Under the pieces are notes generated by a model that worked only from the letters and a program-made list of their open reading frames with translations, was not told the DNA's origin and did not search any database. Source: Amphibalanus amphitrite (lineage: Eukaryota > Arthropoda > Thecostraca > Balanomorpha > Balanidae). From it: a stretch of DNA of 64,000 nucleotides. A program made the position numbers and the translations under genes. Positions within the stretch are counted from its first letter, which is position 1. Every line of letters begins with the position of its first letter. The DNA is taken from positions 682,001-746,000 of the forward strand of contig NW_024881699.1 of NCBI RefSeq assembly GCF_019059575.1, given 5' to 3'. This document shows positions 1 through 64,000 of this stretch, piece after piece.

Positions 1-790
1 AATAGTATGGTACAACTAACCAACATACCCATGGGTATGTTCTGCTTCTGAAGCTTATAGGAACGATTAGCCAGACTGCAACGAGACTTTAAATGTAGCT
101 TACATGTGTCTTCACCCTTGCAGCTACAATTTTATCTATTGACGATGACGTCTTCTTTTCAATCAGTCTTTATACCAGATATTGTCAAATGATTCTCGGA
201 ATCATACACCTTATGGAATCAAAATACACTCTCCAACAGAGTCATAATTGCAGTTGTTAACCACGTGACGCAAATTAACAATACATGCATGTCATTCTTT
301 ATTTTATATGCAACAATAAATTCCAAAACATTTGGGCACGAAATGTATGGCGAAATCTAATGAAAACTTATCATAAGGCTCATGGGTCCGTGACTCCATT
401 CACCGTAAGGAATTACTCACATTTCAACAATGTTCCATCAACCGGTGATTATTGCTACTTACTTAGGTAGAGTTATTCTGCAGATTAATGACATAAAAAC
501 TTACCTCCGTCTCCATGGTGCGTTGCTATCTTGTCCTACTTCAAAATTTCGCCGAGTGCAGGACGCCTCGTTGTTTAAATACGCATGTTGAGCAAACTAC
601 AAATAATATCTGAAGTTTATCGTTAAAGCACTATTACTTGAAGTAAATCTACACTTTAAACAACGTTTGGCGACATTAAAAGCGCGTTCATTCAAATAAG
701 ATCCTCTCCCCGCTCACACCACACGCACCCACGTGGGCACACCTCCGGCAACTGAAGTCAACGGCTTTCCTAACGGTTTTCCTGCAAGGT
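1..790. other. Intergenic or intronic, nothing recognised
   Basis: AT-rich sequence with only short chance ORFs. I see no splice-flanked conserved exon, RNA gene or repeat. Confidence 0.5.
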
Positions 791-1071
791 CGAGCTATTT
801 CATCTTCGTGGCGGACCGGCATGGCTAGAACACAAATGACGTCACACGACAATGCAGCTTGCTGATTGGCCGGGCATTGACTCAAACCACTGGACCTGAG
901 CTGTGGTTCGCACCACGGTTACAGAGTCAGAGTCAGAGTCGGGTGGAGTTGACAGTTGTGGCCGGAGTCAGAGTCGGAGTCGACGGCGACTTTGGAAGCC
1001 GGAGCTGGAGTCGGAGTCTGGGTCACCGAAAATCAATTGATACCGCAGCGTATCCGGACAAATCTTTGCAC

Positions 1072-1399
1072 GGCATTTCTTCGTCGCGCAATTCTTCGTC
1101 CGCAAAACTTCGTCCGCTCATTTCATCGTCCGCGCATTTCTTCGTCTCCGCCTTTCTTCGTCTTGCATTTCTTCGTCTCGCATTTCTTCGTCTCGCATTT
1201 CTTCGTCCGAGCATTTCTTCGTCTCCGCATTTCTTCGTCCGCGCATTTCTTTGTCTCGCATTTCTTCGTCTCGAATTTCTTCGTTTCGCATTTCTTCGTC
1301 TCGCATTTCTTCGTCTCGCATTTCTTCGTCTCGCATTTCTTCGTCTCGCATTTCTTCGTGTCGCATTTCTTCGTCTCGCATTTCTTCGTCTCGCATTTC
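1072..1399. repeat. 15-bp minisatellite, left block
   Basis: Tandem copies of the 15-mer TCTCGCATTTCTTCG, regular in the middle and degenerate at the left edge. The period is a multiple of three, which gives long spurious ORFs in several frames (LRLAF- or ISSSR-type peptides). Confidence 0.95.
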
Positions 1400-1658
1400 C
1401 ATAGGCGCGGGAGCCGGGGGGGCAGTGGGGGCAGCTTGCCCCCCCAACTCTAGGGCCGTGGGGGCGGTGCCCCCACAACTTTGAGACGAAATACCGCACT
1501 TTTTTGCAAATGTTTTTTCTTTTTTTGTTGAAAAAGCCAAGGGTTGAAAAATAAGTGGCCTAAAACCGGTGAAAAAAACTAGATTTGGGGGTACCCTAGG
1601 TTGATCTCCATTATGGTGTGCCCCCCCCCCCCGTCTGAAAGTATTTCCCGCGCCTATG
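1400..1658. mobile_element. hAT-like MITE inserted in the minisatellite
   Basis: A 259-bp insert interrupts the 15-bp array. It begins CATAGGCGCGGGAG and ends with the inverse, TTCCCGCGCCTATG, giving a 13-bp terminal inverted repeat. The 8 bp on each side are identical (CGCATTTC at 1392-1399 and 1659-1666), as expected for hAT. Because the host is a repeat containing that same 8-mer, the target duplication is suggestive rather than proven. The interior has G- and C-runs and no coding capacity. Confidence 0.75.
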
Positions 1659-1847
1659 CGCATTTCTTCGTCTCGCATTTCTTCGCCTCGCAGGTCTTCG
1701 TCTTGCATGTCTTCGTCTTGCATGTCTTCGTCTCGCATTTCTTCGTCTCGCATTTCTTCGTCTCCGTATTTTTTCGTCTCGCATTTCTTCGTCCGCACAT
1801 TTCTTCGTCTCGCATTTTTTTTTCCGCAAATCTTCGTCCGCAAATTG
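1657..1847. repeat. 15-bp minisatellite, right block
   Basis: Continuation of the CGCATTTCTTCGTCT array beyond the inserted element, with variant units (CAGGTCTTCGTCTTG, CATGTCTTCGTCTTG). Confidence 0.93.
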
Positions 1848-2192
1848 ACAGTGCAGCCTGCTGATTGGGCTATTGCCTATTTCATCTTCGTAGCGGACCA
1901 GCCATGGCTAGCTCACACATGACGTCACTCGGGGCATTGATTCAAATCACTGAACCTACACCAGGGTTACGGAGTCAGAGTCGGAGTCCGTTGGAGTCGA
2001 CAGTTCTGGCCGTAGTCGGAGTCGGTTGGAAACGACAGTTCTGGCCGTAGTCGGAGTCGGAGTCGATATTGGAAGCCGGAGCTGGATTCGGAGTCTGATT
2101 CACCGAAAATCTCTTGGCTCTGCAAACACTGCAGAGTCAAGAGATGGTGGTATACCACCAGTGACGTCAAAACAATTTCTGTAATAATTTAG

Positions 2193-2535
2193 TGTTTTTT
2201 GATACTATCATGTGGAGTTTTTGAACCCTATGGGTGTCATTTCACTCAGTTGAGCGTTTTCGTAATCCGTGACTCGCTTATTAGGTGTAATTTGACCCTC
2301 AGTGGTGCCATAATATTCCGGTGTCATTTGAACCCAATGGGGCTCAAATGACACCGGAATATTATGACACTACCGAGGGTCAAATTACACTCAATAAGTC
2401 ATTTGAACGGAATATTATGACACCACTGAGGATCAAATTACACCTAATAAGGGAGTCACGGATTGCGAAAACGCTCAACTGTGTGAAATGACACCTATAG
2501 GATATAAAAACTCCTCATGATAGCGTCAAAAACGC
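2193..2535. repeat. Long imperfect palindrome (foldback element)
   Basis: The left arm (about 2193-2340) is inversely repeated in the right arm (about 2341-2535). For example GATACTATCATG on the left pairs with CATGATAGCGTC on the right, and GGTGTCATTTGA pairs with TCAAATGACACC. The right arm carries an extra internal copy of about 60 bp. There is no coding content. The likely identity is a foldback or MITE-type element. Related ACACC-rich sequence continues to about 2760. Confidence 0.85.
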
Positions 2536-2759
2536 TTAGATGTGTTATTTTACACCGACACCGTGCAGGATCTTTTGACACGACACCTAAAATGGGAGTC
2601 AAAATTTTGGGAGTCAAATGACCCTTGGGTATGTGATTCTGACCGAGATCAATTTACACTAAAAAACGGTGTATGGAGACTGTTTTTTCAGAATCGGATT
2701 ACACCATGGGTGTCAGTTGATTCCCAAATAGGGGATCGTGATTCCCGGGGGGAGTAATT

Positions 2760-3555
2760 ATTTTTCTCCGTGTATACAAAACGACACCCATGTACCCAGT
2801 CGTTAGGTTTGCATCAGTTACGGCCGAAATTGTTGTCTGTTTTCTGCTTTTATATTTCGACAATACTTATTACGAGTCCAAAGTTTCTTATTCTCAGCCT
2901 ATTTTTGTGGAACCCCGAACCTCTACAATGCTTATCAATATTATTTAACATGCAATATTAAATAATATGTCGACGAATATCTATATGAGCATACCTACCT
3001 ATCTTTAGACATTACGTTGAAATATACATGTCTATCGGTGAAGTCGCTCGTAACAAGAGCTAATTTCGCCCTGAATCGCTCGAAATCTTCTATTCCACTC
3101 AAATTGCTGACCGTTTTAATTTTCAGATTGCCCAAACTATATTCTGTGGCGCACACAGCCGCCCTCTCGCCCGCTCTCTCCTGCACGATAACCTGCAGGT
3201 GTTTCTTCAACTCTCGCCGAAAGCATGCAACTAATTAGACATGAACCCCTTTTTCGCTGCAGCGTTCGCAGGAATCTACTGCTGTCAGCAGCATGTTAGC
3301 AAATGTATATCTGCTACAACACCAGCTCTAGATTAGTGCATTCCGGACGAACGGACCCTCAGTAAAATGTGCTCGAGTTCTCTAGTGGGCGCGATTCCCA
3401 TGGTCCATTGTCTTCCCGTCAAAAAAGTGTAACGAGGTAGGGCCTTTTGCGACACTAAAATCAGCCAGATCATATCAACGCTACAGCAGAGGCTGAGTTA
3501 TTGGAAATTATTCAAGGTCGGTGTGACAATGAGGCTGATGTGTAGCGAAAAAATG
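2760..3555. other. No gene seen
   Basis: Unique-looking AT-rich DNA. No exon, RNA gene or repeat can be supported. Confidence 0.45.
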
Positions 3556-3559
3556 GCCT

Positions 3560-3850
3560 CCATTGTTCTAGCGGGCGCCGAGCGGCGGGCGGTCGGCGGA
3601 CGGTCGGACCGGCTGCAACGCCGGCGTCCCGCAGATCGGACTGATCCGCCATGGTCTGGCCTCTGGCGGTGCACCCATTTTGTCACGAGCACCCACCCCT
3701 CCCTGCCCTCCCCGCGGCGGCCTGGAGCACTGCGCAGCCCGAGCCCGCCGCGCCGCGCGCGTGGACCGGTCAGAGCTGAGGCCGGGCGGAGTGGGGCGGC
3801 GGCGTATGGCCCCCTGCACTGGGAGCACATCATCGCCGCACTGGTCCATA
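3560..3850. other. GC-rich, CpG-rich island without recognisable coding
   Basis: This stretch stands out sharply from its AT-rich surroundings. ORFs on both strands give Arg/Pro/Ala-rich peptides that I do not recognise. It may be a promoter or first-exon island, but nothing in the sequence proves that. Confidence 0.4.
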
Positions 3851-3869
3851 GGGGGATGTCTGAACTGTG

Positions 3870-6150
3870 AACATATTTATTGTTCGAATAACACTACAGC
3901 ATGGTGAAAATATAGCTATTAGATGAGAATTAACCTCCCAACTCTTCGGTTGTCAAATGATGCCGAGTTTGGTTGCACTAAAAATCTTATGAAGAAATTA
4001 GCACCGTCATAATTTGCTTCCAAGTTGGCTGTAGAGACATGTTGAAAGGTGTGATGTCGGTATAGCACAGCAGCACACGTATTCTTGATTTGTTCTCACC
4101 ATCAGATGACATTTTCCCAAACAATCAGTTTCAAAGAGTTTTGTGGACCATCCCCACGATTTTTATTTCGTTGTCCGCGGCACTGAATTTATTTTATCGT
4201 GATCAAGCAGACTTGAAAAAGGAGCAAAATGTGTAGTCCAGTGCTGTAATATCATACATCATTTAATGTTATTGCTGGTCTTATTGTCACCTTTCTCCTC
4301 AATAAAACAGCCGTATTCTACTTTTTACCTACGAGACGTCTTACATTCAATGTGACTTTATGTAAGGACTAAGGTAGAATAAGGAAGAACCACATTTATC
4401 CTTATCTTCCTGACTCAACAACATTATATCTCCGGAAGCACGCCTTCCTTGGTAAGATGATTATCACCATGGCAATAAAATATGCACCTTCATACTATGC
4501 ATAATTATTACTTTATTGATGCACCTAGATCACAGAAGCCCCTACTCACACCTGCATGTTATGTTGGATCGTATGAACAGACATAAGAACAGACAAACCT
4601 GTCTTACGTTTTTGCAATTAACATGCGTAAATAATTATAAACAAACGTAGGACTGCAGAGGTGGATGTTAAAATAATTAATATCTGTGTTTAAACAAACC
4701 CCGATGGTGCAAAGTTGTGTCCAGACTGCGCATCTTCACTGGTGTAGCCGGAAGGAAGGCGGCCAAAGCGGTAATCTTTCGATATTACGTCACTGGCCAT
4801 TTTAGGCAAACGGCTTTACCTGGTGTGGTCACCAATCTTCCCTGGTGGCGCGTGTCGGGCGATTTGTAAAATATGCACGATAGAAACAGTATAAACCGCC
4901 GCTCAATGGATAGTTTTGTTTGTAAGCGTCCCAGCTGCCGGACATGGGGAAAATTAACCCAAAAGGGAGTGAGGAAGCCGCGCTGGGCGGCGGTATGCGC
5001 TATATTTGGCGATAAGGTAGGATGCGCACCACAGCGATCGGCGTCATCCATTGAACGGGCCCCGCACGTGGCGAAATGTGCCGATGATACGGCGGTAAAC
5101 TGCAGCACATCGTCTTGACGGACAGGAAGGTGGGGAGCGGTTCCGATCGCGTGACATCGCAGAGGGTCCTCGATTTGGGGAAACCGTTCCGGGGTTGACC
5201 GGTAAATAGGTACGCTCGTGCTTCGGTGCATCCAAAAACGGGGCAATAAACGCTGCCGGGGTCATACGCACAAAAAGTTTTTCTTATTCCAAAAACTCTT
5301 CGATTCTGGCTTCTGCATAGTGCATCCTTATAGGTACTTGGATGAGCATATCATTACTTTTTTCTTTTGAATAGAGGTCATGCGACGAGAACGACGACGT
5401 GCCGTTTAAGCTCGGGCAAAGTCGGCTGCGAGAGGGGCAAATGTGGGCAAATGTCACAAACCCAGTCCCTTGGATTTGCCATCGCGTCCGCGACGAAAAG
5501 GTTTGTTTATTGTATTGGCGAATCCAAGATGAAATTAATGCCTGCAGCTGGACTCCCATTCTGGGCACAGGTAAATAAAGTTTATAGGTTATTACATATA
5601 GACCTATGGCTGGCCTGGCCTATACGGTTGTTACAATGGGTGCGAGGACTGAGAGTTTGCAGCATGTTCTTGTTGCATGATTAGCAATTAAGAATTGTTT
5701 TCACATGTTTCTCTGTTCCAGTATTATTCAGCACCATCCGACATCGAACTGTAACATTATTTTTTCTTGCTACCGGTTTTGATGCTTCCTGGACTTGAGT
5801 TGTTTGGGCGTCTGTTTGAAGTCTTTTAAATGCGAACAAGGCTGATTCACTAATGAACATGGGGAACTCCCGCTGTCCCCCTGTGCCGTACTGTCTGCAC
5901 AAAGGCTGCCCTCGACTCCAGCGCATGACAAGTTAATTGGGATGTTTGCTTTTTTCACGATGCTCGAAAATGCACACACAACACGGTGCTTTCTAACAAA
6001 ACATACATTGTTCCAACAAGCATACAATGGCTGAAAAAGTTTGCAATTCAGCCAGTGCGTGGTCTCACGGTAGGGTGCTGAACTCTAATGAAATGGTAGC
6101 CAGTTCCCTTAGTTGCGTAGTGTCATGTTTGATATAGTCACTAATCCATA
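3870..6150. other. No gene seen
   Basis: Mostly AT-rich. A moderately GC-rich patch at about 4780-5270 has overlapping ORFs on both strands without recognisable domains. Confidence 0.4.
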
Positions 6151-6151
6151 T

Positions 6152-6406
6152 TACCCGTTTTCACGACGGGCTGAATAGCGAATGCACCTATTTTGACCAA
6201 ACCTGTACCAAATATCTTTAACAGAAAATATCTTCATATCATGGATTTATTTCAGAGTTTCAATCGATAAAAATGCCTGATAATTTGACAAAGCAGGCAT
6301 AAAAGCATTAGTGCAACCCCATCTGATAGCTACCAAAAAGCGCACTGAACCTAAGTTGACCAAATCTGCACAAAATGTGCACGAGATAGCTGTCGTGAAA
6401 AAGCTA
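6152..6406. mobile_element. Tc1/mariner-like MITE, copy 1
   Basis: The ends are near-perfect inverted repeats (CCGTTTTCACGACG on the left, GTCGTGAAAAAGCTAATA on the right) next to TA dinucleotides. The interior matches the element at 18535-18810 in the opposite orientation: both hold a GTGCAACCC segment, a GATAGCTA segment, and a version of GGTCAAATTAGG or its inverse. No ORF of transposase size is present. Confidence 0.8.
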
Positions 6407-6411
6407 ATATA

Positions 6412-7744
6412 CAAAACCAGTAAAACGCCTTTTGGGGCGACCAACGGAGCGAGCGAGAGGGTGGGCCTGGCACGTGCGAAATTGCGAGGGGGTACCTCCA
6501 ACTGACTTGTGCGCGGCACCCTACTAACCGGTCTCTAGCGATGTGCCAAATTTGAGCACAATCGGCTCAGCCGTTCTCGAGATCTGGAAGCGGCACCCTG
6601 CACGTGCGCACGTGCAAAATGGGTCCCAACTGATTTGTGCACGGCACCCTACTAACTGCTCCGTAATCATGTACCAAATTTGAGCGCAATCGGTCCAGCC
6701 GTTCTCGAGATCTGGAATCGACCCCTGCACGTGCGCACGTGCAGCAGCACCCTTACTCTGGCACATGGATATGCATTGCCTAGTGGGTGCCTACCTACAT
6801 GCCAACTTTCAGCACAATCGGCCCAGTAGTTACCGAGATATTACAACAATTACAAAAGTGACACCTCTTCGTTTTGCACGTGGCACGTGCATAAGGGGTC
6901 ACCCACATGCATCGGGGATAGCCCAATACTTGGTAGAAGGAATGAAGCTACCCTACAAAAATTACCGCATGTAAATCGGTCAAGTGGTTGCTGAGATATA
7001 AGCGTCGCAGAATCGTGACCACGGCCGGCCGGCCGGCCGGCCGGCCGGCCGCTCATACTCAGAAATTTCCGTTATTCTACGTACCAGTATAACGCCTTAT
7101 GGGCGACTAACGGAGCGAGCGAGAGGGTGAGCCTTGCACGTGCGAAATTTCGAGGGGGTACCTCCAGCTGACTTGTGCACGGCACCCTACTAACCGGTCT
7201 CTAGCGATGTGCCAAATTTGAGCACAATCGGCCCAGCCGTTCTCGAGATCTGGAATCGGCACCCTGCACGTGCGCACGTGCAAAATGGGTCCCAACTGAC
7301 TTTTGCACGGCACCCTACTAACCGGTCCCTAACCATGTGCCAAATTTGAGCGCCATCGGTCCAGCCGTTCTCGAGATTTGGAATCGACCCCTGCACGTGC
7401 GCACGTGCAGCAGCACCCCAACTCTGGCACATGGATATGCAGTGCCTAGTGGGTGCCTACCTTCATGCCAATTTTCAGCGCAATCGGCCAAGTAGTTACC
7501 GAGATATTGCAACAATTACAAAACTGACACCTCTTCGTTTTGCACGTGGCACGTGCATAAGGGGTCACCCACATGCATCGGCAATAGTCCAATACTTGGT
7601 AGAAGGAATGAAGCTACCCTACAAAAATTACCGCGTGTAAATCGGTCAAGTGGTTGCTGAGATATAAGCCTCGCAAAAGCGTGACCACGGCCGGCCGGCC
7701 GGCCGGCCGGCCGGCCGCTCATACTCAGAAATTTCCGTTAATCT
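6412..7744. repeat. Two-copy 666-bp tandem repeat
   Basis: Copy 1 (about 6412-7081) and copy 2 (about 7082-7744) align along their whole length. Each starts near CCAGTAWAACGCC, continues with ACGGAGCGAGCGAGAG and two internal subunits of about 120 bp that carry the palindrome GCACGTGCGCACGTGC, and ends in a GGCC tandem run followed by CTCATACTCAGAAATTTCCG. ORFs inside repeat between the copies and look like repeat shadows. Confidence 0.92.
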
Positions 7745-7810
7745 AAGGAAAGACTACGCTCGCTTCGCTCGCTCCGTAAAAGACTCCGCTCGCTTCGCTC
7801 GCTCCGTAAT
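7745..7810. repeat. Short CGCTCGCTTCGCTCGCTCCG direct repeat
   Basis: Two near-identical units follow the 666-bp duplication. They are inverse to the ACGGAGCGAGCGAG that opens each 666-bp copy, so the whole 6.43-7.81 kb block has inverted ends. Confidence 0.8.
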
Positions 7811-8608
7811 TAGCATAGGAGGATACTTTATATTCGTGTGTACTGTGTACCTTCCATTGATGAAGCTCTTCACTGCTTTAGAAAGAGGGAGTTAGCAACG
7901 AGTCATGTGTAGGTATCTGTTCTAAGATTAGTCACGATAAAAAATGTATACAAAATTCAAGTAACAATTACCTGCTGAGAATTTCTGATAAACATGTTTA
8001 TTGATAATATTCATGGTTTATTTACTATACAGTATTTAGTATGTTCTGTAGGTTTGAACTCAAAGTAGTCTCAAAAACGATTGAACTCAGGCATCCCCAT
8101 GACAAGGATTGGTTGAGTTGAATATAACAGAGTAACGTTGTTGATCAACCATTAGGAATGTAGGTAGTTGATTAATATGACCTTACAAAGGTCCCTAGCT
8201 CAAGCTCTCCTTTGGCGGTCTGCGCCTAATGCTCCCAGCTTAGAGAAGGATTAGTCGCGAATGGCGGACATCGTCGCAGTGATATAGCTGAATGATTCAA
8301 ACTATGAGAAGCGTAAGAAACAGTCACCAATTAAATTCGTTTTACTGCACGGCCAATTGTCAATAAAACAGTCAATCATTGCTGCAAAAATACTTTTACC
8401 CCGAAAAATAAAATGTGTTGACAGCCCGGGCGACGAAAGTAACTAATTACGCAATGACAACAGAATAACCCAAATAAAAGCCGCGTATCTCTAAATCGAC
8501 CGAGGAAATTGGCGATACAACCCTTGTCAAGAGCGAAACACGACATGTAGGTATGCAACTAGTGCACCACTGCACAGGCTACAAAACACCGATTAACTAT
8601 TGGTCTGA
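7811..8608. other. No gene seen
   Basis: AT-rich sequence without supportable features. Confidence 0.45.
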
Positions 8609-8609
8609 G

Positions 8610-8910
8610 AAATGTCTCGGCCGGAACTGGACAGTCGCCGGCTCGCCGCCCCGGTAAACCCGGCGCTGCTCCCCATGACAGGCAGACCCGGCCCGGCGGC
8701 CTGGTGGCCGCATGCAACGCCCGCAGCGAGCGCTAACGGACCGCGCCAATACGTGCAAGCATTTTGCGCTCCAGTTTTTATCGCTCCAGTTGGCCGGTAA
8801 AACACACGAGTTCTCACGGAGTTTTGGCGATAACACGGTGCGAGACACTGTCCGCCGGGGCTGTGACATGTGTGCCCTCTGCGCCCGGAGCGGCCGTATG
8901 CTGTGAACTG
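8610..8910. other. GC-rich island, unknown
   Basis: Overlapping ORFs on both strands (minus 8593-8937, plus 8612-8800) encode no domain I recognise. GC content is far above the flanks. It could be a regulatory island or an unrecognised exon. Confidence 0.35.
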
Positions 8911-9560
8911 CATGCACATGAATTGAAAAAATGACATGGTGCTGTTGCTAATTAAATAGTTTTTGTTCAGGTATACAGTGTGAATCCGTTACGACCTGGT
9001 CATTGAGGCTCATAAAACGTGTGTGCAAAAATGCCAGTTGCGCTAAATCCAGCGACGGGTAACCAAGGTAATGCGATGTCTATGTTGAATCGGGTCCCAT
9101 GACTCATCGGGCCATTTTGGGTTGTCAGAAAATGTAAAGTGGAGCAATGGAACTTGGAATTCACCAGCCATTCACCTGTTTATAAATCAATGTGCTCTCG
9201 GAGACCCCACGGCTACATAAATGAAGATTTATGGATAGGTTCTTGTCCAATGCGATTGCAGATCAGTATGGGTAATAATGACTAACGACTAAAGACTCTA
9301 CAGGTAATGACTAAAGACACACCAAATTGCGTGACGACTCGTGAATATAAGCCGATACGAGTGTTCTTTTGCTCACTTTATATAATCAGCATCATGTTTT
9401 AATTCACTAACGTCACAAACTCATCAAAGCTCGCAGGCTCAGGTCAAGCCTGGAATATTAAGTAAAATCGTTGCTGGTCCTTCAAACACCAGTCTCTATG
9501 ATTTATGTCCGCACTAATTACACCTGTCATCACAATGGAACGCCTGGTGTGCTCTGAGTA
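8911..9560. other. No gene seen
   Basis: AT-rich, nothing supportable. Confidence 0.45.
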
Positions 9561-9569
9561 TTTCAGTCG

Positions 9570-9860
9570 CCGGTATTTCATACCCGGAGGCCCGTGCGGC
9601 CGCCTCAATAACCCAGTTTCAGCACCTTCTGGCCGGTGGCAGGCCGGTCAGACAGCTTTCGGGGGGCCAAGTGGGCGGTTATTCTGGACGCTCCACTTTC
9701 ACTATCGCACGCACACGTCTCTGCTCCAGTTATTGCACCGCCGTGCCGCCGGTTGTCGCCGCCGCGCGCACCTGCGGAGGAGGGCTGCTAATCACAGCGC
9801 GCGGCGCGGGCGAACTCGGACGATATCGCCCGGCGAGATCGCCTGAACGAGCTGAATGGG
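9570..9860. other. GC-rich island, unknown
   Basis: A third isolated GC-rich block. The plus ORF 9671-10087 crosses it, but its peptide has no recognisable motif and its second half lies in AT-rich DNA. Confidence 0.35.
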
Positions 9861-10523
9861 GCGGCCGAGACAAGGCGACGCAACGTCTGATTGAAAGTAG
9901 ACTAGTTTTGGCTCTGTCTCGAGATATTCTCGTTGTTCTAGACGGTGTTTCAGTGTCACATTTGAAACAAGCGATATCTTTACATGCTCCTTTTTCAGTT
10001 GATTGTCAGGTCGTACCAACATTTCAAAACCTGCACAAATTCATCATGCACTTGTGCAAGTGCATGGAAAATGTCTGCATCGGGTAAAGCGCGGAGCTGG
10101 CATTTACTACTATAAAGAATGTCAGAGCATGGACCAGCCTCAATGGACACGCCTTCTACAGCACAGAATTGGAGAAGCTACTGGGTTAAATGCACATTAA
10201 ACAGGCACCGCGCGCGCGACAGGTAGCACGGAACGGTCGCAGCGAACTGTCTGACACCTATTACCTAGCTCTCTGGCCATACGTTTGCAGTTGCACACGC
10301 AAAGACGTTTATCCACCTGATTAGTCATGAAATCTTTGATCATCCGTTTCAGTGCCGTTTTAGTGACATATTTCATTCCTCCACGAGCAAAGGACCATTC
10401 AATGTATAAGAAGATGTGTGGCGTCTTGTACTGACGGTGACCATACAGTTCACAGTTTTGGATAAGATTTTAGCAGCTGTCGGATTCCTTGTAAGTGAAA
10501 CTATGTGTCGAAGGAAATAATTA

Positions 10524-10531
10524 ATCAGGTA
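10524..10531. repeat. Left 8-bp target duplication of the hAT element
   Basis: ATCAGGTA directly precedes the element end. The identical octamer follows the other end at 17302-17309. Confidence 0.9.
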
Positions 10532-10589
10532 CAGGGGCGTAACTTTGTATACTTTGGGGGGGGGGGGCAGGTGCCCCCTCAACTTGAAA

Positions 10590-12540
10590 TTCTGCCACCC
10601 CAACATCCCGTTTGCCCCCCCCCCAACTTTGGTGGGCGCCCCTTGGCCCAAAAGGCGCCCTCACGGGCCAGGGTCGTAACCACGCTCAACAGATCGTGGT
10701 GAGAAAAAAACTGCAATAGGAGCGCCATCCCTCAGGGGGGGGGGGGGGGGCGCCATCGCCTATGAGCTTGGGACATCTGAGGCCATGGGGCGCCTACATG
10801 CGAGAGAGGGGCGCCTATGAACTCGATAGGGGTGCCTCAATGCAAAAGAGAGGCGCCAGTGATGGCAATAGGGGCGCCTGCATGCGAAAGAGGGGCACCC
10901 TTTTGGTCTCTGAGGCCCTTAGGGGTGCCTCTTAGGCCTATGATAGTATAAGGGCGCCCACGTGCAAAAGGGGGCGCCCATGAAGGCCATAGTTGCGCCC
11001 CCATACGAAAGAGGGGCAACTGCATCATGCATGCCAAATAGGGATGTCTTTGAGGCCCATTTTAGAAGAAGGAGCCCAAAGGGGCGCCTCAATGGGAAAG
11101 AGGGGCGCTTGTGAGGTCTATAGGGGAGCCTCTATTAGCCATATGGGCCGTTACATGCGAAAGAGGGGCACCTATGAGGCTTATTGGGGCGCCTCCATGC
11201 AAAAAAGGGTAGGTCGTTTGTGTAAAGTTTTTGAGGGACGGTACGCCGTTTGCGGCAAGTAAATACTTAGCTAAGTAGCGTGCCCCATTCGTTAAAAAAC
11301 GCCCCTCAAGCCAAAGTTGGTGCCCCTCTGACTACACTTACGTCTTACATCATCCCTTTTGCTAATAATGGCGACCCTCGCACCACAGAGTGGCGCCCTT
11401 CCGTGTATCAATGCGACCATTGAGGTAGTGGAAGCGCACCTCTGGCTAGTACCTTATGCCATCATTGTTGCTAGAATAGCGCCCCCAGTCCGCAGGCTGC
11501 AGATTGGCTCCTGAAGGCGCCCCTCGTGCCAGTTTTGGTGCCCCTCTGCACTGAGTAATGAAATGTATGTGGCACCCGCACAGTGAGGCGCCTACCAATT
11601 TTAAGAGCGCTACTCGAGTCATAATCATCGCCCCTCTACGTATGCCTAGAGGGGCCTGAATGCCATATAACACACTATCATGTGTTATGGCATCCCTGCT
11701 GCTAAAAGGCCACACATAGCTATAAGGCTAGCGCCTCAACGGCTCATACAAGCGCTCTTCAAGCCAAAGTTAGCGCCCTTCTGACTTATATCATTTCTTT
11801 TGCAAAGTACAACGTTGCCTCTCGTTGGACAGGGTGGCGCCCCACCAGTTTATTGACGCGCCTTTAGCCATATAAACCGCTCCTCTGGTCAATGCGGTCA
11901 ATACCTAATGTCATCGCTGCAGCTAGAACGGTGCCCCTATTTCGGTGCTAGAACAGCGCCCCTCGAGGCTCTTTTGACGCCCTTCTTCAGTGCGTAATGA
12001 CATTTATGTGGTGAAGAGCGGCGCCGCCGCCCTTGGCGCTGAGTGGCGCCCCACTATTTATTAATGCGCCCAGCTACAGTCTTTGAAATCGTCCCTCCGG
12101 GAAAGTTGTTATTATCTTTGCGGTAAAACGGCACACTTAGCTAGTTGGAGAGCCTCATCGGTCAATAAAAGCGCCTCTCGAGCTAATCTCGACTATAATA
12201 GGTATTAGGTAACCCCTTTGCCTAGTCTCCATGACCTATTGACCTATACTAACATCTTTAACTAAACTAGTGTCTAATGTCGTTTCTTATGTTAGGCGCG
12301 GCGCCCCGCGCCCGTCAGGGTGGCGCCTCAACAGTTAATTAACGTGCCCCATGAGGCAGTTGAAGCGCCCACTCCAATACCTTGTCATTGCTGTTGCCAG
12401 AACGGCGCATCTAGTCTGATGGACGTCCCATTGGTCCCAGAGGGAACTCTCGAGCAAGTTTTGGCACACCCCTCTTGGAAGTGCATAGTGACATTTCTGT
12501 GTTTTAGAACGGCGCCTGGTGCTCCACCTACTCATCAAAG
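10590..12540. repeat. Degenerate GGGGCGCC repeat field
   Basis: The decamer AGGGGCGCCT and its inverse recur every 25-50 bp, first mainly in one orientation (to about 11250), then mainly as GCGCCCCT. Spacing is irregular and surrounding bases vary. It forms the left interior of the hAT element, and a small matching set lies by the right end (17218-17260). ORFs across it are noise. Confidence 0.8.
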
Positions 12541-13293
12541 TCTCAGCATGATTCTATAGCCCGTCCAATTCTGAAACCTCCGGTTTTGTCCTGTTCCGAT
12601 GGGATACCCGGTCGGTAAATAATGACCCGGGGAAGCACCCTCCACCGCCCCCTTTTCAGAATTTGGTCATTTTTTTTCTCACAGAAAATGTCCTCTGTTA
12701 AAATAATGGGGAAATGCGCGTTTCATCAGCGTGCGTGCCACGTACCACACCCGGCACCCACGTGATATAAGATTGGGGAAGGCACCGACCCATAACGTCA
12801 TCTTACACCCCGTGCAGATTTAGACCTTTCGTCACCATTCACCAACCGTTTGTCATAGTTCATATCTACAGGAAATCATGGGAAACATGAAATATGAGCT
12901 AGCAACGTTTCGTAAACGTGCACCTTGTCGCGTTTACGTCCTGCATAATCGTTTTTTTATCTGTATTTTTTTTTCATCGGCTGCTTTCTCATTTTTCGGG
13001 TCATTTAATTCCATCAGAGGCCAGTTTTAGAAAAATAGCCGCGTGCCGAAGTTTTTCGTGGATAGACCGCTTCACACACAGAGAGTAAACGGTAAAGCCC
13101 TATTCGCTTACGTGCCTATCTCTTTAACGCTCCGTATGTGAAACGGTCTTTAGGCAAAAAATTCCGGCAGGCGGCTATTTTTCTGTTGGTAAAACTGGCC
13201 TCTGTTCATCCTTTTTAGAAGCACTACGGACTACCATGTGCGTTAGAGTGCAATAGGGCGTCACTTCTATCAGTAGCGGCGGAACACCTTCAA

Positions 13294-14345
13294 TTAACCC
13301 TCGCCGGCCGAGGGGGGGGGGCGGGTGCCGCCCCCCCCCCCCATAGGGTTTTTTCGCGATAGCTCCGAACACGCTGGCGATAGAGAGCTGAAACTTGGCA
13401 TACCTGACCTTTGATCCAAGCCGCATCTTTTGACACCAACCGTATTTTTGGGTCAGGTCAGGTCACTGACCTATAACGTCATAAGTGAACCTCTGCACGG
13501 TCTTCAGATGTCGCAACTTCGCAACGCCCTCACTGCCAGAGGAGATGTCACAGGGAAATGAAACTTGCAGGATCTAGTATCCATTATGAGTCTCACAACT
13601 TGTATATCTCGGATTTTTCCTAATGTTCATATGAGGTCAGGTCATTTTCGTGACCTCACCATTATAAGTCAATGGGGAAAAATGAAAACTGCTATTCTGG
13701 CGCCGGGAACGATCTCCAACTATCTCAAGCACACAGAATCGTGATTTGATGCACTCCTTGCAAGGTTAGATGAGTCACTTTTGCAATGTTGACCTTGCAA
13801 AAAAAACCGTGACGTCATTTATGACGTCATCAAGGTCATATTAGTTTTTCGTCAATAACTCCCGATCAAATTGAGCTAGCGAGTCGAGAAAGCCACCAAT
13901 GGACTCAGGAAGACCTGCCGAATCGAATGATATGCGACATGACCTCTTTAGCCCAACTTCGTGACCTGGGGGTGCTGACCTGACCTTGACCTGAGGTCAA
14001 CACCCAAAGTTGACCTGACCCAAACAAAAAGTATATCATTCGACGCGCCTGAGCAAGGCAAACACGATGCTGCCAAAATCGCGGCTCTGCGGCCGTTTTT
14101 TGCGAAGTTATTCACCAAAAACTGAACCGTACTTTGGGGCACTTGACCTGACCTCAGAGGTCACCGGTTGACCTAGGACGTTAAAATCGGGTACCAGTCT
14201 CTGCGTCTCGTAACGGCGCACACGCTCGTTTTTTCCGCGACGCGCTAGCTCCACCAGGGGCGAAACGGCGAGGGGGGTCGTACCCGCCCCCCCCCCCCCT
14301 CGGCCGGCGCGTATGTAGAAAACCAATAGGTCCGGCGAGGGTTAA
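13294..14345. mobile_element. TTAA-flanked (piggyBac-like) element A
   Basis: Bounded by TTAA at both ends with inverse termini: TTAACCCTCGCCGG on the left, and GGCGAGGGTTAA on the right after a CGGCCGG segment. Long G/C runs lie just inside both ends. TTAA target sites with CCC/GGG termini are typical of piggyBac MITEs. The interior is non-coding and rich in AGGTCA-type hexamers. The right TTAA is shared with element B. Confidence 0.75.
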
Positions 14346-15502
14346 CCCGCGCCGGGCCGGTGCTCCGAGATTCCGCGCCGGGCCGGGGGGGGGGGGTCTG
14401 AACACCCCCTTCTAACTCGGCTCCCGGGCTACGTAGCGACACGCGGTAAGCGGCAATCGAAAGAACGTCCAAAATAAGGACGAAAACACTCAGTCATGTT
14501 TTGGGTCAGGTCAAAGGTCAGGTCACCAGAGGTCACCAAAGGTAAAATGTTGACTATTTCAACATTTTGGAAACTGCCAACGGCTATCTCGGGAATCGAT
14601 AGAGCTACAGCGCCGCGGAAAACCGCATTCGACAGCCCTTTTACAGGCCTTTCTGAGTATTGTTCTCAGATTTGACCTCAGGTCAACGGTTTAGCCTCCA
14701 GAGGGCACAAACTCCAAAAATAGCCGTTTTTACGAAAAACGCTTTTTTCGGCAATAACTTTTGACTCAAAAGGGCCATGACATTACTTTTGCCAGCATCG
14801 TGTTCCTCTCGTCGAGACGCGTCCAGTGAACTATAATTTGACCTTGAAAGGTCAACTTGAAAATTTGACCTCAGGTCAAGGTCATGACCTGACCGGAAAA
14901 GGTCATGTTGCATATCGGTCGATCCGCAACGTCGAGCCGAACACATCTAAGGCGTTTTCAGCGCTCTAGCACGCCTCTATCAGAAGTTATTAGCAAAAAA
15001 CTGTCAGATTCTGTTCGTGACCTGAGATGACCTCGGGGACATAACGAGAGGTCACAGTTGCCATTTTCCGGTTCAGTGTGTCAGTTTTACCTACATCTCG
15101 ATGTTTGAGAGTGTCTAGAATAGCGTTCGTGCAAAACAGACACTTTTCAATTTGCTCCCATTGACTTATTAATGGAGAGGCTGCAAAATTGACCTGACCT
15201 TAGGTCACTGATATCAAAATTCCAAGATAAACAATTTATAGATAATGTTGCTCTAATCAATCGCTGAAAGTTTCAAGGCAATCGTTCAGTCGGTGTAGCT
15301 ATGACGAGCTTTCTTATTTTTTCTGAGGTGAGGTCACTTGGCGTAACCTGGTGACCTGACCTAAGGCGACCTGGGTCTGAAATTTTCACATGTGCGGAAA
15401 AGATGCACGAACAGGTGTGCGCCGCCGTTTTTGAGATATCTGCGAAAAACCGCAGGGGGGGGGGGTGTTCAAACACCCCCCCCCCGGCCCGGCGCGGGTT
15501 AA
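14342..15502. mobile_element. TTAA-flanked element B
   Basis: Starts TTAACCCGCGCCGGGCCGG and ends in the inverse, with a GTGTTCAAACACCCC hairpin next to the right end. It aligns along its length with element E at 20040-21235, including shared stretches such as TTCTAACTCGGCTCC and TGACCTGACCGGAAA. It shares its border TTAA sites with A and C. Confidence 0.82.
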
Positions 15503-16702
15503 CCCGCGACCGTGGGGGGGGGCTATTTTTTGCCCCCCTCCAGACTTTTCAATATATCTCCAGAACCGCTGCGCTGATCGTCACCAAACTTTCAGTACCC
15601 TCCCGGACATCAATTTTACACATTGTGACCAAAACTTTTTCCAAAAGCTATGATAGGTTGGCCGGAAATGACGTCAGAGTGACGTCATGTTCTGCCGTTT
15701 TCGACCAAAAAAAAGGTTTCGCGGGAAGAGCTGTCAGGCCTATAGCTTTGAAAATACAGAAAAATGATAAGGACATAAAAGCTGTAGAATTGACAGGGCT
15801 ACAAAACTGTTATCTCGGATTTATGATTTTTTTTTTATTTTGACCCCCAAAAATCAAAATTAGATTTTTTGGATATATTAGTCGTAAAATCCAAAAAGTT
15901 TTTTGAATTTCGCAAAAACCGGAATATATGTGATAGTCCTTACCGCCTTCCATCCACATACCAAATTTTAGATTGATACCTCTTTTTTTGGCGAAGTTAT
16001 AGCGAAAAAACTGTTCAAAATTGATGACGTAAAATTTTCAAACTCAATTTTTAGCAATTCTAGACGTCGTAGCGCAAAACAAAGACCACCATTAGACTCC
16101 CCGTGACGAGCTGCATCGAATCAATACCCATTTTATGCAAAACTATCAACTTTAAAATTTGACCTTTTTTGGCCTGACCTTGACCTGACGTTGACCTGAC
16201 CTTCACCAGAAAGTAACCTAAGCCGTACCTGATAGTCTTATAACCAACACCATTGAGTTGGAAATGAAAAATTGGCCACAAAACATGCATCACACAACCT
16301 TAGTAAAGTTGGGCCCATGTGACCTGACCTGTGACCCTTGGTGACCTGACCTGTGACCTGACCTGGTATTGTCAGTGACCTCTAATAGCAACATATCTAC
16401 TAGGCAACTGACGCCCTATCGCTGATTCTCGACAAAATGCGTTTTCCTCGGTGTTATAGCGCATTCCCTAGTAGACCCGTGAACGGTGAAACATTTCATC
16501 TTTGACCTGACCTGTGACGTCATCGGTGACCCCGAGGTCAATGAAATTTGGTTTCCTTCGACAAATTTGACAGGCCTTTCGAACGCCGTTTGAATTTTGC
16601 GGATCCGTCCAGTAGTTTCGGAGATACGAGGGGGGGGGCAAAAAATAGCCCCCCCCCCCACCAGGTCGCGTTATAAACAGACCCCACCAGGGCGCGGGTT
16701 AA
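15499..16702. mobile_element. TTAA-flanked element C
   Basis: TTAACCCGCG ends face each other, and a G-run followed by CTATTTTTTGCCCC lies near both ends in inverse orientation. No transposase is present. The sequence after the right TTAA (G-run, then CACTGCCG) is the resumed hAT element. Confidence 0.75.
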
Positions 16703-16998
16703 GGGGGGGACACTGCCGACTTTTTTTTGGTCCCATTCTTTCCATGCAACGCCCTTAGGGCTAATGTTAAAATGCCTAAATCAAAGAGGGCCCCGGTGCC
16801 CCGGTGCCTTCCCTGTTCCGCCGCCTATGACTAACTACTATGGCAGTACTATGGTAATTCCACAACTCGCCCGCGGTTGCTGACCCCCAAATTGCTTTCA
16901 AAATGTGCTTGGTTTCAAAAAATTTCGCGCGTTCGGCGCGCCACTGCGGAAGCAAAATGCTGCAACACAACGTGCCAAAAGACAACGGCACAAAATAC

Positions 16999-17156
16999 AA
17001 GAGGCGGATCCAGCTCAGATTTTTTTGGGGGGGGGGCAAACCATAACAATTTATCGATTCTTTCCATGCCTCGTCCATAGGCGTAATGTTAAAATTATGC
17101 CGTTTGGGGGGGGGGGCAAATGCCCATTTTGCCCCCTCCCCCTGGATCCGCCACTG
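16999..17156. mobile_element. 158-bp hAT-like MITE
   Basis: Inverted termini share GGCGGATCCAG (left 17003-17013, right 17142-17152). The right end completes to CAGTGGCGGATCCAG, while the first four left bases are diverged. CAAAATAC occurs immediately outside both ends (16991-16998, 17157-17164), an 8-bp target duplication. The interior holds G-runs only. Confidence 0.72.
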
Positions 17157-17309
17157 CAAAATACAATGCGTTAGGTAAAAATGTTGCCGTAAACTGAATT
17201 AGGACTAATTCGTAGACAGGGAGGCGCCCCAATGCTCTTAAAAAGGCGCCCCTAACAGCAGTGCCCCCCCCCCCAACAAAAAACAAAAAGTTACGCCCCT
17301 GATCAGGTA

Positions 17310-18388
17310 CTCTCTGCCGGTTCTGCGGAGACACTGCAGACAGGCAAATGCTGCAGACGGCATGCCCTCGGAAATGATCGACGGCCGCTGACTTTCCTAT
17401 CTCATTCCTTCAGCAGAACATCGGGACGGAGGGACAAACAACGACTCGGTATAATAAAAAATGCACCTTAAGCCTTTGTTAATTATAATCAGCCTTAGGT
17501 TATCAGACGGTCCTGACATGCTGAGGCCTGTGCTCAGCTCGAAGCTGAATCATTATTCAGCTCTTTAGTCTTTTGCAGACGAGCTGGTGAACTCGAAATA
17601 ATACCTTTTCCTCCTGAGGACTTGCCCACCCTCGCCCTTGATAGCCCTGGCCCCCGCTCCGGGCTGACGGTGGCCCCACCAGACAACCGGCATGAGCGTC
17701 TTTGACATCGATAAGTGCACTGATGATAAAACACTGGCTTTTTAAATTGAAATTCATAACTTATTGGTTGTTCTAGTAGGTAGAATTATCCAAAAATGTG
17801 CAATGAAGTGACTGACGTGCAATGGTGAAATATATCCAAATATTATGGTCAGTGACATGGCTACACGACAGACGATCAAGCAACTGCTCTAATATGGCCT
17901 CCATATCTACAAAGTGTGACTTTCATTCCGTGACGGCAGCCTGAGCGAACCCGTGACACACGAAACATGAGACACACGTGAGCACGAACGAGTTAAAAGA
18001 AATAGTCACTATGTCCACTTTTTGTGATGCATATCATTACCCACGTGCCCATGATTTTCAGCATAATAATAAACAGTTGCAGGCTGAAGTTACATATCGT
18101 GTAGTGTAGCCCCTTTTATTCTTTGTCTTCTGGGAGGTTATAATTGTCATTAACTATGAAAATTATTTTCTCGTTCTCCAGCACCTTCACTTTCGTTTGT
18201 TACTCGTGCTCACATATCGTGCTTAATTTCATAGCTGCATCGTTACTGGTGTCCTTTACACGAAACCCTTTTGAAACCTAGAAACCGTGGCACGGACGTT
18301 ACCTACCATTTCTTTTTGACATCCTAATTATTTAGTTCTTTCTATTGCTAGCACTATATTTTCATCAGTGTTCCTCGCCTTCCGTCTC
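17310..18388. other. No gene seen
   Basis: Unique-looking DNA. Short ORFs at 17534-17757 (minus) show no recognised domain. Confidence 0.4.
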
Positions 18389-18398
18389 CTCTCTCTGT

Positions 18399-18432
<34 letters not shown>

Positions 18433-18461
18433 CTATCTGTCTCTCTCTCTCTCTTTCTCTC

Positions 18462-18521
<60 letters not shown>
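18389..18521. repeat. (CT)n / (GTCT)n microsatellite
   Basis: GTCT tetramers pass into TTCTCTC units and then a pure CT run. Arg-Glu or Ser-Leu ORFs here are artefacts. Confidence 0.97.
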
Positions 18522-18524
<3 letters not shown>

Positions 18525-18534
18525 CGCTCTTTAA

Positions 18535-18810
18535 TAGCCGTTTTCACGACGGCCCTCTAGTACACATTTGGTGCACATCTGGTGCAGATTAGGTGCAGAT
18601 TTGGTCAAATTAGGTTCAGTGTGTCTCTTAGTAGCTATCAGCTAGGGTTGCACTAATTGCTCATATGCATGCTTTGTCATAGGAGAGAGTATCATCGATT
18701 AATACACTGAAATAAATTCATAAAATAAAGATATTTGCTGTAAAAGAGATTAGGTGCAGATTTGGTCAAATTAGGCGCACTCGCCGGATAGCTCGTCGTG
18801 AAAACGGCTA
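18535..18810. mobile_element. Tc1/mariner-like MITE, copy 2
   Basis: Terminal inverted repeat TAGCCGTTTTCACGACG on the left and CGTCGTGAAAACGGCTA on the right, with TA at the borders. The 276-bp interior contains two copies of a segment around GTGCAGATTTGGTCAAATTAG near opposite ends. It is homologous, inverted, to 6152-6406. Confidence 0.88.
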
Positions 18811-19162
18811 ATATCTTTTCCATTCCCAACCATGCCATTTTAATTCCAATGTCCTACCTGAAGCGAGCCCCATCTCACCTCAGTCCTCGAGTGCTCGAGT
18901 GTTGAAAATTAATCACCGTTCAAATACCACCTACCTATACATTACAATCCTGACGATGTCCCTGGCATGCGGTGAACGTATTTTTCCAATTGGATGCACG
19001 CGATTTGTGGCTACGCGGCACGCCTCATGTTTTCAGCGGGAAAACACACCAGAAGGTCGTTTGTGCCAGGTTTGTATGGCTATTTATTGAATCTAGAAGG
19101 AGCATCTTCGAGCATTAGCATAGTTGTAACATGCGCCGTCCTTCAAGGCACGTTGAGGTAAC
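18811..19162. other. No gene seen
   Basis: Short spacer between two mobile elements. Nothing is supportable. Confidence 0.4.
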
Positions 19163-20043
19163 TTAACCCTATTAGTGGCAGGCTCCTGGCTACCCCATAT
19201 TAGTGGCAGGGGGGGGGCTGTTTACGACCCCCCCTTGATATCTCGAGATCTAACCGGCCGATTTTCAAAATTCAAACGGCATTCGATTTGGCTCAACGAG
19301 ATCTACATTTCAAAAAAAAATAAAATTAAAAATGTCAATAGGGGGGTAGAGGGGGGTAAAAACGGGCAAATTGCAGATACATTTTAGACTGTTTATCACG
19401 GCCAGGTTTCTGAACCAATCTTAACGTAACTTTTGCCGATCGATAGAGAATGAACCAGGAATTCACATGGATCCTAAAAATATGCATTTTCAAAAATCAT
19501 AGGCGGATACAGATCATTGAGATTGGGGGTACACAAAAAGTATAGTAAATAAGGTTTTTGTTGGTACTGTTTCTAAAAAGGGTGGCAATGGTCTTGTTAT
19601 GTTACAATTTTCTTATGAGAGAACGACTAAAATTGTATTGGTCATGCATAGGCGGTGTCAGGGCACCTATGTTGGGAGGTAAAAAATAACCCCCTTTTTG
19701 GACGCCTGGATCCGCCTATTATAGCAAAAACGTGCCAAAAGAGGATGCACAATAACTTTGTATATGTTATCACATGATACCTTTCATTCACTGTTCGTAA
19801 AACTGGTGCAGCATCGTGATCTTCGCCCAAATGACTCGCTTCACGAATAGGACCCCCAATTCCCAGTGCTCTGGAGCCGCCCCTGGTAAAGTTATGAACT
19901 TGAAATTTTCAGGGAATGTGCCCAATTTAGTTTTAGGAAAAGTCAGAAAATTTCAGCATCGTAGCTTCAGCGGTTTCGGAGATATTCCCGAAAACCTGAG
20001 GGGTGGATAAAAACAACCCCCCCTGCCACTAATAGGGTTTTAA
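19163..20043. mobile_element. TTAA-flanked element D
   Basis: Begins TTAACCCTATTAGTGGCAGG and ends with the inverse, TGCCACTAATAGGG, followed by TTTTAA. G/C runs sit inside both ends. It abuts element E at TTAA 20040-20043. A smaller element is nested inside at 19499-19719. No coding capacity. Confidence 0.72.
19499..19719. mobile_element. GGCGGATCCAG-family MITE nested in element D
   Basis: The inverted ends ATAGGCGGATACAG and CTGGATCCGCCTAT are the same family as the 158-bp element at 17.0 kb. The target duplication is not clear. Confidence 0.6.
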
Positions 20044-21235
20044 CCCGCGCCCGGCTGGGGGTCCTGGATTTCCACGCCCTGCTGGGGGGGGGGTGTTTGA
20101 ACACCCCCCTTCTAACTCGGCTCCTGGGCCACGTAGCGATACGCGGAAGGCGGCGTTCGAAAGAGCGTCAAAAATAATGAGGAAATCACTTCGGTCAATT
20201 TTTTGGTCAGGTCAAAGGTCAGGTCACCAGAGGTCATTGAAGGCAAATTTTCGCCGATTTCCAGGTCGAATGTCGAAAATTTCCAAGAAGCCAACGCATA
20301 ACTCGGGAACCAATAGAGCTACAGCGCTGCGGAAAAGCGCATTCGATAGCCCTATTAACGCCCTTTCTGAATAATTTTCTCAGATTTGACCTAACGTCAA
20401 CGGTTTTGCCTGCAGGGGGCAAAAACTGCAAAAATAGCCGATTTTTTCGGAAACAGTTTTTCTGCAATAACTTTTGACCCAATTATTGTACGAGCTTACT
20501 TTTACCGGCATCGTGTTCCTCTCGTCAAGACGCATCGAACGAACTATAATTTGACCTTGAAAGGTCAACTTGAAAATTTGACCTCAGGTCAAGGTCATGA
20601 CCTGACCGGAAAGGGTCATGTTGCATATCAGTCGATCCGTATCGTCGAGCTGAACACATCTAAGGCGTTTTCATCGCTCTAGCATGCCTCTATCAAAAGT
20701 TATTTGCGAAAAACTGTTAGATACCATTCGTGACCTAAGATGACCTCAGGGCATAAACAGGGGTCACAGACACCATTTTCATGTTCAGTGTGTCTAAACC
20801 ACTTGTAATTCAGTGTTTGGGAGTGTTTATAATGTCTTTCGTCCAAAACAGGCGCATTTCAATTTTCTCCCATTGACTTATAATGGTGAGGTCGCAAAAT
20901 TGACCTGACCTTAGGTCATCGATATCAAAATTCTGAGATATACATTTTGTACATGCTAATGCTCTTAGCAATCGCTGAAAGTTTCAAAGCGATCGGTCAC
21001 TCGGTGTAGCTATGACAGACATTGAAACTTTTTATGAGGTGAGGTCACTTCGAGTGACCTGGTGACCTGACCTTGAATGACCTTGGTCTGAAATTTTCAC
21101 AACATGTGTAGAATTGATGTATGATAAGGTGTACCAAAAACGGCGGCGCTCCGCGCCGCCGTTTTTGAGATATTCGCGAAAAACCACAGGGGGGGGGTGT
21201 TCAAACACCCCCCCCCCCAGCAGGGCGCGGGTTAA
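20040..21235. mobile_element. TTAA-flanked element E (copy of B)
   Basis: Collinear with element B: the same hairpin end (GTGTTTGAACACCCC), the same AGGTCA-rich interior, and the same right end with GAGATATTCGCGAAAAACC before the hairpin. It ends at GGGTTAA. The copies differ by scattered substitutions and small gaps. Confidence 0.82.
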
Positions 21236-21880
21236 CTTCAGTTCCTTTCTATTTTTAAGGATGGGTAATCTACGATAGACCACTAAACACGGTTATTGAT
21301 AACGATGACTTTTAGCTTTTCGTTTCGTCGGTCTAGCTTTTTTATTCACATGCATATGGACTGTTGCAGAGGCGTGGGATGATAGTGTAATGCAGACATT
21401 GACCTAATGGCTGCGACCACTTTGCTGGTGCAGAGACTGGGCCCATCCTGTTTTGTCGCAAAATGTCCCGGTGGGGCAGTCAATGGTCCTGCTCCAGTAG
21501 GGGTGACAGACATCACAGTACCTATGTACCTAAGTTCAGGCCACCGCGCCGAGCTGTTCAAACGGTCACACCGGAGGGACATGCTCAATGCTTATGTTGG
21601 GGCTGTCCCTAAGCAGAGTAAGTTAAATGCTTGTCCATCCACTTATCGGCATCTTATGAACATTATCCGAACGAAGCTTTTATATGCCTCCCTCACAGGA
21701 AATTATCGTCTTCGAACAGTACGAACAACATTTAAAATGTGCATCTGAAATGGAATTGTTCAGTGGATACAAAATGAAGAGCAGCGTACCAGTTTATTCA
21801 ATATACAGTGTCATGATCAGCTTGAAGCTACCTATCTATGCTCGAGGAGACCTACACTCTACAGGGGACGGCTGAACAAA
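21236..21880. other. No recognised gene
   Basis: A plus ORF at 21407-21748 (113 codons) overlaps a minus ORF at 21346-21588. Neither has a motif I recognise. Confidence 0.35.
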
Positions 21881-21884
21881 AAGC

Positions 21885-22180
21885 CGAGCAGCCGTCGCGT
21901 CGTCGCGTCGGAAGAATGGTTCACCGTTTATCCTGGGGAGGGCGCCAGTGGGCGGACGGCGCGGCGGCCGGCCTGCCGTGCGGCCGGGCTCGGTTGTCGC
22001 TGCAGACGGGGGTGCCGATGGCCCTCGGACCGGTCCCCGCACGCGGCCGGCGCTGCACATGCGACCGGTGTGACGCGGGCACGCCATCCGTGTCGGACGG
22101 CGACGCGCCCAACTGACGCACATCAGCTCCGGGAACGACCGGCCGAATCCCGGCGCGACGCGCGGACAAGGGCCACCCGG
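21885..22180. other. GC-rich island, unknown
   Basis: Strongly GC- and CpG-rich, with overlapping ORFs in several frames on both strands, as expected from composition alone. No domain is recognised. Confidence 0.35.
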
Positions 22181-22189
22181 ATTCTGTTT

Positions 22190-23300
22190 GGTAATTTTCG
22201 TGCGTTTAGATATGCTGATTCAGGCAGCACGCATTATTTCTGTATTATTGGGAGCTGCGTGGTTATCTCGGGGTTACATTTTCCCCACTCTGGTGCTCCG
22301 ACTTTTTGAATTTGGCATGAAACTGGGATTTTGACGGTTGGCGGCATATATGCAGCTTGTCCAATATATTTTCAAGGTCAAACGCATTTTCGTTTTGCTG
22401 TGATTTGGAACTTGGAAAGTATACCTACATGTATATGAGGTATGTGGACATTGGGTAGATAGAGGTAAAGGTACCTATTATATGTGATCTTATAAGCTCG
22501 CGATGTCCCATAAATGTCAAAACTGAGACTTGTCTTCCCACGAAAATAATGGCCTATAAAAGCATGCTCCATTTGCATATCGAGCGTGGGCAGCATATAT
22601 GCACTGCATATCGAGCTGAACTTAACTATGTATATGCCGAAGCACGTGCTGAGATTATGAGCGTGACGCAGTAGAATGTGACGCAGGACTACAGGTGACG
22701 TCTGCGTGGTAATATCGCCATCCTGCACCAGCAGCCATTGACGTAAAAACTGACGCAGACCGCACCGCCTAGCTGAGATGGCATGTGACGAGTTCGCACG
22801 CCAGGGTGGATATATCGCGGCAATGGGGCAGGTCCCGGAGCCTCATCAGGCCATAAAATGTTTGTTATGATGTTTCTGAATGTTTCTGCAGAACAGATGA
22901 TCATTAAATTCAGGAAATTTTGACAAAACGTATATTGGTGGGCATTTCCAGTTCGGCGCGTCCTTGACGTGTTTGGGTAGGACAGAGTGATTGATGTTTA
23001 TAGCCAGGCACGGAGGATGGTGGTGCCAGCCCGTGTCCCATGGAAAATCCAGCACAGAATCATAACAACTGGGGCTGTTTGCACGCATTTGTTAGGTGCG
23101 CTCTAATTTGGCAAACGATCCGATTTGTCTGTTGTTGTTGCAGGCATGCACCTAAGGAACGAACCAAAATATGTAGTGGGAGCTTGAAAGAGACCAAAAT
23201 AGAGAATATCGTTTATATTTCAGAGTATTTTGTGTATCGCAGTATATGGGCCACAAAGTAAGCCATCCTTTTTATTCCGGCATAAAATGAAAAGTGCTCT
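22190..23300. other. No gene seen
   Basis: AT-rich sequence without supportable features. Confidence 0.4.
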
Positions 23301-23319
23301 TATCGAGTCACGAGGCTCC

Positions 23320-23620
23320 CTGTCTCAGCCAATGGACTATGGAACTCGCCGTCCCAACCTATGGAACTATCCGTCTAATCAATGGAGCTCTCCGTCTCAG
23401 AGATCCCTCCGTCTCAACCTATGGAACTCGCCGTCCCAACCTATGGAACTATCCGTCTAATCAATGGAGCTCTCCGTCTCAGAGATCCCTCCGTCTCAAT
23501 CTATGGAACTCGCCGTCCCAACCTATAGAACTATCCGTCTAATCAATGGAGCTCTCCGTCTCAGAGATCCCTCCGTCTCAACCAATGGAACTCGCCGTCC
23601 CAACCTAATAATCTCCGTCT
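23320..23620. repeat. 82-bp tandem repeat
   Basis: About three and a half copies. The anchor CAGAGATCCCTCCGTCTCAA recurs every 82 bp (starting near 23399, 23481 and 23563). Each unit is built from shorter units resembling CCGTCTCAACCTATGGAACT. It is translatable in one frame, but this looks like repeat structure rather than a protein. Confidence 0.93.
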
Positions 23621-23879
23621 CAGCAATGAATATTGGATATAACCCATATGGATCCATCCCAACCTATATGGAACTCTCCACTCAACTTATGGAGCCCTCA
23701 GTCTATCTTTGAACACATGACATAAGTATATGTAGTTCGCCTTACAGCCAATAGCAAGCGGATAAAAGGCGTATTTTGTGTAGACGTTTCAGATACCGAT
23801 AGGTCTACATATATTACTATTTTGTTTGTTGTTAGCGTTGCAACTTGCATTGATTGGTCTCTACAACGCGAACTGATTA

Positions 23880-23906
23880 TACTCATACTCATACTCATAC
23901 TCATAT
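23880..23906. repeat. (ACTCAT)n microsatellite
   Basis: Four consecutive ACTCAT hexamers. Confidence 0.9.
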
Positions 23907-24062
23907 ATTTCGGTTACATCCAAGAAATTGGGTTTTCAGTAAACCACGTCATACATTCAGTAGTTCAAAACTCATACCTATACATACAGCACAGATTCTA
24001 TAGAGGTTAAAACACACCACACATGATAAACTAACTGACCACATTGACCTAGCGCAGCCGGA

Positions 24063-24828
24063 TTAAACATGCCGTTTCTTAACCTTTTTACGGAACGCCG
24101 CCAGACCGGTGCAGCTTCGAACAGGCGCAGGCAACTCATTCCATGAACGAGTTGCGCGACAGATGAATGAGCGCCGGGCAAGCTCAGTTCGCACGCGCGG
24201 GACATGAAGCTGACCGTCACTGGTTGCCCTAGTGCTGCGGCTCGACACCGCAGTACGGTGGACGATGCGGCTGCGGATCGAATCAGGGGTTTGCGAGTCA
24301 TGCATCAGTTTAAATATAACATGCAGATCATGCTCACGCAGTAGCTCCTGTACAGCAGGCCATCCCAGTTCCTTGCGGGACGCTGTCACACGGTCCGAAT
24401 GGACAGGCCGACCATCCCCCAGCCGACCAGCACCCTCTGCACCTGGCTGCGGGTGTGCTCCCTCGGGAGCAGCGGTGCCGCTCCAAGGAAGCAGCCCGCA
24501 TGAGATAAACACTACGTTTCCATGACACGTCTTAATCGATTTAGAGAAATTTCACGTGCATTTTTCTCGGATACTATTCACCTTGTGCAAAAAAAAAAAC
24601 GAGCGTATACACATATATGGTTTTAGCTATATAGCACCTATCCTATATTTACATCTTTAAATGCTGCGTAAATGCTATATGATGGAGCAAATTCATTTGG
24701 CAAAATCGGCGTAGCTTGTGTCATGGAAACGTAGCCACTGCCAATGTTGCCTGTCCAGCCCGGATAAAGGGTTGCGGCGTGGAGGAGAAGGATTTCAGAG
24801 TCCTGAGGATGAAAACGACGGAACGGAG
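24063..24828 (-). mobile_element. 3' fragment of a non-LTR retrotransposon (LINE)
   Basis: The minus ORF 24063-24512 reads like the last part of a LINE reverse-transcriptase ORF. It has an ELGWPAVQELLREHDLHVIF segment, then RRSFICRATRSWNELP and a terminal VRSCTGLAAFRKKVKKRHV. The arginine-rich F-x-C-x-A-x-x-x-WN-x-LP-x-x-VR pattern followed by a short basic tail is common to many jockey/CR1-type elements. Upstream sequence (on minus) continues to about 24828 but is interrupted by an inserted MITE (24515-24731). Related sequence occurs at 28430-28575. The element is 5'-truncated and no longer coding as a whole. Confidence 0.75.
24515..24731. mobile_element. 217-bp TA-flanked MITE inside the LINE fragment
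   Basis: Ends CGTTTCCATGACAC and GTGTCATGGAAACG are perfect 14-bp inverted repeats flanked by TA on both sides (24513-24514, 24732-24733), the Tc1/mariner signature. Counting the duplicated TA and one more base, the inverted symmetry spans 17 bp. The related copy at 28.5 kb passes from CCCGCATGAGATAAA to GTTGCCTGTCC with no insert, so it serves as an approximate empty site. Confidence 0.88.
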
Positions 24829-27800
24829 GACTTTATCACAGATCGTGTAACGAAGCCATCAACAGTCAGCACACCCACACGATAGCGTAACAGCTATGGG
24901 AGAAAAATGGCGCCGGACCGTAGCGGTGTCAACGCCGCCAGTCGGATGGTCCGGGGAGCGCCCGTGTTGAGTTTCCTGCAGTCGGCGCGCTCTCACGGCC
25001 AAAGGTCACCGCAGTTGCCGGCCAGGAGTCAGGGCCAGCGGAGTTTCCCGTGTGTCCACCCCTCTGTCCATGCATGACAATCCACGAACAATGTCCTCGC
25101 ATGCGAACAATGAGCGATGAACATCAGCGATAAAGACAAGATGAGATTGTGTGGCGGTTCCGAGTGAACCAAGCGCGCACATGCGCACGCATTAACGCGT
25201 TTTTATTTTAAATTGGTGAATAATTGGTTCCTGGAGCCCTTTAACTGTTTTCAGGTTACAGCTAGGAGAATTAAACACTTGTTCAGTGGTCAATGCATCC
25301 ATTAACTCAACTTTGTCTCGAGCGTTCCGCAAATTAAAAATGAAATAAATATATAAATAAAAAAGTAGTCTGATAATACCCTTTTAGAAGAGCAGCTTTG
25401 CTACATATACCGGCGCTATAAAGGTGTTTTCTCTTTCAAAACATTTAGAAACAGGCGTGAGATTACAGTCTACAGGACGCAGTCGATAACTCACATGTGC
25501 TGCTCCTGAGAAGCGGAACAACGCTATTTTTGTCCCCCGTATAGGTACCCAGGTATCGGTGCTAAATCAAGTTGATTGCGAAAACTGTAACAATTAACGG
25601 TAGATTTCTGACAACACTGGTGAGAATGAAGCTAAGGAGTGCCCATAAGGAAATATTACCTGCATACGATTCCGCGAAAGTTGTTATCGATAGTGCGGTA
25701 AGATCGCGGTGTTGACGCGGTACCTTTGTTGGTTCCGGGCGCAAATGGATAGGTTACAAGGCCCATCTCAAGCAATCTCAAGACCTCCGCTCAAAACTCA
25801 CCTTCAGACTTCATAACAAACATGCCACTTTGAGTTGGAACGAGTTAACTCTGGGTTTGTGACTGGCCTAAGTACCTACTTGCTATATAGGTAGAAAACG
25901 AGCTTTTCTATTATTTTGAGCTGAAGCTTCAAGTTTTATCATAAAGGCTTCATATTATTTATTTTTCATAGGTACCTACAGCTTTGAACGGGCTGAGTAA
26001 ATATAAGAAGGCCCCCACTGACCAATATTAATCAGAGCGTTGAACACCGGCTCACGAAACAATGCCCTACTACTGAGTGACGTTAATTTCAAATGCATAA
26101 TATTTTACTAAGTTGAAATTTCAACGACATTCTTGCAATCGTGTGGTGTTCATTTTCATAAGCGACCCATTGAGGGATGAAGCACAGACAGGCATGTCGA
26201 CAGAAAGCAGAAGTAATGACATGATGTGCATAAAACCCTGCGTGACATTAAGCCTCCCTATACAGATAGAAAGATGGAAGCAAAGACAGTAAGATATTGT
26301 AGCTGCTAGAAAAGCAGTGTTTGCTCAAACATCCTGCCAGCCTAAAGTGCAACGTTATAGAGAGATGGAGAGACGGGCTTAACTTCCTTTCGGGCCACAT
26401 TTTTAGAGAAAAAGTAGATTCTTGCGCTAGCTACTGTCACAAATTATATCTCCGTATCACTATCAAGTGTCAAAAGTCCCAAAAGTGCTTTGCTTGCGAC
26501 ATGAATAGGCTAAAAAGGTGAGCAATGAGCAGTCGGGGAACGGCGACATTTCAGGATGCCTATTGCGTATTCCTCTCGATCCAGTTGTGCAGGACATTGT
26601 CTCGGCTGCCTCGGCGGCCGGCTTTTGCAGTGTAAAGGCGAGCAAGTCTCGTCTTTTTTTTCGTCGGACGCTAGTTATCTTTCGGAGGTGGACGAGGAAA
26701 GGAGTGCACCCAAGTGGTGCGCACCGACACCAGCTGTCATGTCACGCGAGCCGCCCGTATATATCTGCGCGTGCAATCTCAGAGCAGGCTGGTGCAGTAT
26801 CTGCGCGTGTAATCTCACCTAGCAAGACAGATATAGGCACCTATGCTCGGAGTACCGTATTTACACCTTTCAGGCTACGTACAAGGTGGAGGGATGCAGC
26901 CGGTAGATTACCGATCTAAAGCAGTCTTCATGATGCGTAATTTCATCGATTGCTTAGCTTTCTTATATACCTAATATTTAGGGCTGCTTTCTCGTTCAAT
27001 GGTTTTTATAAAATGCGTTAACGTTCCAGTTACAGATCACCCGGGGATAGATTACCGTACCTACAATGGAATGAAACTCGCTGAGATTTGGCGCACTTAA
27101 ATTAAATTGGCGATTGAGCCGATACCACTCGTGTTCTAGCGAACGAACTTACTCCAGAATCTGACGATAAGTTTGATCTAGGTGACAACGTCAGAAAACG
27201 GGCTGGCCTGGACCGAGCTTGCATGCAACATTTCCTGGCCATACCTACTCGGCTAAAAAAGTGTATTGAACTAGATCATTGCACTGTGCAGGCCATAAGA
27301 CAATTGTTCCGGGGAGAAAAGTCATCAGGAGCGATACGAACTCAGATTGCTCTGATACAATGCTGTTTCGGAAGAGGCGAGCTCCATTCTGAGAATTAGA
27401 CAAGATCAGCGCGCCGAAGGAGGTAAAACTCTGCTGAACGTTTGACCTCGAGCCGCAGGGGCACGCGCACAGCGCAGACCACAGAGAATGGCGCGGTGAC
27501 ACCCGCACCTGGCCCTGAATCCGGTGTCGGCCCGATGCCCTGTTGGCTAGTACCATGGAACTCACATTCGTGTCGTTTAAAAAATTGTCGTTTTGGTGGG
27601 AGGCGACTCTCGAGACGATTTTCGTTTGATATTGGGCACTGGTGGACACCGGGTATAGTAAAATGTTTTAGAGAAGTATGTACAAACACCATGAATTCAT
27701 TGTCATCCTGTTCACCCATGCCCGTCCCACTTGCTCAATGGAAGAGTTCCTACCCATCTTCTGCTCTGACCGAGCTGGCAAGAGACCGCCTCATGCTGTT

Positions 27801-28230
27801 GAATGCGCCGGCATTTACTTCGGCATTGCTGGGGTTGGGGATAGAAAGCGTGCAGTCAATTGAACAGGCATTCCTATTCACTGTTCATGTAGCTATGAGA
27901 AAAAATCACATTTCATTATGATAGATCTCATGGATGTGGACTGTGGTGAGTGTCCTATAGGGTCATGTGAGCTGGGAGAGGTTTCCAACGGTGAAATGGA
28001 CCCTGTATCTAAACTGTTCGTTAGCGGCGGGCAAAACACCAATACGGGCGAGGGTTAATGAGTAAGATGACTGCAACGGCTCCTCTTGGATTCTCTCGAG
28101 TAAAGCCAGCATTTCACAAAACGGGGCAGTATTTGAAAGTCAGGGTGTCGGTATGCACAGACAGACCTTACATACTGTAGAGAAGCGATGGCATGGCGAT
28201 GTAGCTGTAGGTATTTGGCTGGCGCAAACA
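24829..28230. other. No recognised gene
   Basis: The largest ORF is plus 27442-27921 (159 codons, with the minus ORF 27245-27649 opposite). It has no motif I recognise and no clear splice context. GC-rich patches occur at about 26550-26780 and 27440-27540. The rest is AT-rich intergenic-looking DNA. Confidence 0.35.
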
Positions 28231-28233
28231 CAC

Positions 28234-28586
28234 GCCAGTACAGCTGTTTGTTTGTTTGTTTGTTTGTTTTGTTGGGTTAGGCCCTTTCGGTCTGACAAGA
28301 CCATTGCAGAGCCGGAAGGATGATAGGAATTAGGGGGAGACATTGGTCTGGGCAGGCACCCTAGTGAGTCGCCGGGGCTGAGCCCGTCCAGAGGACAGGC
28401 CACCCAGCCCCAAGGCACTCACTGCACCCGGCTACGGGGTGCGCTCCCTCGGGAGCAGCGGTGCCGTTCCAAGGGAGCAGCCCGCATGAGATAAAGTTGC
28501 CTGTCCAGCCCGGAGGGGGATTGCGGCGTGGAGGAGAAGGACTTCAGTATCCTGAGGATAGAAGCACGGAACGGTGCCAGTACAGC
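28234..28586 (-). mobile_element. Short retroelement with CAAA tail and 11-bp target duplication
   Basis: On the minus strand the element runs from about 28575 to 28245 and ends in a (CAAA)n tail, seen on plus as (TTTG)n at 28246-28270. GCCAGTACAGC lies directly outside both ends (28234-28244 and 28576-28586), an 11-bp target-site duplication typical of LINE-mediated insertion. The first part matches the LINE fragment at 24.4-24.8 kb, so this is an internally deleted LINE or a SINE sharing its sequence. Confidence 0.82.
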
Positions 28587-30110
28587 ACGCTCGCAACTGC
28601 TTGGGTCTCTTTCGCGGCTCAGTCTCGTCCCCGTCTGAGCGGCCGACTGCGACAGGGTAGCCACCGCCCGAGGGCAGGCTCGGTCACAGATAGAGGTGCA
28701 GGTCTCAGCTCTGGACAGACATCAACATTCCATATGCTGCATTTAAAAGTTTAATAATTATGTCGACATTCAGTCCCAAATTCAGTCCGTTCTTTCTATA
28801 TGATGAATGTCCAATGCACATTCCTTCAGATTTAAAAACCTTCATATGGTACCTAGCAAACAGCATTGAAGTTGAGAGTTTCCAGATCGAGCCTTTTTCA
28901 GCGCAGTCACTTCATTTATGAAGCAAGGAGTTATGTTCAGAAAAGCGTACAATGGGTATCATAGAATGGGAAGGTCCGTGTTGAATTCCATCATCAGCAG
29001 TCGTCGATGGTTGCGCGTCCTGCGAGTGAACTGGTAAAAGCATGCAAACGAAGTCCGACTGGTGTTTGTTATGCTTGTTGTTATGTAATTTCAGGTGCGA
29101 TGGGCTTGCTGCCTTGGGGTTGCTGATACTGTTGATAAATCAGCAAATTAGCTAATTGGTCACCTAACATACTCTTTAATAAGTACAACAGTCCTAGTAA
29201 GGCTATAGATTTCCTAGAGTCCTAGCCGGCTGATCACACAAACACGTGAGTTTACTTCTCCATGCCTTAAATTGAAATTGCTGTTTTATATCAATATCAA
29301 AGTCAAAAGGCTTAGGTACCTACTACCTGGTTATTATGGGTTAGATAGATAGATATGATAGATCAAGATAGGTTTGTATTCCAGACTAAAAAGTCCATTG
29401 ACACGAGTTGATGGTGGTAGATTGAAATGGGTGAAACACGCACTCACACACACACAAAGGTTATGGCTTATTCATGAACAAAGTACATTTTCATTGTCGA
29501 GCTGCATGACAACAGACACCGGGCAGACACTGGGCTGTCACTTTCATTTTTTAAACCCTTGTCTATATAAATTGATGAGTAAAGTGTCATTACCTGGGTA
29601 TGCTTATAAATATCCTTAACTTCTGAACTTCTGGCTATACAAGCCATTTACACCTTTTAGGTAAGTAGGTACTGCAGGAATTCTCCAAATACTATCTCAG
29701 AATACCTTCTCCAAATAAAAACAAATGGAAAGCACACATCCTACTAAGCTTGAAAAGTGACACAATGCATTCAGCATTGATACTTTCAATATTTTTACAC
29801 ATATTATTTACAAGTTACACTCAATCACCTGCTGTGTGTGGTAAGGTTAGGCTACATTAGGTTAGGTAAGGTTTTTGCATTTCTGCTCAGTGTACCTATC
29901 TGTTTATGTTTTGAGGGGTAAATGATGGTTTGAATGATTTTCTATGTCATTGTATGGTTCATGACAATATGGTGTGGTTTTTATTAAATTTTGAACCCAG
30001 TGTTAAAAAGGCAATTTTTGCCAAAATTTTGTCTGGATTTTGTTACCTACCTGCAAACCTGCCTTTTGGGTAGTGTTGTGTGATGCTAACAGTTGTTATT
30101 GTTCTTTCAG
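28587..30110. other. Upstream region of the FAM185A-like gene
   Basis: AT-rich, with a short (GATA)-type run near 29342. A non-coding first exon of the next gene probably lies here, because a good acceptor (TTGTTCTTTCAG ending at 30110) precedes the start codon. I cannot place that exon. Confidence 0.45.
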
Positions 30111-30135
30111 CCAAGCCTGATTACATCTACTTGCA

Positions 30136-33100
30136 ATGCTGCTCAGAAGATTCACACCATGTGCAAGACTTGTATACCATTCACACAAGAATCGATTTTC
30201 TAAAGATATTCAAAGAAGCATATTATTAGTGGGGACATTGGATTACAATGCTGTTAGAACTGCATCTAGTCACATTGTTCACCCCTTTGGTAAATTTGTA
30301 TTTGAGGGTCCAGGCAGTGTAAATGTGGCTCCTGTTAGTCCACAAGAGTCTCCCAACATGGACAAATGCACCATCAGCTGTGGTGGTGATGGCACCGGGT
30401 GGAGCGTCATTGCCAGTGAAGATACCTGCTCCATCACATCAAACTCAAAAGAGAAAACTTCAGATACATGGAACGTTCATCTTCCCATCAAATATGGTAT
30501 GTACCGACCTGTCAGCCAGCCTAGGCTGCATACTTGACTGTGATCTGTTGATGTTTCCAAGACCATTTGACTGTGTATATTTGGTCTTGGCTATCCGTCC
30601 ATCGCCATGGGTTCCAGATAGTATGAGCCAGATTATTTTCACTCCAAGCACAAATTTAATGCATTTGTTCGATGCTTGAAGATTAACTTATATTTAGCTG
30701 AATTTATGAACATTTTCCCATTACTGGACCTGCACTATCTTCATGTGTGCACTGCGAAGACAGCACACATTATCCGGAAATTTCACAAACAGGACCGGTG
30801 CGCTGCAAGCGGGGTGGATCAGAAGTAGGCACGGGAGTGGGGCTGGTGAATGGTGATCGTCTAGCGGAAGGGCCCCGTTCTTTGAATGTGATTGCGGCAT
30901 CGCGGCGCCCCATTAGAGCATCGCTGGCCTGTGTGCGTGACCTTCCTTACCGACCGGACCTTCCCCCGCCGGTAAACGGAGAACGCATGAGACGCCCGCT
31001 TCATCCGCATAGTCGGGGTGGACTTCCGTGGTTTATTTCTGCCGGTCTCCGGAGTGGATTGTCCCACCCACAAACGTCATTTCCCAGTATTTATGGATAT
31101 CGGCTGTGAATTTTTTGTATTGATGTGCCCTCGTCATATTATGCCATAAATTAGCTTTGATCTTTTGCCCGGGAAATATGCCAATAATCCTATGTCAACG
31201 ACATGTCTTTTCTCATAAGGTATATTTCCTATCAAGTTCCGGGTATCATCTAAATACATTATTGTTTCCTGTTAACTAGATTAGCCCTATAGATATTATG
31301 CTGATTAATATTAAGTATTAAGTCATCTTAAATATTAAGTCATCTTCACAAAGTAGTGCGTGAAAGTGAACGTCAATTGTGATGTCTGCCTCCACAGAAG
31401 CTTAAACCAAACTCCGCGCAGACCGCAGTCCTTACAGCCAGCCGTTTCTGTTATCAGACATTCCATTGCCAAGTTTATGTATGTATATGAGCATTACTAT
31501 ATGTTTTAGGTACGTGAATAGCGATATTTTGAGGTACATCATTTTCAAAAAGCTCATTTCGAGTAAAATGTAAAAGTTTATGTTGATTATCAGCCCATTC
31601 ATCTTGTTAGCTGAACTAATTTCCAGTGCTCCTGCCTTTCACGCATTTAACATGTCTCGGTAAAAGTTGTCACCAAACGTTCTGTTCTAATCTTTTATTT
31701 CTGGTAAATTTATTTAGGTAACTGCCCATCCAAGCTGACCCCTGATGCGATTTTCTGAGACGTTCAGTTTCACAAGCCTTTTTATTTAGACAAGCTAAAT
31801 GATGATTTCAAAACGGTGACACCCAGTGTCAGTGCGTTGCATTGTATTCGTAAAAAAGAAGAGGAGTGGAGAAATAGATAGCACCCTCCCGGGGGCCAGG
31901 ACGGCACGCGTCTGTTCCGAGTTTCGAGCTCAGCGGTGCCTTGCCTAACTTTGTGACGAGTAACGATGACCTTGGGCATGCATGTCAAAGTGCCAGTGAA
32001 CGGGATGCAAAAGAAGGTGTCACGCGAGCCGGTGGCCTGTGCCGCGGTGAGGCGGCCGTTTGAGTGACTCACTTTTCGCTCCCCTTCCGCACGATACGAC
32101 TCTCCATGGCCTTGGGGGTCGGGTGAGGGCAGCGGCACGCGACTCTGTGGCGGTAGACGTCCCTTCGTGGAAATCTACCTTAACTTGCGCCTTAACTTCG
32201 TTGCCACGGTCAGAAGAACGAGACAACGTCTGCTATTACAATAATCTTGTGACCGCGAGAATAGCGGTGATCTGCTTTCTTCTACACTGCTTTCTTTCCC
32301 TCGGTATAAAGACAAGAAAACAATTCAACGACGAAGTTATGCGTTGTGACTTGTAATGATGAACAGCCAAAGCTTTAATAAAATATTGGGCTGAACTCAT
32401 CCGAAAATGTATTACGATTCACGTTTATAGTGCACACTGCATGACTAACGGCTCGATTCTCACATCTACAACCCTATCAGGCTCAATCAGGCTCAGACAG
32501 AGTTGGTGTGTGTTGCAGACGTGGAGGTGCGTTCTGCCGCCGCCGTCAGCGTCTCGGGCATGGAGTGCTCGCGGGCGGCGGTCAACGCCAGCGAGAACGT
32601 GACCTTGACCGCGGTCAGGGCCGGTCACGTGACCGTCAGTACGCCGGCGGCGGTACGTGTCAACAAGCTGCTGCTGGGAAACGCTACGCTAGAGGCGGAG
32701 GTAAGGGGGAGGGGAGGGGCTGTGAACCGGGTACTCGTGTGTGCTTGTGTGTGGCAGGGTGTTTTGACTGGTGAGATAACAAAAATGGTGTGATTTGCAT
32801 TGTTATTGGATACCTAGAGCTGGCGGAAGTCTCTCTGAAACGGTCGCCAGGGCATTTAAATGCTACAAACATTCGCTATTTTCCGAGTTCCGAGTACCAC
32901 ACCCGGGGACTGTAATGAGAGTGCTACTGTGTGTGGACTGGATAGTCACGGGAAGGAAGGAAATGCGTGTTGGTTGTAACACATTGGTTCAATAGAGTTG
33001 TTGCAATCTTTTCCACCCATGAAATGGTCTCCATTGCGTCTGTTGCTGTGTTTCTGACAGCTGTTTCGTGTCTAACAAGTAACAAAAGTGGACATGCCCC

Positions 33101-36005
33101 AACCCCTATCAATTAGCTACACAGCGTCTCATTCGTTCATCATATCCTCAAAATGACGGCCTCGCTGCGATGATGCTGTCGGAGGGTCTCAGACCGTCCA
33201 ACGGTCCAGCCGCATTAGCTAATGACATTAGCCCGGCATTTTTCGCCGCGCTGCGGGCAGCGTTCCCACCAACAGCGCCTCGCTAACGCCCGGCGCCGCT
33301 CATCGGAAGTTCCAGCTGGACAGACACGCCGCGGCTGCGGGTAAAAAATCACCGCTGTTTGTCGAGCGACGACCATTGTGCGCCCGCCGCAGCGACGAAA
33401 AATGTCGCCGCCATGTAGACCGACCGTCACCGTGAGAACGAGACCGATAGATGACAGAAACCCGACTGGGTGACTGGATGTAGTTGTGGGCGGGGTCATA
33501 AACCCGACCGGATATAACGCGAGGGATGGAGGCGGGGCAGTCAGAACTCAGAACCCCTTACTAAATGTAGCGCCGGGATAGGGGGCGATCAGAAACCCGA
33601 CAAGATATGGGTAGTGCGGGGGGATGGGACTTGGGAGTCCTTCTGACGGGGATTTGGCGAGTTCGCGGAAAGTCGGACACACATGCCGACAAAAGGATGT
33701 CTACTGATGAATATCGGTGTGCCTGTGGTTCATGCGCACGCATTCGGTCTGTGGATGATGCTTATGGCGCTATTGAACGTCCTGCACTCATTAACTCGCG
33801 AAGAATAGACTGACGGTAAAAACGGAACTTCAGTCGAGTTTATTATCGTGTCTTTTGTGTGGCTCTTTATGCGCGCCGTCTGACGGTGAGAATGTTTCAC
33901 TTCGATTAATTCCTACTGATTAAGGAACCTTTTTAAAACTTGAGCAACAAATGATTCACATCTAGCATAGACGCAAGAATATAAAGTTAGCCGACAATGT
34001 CACATAGTTAATTGTTTAAAAGAGTAACCTCTTGAGTCCAGTAACCATATAGTTATTGCAAGTAAGATTATGACGATTCTAATCCGTTTAAGACAAGGCC
34101 TTCTCAACTAAACGCTAGTAAACGGTGCCTGTCCCTTATTCATCATGCTAACCGCACTCTTGACATTGAAAGTGCACCTACGTCGCTAGTTGTAACGTGG
34201 AAAATTACTCAATATGATTGCGAGAACGAGTTTGGCTCGGAACTCGGAAATCCCTGAGGTCGCACGACCGAAATTAGACTGACGTTAAATCATTAACTTG
34301 AAGCAGGTCCCTTCACTATTGGATTGAATATCGTTAGGCCCGCTGATCCCCTATCTGTTGCATGCTTGGTTTGGAGTTCGAATGGTCTCGGTTTCAGATG
34401 CTCTCACGAGCTATCCGTTTGTATTTCATGAGGATTCCGAAGATATATTGCATAGTGTAATTGCGGCCGCGGGAGTACAACAGGTGGCAGTCTACTGGAC
34501 TTCCCAGTCATCTAGCGGTTTAACCTTTTACGCCAGTCATGTTTTCTGAAAACTGGGGGTTTTTGATGATGAGCAAATTACCGTAACCGTTGAATGCAGC
34601 AAGAGCAAGAGGCGTCTTGCTGGACAGTGACGTGTCTGCTACGGGTCTTTTTCAATTAGGACTGACATGACCATATTTTGTCCAGGACCGGGATAACACG
34701 GCAGACACGACAGGAACGAACGAGGATAGGAAAATGATCCGCTAACTTAAAATTGGTAGTGTTCATGGGGATGTTATGTCACATGATATGTTGTAATGTA
34801 ATGTGCAGGTGCTGCAACTATTTACCTATGGATGCATTCTGTCTTGGGGATGCCAAGATGCATGTGCAATATGCAAGACGATCCCAATTTTTAATGAATC
34901 CTTTTTTAGCAATATGTAAGCATTATCGGGATTTTTTGTGCCCATGCTACACGAATTTCGTGCGACGTGTCCCTCGTTCTGGCAGTTTGCCCGTGACAAC
35001 CCGAAACGCATCAACTATTTCAACCACCGTGATTATCAAATCTCGTTGCGGTTCCGTGTGTCTGACGGTCCTCCCCTCCGCGCAGGAAGTGGACTCGTCC
35101 GTGGCCCGGCTCCAAGGTCAGACGGTCACCGTGTCAGCGCGATCTCGCTGCCATCTATCGGACATATACGCAGACAAGGCGCGGCTGGAGGTGCGCTCGG
35201 CCGACCTGCGCGTGGGGACCATCCACGGAGACGCAACAGTCACCGCCGCCGGCGAGGGAGAGGTGGTTATCGGTGAGTGGGGTCTCGGCGGGGACGTGCT
35301 AGTGAAGATGATGATGCTTTGATGTGACAGGGCGCACCAGCTACTACCGTAAAAATGAGATACGGATTCAAATAATGCAGTTTGAGACAGAAAAATAGCT
35401 TTGTGGTCATATGATATGGTAGGTGGTCTACTTGCGTTTCATGGCGTGGTAGCTGTAGCAATGGAGCTTTCCTGCAGCGAGATAATATAGAGCATATTTT
35501 ACGATACGTATGCAGCTGCCTGCACGGCAGGAATAACATGAACAAGTATTTTGACCCGAACCTGGGATGAGCCTGCTCCCGTGGCAGAAGCCTTTCAGGC
35601 TTGCTTGAGATAATTAGAGAACTAACCGTGCCTGATAGCCACCCCGAGCTGTGCCCGGGGTCTAACCGTGCCCTGTCGTTCCCAGGCGGTGTGGACGGCT
35701 CTGTGAGTGTGTCGGCTCCGGCGGCCGCCGTGCGCTGCCACATCAGCCGCCTGAGCGCTGACTCGCGGCTCAGCTGCGGCCGCTCCGTGCAGCTCAGCCT
35801 GGCGCCCGGGGTGGGCTGTCGGCTCCAGGTGCGCGGCCCGCCGCCCGAGCTCGACCCGCGCCTGGGGGCGGCCTCGGCCGGCGCCGGGGGCACCGCAGAG
35901 GTGGCCGTGGCCGGCGGGGGGCCGCTGCTGCTGCTGGAGTCGCCCGTGGCGGCCCGGGTGACACTGCAGGACTGGGCGGCCGCCGTGGCCGGCTGGGCGC
36001 GGTGA
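30136..36005 (+). CDS. FAM185A: FAM185A-like protein (DUF4097 beta-helix family)
   Basis: Four coding exons join in frame: 30136-30496, 32519-32700, 35086-35272 and 35686-36005 (TGA), giving 349 codons. The N-terminal part holds PFGKFVFEGPGSVNV and ends in HLPIKY before the first intron. The following exons encode repeating short beta-strand units (VEVRSAAAVSVSG, VTVSTPAAVRVNKLLLGNA, LEVRSADLRVGTIHGDATV), the pattern of DUF4097 adhesin-like repeats in FAM185A. The vertebrate protein is slightly longer, about 390 residues as I recall it. Its function is not established. The N-terminus is basic and could be a mitochondrial presequence (inference). The ATG at 30136 lies 26 bp after an acceptor, so a 5' non-coding exon exists upstream. 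The gene is tail-to-tail with NDUFA11. Confidence 0.85.
33230..33520. other. GC-rich island in FAM185A intron 2
   Basis: A CpG-rich patch inside the 2.4-kb intron, with ORFs on both strands and no recognised domain. It may be an intronic regulatory island. Confidence 0.3.
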
Positions 36006-36798
36006 GCAAAGCCGCGGTTAGGGCTCTGGTAAGATGTACGGTAGTACATAGAAGCGGATGATGCTGAACAACGCATATGTGTCAAATTGTCGTGTGAATG
36101 TGCGCCACGCTCAGGGACTGGCTTGCTGTCTGAAATGTAGCGACTAATCTCTGTGAAGTAGCACAGTGCGTCTTCTTGGACGGTTCTTCGCCTCGGCGTG
36201 GATGTCTCTCAGTCAATTCAGTCCATCCAGTCACACGCCCGCCATCTAGTGAGTTGTTAGTGTTGCCGTGACATGATTTGCCGCAGAGGCTTTGTCATAT
36301 TTCGAGAATGTAGGCATAGGACAGAAGGTAGGCATTGCAGGCTTGCGTTGTCCGGGATCAGCACGGTGTGACTAAGCAGCACATGATGTGGTTTTCGTAC
36401 TTTTCTTTATCATTTTCGCACCTCATATATATTTTACCTTGTTATCGCTTATTACCTCAGTTATTTGCTTGAATGGAACTTTCAAACCAGCTGGTCTTGC
36501 TGCTTCCCTGCAGCTGCTGGCTTCACTTCCCACCACGGTTTTAGACGTAATTTTGCGGAGTATGTTGTCCCTGAAGTGCAATAAAACATTTTCGAGATAT
36601 CATGAAGCTGCAACCAATTCAGTCAATATGATAGATTAGTGAAAATGGCTCAATCTGATCCATCATTATACCCCCCCCCCCCTGTGTCTACGTAACGAAG
36701 TTGATCACCGGGCCCTTCCAAACACGTCATTTTCTCACCGCACCAGTCTGTATTCGTCGCTCTCTGTCGCTATATACACCATCATATGCCGCCGGTCT
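36006..36798. other. Tail-to-tail spacer between FAM185A and NDUFA11
   Basis: Holds the 3' untranslated regions of two convergent genes and a poly-C run near 36670. No further gene is seen. Confidence 0.5.
36580..36585 (+). terminator. Candidate polyadenylation signal of the FAM185A-like gene
   Basis: AATAAA in GTGCAATAAAACATT, about 575 bp after the stop codon and before the end of the opposing gene. It is the first canonical hexamer I noticed downstream on this strand. Confidence 0.45.
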
Positions 36799-38620
36799 CT
36801 ACTGGGACTCCGTCTTGGAGGGGTCCTTGCGCAGGGTCCAGTCGTGCCGCCACATGCCGACCGTGCCCTGGGGAGAGAGAGCCACAGCGTGTGACAGGGC
36901 GGACACTCCACAGCACGCCGTGACTGTGATATGTGTTGAGTCAATACGTCGGTATCGGAGACAAAGGCCAGTTGCACACTTAAAGAACGGCTGACAACAC
37001 ACGTGAGAAGCAGCCAGCAACTACGAGCAAGAATGTGGCGATCGATGATTGATTCGTTAATTAAAACTTCGCTGTCAAGGGTTGGGGAAAGAGTGTGGCA
37101 GACTCTTCGACCCGGGACTGGGCGACACCTAAGAAACTCTGCGTTGACTGTCTCCTGACTGATCCGGCATTGCAGAATTGTGCGACGCCGACTTACCCTC
37201 TGGGTGAAGTTTTCCGCCTCCCACCACCTCCAATCGTAGTCGACGCCAGCCTTGACGCTGATGGCAGCCACAGCAAAGATTCCGCCCCAGCGCGCGCCGG
37301 TCGCCAGACTTTGCTCTGTGGAGACAGCGAAAATAGCACTACTGAGAGGCTGCAGATTGATTAACGTTGTAACCACAGAACAAAATGCAAGTAAGCATTA
37401 TTCTGATATCAAACGATCTCGACTTTTATTTAATTCCCTCAGATTGACTCATCGGCGTTCACGCTGGAAGTAGAGGGGTCAGCACTTTTGTCTCTGTGAC
37501 AGGAGTACCTAGTCTTCTGTCTCTTGTTAGTCAATATCCCAATATCGCAATCCCCGGGCACGGCTTTCTTTCCTGGTATGTCCAGGCTGAGGCATCCATG
37601 TCCCCATTCCGATTGGAATCACCGAACCCGTGAAGAATGACTCTGATGTGTCCTCCCCAACTCTGACCAAGAAATAAGCCCAGCTCCCCACACCGACCAG
37701 ATAAATCATCCCAGCCCCGCGCAGTGACAGTGTCCCGTTCCCTGCCCGCCGGGCTCCCACTCACTGGCGGCGCCGAAGATGCTGCCGGCGGCCAGGCCGC
37801 CCAGCGCCGGGTTATAGAAGTCATCCTTCCCGCGCAGGTTGGTCAGCGCACACGTGGTGGCGGCAAACGTCGCGGCAGAGGTCACCAGCGGGATGGTGAT
37901 GTAGCCCAGGCTGTGAACAGTCTGCCACGCTCCGACTGGGTGCGTCACCAGTGCACAGTAGCACGGTCCTGCCCAGCCACCTGAGGGACACAACCAGGGT
38001 GGTGAGGTCAACACGTGGCTGGGGAGTGGGGAGCACTGGTGGCTCAGGAGAACCAAGTGTGAGCATGAGTCCAATTGTACTTTTTTATCTGTGACACTTC
38101 AGATAAGGCAATGACCTGACAATGAATCAGAAGTGGTTCTCAGACAGACACACAGGAACATAAAATTTGCAAGAGAGAACCAGCAGGCAGTAGTTTGTAG
38201 GTATATTTTATTCACAAAAACATCCTTCATTCATCATTCACAGCATGTTTTAAGATCGAGCTAGCTGCAAGACCTACAATCAAACATTTTCAAATGATGT
38301 ATGCATGTTGCAACCAAGTGCAATTGATGCCTGGTTTAGATAATTGCCAGAACACGAAGCAGAACAACAAACATGAAAAGGAAGCTGAATGAAATGCGTA
38401 TTAATGAAACACATCATTTAAAAAGTAATTTAAACGTGACTTATGATATTTGAAGTTAATGGCTGACAAAACTACTAACTCATCCAAACGAAAAATAAAA
38501 ATAAAAAGGTAGGCACTTACTCAAAAGCAAAGCAGACTTTGTCATGAACCATATCTTCTTGTGACAATCTTCACCATCTTTTGTATCATAATATTTATAT
38601 CCCTGAAAGAAACTAGTCAT
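36799..38620 (-). CDS. NDUFA11: NADH dehydrogenase (complex I) accessory subunit NDUFA11/B14.7
   Basis: Four exons on the minus strand join in phase: 38620-38521, 37980-37765, 37315-37197 and 36867-36799 (TAG), giving 167 residues. Recognisable parts are YKYYDTKDGEDCHKK near the N-terminus, the TTCALTNLRGKDDFYNPALG block with a hydrophobic GGLAAGSIFGA helix, GARWGGIFAVAAISVKAG, and the tail MWRHDWTLRKDP. These match the arthropod B14.7 pattern (NLRGKDD and a final HDWT-RDP motif). The family is Tim17-like, with four membrane helices, and sits in the inner-membrane arm of complex I. The start is taken at ATG 38620. An acceptor-like TTTCTTTCAG just after it leaves open an upstream first exon. 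Confidence 0.92.
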
Positions 38621-39959
38621 TTCTTAATGTGAATTACGTTCCAGGCGTTACTTAAATTGTTATATCTAACCGCAAAAGCCCATCCGACGATCCTAGACCA
38701 CACATAAACCACATAAACAAGTCTGTAAAGCAAGCTTGATCTGTAAAGTTTTCTTCTTCCATTGTAAGTCATGTTCATATGACATATTAAATTTAGCTCG
38801 AAGCACTCATCTGTATAAATTTCCAGAAAAAAGTTCATTTTGGTTATTATTTCTTATATTATGACACAATTTTGATGTATTTATCTGGTATTCGTCTAAC
38901 TAGTCCTTAATTTCAATTTTCATGGTTGCTATGAGTTTAAAAAATCAGTATGAACTAGGCTTTAAAAATAAGACTGTCTGCATATCCTGCGCAGCTGAGA
39001 CCAATTAGAGACCTCGCCCCCCACAGTTTGTTGCAGTTGTATTGACGGATGCCTGCTTTGTATTGGGGGTGTCTGCATCAATAAATTTCAGTAGTATTTG
39101 GACACTGGTAAGTGATACGTGTGAGAAAAAAGTGGGTTCGTTCGGGTCAATATTATGGCATTCATTTTTGCATGCGATCTCATCCCACGCCGGTTTATTT
39201 CGGGGCGGCGTCAGCGTACGGACTCACCCCGTACGCCACCCCGATGGACTGGGACTTTTGACTTGTTGGCCAATGGCCGGTGGGTTCCATTTCGATTTCA
39301 ATTTGTTTGAAGCCTGTATTAGTTCCTACATTGAAAGTGCTCAGCATGGTTATTACTAGAATCTTTTCGATAACCTTTTTTTTCTTCTGTGGATCAGTAT
39401 CGTGGGTCACATTCTCAGAACAGATTCATGCGGGCGTTGAGCTATGTATAATTGCATAAGCCTACACGTGCTAAGAAGATTATGATCACTACAGTAAAGT
39501 ATTTAAGATCCCTTACCCAAATCCCTACTATTAAGGGTTTAGCCTTTACTGTCATACATGTTGCTGGGAATGGGACCATCTCAGATGATAAATATGCTGC
39601 CAGAAACTGCGACATTGGAAGTTTCTGGTATTTCATCTGAAACTTTTGAATTGGCAGGAGTACCCTGAAGTGCCTTTTTCTTGATAAGTGTAAGACTCTA
39701 GTCATTGCAGATTTATTGCGATTTACATGAATGCTTTATGTATTTTGCATGTGAACTAAGCTAATTTTTAAAAGCTTTCACTTCTATTCTTATTGCAATT
39801 TCCAGTAGAATATGGTTTGTGATTGATTTTATAAGAACCAGAAATCTTACCAGAATCTTTTTCTTCACAAATGTTATGATATTGTTTTTCTTACAGAGAT
39901 GCATCCATCCATGAACAGCAAGATTTTTGAATAGACTGTACCTATCCCTGCCTACAAGA
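38621..39959. promoter_or_regulatory. Divergent intergenic region NDUFA11 / Nrk
   Basis: The two genes point away from this 1.3-kb AT-rich interval, so promoters of both should lie here or in unseen 5' exons. I find no decisive TATA or initiator arrangement. Nothing coding is recognised. Confidence 0.4.
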
Positions 39960-40023
39960 ATGGAAAAGGCATTTTTCATTGTTCTATTGGCAGGCTGTGC
40001 CCATGGATATGCTACAACAAGCG
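39960..40023 (+). CDS. Nrk: Nrk exon 1: signal peptide
   Basis: Encodes [21 protein letters not shown]: a basic residue, a hydrophobic core and small residues for cleavage around position 16-20. It ends in phase 1 with the donor GTATGT, matching the phase-1 acceptor at 40602. No other ATG with a signal peptide was seen nearby. Confidence 0.8.
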
Positions 40024-43000
40024 GTATGTTTTTTACCAGGATAAGCTGGCAAATTTCAGGTTAATTCTTCAGTGATTATTTCAATTTCAAAATGGTAGAT
40101 GCAAGTCATATGCAGTTTTAAGAAACACTAGGAATGGTGATGAGCTATTTTTTTCACATTGTATTTAAATGTGTAATTTGATTTGGGCATTTGTAATGCA
40201 ACATAGGTATATAAGGTATCTTGATATGTAGCATGTCTGTGCCATGCATCACTTGTTATAAGAACAATGTGTTGCTTTATGTGTTTATCATGCAGTACCT
40301 ACTGAGTCTTATATGCTTCTGAATCACCTTGGTAGGAATCCAACACTTGTCTTATGCAATTACCAACATATTATAATTTGATGAAATCTCACCAGATTAC
40401 CTACAGTGGTGGCTAGTGCACTGAGTACAATAGACACCATGCCTCTGTGATTCTGACAGTCTGCAATTCTGACAGTCATGTATGTATGTGTGGATATATT
40501 TGCATCCTGGCAGCTGTGTATGTGTTTGTGTAGGTATATATTCTGACAGCTGTGTATGTGTGTTTGTGTATATATCCTGACAGCTCTATGTGTGTGTGGC
40601 AGCGCCGGAGATCACCGTTCCTCCGGCCAGCACTGACGTGGAGCTGGGCTCTGAGCTCGTGCTCAACTGCTCCAGTCGCGGCGAGCCGGTGCCGCGTATT
40701 TTGTGGAGGTTCCGCGCCGCCGACGCCGCTCACTACCGCGAGCTGGACGCCAAAGGTGCGGATACTCGGCTGGGGAACTCAACAGTACATGCTCTGCTCA
40801 TTTCTTGTGAAATTTACTCTTAGAAGACATGGATTATAATTCAACTACTGAATTTTGAAACACTGAATGGATTCAGGGCGTTTCGTGATAATTTCGTGCG
40901 TAATTATAAGCCACACATGACCTCTGGCGACCGCTGCAGTTATCTCTGTGTGCTCCACTCTGACGTACCCCGGCGCTGTCCGTCAGGCGATAACCACGCG
41001 GTGGGCGAGGACGGTCGGCTGAGGGTGCACAAGGTCAGTCGCACGGACGAGGGCCGCTACCTGTGCCGCGTCTGGAACTCGCTCGGGGAGAGGACCGCCA
41101 CCGCTGACGTCAAGGTGCTCGGTGAGTGCGTGACCCGCGGGTTTGAGTGGGAGAGTCGCACTCACGGTGGGGGTGGGACATTGGAGTGTCCCATTGGGTA
41201 TGATGGCCGGGTGGGTCGACCTTGTCCTCGTAATGGATCGAATGTCGAGAGGAAGTCGGTCTGATTGATGGAATTGGCAGTTAAGCTGACTCAATTATTC
41301 CGTGACTGACAATGCATTCGAGGAACTGACATTGAAGGAGACTAAATGAGCGCGGCTGTCTGTTCTGATTGTCGATCATAGATAAGAAAGGCTCTTTTGA
41401 ATGCCTGTTTGTGCAGTAAATACTATTTGATACTAATTTGTCATTGTACCTATATCTTTTACACTGCCTGTTTGAAATTTGTTTTACAAAGTTCGTGGTA
41501 AAAATTGATGCATTTACGATGTATTGGTTCACCAAATATCACAGAGGTGGAAAACGACTGTTTTGATCGTATTTCATAGCAAAGGCTTTTTGGTTTTTCT
41601 TTAGTTCGCTTCATCAATTTCAAGATCATCTTTCCATGTGCAAAATTCTCCAAAGTCTGTACCAGCCGGTAGCTTTTAACGCTCCACGGCCCGGTCTGCC
41701 GCAGTGCCCGTCACCGTGCTGAAGACGCATCCGATGAAGAAGTCGGTGGCGAGCGGCGCCCTGGTGACGCTCGGCTGTGACCTGGGCGGGGAGCCCCTGC
41801 CCGCAGTCACCTGGCTCTTCCACGGCGACCCGGTGAGAGACGCGGTGGCACGGGGAGGGAGAGGGGGACCCCGGCCGGCAGTAGGGCGTGATCGGGTGAA
41901 TGGTGTCCCGGCAGATACCTATACTGGTTAGGTACTTATCTGACTGACACAATATGGTTTAGCTCATCAACTCGCCATCTCACTGCCTGGCACGATTGTT
42001 GTGACGGAAAAGTCGTGATTAAATTAATGAGATTATTCACTGAAGCTGTTCTAGCTCATTACGTCACCCGATAGCTATAATATTCTTTTCGAGCTATACA
42101 TACTGATCTCTGGCTTTTTTTTGCAGCTCCCTGCGTCCAACTGGCAGTCTGAGGTAAGCGGTCATTTCGCGCGATATTATTTAGGCTCTGTATATTACCT
42201 ACTTCTGGCCAATGCCAATGCCATTCATTCATTCATTGATTCATTCATTCATTCATTCATTCATTCACTCATTTGCCACGTAGCTCTGTGTTGGTGACGC
42301 TCGCTCGTCCCGTCCCCAGGTAGTTCAGGCGGCCACCTACCCGCCGCTGAAGCGGTTCGTCCACTCGGAGCTCTTCGTCCGGCCGGCCGTCAGCAGTGAC
42401 TACGTGTGCCAGGGCTCCAACACAGTACTGGGCACGCCGCGTATCGCCGCCGAACAGGTGTCTGTCAGCGTTCTCGGAGCGCCGCGCACAGGTCAGTGGG
42501 TCAGCGGGTCGGATAGGATGGGTGCTGGGAGGGGGTCGCGGCAGCAGTGATCCTCAGATCGTCCAGTTCCGGTTGGATAGAAATGGAATGGATTGGGAGG
42601 TGAGAGGTGGGTATGTTGAGTCAAGCTCGAAAGGCTGATGCGTAGTTATCAAGGGATATTCGAACTAAGCAGCTACCCTCAGTATCGATTGTGAGCCTCG
42701 TTTGATATTAATTGTGTCATTTTTGTTCGTAAGTTGTGATATTTTATGAGTCTGTTTTGTGACAGTCCACTGCAGTTCATCCCCAGTATCTGACTCTGGG
42801 AATCTCCCTGTCCCAGGGTACGGCGACTCGCCGCTGGGCTACTGCGCCACCTACGTGGGCAAGGTGTGCCGACGCCACCTGAGCGCCGCGCCGTTCGTCT
42901 GGTACAACACCACGTACCGGGCGGACGGCGCCGGCGGCACGCTGGACAACGAGCACGCGGTGGCGCGCCAGCTGAGCCACCACGCGGCCGATCTGAGCGG

Positions 43001-46000
43001 CGTCTGCCGGCCGGCGCTGGAGAGCCTGCTCTGCAGCGTGGCGTTTCCGCAGTGCCGCCAGGCGGACGGCGCGCAGACGGCCCTGCCGCCCTGCCGAGAG
43101 GACTGCCTGGCCGTCAAACAGCTGTTCTGCGCCAACGAGTGGTACCTGCTCGTCAGCGGACAGAAGTAGGTGGTGGGTTGGGAGCGGAGAAGCTCTAGAT
43201 TCCTGAACATAGCAGCCTTAAACAATTGTAATTGTACAATTAACCGTTCTGGAAATGTGCTTTATTTGAGTTTACTCAACCTGGCTACTGGGCTGGTCGT
43301 GGTGTTACTACTTGCCATAGTTATTCCACATCTTCACGTGTCTTTCATACGCCCCGACTGCCGGGCCGCCGGGTTCTGTACCGTCCCTGACCAGTGACCA
43401 TGTCATGCCTGTGTTATATCCCCAGGCTGCCGGGCCACCTGGCTCTGCCCGACTGTGACCAGCTGCCGCAGCACGGCGACGGCTCGGCGCACCGCTGCTC
43501 ACACGCCGGCCTCACAGTGATGCTCACCTCACAGGTCACCTGTGAGTACCGGGGAGGCACCCGGGGGACCGACACTGGGTTGTCGGGTCGGCTGAAATCG
43601 TCTCGTACCGGGGATAATTATGTAGAGTATGCCTTTATGTTTGTTGGCGGAGCTGCTTGTTACATGGTGGCGATATGTGCGACTCACTGCACTATCTTCC
43701 TAAATCTGCTCGTTGGCTAACCACCGATCACGATGACCACTCCGCCTGATCCACAGACGACTGTGTGCGCGACCGGGGCCGGTTCTACCTGGGCCGAGTG
43801 AACACCACGGCCGACGGTATCCTGTGCCAGCGCTGGGACAGCGACTACCCCCACGACCACAGCGTGCCCGTCGAGCTGTTCCCCGAGCTGTCGGGCGCCG
43901 AGAACTACTGCCGCAACGCCGGCGGAGAGGAGCCGCAGCCGTGGTGTTTCACCACCGACCCGGACGTGCGCTGGGGGCCCTGTGATATACCCAAGTGTGG
44001 TGAGTCACCGGCGCGGGGGAGGGAGCGGAGGAGCGTGGATGGTGGCCTTGTGGTGATTGATTGTTGGGTGACTGGGTGGGTCTAGCAGTACTGTCCAGTT
44101 CTTACATTATTTAAAGCTTATTTACCTCACAAGTTAACTTCATTTGTTATGAGCGCTGAATTTTGTGAAAACATCCGTCTGTACCATCATTTTGTATTTA
44201 TTATTTAATAATTACTTCTTTCGTCGCTTTGACGCTCTCGTAACCCCCAAGTACGCTCAAACCCGACCGCTAACCACCGGCCAATCCCTAACATCTCCCT
44301 CCCTCCCCTGCAGCGGACAACAGCACGCTGTACGCGGACGACCCGGCGGCCTCGGCGGCTGCCAGCGGTCGGTCCCGCTCGGGCGGCCCGGCCGTCTCCG
44401 CCGCAGGGGACGGGGACGGACCGACCCTGGCTGGGTTCCCCCTGCCGCTCGACCCCGTGTTCCTGCTGGTCCTGGCCATCGCCGGAGTGACGGGTCTCAT
44501 CATGACCGGGATGGCCGTGTATGGATGCTGCCACTGCCGCCGCGCCCGCCAGAGAGCGGTGCAGAGGAAGGTAGGAGACGGGGCGGAATTGCATAGGGTA
44601 TGACGTTGGGTGAGGCAGACGCAGATAAAGGAGAGTCTGTAGTCATGCTGGTGTGATGCGTAAATATGATAACTAGTGCCTTTTATTAGTGTCACGCTCA
44701 TGGATATAGGCACAATGATTATCGCTCATCAGCTAGCCCGTTAAATGCGAAATTGGCTGACTTATTAAGCGGTGCCCCCGCCTTACCTGATCCCATCTCT
44801 CCCCGTTCAATACGCCATCATTCTAACTGCCGTACCCGGTCTGCTTCTAGGAGGCGGAGGCGATTGACCTGACCAAGCTGCCGGCCAACGCCAGCTACCA
44901 CCAGCACGAGCCGCTGCTGCCCGCCAGCCTGGAGCCGTTGGAGTACGCACGCAACGACATCATTTACGTGCGCGATCTGGGACAGGGCGCGTTTGGCAGG
45001 GTGTTCCAGGTGAGGAATCGGAACGGTCAGTTCGGGTGGGTATATTATGTGTCGCCGCGTATACTGTCTCGATTTTCTTGCTATAATTGGGGGGGGGGGG
45101 GGGGCTATACGGTGATGTCCGGTCGCGACGCACAGTGCAGTGCGTTGGATCCCTTGGGAACAAGCAATAAGGTGATGATATCATTCCACTGTTTCGATAA
45201 TGCCTCCATTGTTTTGGATGCAGAGGGGTGGCAGCCCATTCCGCTGCTCCCAGCTGCACTCCTGTATTTGGCTGACTTGCAATTGCCTCCCGGCCGTGGA
45301 CTATCGTGTGACTTCTGCTCTGTCCTCCCCGACAGGCCAAGGCGCCGGACCTGGTGCAGGGCGAGGACTTCACCATGGTCGCCGTCAAGATGCTCAAAGA
45401 CGAGGCCACCGAGGACATGGAGCGAGACTTTGAGCGCGAGGCGCGTCTGCTGGCCGGATTCGACCACCCTAACATCGTCCGCCTGCTGGCAGTGTGCGCC
45501 GTCGGCAAACCCCTCTGTCTGCTCTTCGAGTTCATGGACCAGGGTGATTTGAACGAGTACCTGCGTCAGGCGTCACCCAAGAACGTCATCATCAAACACG
45601 AGACGGGCGAGATTTTCAGCGACTCGACACTGAGTCACCTGGATATGACGGTGATCGCCCAGCAAATTGCTAGCGGCATGCAGTACCTGGCTGAGCGCCA
45701 GTTTGTACACCGCGACCTCGCCTGCCGCAACTGCCTCATCAACGAGGAGATGATCGTCAAAATCGCCGACTTCGGCCTCTCGCAGAAGATCTGCTCCAAC
45801 TATTTCCGCGGCGACGAGCACGACGCGATCCCAGTGCGCTGGATGCCTCTGGAGAGCATCCTCTACAACAAGTACACGCTGCACTCTGACGTCTGGGCGT
45901 TCGGCGTGGTGCTCTGGGAGATCTTCTCGTTCGCGCTGCAGCCCTACTTTGGTATGACGCACGAGGAGGTGGTGCGTCACCTCAAGGACGGCCAGCGGCT

Positions 46001-46229
46001 GAAGCGGCCGGAGAACACGCCGCGCACCATCCACCAGCTGATGCGCGACTGCTGGGCGGCCGAGCCCACGCAGCGGCCCACGTTCGCCGCCATCGTGCAG
46101 CGGCTGCAGGAGTTCCAGGACCGACTGGACCAGCAGATGGGCGTGTACGGCTACACCACGGCGGCCAACAGCACGTACACGAGCCGCGCGCCGAGCATCG
46201 GCAGCCCCTCGACCTCCAGTAGACGGTGA
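39960..46229 (+). CDS. Nrk: MuSK/Nrk-type receptor tyrosine kinase
   Basis: Twelve exons join with consistent phases: 39960-40023, 40603-40755, 40987-41121, 41705-41832, 42127-42153, 42320-42491, 42766-43165, 43426-43541, 43757-43999, 44314-44570, 44851-45009 and 45336-46229, for about 915 residues. The order is signal peptide, two Ig domains, Frizzled-type cysteine-rich domain, kringle, transmembrane helix and tyrosine kinase. The kinase reads like vertebrate MuSK ([43 protein letters not shown]). MuSK organises the neuromuscular synapse in vertebrates. The arthropod orthologue, Nrk, is a neural receptor whose ligand is not known to me. Vertebrate MuSK has three Ig domains, so this protein has one fewer unless an exon was missed. 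The start ATG gives a good signal peptide. Confidence 0.93.
40603..42491 (+). CDS. Nrk: Nrk exons 2-6: two Ig domains
   Basis: Ig 1 (residues about 22-117) spans two exons, with Cys44, the ILWRF tryptophan, and the DEGRYLC motif ending in Cys99. Ig 2 (about 118-226) has Cys142, VTWLFHGDP, and SSDYVC ending in Cys199. It is split by a 27-nt microexon (42127-42153, LPASNWQSE). The microexon has both splice sites (TTTTTTGCAG before, GTAAGCG after) and phase 0 on both sides, so skipping it would keep the frame. Confidence 0.87.
42223..42275. repeat. (ATTC)n microsatellite in Nrk intron 5
   Basis: Ten or more tandem ATTC units with two interruptions, just upstream of exon 6. Confidence 0.95.
42766..43999 (+). 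CDS. Nrk: Nrk exons 7-9: Frizzled-type CRD and kringle
   Basis: Exon 7 and exon 8 encode the cysteine-rich domain, from [11 protein letters not shown] (Cys253) through [21 protein letters not shown] and [15 protein letters not shown] to LPDCDQLP, then a variable end. Exon 9 encodes one kringle with six cysteines (residues about 401-479) and the signatures [36 protein letters not shown] and IPKC. Kringles occur in Ror, Nrk and non-mammalian MuSK receptors. Start of exon 7 is uncertain because three in-frame acceptors exist. Confidence 0.9.
44314..45009 (+). CDS. Nrk: Nrk exons 10-11: stalk, transmembrane helix, juxtamembrane
   Basis: A Ser/Gly/Ala-rich stalk is followed by the helix around residues 526-550 ([19 protein letters not shown]) and a CCHCRR-type cytoplasmic border. 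Exon 11 holds [14 protein letters not shown], at the position of the MuSK NPxY docking site, and then [20 protein letters not shown] with the glycine loop (residues 609-614). Confidence 0.9.
45089..45104. repeat. 16-G homopolymer in the last Nrk intron
   Basis: Uninterrupted run of sixteen G on the sense strand, 80 bp after the exon-11 donor. Confidence 0.95.
45336..46229 (+). CDS. Nrk: Nrk exon 12: tyrosine kinase core and C-tail
   Basis: Shows VAVK (Lys636), HRDLACRN (Asp745), DFG (763-765), the APE-equivalent PVRWMPLE segment, [11 protein letters not shown], and [12 protein letters not shown]. All residues needed for catalysis are present. The activation loop reads [15 protein letters not shown], with one tyrosine where MuSK has three. 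A short Ser/Thr-rich C-tail ends in TGA at 46227. Confidence 0.95.
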
Positions 46230-48931
46230 GCGGTGACTCGGCTCAGCGCAGGCTGATTAGCTCAGCTCAGTTAGCTCAGCTCCTAGCTCCATCACGGTAC
46301 GGGCGGAGGGACGTGGCATATCGCCAGTATCAACTGCCCCCTCGGCTGCTAGCGTTTATCGCTCTAGGTGACTTTTGTTTAGCGGGCTCGGACCCGCTGA
46401 CGCTTTGCGTCAACCATCGAAATAATGCGAAACAGCGGTCAGTATTCGAGAAACGATTCCGCTTCGTATTACTTTATACTTATTGTACATTCTCAATCTA
46501 TACGATCGACGATCGCATGAAAACTGTCGTCGTGTGTGAAGCTACTTTTAGCTCGCTAGGGTCGCTTGGAAAAACCGAGCATCAGCTACGAAATCAATTC
46601 CGTAGATTATGCATTTTGTTCGAATTTATTTACTTTGTAGGCGAAGTAATTGTGGTGCTACGTAGATGTTATTTTGTGGCTGTTTTGTATCGAGCGCTTT
46701 CGAGCTCTTTTTCAGGTAGCATTGTAGATCTGAGCTTAACCTAAAAGACCAATTTGAACACCCACCCATGCCCTCATTTTGGCCGATTCAGGCCACTTTG
46801 TATCGTATTTCAGCGTAATTGTTAGACAAGTTCTTTCAGCTGTGGCTCGATATGGCAAGTCCGCGCGCCGCGCTGGTCACAATGGGCTCAACAGGGTGAG
46901 GTCGCGGTCGGCTTTAGTGGTAGCGCCTTCGCGCGTCCCTAGCATAAGAGAAGGTCGCGCGCGCGCGGTTCTGCCCCATCGTGCGAACATTTCGTTTTCG
47001 GCGGTGCGCCGTTTGTTTTCGTTGCCCGCCGGACGAGCGGGAACGGCCGGGTCTGAGTCATAATCTCTGTCGGGGTTCGTGACGTGACGGTGTGTGACGC
47101 TCCGTGACGGATAGATGTCTAGTCTGGTGCCGGCGGCCGGCGCCGGCCCCAGCCCGCACGGGTCAGTGGCGGCGGGCCGCGCGGCGCTCCCCGTGGTGGT
47201 AGTTTGTAGGCCAGCTGTGAGTGTGGTACGTGTCGTGACCCGGGGCGCGTCGTTCAGTCGGCGGCAGTCATGTTCTTTTCGTCACCCTGCCCCTGTCACC
47301 CTGCCGCTGCTGTCAGTGTGTGCGGCGCTCCTACCGTTTTTACACTTTTGTATCTGACCTGGCTTTGTACGTATTTGCAATATTCTCGGTGCTTATTACC
47401 AGCCATGCGCTGGGCGCGACCTGCGACGGTCCCCGCTTGCCCACGTAGTTGCAACGACGGTCTGCCGGCGCCCGCCCGCGGCCCCTCTAGTCAATGGCCG
47501 TCGTTAGGTGCGTCCCGTCGGTGTAGCTAGCTGTGTAGGAACCCGCCGAGCGCGCTGCGCCCCGTACTCATTCACCTTGTGATAACTGCGCGCCAAATAT
47601 ACATGCCGACTACGTCATATGCGAGTTTGGAGGTCGGATGGTGTCGGGGAAAGGGTGGCGAATGAACACAGGTGACTGAGATTTGGTGTTTGGAGGGATT
47701 TTAACACGGGAACCCCCCCGGTTCGAGTCTCCCGTCTGGACTCTGAAACGCTTTCCATGTGCTGATACTGACTTCACATAGCCATGCGACATGCTGAAGC
47801 TATGATATGCTCTCTGCGAAAGTCGGGGGGGGGGGGGGGGATCAGTTACTCTAAGAGCAACGAATTCGTCCGCCCTAAACCACGTCTAGCATTGTCTGTG
47901 GCTTATGCAACAAAAAGTGGACCTCTGCAGGGTACGTCTGAGCAGTATAAAGCAACTGCTGAATCTCTTGAAGTCTGAATGCTCGCATGTGCGGTCCAGT
48001 AACCCCATGCAGCAGCGGTCAGTAAGGCGTCCGTTTAAATTTCAAACCCGCGAACCAAGCCGCAAAGCAGGGTTTGTTAGTTGTTTTACCAATGTCCCTA
48101 CATGCCATGGCACGAAGGAAGGTTAACTAGCTGAGGAGGCTTGCAAGCCTCTTCATTTTATATAGCGCTGCACCTAATATTCATAGCTATAAGGGGAAAT
48201 AACCGTAAGATGAAGCCGGACATTGTTTCACATACCAGTTCAAAACACACTTCAAATTCGTTAATATTCATTACAAAGGCAGGCGGCAAAAAAGTACGCG
48301 TTTGAGGCAGAAAGACAACTAATCGGCTGCCCCAGAGCAGCAGCTTTGAGTCGGTTAAGTTAACAAAACGGCTAAAACAACGCACAGTACTGCACGACAC
48401 AGACTCGGCGCGGCCGGAGCGGCGCCCGCGAGCCCAGCTGATAGCGCGAGCCCTGACAGCCAAGGCACTCTCCGTCTGTCGGTCCGGCCCGTGCGCCGCC
48501 GCACCACAATAATATCAGCCGTCGTTGCGTAGGGTGATTGCCGCGGTGTTTCGTTTAAAATAAATATCACCGCTCGTTAAAACTCTGGCCGGCAAGGGGA
48601 CCCCGGCGGCGACGCGTCACAAAATGTGATCACTGGCGCCACAACCCGCTCACAAAAGTTCACAATCAAGCGTCCGAACACGGCGAGGAGCACGGATAAA
48701 ACTAACACCTAGCTGATAACGTAAACCGCGCGGGCGCGCGCGAGTTCTGTCGGCGGGTTAAAGCTGACCCTGACCCCCAGGCAGCGAGTGCCCGCGGGAG
48801 CGACCACCGGCAGATCAGACCCTGTCCCGCTGGGTCGGTCCAACTGCGCGGCCTCTCACACAGACTGGGCACCTATACGCTAGGTGGGATTAACCAGGAC
48901 AGGTCGGTCGACTTTGGTAAAATACAACTCC
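46230..48931. other. 3' region between convergent Nrk and Mical
   Basis: Contains the Nrk 3' untranslated region, of unknown extent (an AATAAA lies near 48560), GC-rich patches at 46.85-47.3 kb, and a 16-G run at 47825-47840. Long ORFs at 46226-46744 and 46779-47357 show no recognised domain and probably lie in untranslated sequence. Confidence 0.4.
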
Positions 48932-49230
48932 CTACACCCCGCGGCTGCGGCACGGCCATCCCCGGCCAGCGTCCGACGGCAGCTCTAGCACCGACACCCG
49001 GCTCGGGAGCCGAGCTCTGCGCGCTAAACGCGGCGAGCGAACCTTGGTGGGCACCGGCGGGCGCACCTTGGGCGTCTTTGGGAGCCGGCGCAGTCTCCGG
49101 GCGTCTTTGGGCGTTTGGAGGGCGTCTCGGCCGTGCCTAGACGGTCGACTCTGCCGGCTCTCCCGGCGGGGAGACGAGGCTGGCGGCGGCGACGCGGCGG
49201 CCCTCGGTCGACTCACACTCGCTGGCCAGT
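48932..49230 (-). CDS. Possible alternative terminal exon of Mical
   Basis: On the minus strand an acceptor (CTGTGCCTGTTGCAG) is followed by 99 in-frame codons ending in TAG. In phase 1 it reads DWPASVSRPRAAASPPPASS and continues Pro/Arg/Ser-rich with KTPKVRPPVPTKVRSPR. Phase 1 fits several Mical donors, including weak ones inside the last exon (for example after VARAR). The composition could also be that of a GC-rich non-coding island, so this is a candidate only. Confidence 0.25.
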
Positions 49231-50516
49231 CTGCAACAGGCACAGTTAGTGGCGCGTTAGCCCCGACACCGACTCGCCGAGGCAGGCAGACAATGCGGGC
49301 GGGGGACGGGCAGGCAGCGGGCAAGAGCGGAGAGGGTATGTGAAGGCAGGCGGGGGCAGAGCGTTTAGGAAGAGGGCGCGGGAGGCGGAACAATTAGAGC
49401 GGGATGCAGACTTGGAGGCAAGTACGGACAGAGCAGTCAGACGGGAAACGGCTATAGACAAGGATAGAGCGGTTAGGAGCTGGCCGGAAGGACTGGGGAG
49501 GGGCAAACCAGGCAGAGACCCGTCCCAGAGGCAGTGCACTACCACTGAGCCCAAGGTTACACGCTATGTTACATCATACTGCAATGCATTCTACATTGTT
49601 ACAACATTCCACTACGTGTTCCCATTTTAACAATTGAAGCTCAGGCAGCAGCAATGCAGCAGATTAATGATCGAGGGCAATGCTTCCTGAAGAGCTCCCC
49701 ACAATCCCACACCATATTTAAATACATCCCACATCCCTGACGGGAGGGAAAAATACTGGCGACCATACAAGCATCGGTCAAGGCAGTCCGTGCGTATCAG
49801 GGTGACCACAAACACCATTTTTTCGGTAACTGTCACTCGAACGACTTTATGGTAAGCCTAAAAATATACGCAAATAGTCTCGTATATTGAATTTCACAGC
49901 GGCGTTCGTATCAGATTAAGAGCCTCTCGTTTTGATTGCCTTGGTGCGCATTTATCACACAATCAAGACATCACAGCTTTTCAAGGAACCAGCGTAAACT
50001 AAGTTCTTTTCATAAAAAGCAGCAACAAACTCAAAAGCGCTCAGTTGACGGTGGATTTTCAGAATGCCATCGCAAGTTCGACAAAGTTCGTGAATTCGAC
50101 CACATAGGTAGGGAACGAAAACAGCTAAGCAACGTCGGCTATATAGATCTCGCACCTCATTCTTACCCTAACAGTTCAGTAATATTAACAGCCTATAATA
50201 AGTTCTAGATAAAAAAAACTTATATTGCGTGCGGTGACAAGAAAAAAATCGATGTCGCATAACTCATGCCTATTCTAATGCTCTAATCGCACGTTGCATG
50301 CTCTGCACTAAATCATGTCAATAGCCGACTCAAATACTACTCCCGAATGACCTACCACCAAGAAACCTAACTTAAAATGTAAGATAATGCTCAGATATCA
50401 CGTGTATCCTGTGCCTATATAGCATTCAATGAGTATATAATTGGATTAGGATAGGCACGATGCGCGTTTCACCGATTCGACGTCGTTAAGCAAGACCTAA
50501 CCCAGCCCTCACCAGA
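49231..50516. other. No further gene seen
   Basis: GC-rich to about 49530, then AT-rich. It lies downstream of the Mical stop codon on the minus strand and may hold its 3' untranslated region. Confidence 0.4.
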
Positions 50517-50890
50517 CCCAGGCCCCAGCCCAGCCTCAGACAAACAGCTCCAGGTGCCAGGGCTCGGCCCACCCCAGCCTCAGACAAACAGCTCTAGGTG
50601 CCAGGGCTCGGCCCACCCCAGCCTCAGACAAACAGCTCTAGGTGCCAGGGCTCGGCCCACCCCAGCCTCAGACAAACAGCTCTAGGTGCCAGGGCTCGGC
50701 CCACCCCAGCCTCAGACAAACAGCTCTAGGTGCCAGGGCTCGGCCCACCCCAGCCTCAGACAAACAGCTCCAGGTGCCAGGGTTCGGCTCACCTCAGCCT
50801 CAGACAAACAGCTCTAGGTGCCAGGGCTCGGCCCAGCCCAGCCTCAGACAAACAGCTCCAGGTGCCAGGGCTCGGCCCACCCCAGCCAGT
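50517..50890. repeat. 44-bp minisatellite overlapping the Mical C-terminus
   Basis: Eight units with an exact 44-bp spacing (AGGTGCC at 50552, 50596, 50640, 50684, 50728, 50772, 50816 and 50860) and very few substitutions. In antisense each unit can read AEPWHLELFV followed by a stop. The unit nearest the gene provides the last residues and stop codon of the Mical reading frame. Confidence 0.96.
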
Positions 50891-53291
50891 GGAGCAGCAC
50901 TACCAGCGCCACCGCTATCACCACCCTGACCGCCACGCCGCGGACGGTCAGCGCGGGTGGCGGCGGCGGGCGCGGCCGCCACCAGCGCCCACCGCGCGCC
51001 CGGGCCACCAGCCGGCTGTGGCGGCGCGTCACACCGCGCTCGTACCTCTCCTGTTCCGAGTCCATGGCGGCGCGCAGCGAGCGCCGCTGCTCGGAGATCT
51101 CCAGCAGCGAGCTGACCACCTGCCGCTCCCGCTCCACGTCATCGGCCGACTTCTGGGCGTCTGGGGACAGAGGTACGGGGGTCAGAGGCGGGCACAGCTG
51201 GGGCGGGAGGACTGCGGTGGCTCGGAGGGGTCAGATGAGAGTGGTGGTAAACGGTGAAATGAGAATAAGAGCATAAATTAGCATCATCAGTCAGGGCATA
51301 GCAGCAGACGTGGGTACGCTGTCCTTACGAAGCATTCGCAGTATACAGGGAAACAGATCACATATTATGCACGTTTGACGAAAAAAAAACTCGGTAATCT
51401 GAATAGACATGTCCACTTAAACATGTCGCAGTCATTTCAGAAACGACTTTTCTCGGCAGCCTGACAGAATGCTTGGCAATTAGTCGTTCGTTCGCTTCAA
51501 TATCCAGCAAAAGTCCACCCCAATCTCCAACAGTCAGTCAGCGCTCCTCACTGCTCACCGACTCATCCCTGACTAACTCACCACCTCTCCCGACCGACTC
51601 ACCGCTGGTGGCCATTCTCTCTCTGAGCTCCAGCTGCAGCCGGTCGTGGCGGTCCTCCAGCTGCAGCTCTTGCAGCTGCAGCTGCAGCAGCTGGTCGCGG
51701 CGCACCATCAGACTGCGCTCGTGCACCAGCTCAAACCACTCGTGCATCAGCGTCGTCTCGTCCACGCCGGCGGAGGCTGGGGAAGCGCCGCGCGGACGGA
51801 CAGGGGAGGGAGGGGCGGGTCGGGCAGTTAGTGGGATGGACGGGTGGCACGCAATAGAGCGGACAGACGCAAACGCTCAGTTAGAACGCACACGGACGGA
51901 CGATTCGGAGTCAAAATGGGTTAACGTGTCTTAAATCCCTATTAACATGCAAACAGAACGACTATAACATCCTTTCACACAAACAAACGCGTACTTTTTT
52001 AAAACTAGGGCACTTTTTGGAAAAAGTAATATTGTATGTTGCAAACAGGAACTAAAAGGGACCAGACGAAACGAACTCAACAGTACCAATTAAAGCTGGC
52101 TGGCTACCTCCATCACAGCGCACCACACTTCATTCTGCGCCACTCACTCCCAGTGCGAAGTGAGTACAACTCACCCTGCCCGCCCTCTCCACGGATGGCC
52201 CTCTCGACGGCGATGCCGCGCTGCTCCAGATCCCGCTGTCGCACCTCCACCTCGTCCAGCTGACGCTGCAGCTCCTGCGCCCGCTGCAGCCTGGGAAACG
52301 GGAGTGGGAGGAGATACAGGGATCAGATCGGCCTGTATTACAGAGGTCAGACGGGTCAGCTATTGCGCCCGCTGCAGCCTGGAAACGGTATAACTGGGGT
52401 TCTGCACAAAACAATACCGTCAACAGCCGAGAGGATTTATATCTGAGTAGACCGCCACATCAAGGCCACCGGCGCTCCCTCCCTAAGCTCAACACTATGG
52501 CTTGTCACGCGCATCACCCGAGTAATTATACGCACCTCCTCATTTCGGCGTGTCGAGCGGCGCGGCTGGTCTTGGCCCGTCTGGTGAGCGAGCCGCCCGG
52601 AGTGGCCGCATCGCTGTACTGAGACTGGCTTAGAGACTCCGACAGAGAAGCGTCTGCGGGACAGATGAGAACGGTCAGACGGCTCTAACCGTACTGAGAT
52701 TTCAAAACTATAAAAAGCAACTGGCCGTCTGAGAAACAGGGGATGTACCAACAGAACCACCGTCCTGAGACGCGCTAATTGGACCGCGCGAGAACCTGTG
52801 ACTCACCGGGGCTGTGCACAGCGGCCGGGCCGGCGAACGGCGGCTCTCCAGAGGTGCGAGGCGACTCGGGCCCGCCGTCAGACCTCCGCTCCTGGGTGAC
52901 ACAAAGCGGGGTCAGAGGGGGTCAGACGGAATGCGATCCTATACTAAGCGAGTATGCGTAACAGGTATAAATGCCTGGTTGGGACATTCTGTTTCCAAGT
53001 ATTCAGCATAACAACCATGATTTATAGAACACATGCACCTGTCAAAATAAGCACCTAATAGTCAGAAGACCGACATTGACCGGTCCACCACCCTTACCTT
53101 TCCCCTGCGGAACTTGAGTCCCAGTTTGTCGCGCACAGAGTTGGCCTTGACGAAGGGCGCCGGCTGCTGCTGCTGTGGCTGCGGCTGTTGTGGTGCCCGG
53201 GTGGGACTGGCCGAGCTGCGCCGACGCTCCGGCGGGCTCCCCGGAGGCGGGCTGGACGCCCCGCCCTTCTTCTCACCGGACTTGAAAATGT
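50844..53291 (-). CDS. Mical: Mical bMERB domain exons and hydrophobic tail
   Basis: Exons 53291-53098, 52891-52807, 52653-52536, 52290-52175, 51776-51603 and 51160-50844. The first carries a KANSVRDKLGLKFRRGK segment. The bMERB helices start near RRAKTSRAARHAEMRRLQRA, continue with QLDEVEVRQRDLEQRGIAVE and LMHEWFELVHERSLMVRRDQ, and end with VVSSLLEISEQRRSL. This is the Rab-binding three-helix fold of MICAL family C-termini. After it come RRHSRLVARARGGRWWRPRP, a poly-Pro stretch, and VAVRVVIAVALVVLLHWLGW, then the stop. Confidence 0.9.
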
Positions 53292-56200
53292 CTGCGGAAC
53301 AATGAAACATTTTATTGGAAGCATGGGCAAAGGTGAGGCAATGTGTTTTTTCAGATCTAATAGAGCAAGGAGGATTGAACATGACGGTAGCGGTGGTAAA
53401 ACGAAAACAGAAACCGTTCTTTCGGTGTTTACGAATAAATATCAAGACTGAATATGTTGGATGTCGTCTCTGATTACGATGAAATTGTATAACAAATAGA
53501 CAGAGACAGCAGTGCACCAAATGGCTGACAAAAGTCACTGAACTGTTACCGCTGGCCGATGTAATCACTCACCGGAGATGGCCCGGATGATGCTGCGCCG
53601 GCGCGGGTGCTCCCGTTTGCCGAGGTCGTGGCCGCAGCTGGCCGGGTCCGAGCGGCCCTCGGGACCGCCCCGCTCCGGACTGCGCGACACGGACGGACTG
53701 CTGGAGCAGTCCGGACTGGCGGCGCCCGCCGGGGTGCCGGCCGCCGAGCCGGCGCCGGCCCGCTCCAGGACGCTGGGCGTGCTGCGGCTGAGTGCTCCGC
53801 GCAGAGCGCCCGGCCGCACCGGCGGTGTGCTCGGTGTGAACAGAGACAGAGCGGCGGCCGGGTCGCGCGGCGGTTTGGGCGGCGGCGGGCCGGACGGCAG
53901 CGCGTCACCCACGGAAGGTCTGCGCGGCGTGGGCGGCGTGGCCGGCGGCGGCGCTGTCGGGGGCGGCGGCGGCGGCGGGACGCGTGGGCCAAACGCCGGG
54001 GAGGACAGCCGCTTCCTCAGCTGTCTCTCCGGCGATTTAACGCGGCTCAGCACCAGATCACGCACCAGGCTGCCCTGCTGAGCGCGCGGCGCCGGCGCTC
54101 CCGGCCTGGCCGCCGCCCCCGGGCGCTGACTCAGCATGATGGCGGAGTCTGTGGGACTACGCTGCAGCAGCAGACGAGCGCTCGCCTGTTCCACGATTGG
54201 CGAGACCTTGATGTCGGCGCGGGCCGGCGGCGCCGCGGCGCTTCTCGCCGCTCGCGGTGTAGCCGGAGACTTGGCCGGGGTTCGTGCCGCAGCCACCGGC
54301 GCTGGACTCGCCGCGGGGACCGGAGCGGCGGCCGGCGCGGACCTCGGGGCCGGCGTGGGCGTGCTCTTCGGTGCCGAACCCGCACCTGACCCGGAGGCAG
54401 CGATCGAACCCTGCGCTGAGTGCACAGCCATCATGGGTCCGGCCGAGAGCGGCCTGGCCGCGCGGCCGGCGCCCCCCGGACGGGTGACCACCCCTGCGCG
54501 GCCGGCCAGCGCTCCCGGCGGGGCTGAGATGCGGTCCGCCGTGCCTCGCTGTAAAGCCGGGCGACTCCGGGTGGAGGACGCTGACCTGACCGATACACCG
54601 TTCTCCTTCGGCGCCCTCTGAGAGCCAGACCCTGTCGGTTCCTTGCCAATGGAGGACTTACGAGTCAGACAGGTCCCCGAGCCGCCGGAGTCACCGGAGG
54701 CTGATCTACTCTGAGCAGTGATCTTGCCGTAACCTGAGCTCTTGACGTACTTGGACTTACTCTCTGCTAGCGCTTCGACAGCTGATCGTCGCTTCTCCGG
54801 AGCTTTGGTAGCAGAGATCAACTTGCCGTTGCTTGACTCAGCTGTTGCAGACTTTGTGGCCGGAGCTGTCGTTACCGCTTTACTAGAAGCCGCAGCTGTA
54901 ACCGGCCGGCTGGAAGCTACATTATCTCTAAGTGCTTCACCACTAGCTGCCGACACAGTTTCTTTACTTTCTGGCACAGCACTGTCAGCAAGCTTTTCCT
55001 CAACTGCAGCGACTGGCACCGGTTCACCAGCACCCACAATATCCACCTTACTGTCTTTAGCCTCGGAAGACGGCGAGGGCGGACTAGCAGCCGCATCAGG
55101 GTACACATACTCACACCGACCCCGATTTTTAGCCGCTGGCGGCGGTGGCGCCCCTCCCTCGTCCCCACTGGCACTGTTGTCCGCGAAATCCAGATCATCA
55201 AACACATCTCTCGTTTCCTCCTCCTGTTTCACGGGAGGCGGCGCTTTTACAGGGTCCTCCGGCAGCTCCGACACGTCGTCCTCAAAGTCACTGAGGGTGG
55301 CCAGGTTGGCCTTCTCCCCGGTACCGCGCCGCACCGTCACAAACCTCTCGTCCACGCGGAACTCGTGCGGCACGTCCGCCACGCTGGCCACCTCCGACTC
55401 GTGCGCCCAGTCAGAGAGGTCGAGCTCGGTGGCGTCGCGCGCCGCAGACTCGCCCGGCGACTCGACCGAGTCGGCCGTCGCCGGCGGGAGAGTCGGGAGA
55501 GGTGGCGGCGGCTCCGGTTCGGCGGAGCGGCGTGCCGGAGACACCGGCTCGCCGCTCGACCGGCGCCGTCGGATCTGAGACAGGAGCGTGCGGTTCTCCT
55601 CGATCAGACGGGTGACGTCGAGAGCGGCCGCCTTGCTGGGTGGAAGAGCTGACACGGTGTCGTCTGCGACGGTCGGCTCCGGAGCTTCAGCAGCCGGTGT
55701 GATGGCCGCGGCCGGAGCGGCAGGCGCGACAGGGGCAGCGGCAGACGCGTCAGGCTCGCTACAAACCGGAAGATCTTCAGACTCAGCAGGCATCGGCTCC
55801 TCACTCTTCAACAGCTCACCCTCCACAGCATCCTTCGCATCCGCCGGAGCAGGAGAGGCCGCGGCGGATGTCTCCTGCTCCCCACATACACCCTCAAACT
55901 TCTCCTCCAGACGCGTCACGTCCAGACCACCCAGCAGGGCGTCAAAGTCAGCCGGCGAGACGTCCAGAGACGTGGGCTCGGCGACCGGCACCGGCAAGTC
56001 TGCCGACCCAGCGCCAGCAGGTGTCTGATCAGGATCATTCACGACACTGACCGCCGACGCAGCCTCCATTTGCTCCGACGAGTCCACCCCAGCCGGCGGC
56101 GCAGTTTCTACTCTCTCAGCTTCTGCCGTCGCTGCCTTCGCTGGCTGTTCCTTCACGGTGGGGGTGGGCGGCGGAGACGTCTGTAGATCAGTACCCTCAC

Positions 56201-59200
56201 TCAGAGACGAGTGCATCGTCTCGGCAAACGCCGCCAGCACGGCCGCGCGCGCCTCTCCACTCTGCGAATCCACCACCGATATATCCGTCAGGCTCTCCTC
56301 CAGTTCCATCTGCTCCTGACCGGCCGAGTCCTGGCTGGGGGCGGCCTCCAGTGGAGGCGGCGCCGCGGCACCGGCCTGCTCCGAGCCGGAGCTGATGGAG
56401 GACGGGGTGGAACTGGAGACAGTCGGCGGCGTGCCGGGGGTGATGGCTGACGCGGTGGCGGCGGCCGGTACCACCCCGGAGGGCGGCGCGTCGTCCAACT
56501 CACTGCCGCCCGTCTCGGAGGTCTCTGGTGGAGGAACCTCCGGCACGGGAGGTGGAAGAGGAGAGGCGGGCGGGGACGCGGACGGCACGGGAGGCGGAGG
56601 GGAGGTGGGAGGAGGACTAGCGGGCGGCGGGGGAGGAGGGGACGCAGCACTGACGGACGCAGCGGCAGCGGCCGCCGCCGGAGCGGGTGCTGGTGTTGCC
56701 ACCGGTACTGCCGGAGACGCGGAGAGGGTTCTCGTCAGGGGCGAGCCCAGACGTGAGGTGACCGCTGACGTGGTCCCCGCCGCAGCCGTCGACGCCGTGG
56801 TGCTTGCTGTCGATGTCAGCGTCCCGCCGGCAGCTAACCGACTGGAGAGGCTCGGCAGTCGCGAATCCAGTGTCTGTCGAACGCCAGACGACGGCCGCAC
56901 CGCCGGCGCCGCCGCCGGCCGTGCGCCCAGCAGCTTCTGCGTCTCCGAGATCCGACTCATGAACGTCTTGACGCGACTGTCCAGGTCTGTGGTGGATTGA
57001 GACTTGGACGGAGCGTACGGTGCCGTCTGCTCCGTCAGATACTTCCGCTTTAGCTCCAGCGAATTCTTCCAGGCGATTGCCTCGCTCGACTCGGTACGCT
57101 GGATGAGGTAGGGTCGATGCGAGGGCGCGCTCTTCCGCGCCTCACGGATGATCTTCGCCACGGAATCCTCCTCCTCTTCCTCTTCTGCCGTGGAGCGTTT
57201 CGCCTCCGCAGTGGTGGCCGACTTCTTCAAACCCGCTGCCGCACGTGGACGAGCGTTGACATTTTTAATCGTCTCCGCCTGGTCGCCCGCTCCGCGCTGC
57301 CTCCCCGGTAGTTTTCTCCTCGCGGCCGCTGGTGCCGTCGGAGCGGCCCTTCCCTTCTCCTTCGCTTCAGTGGGACTCGCGGCGTCCGCCCTGCGCGGCG
57401 AAGACGACGGCGTCCTCTTCGCTGCCGGAGCTTTAACCGGAGAGGCTGCCTCAGCCGGAGCCGGAGCCGGGGCCGGGGCCGGAACCGGAGCCGGAGCCGG
57501 AGCCGGCGGCTCGGCCGGCTCGGCAGCAGGCTCCGGGCGCCCCTGCTCGGCGCCGATCGGCTCGGGCCGCTCTCCGGGCCGCGGCGAGCCCGGCTCCGGC
57601 GAGGTGGCCTCGCTGACGGCCGAGTTCTCGATGACGATGGTGGGCAGCGGCCGGGGCGCGGCGGCCGGCGCGTCGTCAAACTCCGAGTCGGTGGCCACCT
57701 CCGTGGCGTCCTCGTCCTCCGAGGAGGAGGTGGTCTCCTCCGAGGACGAGGAGTCCGAGTCGGAGGACGTCTGCGGGAGAAACAAACGGAAGGCGTCAGG
57801 GGAGAGACGGGGGTAAATGTGGAGAGATCACGGCATTTTCATACAACGGCTGCGGTAGAGGCAGCCGCGATTGTTACCATCGTGTGTTTGACTACGACCA
57901 TAGTGCCTGACCGTCATATAAAGTCACTCTGCAGATATACCCACATATGTATCGGCAGACCTAAGGTTCATGTCTTATGAAAACAAAATAACGGATTACT
58001 GGTGGACAAGAATAATATCCTAGCTTCCTCGTTGTAGTTAACAATTTTGGACAGAGTTATGAAGCTCCGTAAGGAACAACAGGAACAGTTGCAGGCAAAC
58101 AACCACTCACGAAAGTGACCGGTAGCAAACAAACCGGGTAACTGATGATACGGGCTGTACACAACGAACTTAACTGTTGGCAACATATGTGTGAGCATTT
58201 AAAATATTTTGTTTGACACAAAAAGAACCAGACGCGTCAAATGCCTAACAGTCAATGCTGAAATAAAATACTAATGACGCCATGAATGACGAGTACGGCA
58301 TCATCTTGAGGTTTTGTTCGTTTCGCTATCCTTTTCCTGAACAAATGCTGGACCATTAGACATCACGGTGAGTAATGTGTCAACGCACTCCATGAATTTA
58401 GTATTTACATACATTTTGATAAGCAAACAAAAGTAATATGAACGTATTAGTCAGAAGAGATGAATACATAGACCAAACGAAGTATCTGCATTCAACGAAC
58501 CTCAACTTAAAAACCAGGCTAAAATGGATCGAAAACTGACACATGCAGTCATGCACTAGTCCATCAATTTACAGGAGTAGAGTCCACACATTTTGTTAAC
58601 CGAACTGTCCGCAGTCATTTTCGCACCACAAATCTGGTAGTTGGTACCCAGCTGAAGTACCGCAAGATGGGAGGTCATTTCTGTCTATTTCATCGGGTTG
58701 AATCGAACTAACTACTGATTGGATAGTGAGAAAGATCCCGTGACGGCAACCCACACAACTCTGGGACCCGAGACTGCGGGGTCAGACCGAACTTCGCCAA
58801 GTAAATCGACAATCTAATCTGACACGAAATAAACACTCCCTGAGATAGCTTTCCAGGGCTCAGCACCTCAAATTTTCTAGATACTAGAGTAGAATGAATC
58901 GGACCAAGACGGTCTCTGCTGCAGGCAGCCGGCCGGAGCTGGGCTCTGATAGACCGCCGCGGGGTGCGGGGTCCGTCTGCGACTCTGTACTAGCGGCACA
59001 GGCCGGGGACCGACCGATGGGAACCGCCGGCCGGCCGGCCGGCCGAGCGCGTCGTGTTAGCACACTGTCTCGAGCGTTAGTGGGAGACACAGCACGCAAC
59101 ACGAGCCACCTACGAGCGCCGGCCGGCCGGCCGGGCGGTCACTGCAGCCGGCAGCAGCCGTCGCCGCGCCGTCCCTGCTGCCGCTGCTGGGTGTCGGTAG

Positions 59201-62200
59201 ATGGGGGAGCGGAGGCGGCGGGGCGGGCCGGTACAGGAGGGGACGGCGAGCGGCGCTGGTTGGTCGTCGGGGCCGGATCGGGGCCAGGAGCGGTGGAGGA
59301 CAGAGATTGGGGCGGAACGGCGGAGGGCTTGGAGGAAGATTCGGTACTCTGGGAGTCGGGCGGGGGCTCATTGATCTTACAGGGATTCAGGAAGGCCTGA
59401 GCCGGGGTCCCGGAGGTCTGGGAAGAAGTATCCGATGTCTTGGCTGTTCCCGAGGTCTGAGAGGGCGTCTCCGTAGGCTGGGCCGGTGATGCCGCTGGCT
59501 CAGCAGTCTCTATTGGCTGAGGAGGCCCAACAGAGTCTTGGGATGGGGCCCCAGAGACTGCTTTCTGGTTGCATGGGGACGTGGCCTTTTCAGCTACCTC
59601 TGCTGGCTGCGAAGATACTTTACTTTTCATAGGATCAACCGGATTTTTGACAGAAATGCCCGGCCCCTGTTGGGCATTTACGCCATTCGCTGACTTGGGC
59701 ATGTCGGTGGTTTTAGCTGTGATTACAACAGTTTTGACCGGAGGTATCACCCCACGTGGCGCTGAAACGTTCGTCCCTGTGAGCTCCCCAGCTGATCCCA
59801 CCTGAGCAGGCATATTATAATGAGCTACAGGCCCAGGGGATCGCTCGGAGCGCTCCCCGTTCGTCCGGGACGAACCCATAGCTGTCTGAAGCCCAGCAGA
59901 GATCCCAGTTCCACCCTCCACCTGCTGGTTCAACCCAGACTCGCCTACTGTCAGCTTCACCGACTGCGTCAACCCCAAGCTCTGACTAGGTGTGGCTGTC
60001 GGAGCGCCACCGGCCAGCCAGCGGGCCCTCTCAGACTGATGTGGGGAGCTTCCGCCGCCGGAGAGGCCAGCAGCAGCACCCTCTGATCCCGCCCCAGTGA
60101 CAGTGGTACCGCGACCCGGGGAAGTGGACGGGACATAGGGAGTCAGAGACACACGCAGGAGCCCGGGACTGGAAGAAGTGCCCACGGACCCGGGAGTCGG
60201 AGAAGTACGCGGTCCCCCAGGAGTCGGGGAGGCACTCAGGGTGCGGGGACTCGGGGAAGGTTGCGGGACTTTCGGGGTGGCTCCGGATGTGCGTGAAGTC
60301 GGCACGGTGGAAGAGGAGACGGTGGTGACCGGGACCGAGCCGTTTGACAACGCCAGAGCCTAAAACAGCACCCAGCGGACAGCCGATGAACGATCGAGAA
60401 TTGACCAGTACCTCAACCGGGCCAAGTTGAATATTCCTAAACTCAACTTATATGCATCGCGTGAGCTAAGGTGTGATTGCAGAACAGCCAACAGTATTGG
60501 CATCTATGTAGGAACGACTTTAACCAACACCAATTTACTACAGAAGATGTTCAAAATGGTGAAACGGCAGTTTCCAGATATGAAGCTTTTCAGAGACGTA
60601 AATGAATACAGGTAAAAAAAGGTTTTCACATCACACATGTCTGGCATGACGAGCAAAATCTAGTAAACAGCCACAAAATGAAAGCTGCATGGAGTCAGCA
60701 TATCATATACCTTCACAACCCAGCTTGATACTAAATTCGATGATGAGGTAACCATATTCAATACCCAGCACAAACCAAATTCTCACAAACTTTCCCAACG
60801 TGAGTCCACGCTGTACGGCCTCTCCACGTCTCCAACCATGTCCAAACACGCCCAGTTCCTCCCATCCCGAGCCCTCCCTTTCCCTCCCTCCGGCACCCAC
60901 CTCCGTGTCGCTGGTGTCGCCGTGCTTGCTGCTGCGGTTGCGCGACTTGAGTACGTCCTCTGCCAGGTGTACCTCCTGCTGGCGCCGCAGTCGGGCCGAT
61001 GCGTCGTCCTCAGTCTCCGACTGGGTCGCCGTGTCAGAGTCTGTACCGATGGACGGATGATTGTCAGGGGACGTGTGAGGCAGGCGACATGACACAGAGG
61101 CTACTGGGACAGGTTTGGTAGGCAGTCATAAATATGCAATGCTGCACCCTCTGTACCTGACAACTTGTTGCACTGCTTGAAAGGGGTAACGGCGACCAAT
61201 ACTTTGCAGCACACCACAAGAACCCTTCTCCCCAGCTCGTCTCAGACACGCACGAGACGCTCCATACAGGACAGACACTCACCGTCTCCGTCCCGATCGC
61301 AGCCGTCTGACTCGTACAGGTCGCTGGGCTCGTCGAGCGGGTCCTGCGAGTGTCTGCGGCGCCAGCGCTCGGCCAGTCGGAGTACCTCGTCCTCGTCCAG
61401 AGCCGGCTCGTACTCGTCCGAGTCGGACGAGGAGAGCTCGTCCTCACTGAGGACACGCGAGAGGACAGCGGGTTAAACAGAGGACAGGTCGTACTAGTCA
61501 GAAACGGACGACCACAGCTCGTCCTCACTCAGGACATATGAGGAGGAGAGCGAGTGTTGCAATCGGACGACAACCCATTCTCACTTAGGACCGCAAGCCT
61601 TCCCGCACTGATATACACCAGTCTCGCCTTTCCCGACTCACAAGCCCGTTGCACTATCATTCCCGCTCTATCATTGCACTATCATTCCCGCTCTATCAAT
61701 TATTCTCCCAACCAACTGGTCATCCGTCTTCCCATCAAGCTCATATCTCGCTCGTCCTCATGCTACGCCTGTCCAGATAGGCTCCTGTGTCCTCCCGTCC
61801 CTCTCGTTCTCTCACCAGCTATTCCCCCATTCCTTCCATCCCCTCCCCAGCCGTCCTCCCATTTCTCCCGTCCTCTCACCACCACCATTCCTCCCGTCCT
61901 CTCACCTGTCCTCTCCATCGAGAAGGTCCTCGCTGGTGAGTTCGGCCGCCGACATGCCGAAGTTGTGGTCCGTCCACTCGTCCTCGTCCATCTCAGACAG
62001 ACGCTCCTCGGGCGCCACAGCCAGCACGCTGTTCTCAAACTCGGCACGTTCCGGTGTGGCGCCGCGCGCCGCAGCGCCGGGCACAGAGAGACTCTGGAGA
62101 GAGGGACGAACACACGGCGGATTAGATGGGTACGGTGAGGAGCATAGTGCGGTTGGCAGGCTAGTAAGGCTAGTGTCAGAGTGGTACACTGACAAAGTGG

Positions 62201-63936
62201 GTTGGTAATGGTAGTACGTCACTACACTAAACAAAGCACATGCAAGCTGAGAGACAATTACTTTTCTGTAACCCAATAAACGGCAATGTGCCACAATGAA
62301 ATGCTCGCAATGAGATCAATCGGATAGGTAATATTGATTTTCTAATCCATGGACATCAAGCTGGGCGCCTGAAGAGAGGTCAGGGCATCGCGTTTCACGA
62401 GCGTTCTCCCAATCCCATCGTTTCGCGGCGATCGTCCGCAGACTCACCCCCTTGTCAGGCGTGTCGGTCGGCTGTTCGGGTTTCCGCTGGTACTTGTACT
62501 TAACCAGCGAGTGGAGACCAAAGTGCGGCATACAGAAGAACCGGCCAGAGTCCTGGTCGAACGCGTAGTTCACTGGGGAGGTGGAGAAGAAATGTCAGGA
62601 AACGAGACACGACACGAGATGATAACAGATAAATTCTCCGCATTTTGACCAGGCCGCCGCAAACACGTTTGAAACTAAGAAAAACGCAACTCACGTTGAG
62701 CGCAGTCCTTACTCATTTCGAGCACACAACATCTTTTACTTCATTTCATCATAGCTCATGCATTCATTGAGCACAGTGCCTACTCACTCATTTTGGGTGC
62801 ACAGGATACTCACTCATTTTGAGCCCACATCCTACTCACTCATTTCGAGCCCACAGTACTCACTCATTTTGAGCACGGTGCCGCAGTACTCGCAGCGGAA
62901 GCAGCCGTGGTGGAAGAACTTGCCCTCTGCCGACATCCGCTCCACCAGGTACACGCGCTCGTTACAGAAGTGGCACGCCTCGGCCGCACCCGCCTCCGTC
63001 TTCTGCGAAGGAACAGGGAAGGGATGACGGTCAGGCATCACTGGAGCAGCAGTGCAACAGAAGCAACATCTGGCAGGGCTATACCACTGGAGTGTATGCC
63101 TGAAGTAGGAGTGCAGTGTAGTAGGAGTGTAGTGTAGGAAATGGAGTGTAGGTAGGAGTGTAGTGTAGGAAATGGAGTGTAGGTAGGAGTGTAGGCTAGA
63201 AAGCTCATGAAAAACGCCAATTCCAGAATATAAGGAAACGCTATAAAAAATGAACAGGGAATGAAGCATCAAGTTTTATCGACCGAATGAGAGTCCCCAA
63301 TTAGTTTCATCTCGGTAGTGTCTCGCAACTGGAGTAAAGCGTGGGTTATTCAAACTGTACGAACGAAAGGCATGCACACCGGTCGCCTACGGGCATCACT
63401 AACAACTAATAATGTTAGGTGTAAATTAAACAATTTTCTGTACAAATTTAAAATACACCAATCAATTTGAACCTTCTGCAGCTGCAGCCTTCACTTCAAT
63501 AAACCTAAGTGTATCTGGCTTTCCCGTTAGCCTTCAGACGATTAAAATAACCTCACTTCGCTCCGCTAACAATCGATCTTAACAATCGAAACAAATGAGC
63601 TTCACAATCGAAATATTTTACATGAAAAATATACATCCTCCCTTTGCTGTTTTATCAATCAACTGAAGCCGCCTCACCACTCCCATCGAACACTGCTCCT
63701 TCCGCCCCTCCCTCTATTGCACCTACCTTTTCGGCCGGCGGCGCCCGGTCGGCCCTGTCCAAGAACTGCTGCGCCATCTGCGAGACCCGGTTCGAGCCCC
63801 GCTGGCCCACGTCGCGCGTGGTGCCCTCCCGAAGCTTCATCTCCAGTCGCCGCAGGTGCTGGTCGATGTCGGCGTACTTGCGCAGCGTCTCCGGCGGCAC
63901 GGCGCCGCGCTCCGCCAGATTCCGCATCGCCTGGTA
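50844..63936 (-). CDS. Mical: Mical, 3' part (5' end beyond the window)
   Basis: Fourteen coding exons, minus strand, in phase: 63936-63727, 63002-62864, 62572-62448, 62093-61906, 61446-61283, 61040-60901, 60359-59802 (or to a stop at 59139), 57770-53573, 53291-53098, 52891-52807, 52653-52536, 52290-52175, 51776-51603 and 51160-50844, about 2,240 residues in view. MICAL proteins oxidise actin methionines through an N-terminal FAD monooxygenase and bind Rab GTPases through a C-terminal bMERB domain. Here I see the CH-LIM linker, LIM domain, acidic segments, a long disordered region and bMERB. The LIM sequence VYLVERMSAEGKFFHHGCFRC is of Mical rather than MICAL-like type. The monooxygenase and CH domains should lie right of the window. 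The hydrophobic C-terminus is unusual. Confidence 0.9.
53573..57770 (-). CDS. Mical: Mical 4.2-kb exon: long disordered region
   Basis: A single exon of 4,198 nt codes about 1,399 residues rich in Pro, Ala, Ser and Glu. It opens with TSSDSDSSSSEE. The one clearly conserved island is at about 56925-57120: HRPYLIQRTESSEAIAWKNS, KRKYLTEQ and SRVKTFMSRISETQKLL. Poly-Pro segments (ASPPPPPPASPPP type) and alternating PAPAP follow. Phases are 0 in and 1 out (donor GTGAGT). Large plus-strand ORFs here (for example 54742-55578) are shadows of this exon. Confidence 0.92.
57771..59138. other. Mical intron with GGCC runs
   Basis: Mostly AT-rich intron. A GC-rich part at 58900-59138 carries GGCC tandem runs (near 59027 and 59119). 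The ORFs 58884-59102 and 59057-59371 are compositional. Confidence 0.5.
59139..60359 (-). CDS. Mical: Mical Pro/Ser/Thr-rich exon with two possible ends
   Basis: Starts after the acceptor GTTTTAG in phase 0 and stays open for 406 codons (SPSPRTLSASPTPGGPRTS-type repeats, and later SPSPPVPARPAA, an SH3-ligand-like segment) to TGA at 59139. An internal donor, CAG then GTGGGA at 59802/59801, also leaves phase 0 and fits the next exon. So either the exon is 558 nt and splices on, or a shorter isoform ends here with GDGCCRLQ. Confidence 0.7.
   Translation of the reverse strand, partial: ALALSNGSVPVTTVSSSTVPTSRTSGATPKVPQPSPSPRTLSASPTPGGPRTSPTPGSVGTSSSPGLLRVSLTPYVPSTSPGRGTTVTGAGSEGAAAGLSGGGSSPHQSERARWLAGGAPTATPSQSLGLTQSVKLTVGESGLNQQVEGGTGISAGLQTAMGSSRTNGERSERSPGPVAHYNMPAQVGSAGELTGTNVSAPRGVIPPVKTVVITAKTTDMPKSANGVNAQQGPGISVKNPVDPMKSKVSSQPAEVAEKATSPCNQKAVSGAPSQDSVGPPQPIETAEPAASPAQPTETPSQTSGTAKTSDTSSQTSGTPAQAFLNPCKINEPPPDSQSTESSSKPSAVPPQSLSSTAPGPDPAPTTNQRRSPSPPVPARPAASAPPSTDTQQRQQGRRGDGCCRLQ
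60901..62093 (-). CDS. Mical: Mical acidic exons after LIM
   Basis: Exons 62093-61906, 61446-61283 and 61040-60901. The first contains ATPERAEFENS and SEMDEDEWTDHNFG, a pattern shared by MICAL2/3-type proteins after the LIM domain. The second is SEDELSSSDSDEYEPALDED followed by LAERWRRRHSQDP. The third contains SETEDDASARLRRQQEVHLA. Phases 0/2, 2/1 and 1/0 all match. Confidence 0.88.
62448..63002 (-). CDS. Mical: Mical LIM domain exons
   Basis: Exons 63002-62864 and 62572-62448 together encode CHFC, HHGCFRC, CEYC, then NYAFDQDSGRFFCMPHF. All eight zinc ligands of two zinc fingers can be assigned (C-C-H-C and C-C-C-H). The short stretch KYKYQRKPEQPTDTPDKG follows. The donor of the first exon (ATGA, then GTGAGT) lies at the edge of a small tandem repeat. 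Confidence 0.93.
62700..62870. repeat. Degenerate tandem repeat at a Mical splice donor
   Basis: Four to five copies of a unit of about 30 bp, GAGC(A/C)CA then CTACTCACTCATTT, end at the 3' edge of the first LIM exon. The last unit holds the real exon end and donor (ACTCAC on plus is GTGAGT on minus). Confidence 0.85.
63100..63200. repeat. TAGGAGTGTAGTG short tandem repeat
   Basis: Repeated GTAGGAGTGTAGTGTAGGAAATGGAGT-like units in the Mical intron between the linker and LIM exons. Confidence 0.85.
63727..63936 (-). CDS. Mical: Mical linker exon before the LIM domain
   Basis: Seventy codons, phase 0 at both ends: YQAMRNLAERG, then a helical KYADIDQHLRRLEMKLREG and a GSNRVSQMAQQFLDRA segment like the one preceding the LIM domain in Mical proteins. 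Acceptor GGCGGACAG and donor GTAGGT are clear. Upstream exons are outside the window. Confidence 0.85.
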
Positions 63937-64000
63937 CTGTCCGCCGGCGGAACAGAGCGGAGCGGAACAGCGGCGACACAGAGTGAGAAGAGGAGGTGAA

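Follow-up and report, generated by a model that had tools for sequence, protein, structure and literature searches.

A predicted membrane-anchoring tail as an alternative C-terminus of Mical in the barnacle Amphibalanus amphitrite

MICAL proteins are thought to reach membranes by way of Rab GTPases and plexins, and tail-anchored proteins are held in the membrane by a single C-terminal helix. MICALs have been called cytosolic (PMC3645671); in the available part of that text the word "transmembrane" has no match, and an S/T-X-V PDZ motif at the MICAL end is mentioned there as unconfirmed from multiple sequences. Rab8-family GTPases are bound by bMERB domains mainly via helix 3, together with part of helix 2 (PMC5026484). 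A membrane anchor directly behind bMERB, an arrangement with which the barnacle tail form described here can be compared, is found in EHBP1 and EHBP1L1, and the CaaX box of EHBP1 (CVLQ) is required for its endosomal localisation (PMC5026484, PMC7442826). However, these proteins carry a lipid anchor and not a peptide helix, and in the available parts of the two papers their domain plans contain no monooxygenase and a choice between two ends does not enter the descriptions (PMC5026484, PMC7442826). A search of titles and abstract openings of the open-access literature found, among the matches listed, no description of a tail-anchored, membrane-anchored or transmembrane Mical or of such isoforms, in agreement with the earlier note on this DNA, which knew of no tail-anchored MICAL.

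The stretch of DNA analysed, hereafter the window, is 64 kb long, and its minus strand carries a Mical gene of which 13 exons (63936-50844) join into a single frame of 2055 residues, the first exons lying beyond the window. The sole stop of this splice is the final one, compared with 39 and 65 stops when the join is read in its other two frames; all joins have GT-AG borders, the exons run from 63936-63727 down to 51160-50844, and the last of them opens behind the acceptor tccccag and stays open until the TGA at 50846-50844. Splice residues 1-400 match the annotated protein "[F-actin]-monooxygenase MICAL3 [Amphibalanus amphitrite]" (P0002) at 100% identity, and two further blocks do so at 96.2% and 95.7%, the three together covering 1104 of the 2055 residues; the residues outside these blocks are without a match among the matches listed. 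Like MICAL1-3 and Drosophila Mical, P0002 possesses Rossman_Mical, CH, LIM and bMERB domains (PF12130 for the last, E 2e-27), of which the FAD monooxygenase and CH domains are seen in P0002 only, the corresponding part of the barnacle gene being beyond the window. The window sequence itself contains both LIM and bMERB of the MICAL family. LIM is found in the ORF at 62832-63275 (PF00412, E 1.2e-5; 25.9 bits, cut-off 22.9). The last exon alone matches positions 86-128 of the 134 in the bMERB profile PF12130 with E 0.00067, its 20.2 bits falling short of the curated cut-off of 24.6. Joined to the preceding exon, it matches the MICAL3 structure 5szg with E 6.3e-17 and EHBP1 chains with 5.1e-6 and 1.8e-5. 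The features are collected in Table 1.

Table 1. Positions in the window of the Mical features discussed in the text
Feature	Position	Strand	Basis
Eleven further upstream exons (LIM, acidic linker, start of bMERB)	52175..63936	minus	One open frame over the joins
Large low-complexity exon	57770-53573	minus	Among the eleven upstream exons
Preceding exon, middle of bMERB	51603..51776	minus	Structure match and open splice
Last exon, part common to both forms, encoding the C-terminal portion of the bMERB Rab-binding domain	51046..51160	minus	PF12130 and 5szg
Internal 5′ splice donor GAGAG/GTACGA, cut 51046/51045, phase 2, the donor of the annotated A. amphitrite protein	51040..51050	minus	Sequence, position, P0002
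Read-through part: end of an Arg codon, 66-residue tail (basic/Pro linker, hydrophobic segment, WLGWAEPWHLELFV), stop	50844..51045	minus	Open frame, P0001, GC
Predicted membrane helix VRGVAVRVVIAVALVVLLHW, residues 96-115 of a 128-residue ORF	50886..50945	minus	AlphaFold2 and hydropathy
44-bp minisatellite; unit 1 (50887-50844) coding with the stop, units 2-8 past the stop	50524..50887	minus	Repeat scan, unit alignment
Alternative last exon LASECESTEGRRVAAASLVSPPGEPAESTV-stop, PDZ-ligand-like end	49137..49230	minus	Located via the P0002 C-terminus; phase fits

Two other parts of the window deserve a short description. Further upstream in the same gene, a possible alternative last exon at 60359-59139 (minus strand) is open for 406 residues from an acceptor TTTTAG, is in phase with the exon 61040-60901, and ends in ...GRRGDGCCRLQ-stop, which is CaaX-like (compare CVLQ in EHBP1). 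Its synonymous-codon score of -0.06 lies between the exon mean of 0.22 and the intron mean of -0.34, and the other two frames score alike, hence this candidate may or may not be coding; if used, it would give a short Mical without bMERB. Outside the gene, ORFs at about 40800-46230 on the plus strand resemble by eye Ig, Frizzled and tyrosine-kinase receptor sequences, presumably of a ROR/MuSK-type receptor, and two arrays of a 15-base unit (GCATTTCTTCGTCTC), in which more than one reading frame (several in all) is open, lie at 1073-1842.

As judged from the sequence, the hydrophobic tail appears to be one of two Mical ends, and it is read when the internal donor stays unspliced. In the read-through form the 2055-residue frame closes with the hydrophobic tail and then ...HWLGWAEPWHLELFV-stop. 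The earlier note had Mical ending in this tail, and the tail frame is indeed present, but the annotated barnacle protein leaves the exon before it: P0002 reads ...DSEQER|LASECEST... across the junction and ends in ...MDSEQERLASECESTEGRRAAAASLVSPPGEPAESTV (...PAESTV). The exon that encodes this second end is entered through the acceptor TGTTGCAG/ACTGGCC, and one residue of it differs from the P0002 end. Both forms keep nearly all of bMERB, because the donor sits near the end of the domain; the Pfam match reaches profile position 132 of 134 in P0002, and 127 and 126 in an ostracod and a stick-insect relative (P0013 and P0009). Neither long form carries a CaaX box: the ends are ELFV and ESTV, and cysteine is absent from the final four positions. 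The poly(A) signals AATAAA and ATTAAA are absent from the minus strand between 51160 and 48000, which holds weak variants only, and this absence does not separate the two ends because the same interval also contains the AESTV exon.

Past the donor the tail reads YERGVTRRHSRLVARARGGRWWRPRPPPPPALTVRGVAVRVVIAVALVVLLHWLGWAEPWHLELFV, with a best 19-residue Kyte-Doolittle (KD) mean of 2.39 and a Wimley-White octanol sum of -6.3; the usual KD cut-off for a membrane segment is 1.6. The hydrophobic run VAVR-VVIAVALVVLL-H-WLGW is broken by R and H, leaving an unbroken core of 11 residues. Among all AGGT-entered frames of the window (n = 1590), 45 reach KD 1.6 and five reach KD 2.38 together with octanol -6.2, two of the five being the tail itself and three lying elsewhere. 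Reading through the gene's 12 other donors yields 1-65 residues, and none of these read-throughs matches the tail's hydrophobicity on either scale, the next best having KD 1.40 and octanol -5.2. AlphaFold2 predicts a bMERB helix at residues 23-79 and a separate helix at 96-115, with a mean pLDDT of 72 and a pTM of 0.32 from an alignment of two sequences only; the 10-residue blocks spanned by the second helix have means of 67, 85 and 72. Basic residues precede the hydrophobic segment and acidic ones follow it, with 13 residues past the predicted helix, and under the positive-inside rule this pattern fits a cytosolic N-terminus. The description of the tail as transmembrane-like in the earlier note agrees with these values and with the predicted 20-residue helix, and the tail is conserved in one relative. 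The single hydrophobic helix near the C-terminus that marks tail-anchored proteins is here a predicted one, and is weaker in that relative.

This relative (P0001), an ORF of 90 residues carried by an ENA contig of 683 bases, covers the same exon and was the single hit among 192 candidates with the exon's ORF as query. Before the donor 22 of the 25 overlapping residues are identical to the window, and after it 36 of the 65 aligned. At the end 11 of the last 14 residues agree, and the ELFV end with its last residue is kept, as are the frame and the hydrophobic segment, although the stretch MVVGVVLVGLV-R-WLGW, with its inner R, is less hydrophobic than that of the window (KD 1.82, octanol -3.6). 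When the tail DNA was evolved neutrally to the identity of P0001, by substitutions only and with no insertions or deletions, a premature stop arose in 4106 of 5000 runs, and in 31 runs the hydrophobicity of P0001 persisted alongside 11 or more of the last 15 residues. For synonymous codons the tail scores 0.410, above all 150 intron windows of the Mical gene, the same introns having trained the background, and its plain codon score is 0.249, with another frame higher at 0.389 and the hydrophobic half about zero (-0.017). Evidence from codon choice is moderate, because the introns trained the background, another frame scores higher and the hydrophobic half is about zero. The GC content of the tail is 0.77 (GC3 0.91), compared with 0.51 for the intron that precedes the exon and 0.48 beyond the array described below. 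Taken together, P0001, the neutral simulation, the synonymous codons, GC and the read-throughs of other donors suggest that the tail is more than an open intron and looks real.

A second Mical-like protein of A. amphitrite (P0003, 2671 aa), annotated as "serine/arginine repetitive matrix protein 2-like", ends in EESTV and has bMERB as its sole precomputed Pfam domain. As a paralogue it was considered as the source of P0001; it has DQRRALRQAMDAEQDALRAE at the corresponding place and, by eye, fits P0001 more poorly than the window does.

Relatives were pooled from three protein searches (1 of 192, 6 of 2899 and 16 of 46 candidates), giving 21 distinct proteins; the query of the last search was the bMERB end and hydrophobic segment of Timema tahoe P0004. 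P0007 stops before the junction. A hydrophobic segment lies past the junction in five proteins (P0001, P0004, P0008, P0009, P0013) and is lacking in 15 of the 20 that reach it. These 15, P0002 and P0003 included, end in ES plus one residue plus V or I in all cases except P0014 and P0021 (13 of 15; ESTV, ESNV, ESHV, ESDV, ESNI and ESAI were seen), and isoforms may be hidden among them because each 90% cluster is represented by a single protein. In the ostracod Darwinula stevensoni (P0013) the last 68 residues come directly after EEDRQR(Y) and end in LMPYLSTLLSLFLVLLWLLASWLLHPFME, with KD 2.21 and octanol -16.8, and in the stick insects of the genus Timema (P0004, P0008, P0009) the segment NNCAIVV(V)FVLLAWTLSYV stands at this junction too. 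The models P0004 and P0008, two of the three from Timema, continue past the hydrophobic segment into the canonical end, an odd arrangement for a tail anchor. Because its query contained the Timema segment, the last search favoured the Timema hits, and P0001 was likewise favoured by a query containing the barnacle tail; the tail of P0013 was not selected for, because its match covers 57% of the query, the bMERB share, just as in relatives that lack the segment. Convincing similarity among the barnacle, ostracod and stick-insect tails was not found: the best p of 0.02 comes from a run of prolines that window and ostracod have in common, and the other cross-group pairs range from p 0.07 to 0.96. 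The tails may be convergent, because no convincing similarity extends across the groups. The earlier note had suggested looking for the same hydrophobic tail in other arthropod Micals, and such segments do occur at this junction in one ostracod and three Timema, the tails themselves not aligning between groups better than chance apart from that run of prolines. The position of the tail is shared across the groups, and common descent is not supported by the tail alignment. For the ostracod and the stick insects, the gene sets that have been published were built by MAKER with transcript evidence (PMC8049415, PMC8865771); we infer that the P0013 and Timema records belong to these sets, and such membership is no proof that the tails are transcribed.

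The gene end lies in a tandem array with a period of 44, 8.3 copies and 95% matches, with eight full units at 50887-50536. Unit 1 comprises the final 44 bases of the coding sequence together with the TGA, so that the earlier note was right to place the last residues and the stop in the first unit of an eight-copy 44-bp array. Units 4-7 share one sequence; units 1, 2, 3 and 8 are 1, 1, 4 and 1 bases off the consensus. The protein is not lengthened by units 2-8, because every unit contains the stop and its 44 bases are not divisible by three. The motif GGCTGGG is present at both edges, at the start of unit 1 (within the W-L-G codons) and directly past the last unit, a pattern that would follow from duplication of the gene end by slippage between two GGCTGGG copies. 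Most likely the array grew from the gene end as a later, local expansion, probably by slippage between the GGCTGGG in the W-L-G codons and the one past the stop. The Mical array illustrates that a 3′ minisatellite can grow from a coding end with its first copy undisturbed. In unit 3, at window position 50794 on the minus strand and about 50 bases past the tail stop, the differences from the other units create an AGGTGAG, a good match to a splice donor.

The earlier note had left two origins of the array side by side, of which amplification of the gene end is favoured by the same kind of coding end in P0001 (WLGWDEPWCVELFV) and by GGCTGGG at both edges. The other, in which a dispersed satellite took over the gene end and contributed its final codons together with the stop, draws on the presence of exactly these in unit 1; with that same end in P0001, no exact 14-mer of the consensus unit elsewhere in the 64-kb window, and edge motifs that fit a local origin, we regard it as very improbable. 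It is also unlikely, if less strikingly so, that the tail is a mere unspliced intron whose donor is always used, the read-through being functionless or degraded as a product of quality control. The spliced annotated protein, the missing canonical poly(A) signal behind the tail and the frequency of chance hydrophobic read-throughs in the window, including the three non-tail frames at the tail's level, speak for this reading; P0001, however, keeps the frame, the stop and the last residues to an extent that neutral simulation seldom reproduces, exon-like GC and synonymous codons continue up to the stop, and hydrophobic segments recur at the same junction in other groups.

A further possibility is that the tail is made without being a transmembrane anchor, the short core with its flanking R/H, the tryptophans and ELFV forming a protein-binding or membrane-surface motif such as a class II PDZ-type ligand. 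Both barnacle-type sequences have the identical ELFV, with changes among the residues that precede it, and the hydrophobic core is short and broken by H or R. Against this, the window segment exceeds the usual KD cut-off of 1.6, and in the ostracod and in Timema the segment is longer and its hydrophobicity clear; we regard this reading as rather improbable.

We consider it fairly probable, from sequence comparison and structure prediction, that alternative 3′ processing provides Mical with a C-terminus that is either soluble and PDZ-ligand-like or a membrane anchor close behind its Rab-binding domain. Splicing at the donor would give the soluble, PDZ-ligand-like ...AESTV end, which may be recruited by partners. 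Left unspliced, the exon would serve as a composite last exon encoding the Arg/Pro linker, the hydrophobic helix and the stop at ...ELFV, and this mRNA would have to be made and polyadenylated. The tail segment would then insert into a membrane, with bMERB and the actin-oxidising enzyme in the cytosol and the membrane helix about 33 residues past the donor, and Rab8-family binding and F-actin oxidation might thereby be confined to that membrane. A helix behind bMERB would do a job like that of the EHBP1 CaaX box, without a lipid, and splicing would decide between a soluble and a resident membrane Mical. In comparison with MICAL1-3 and Drosophila Mical, a hydrophobic tail appears able to replace the C-terminal end in the barnacle. 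As in tail-anchored proteins, the tail has one hydrophobic helix near the C-terminus with basic residues before it, whereas its core is short and interrupted and its membrane insertion is predicted here from sequence. The Darwinula (P0013) and Timema (P0004, P0008, P0009) proteins resemble the barnacle in having a hydrophobic segment behind bMERB, in tails without convincing similarity.

More tentatively, it is possible that pancrustacean Mical has an ancient alternative C-terminus at one conserved junction behind bMERB, which switches the protein from a soluble PDZ-ligand form to a tail-anchored one, with F-actin oxidation and Rab binding built into the membrane. Any Mical splice form with an anchor of its own would act as an actin-oxidising enzyme that is resident in the membrane and Rab-ready, and it would allow a direct test of whether location alone sets where actin is disassembled.
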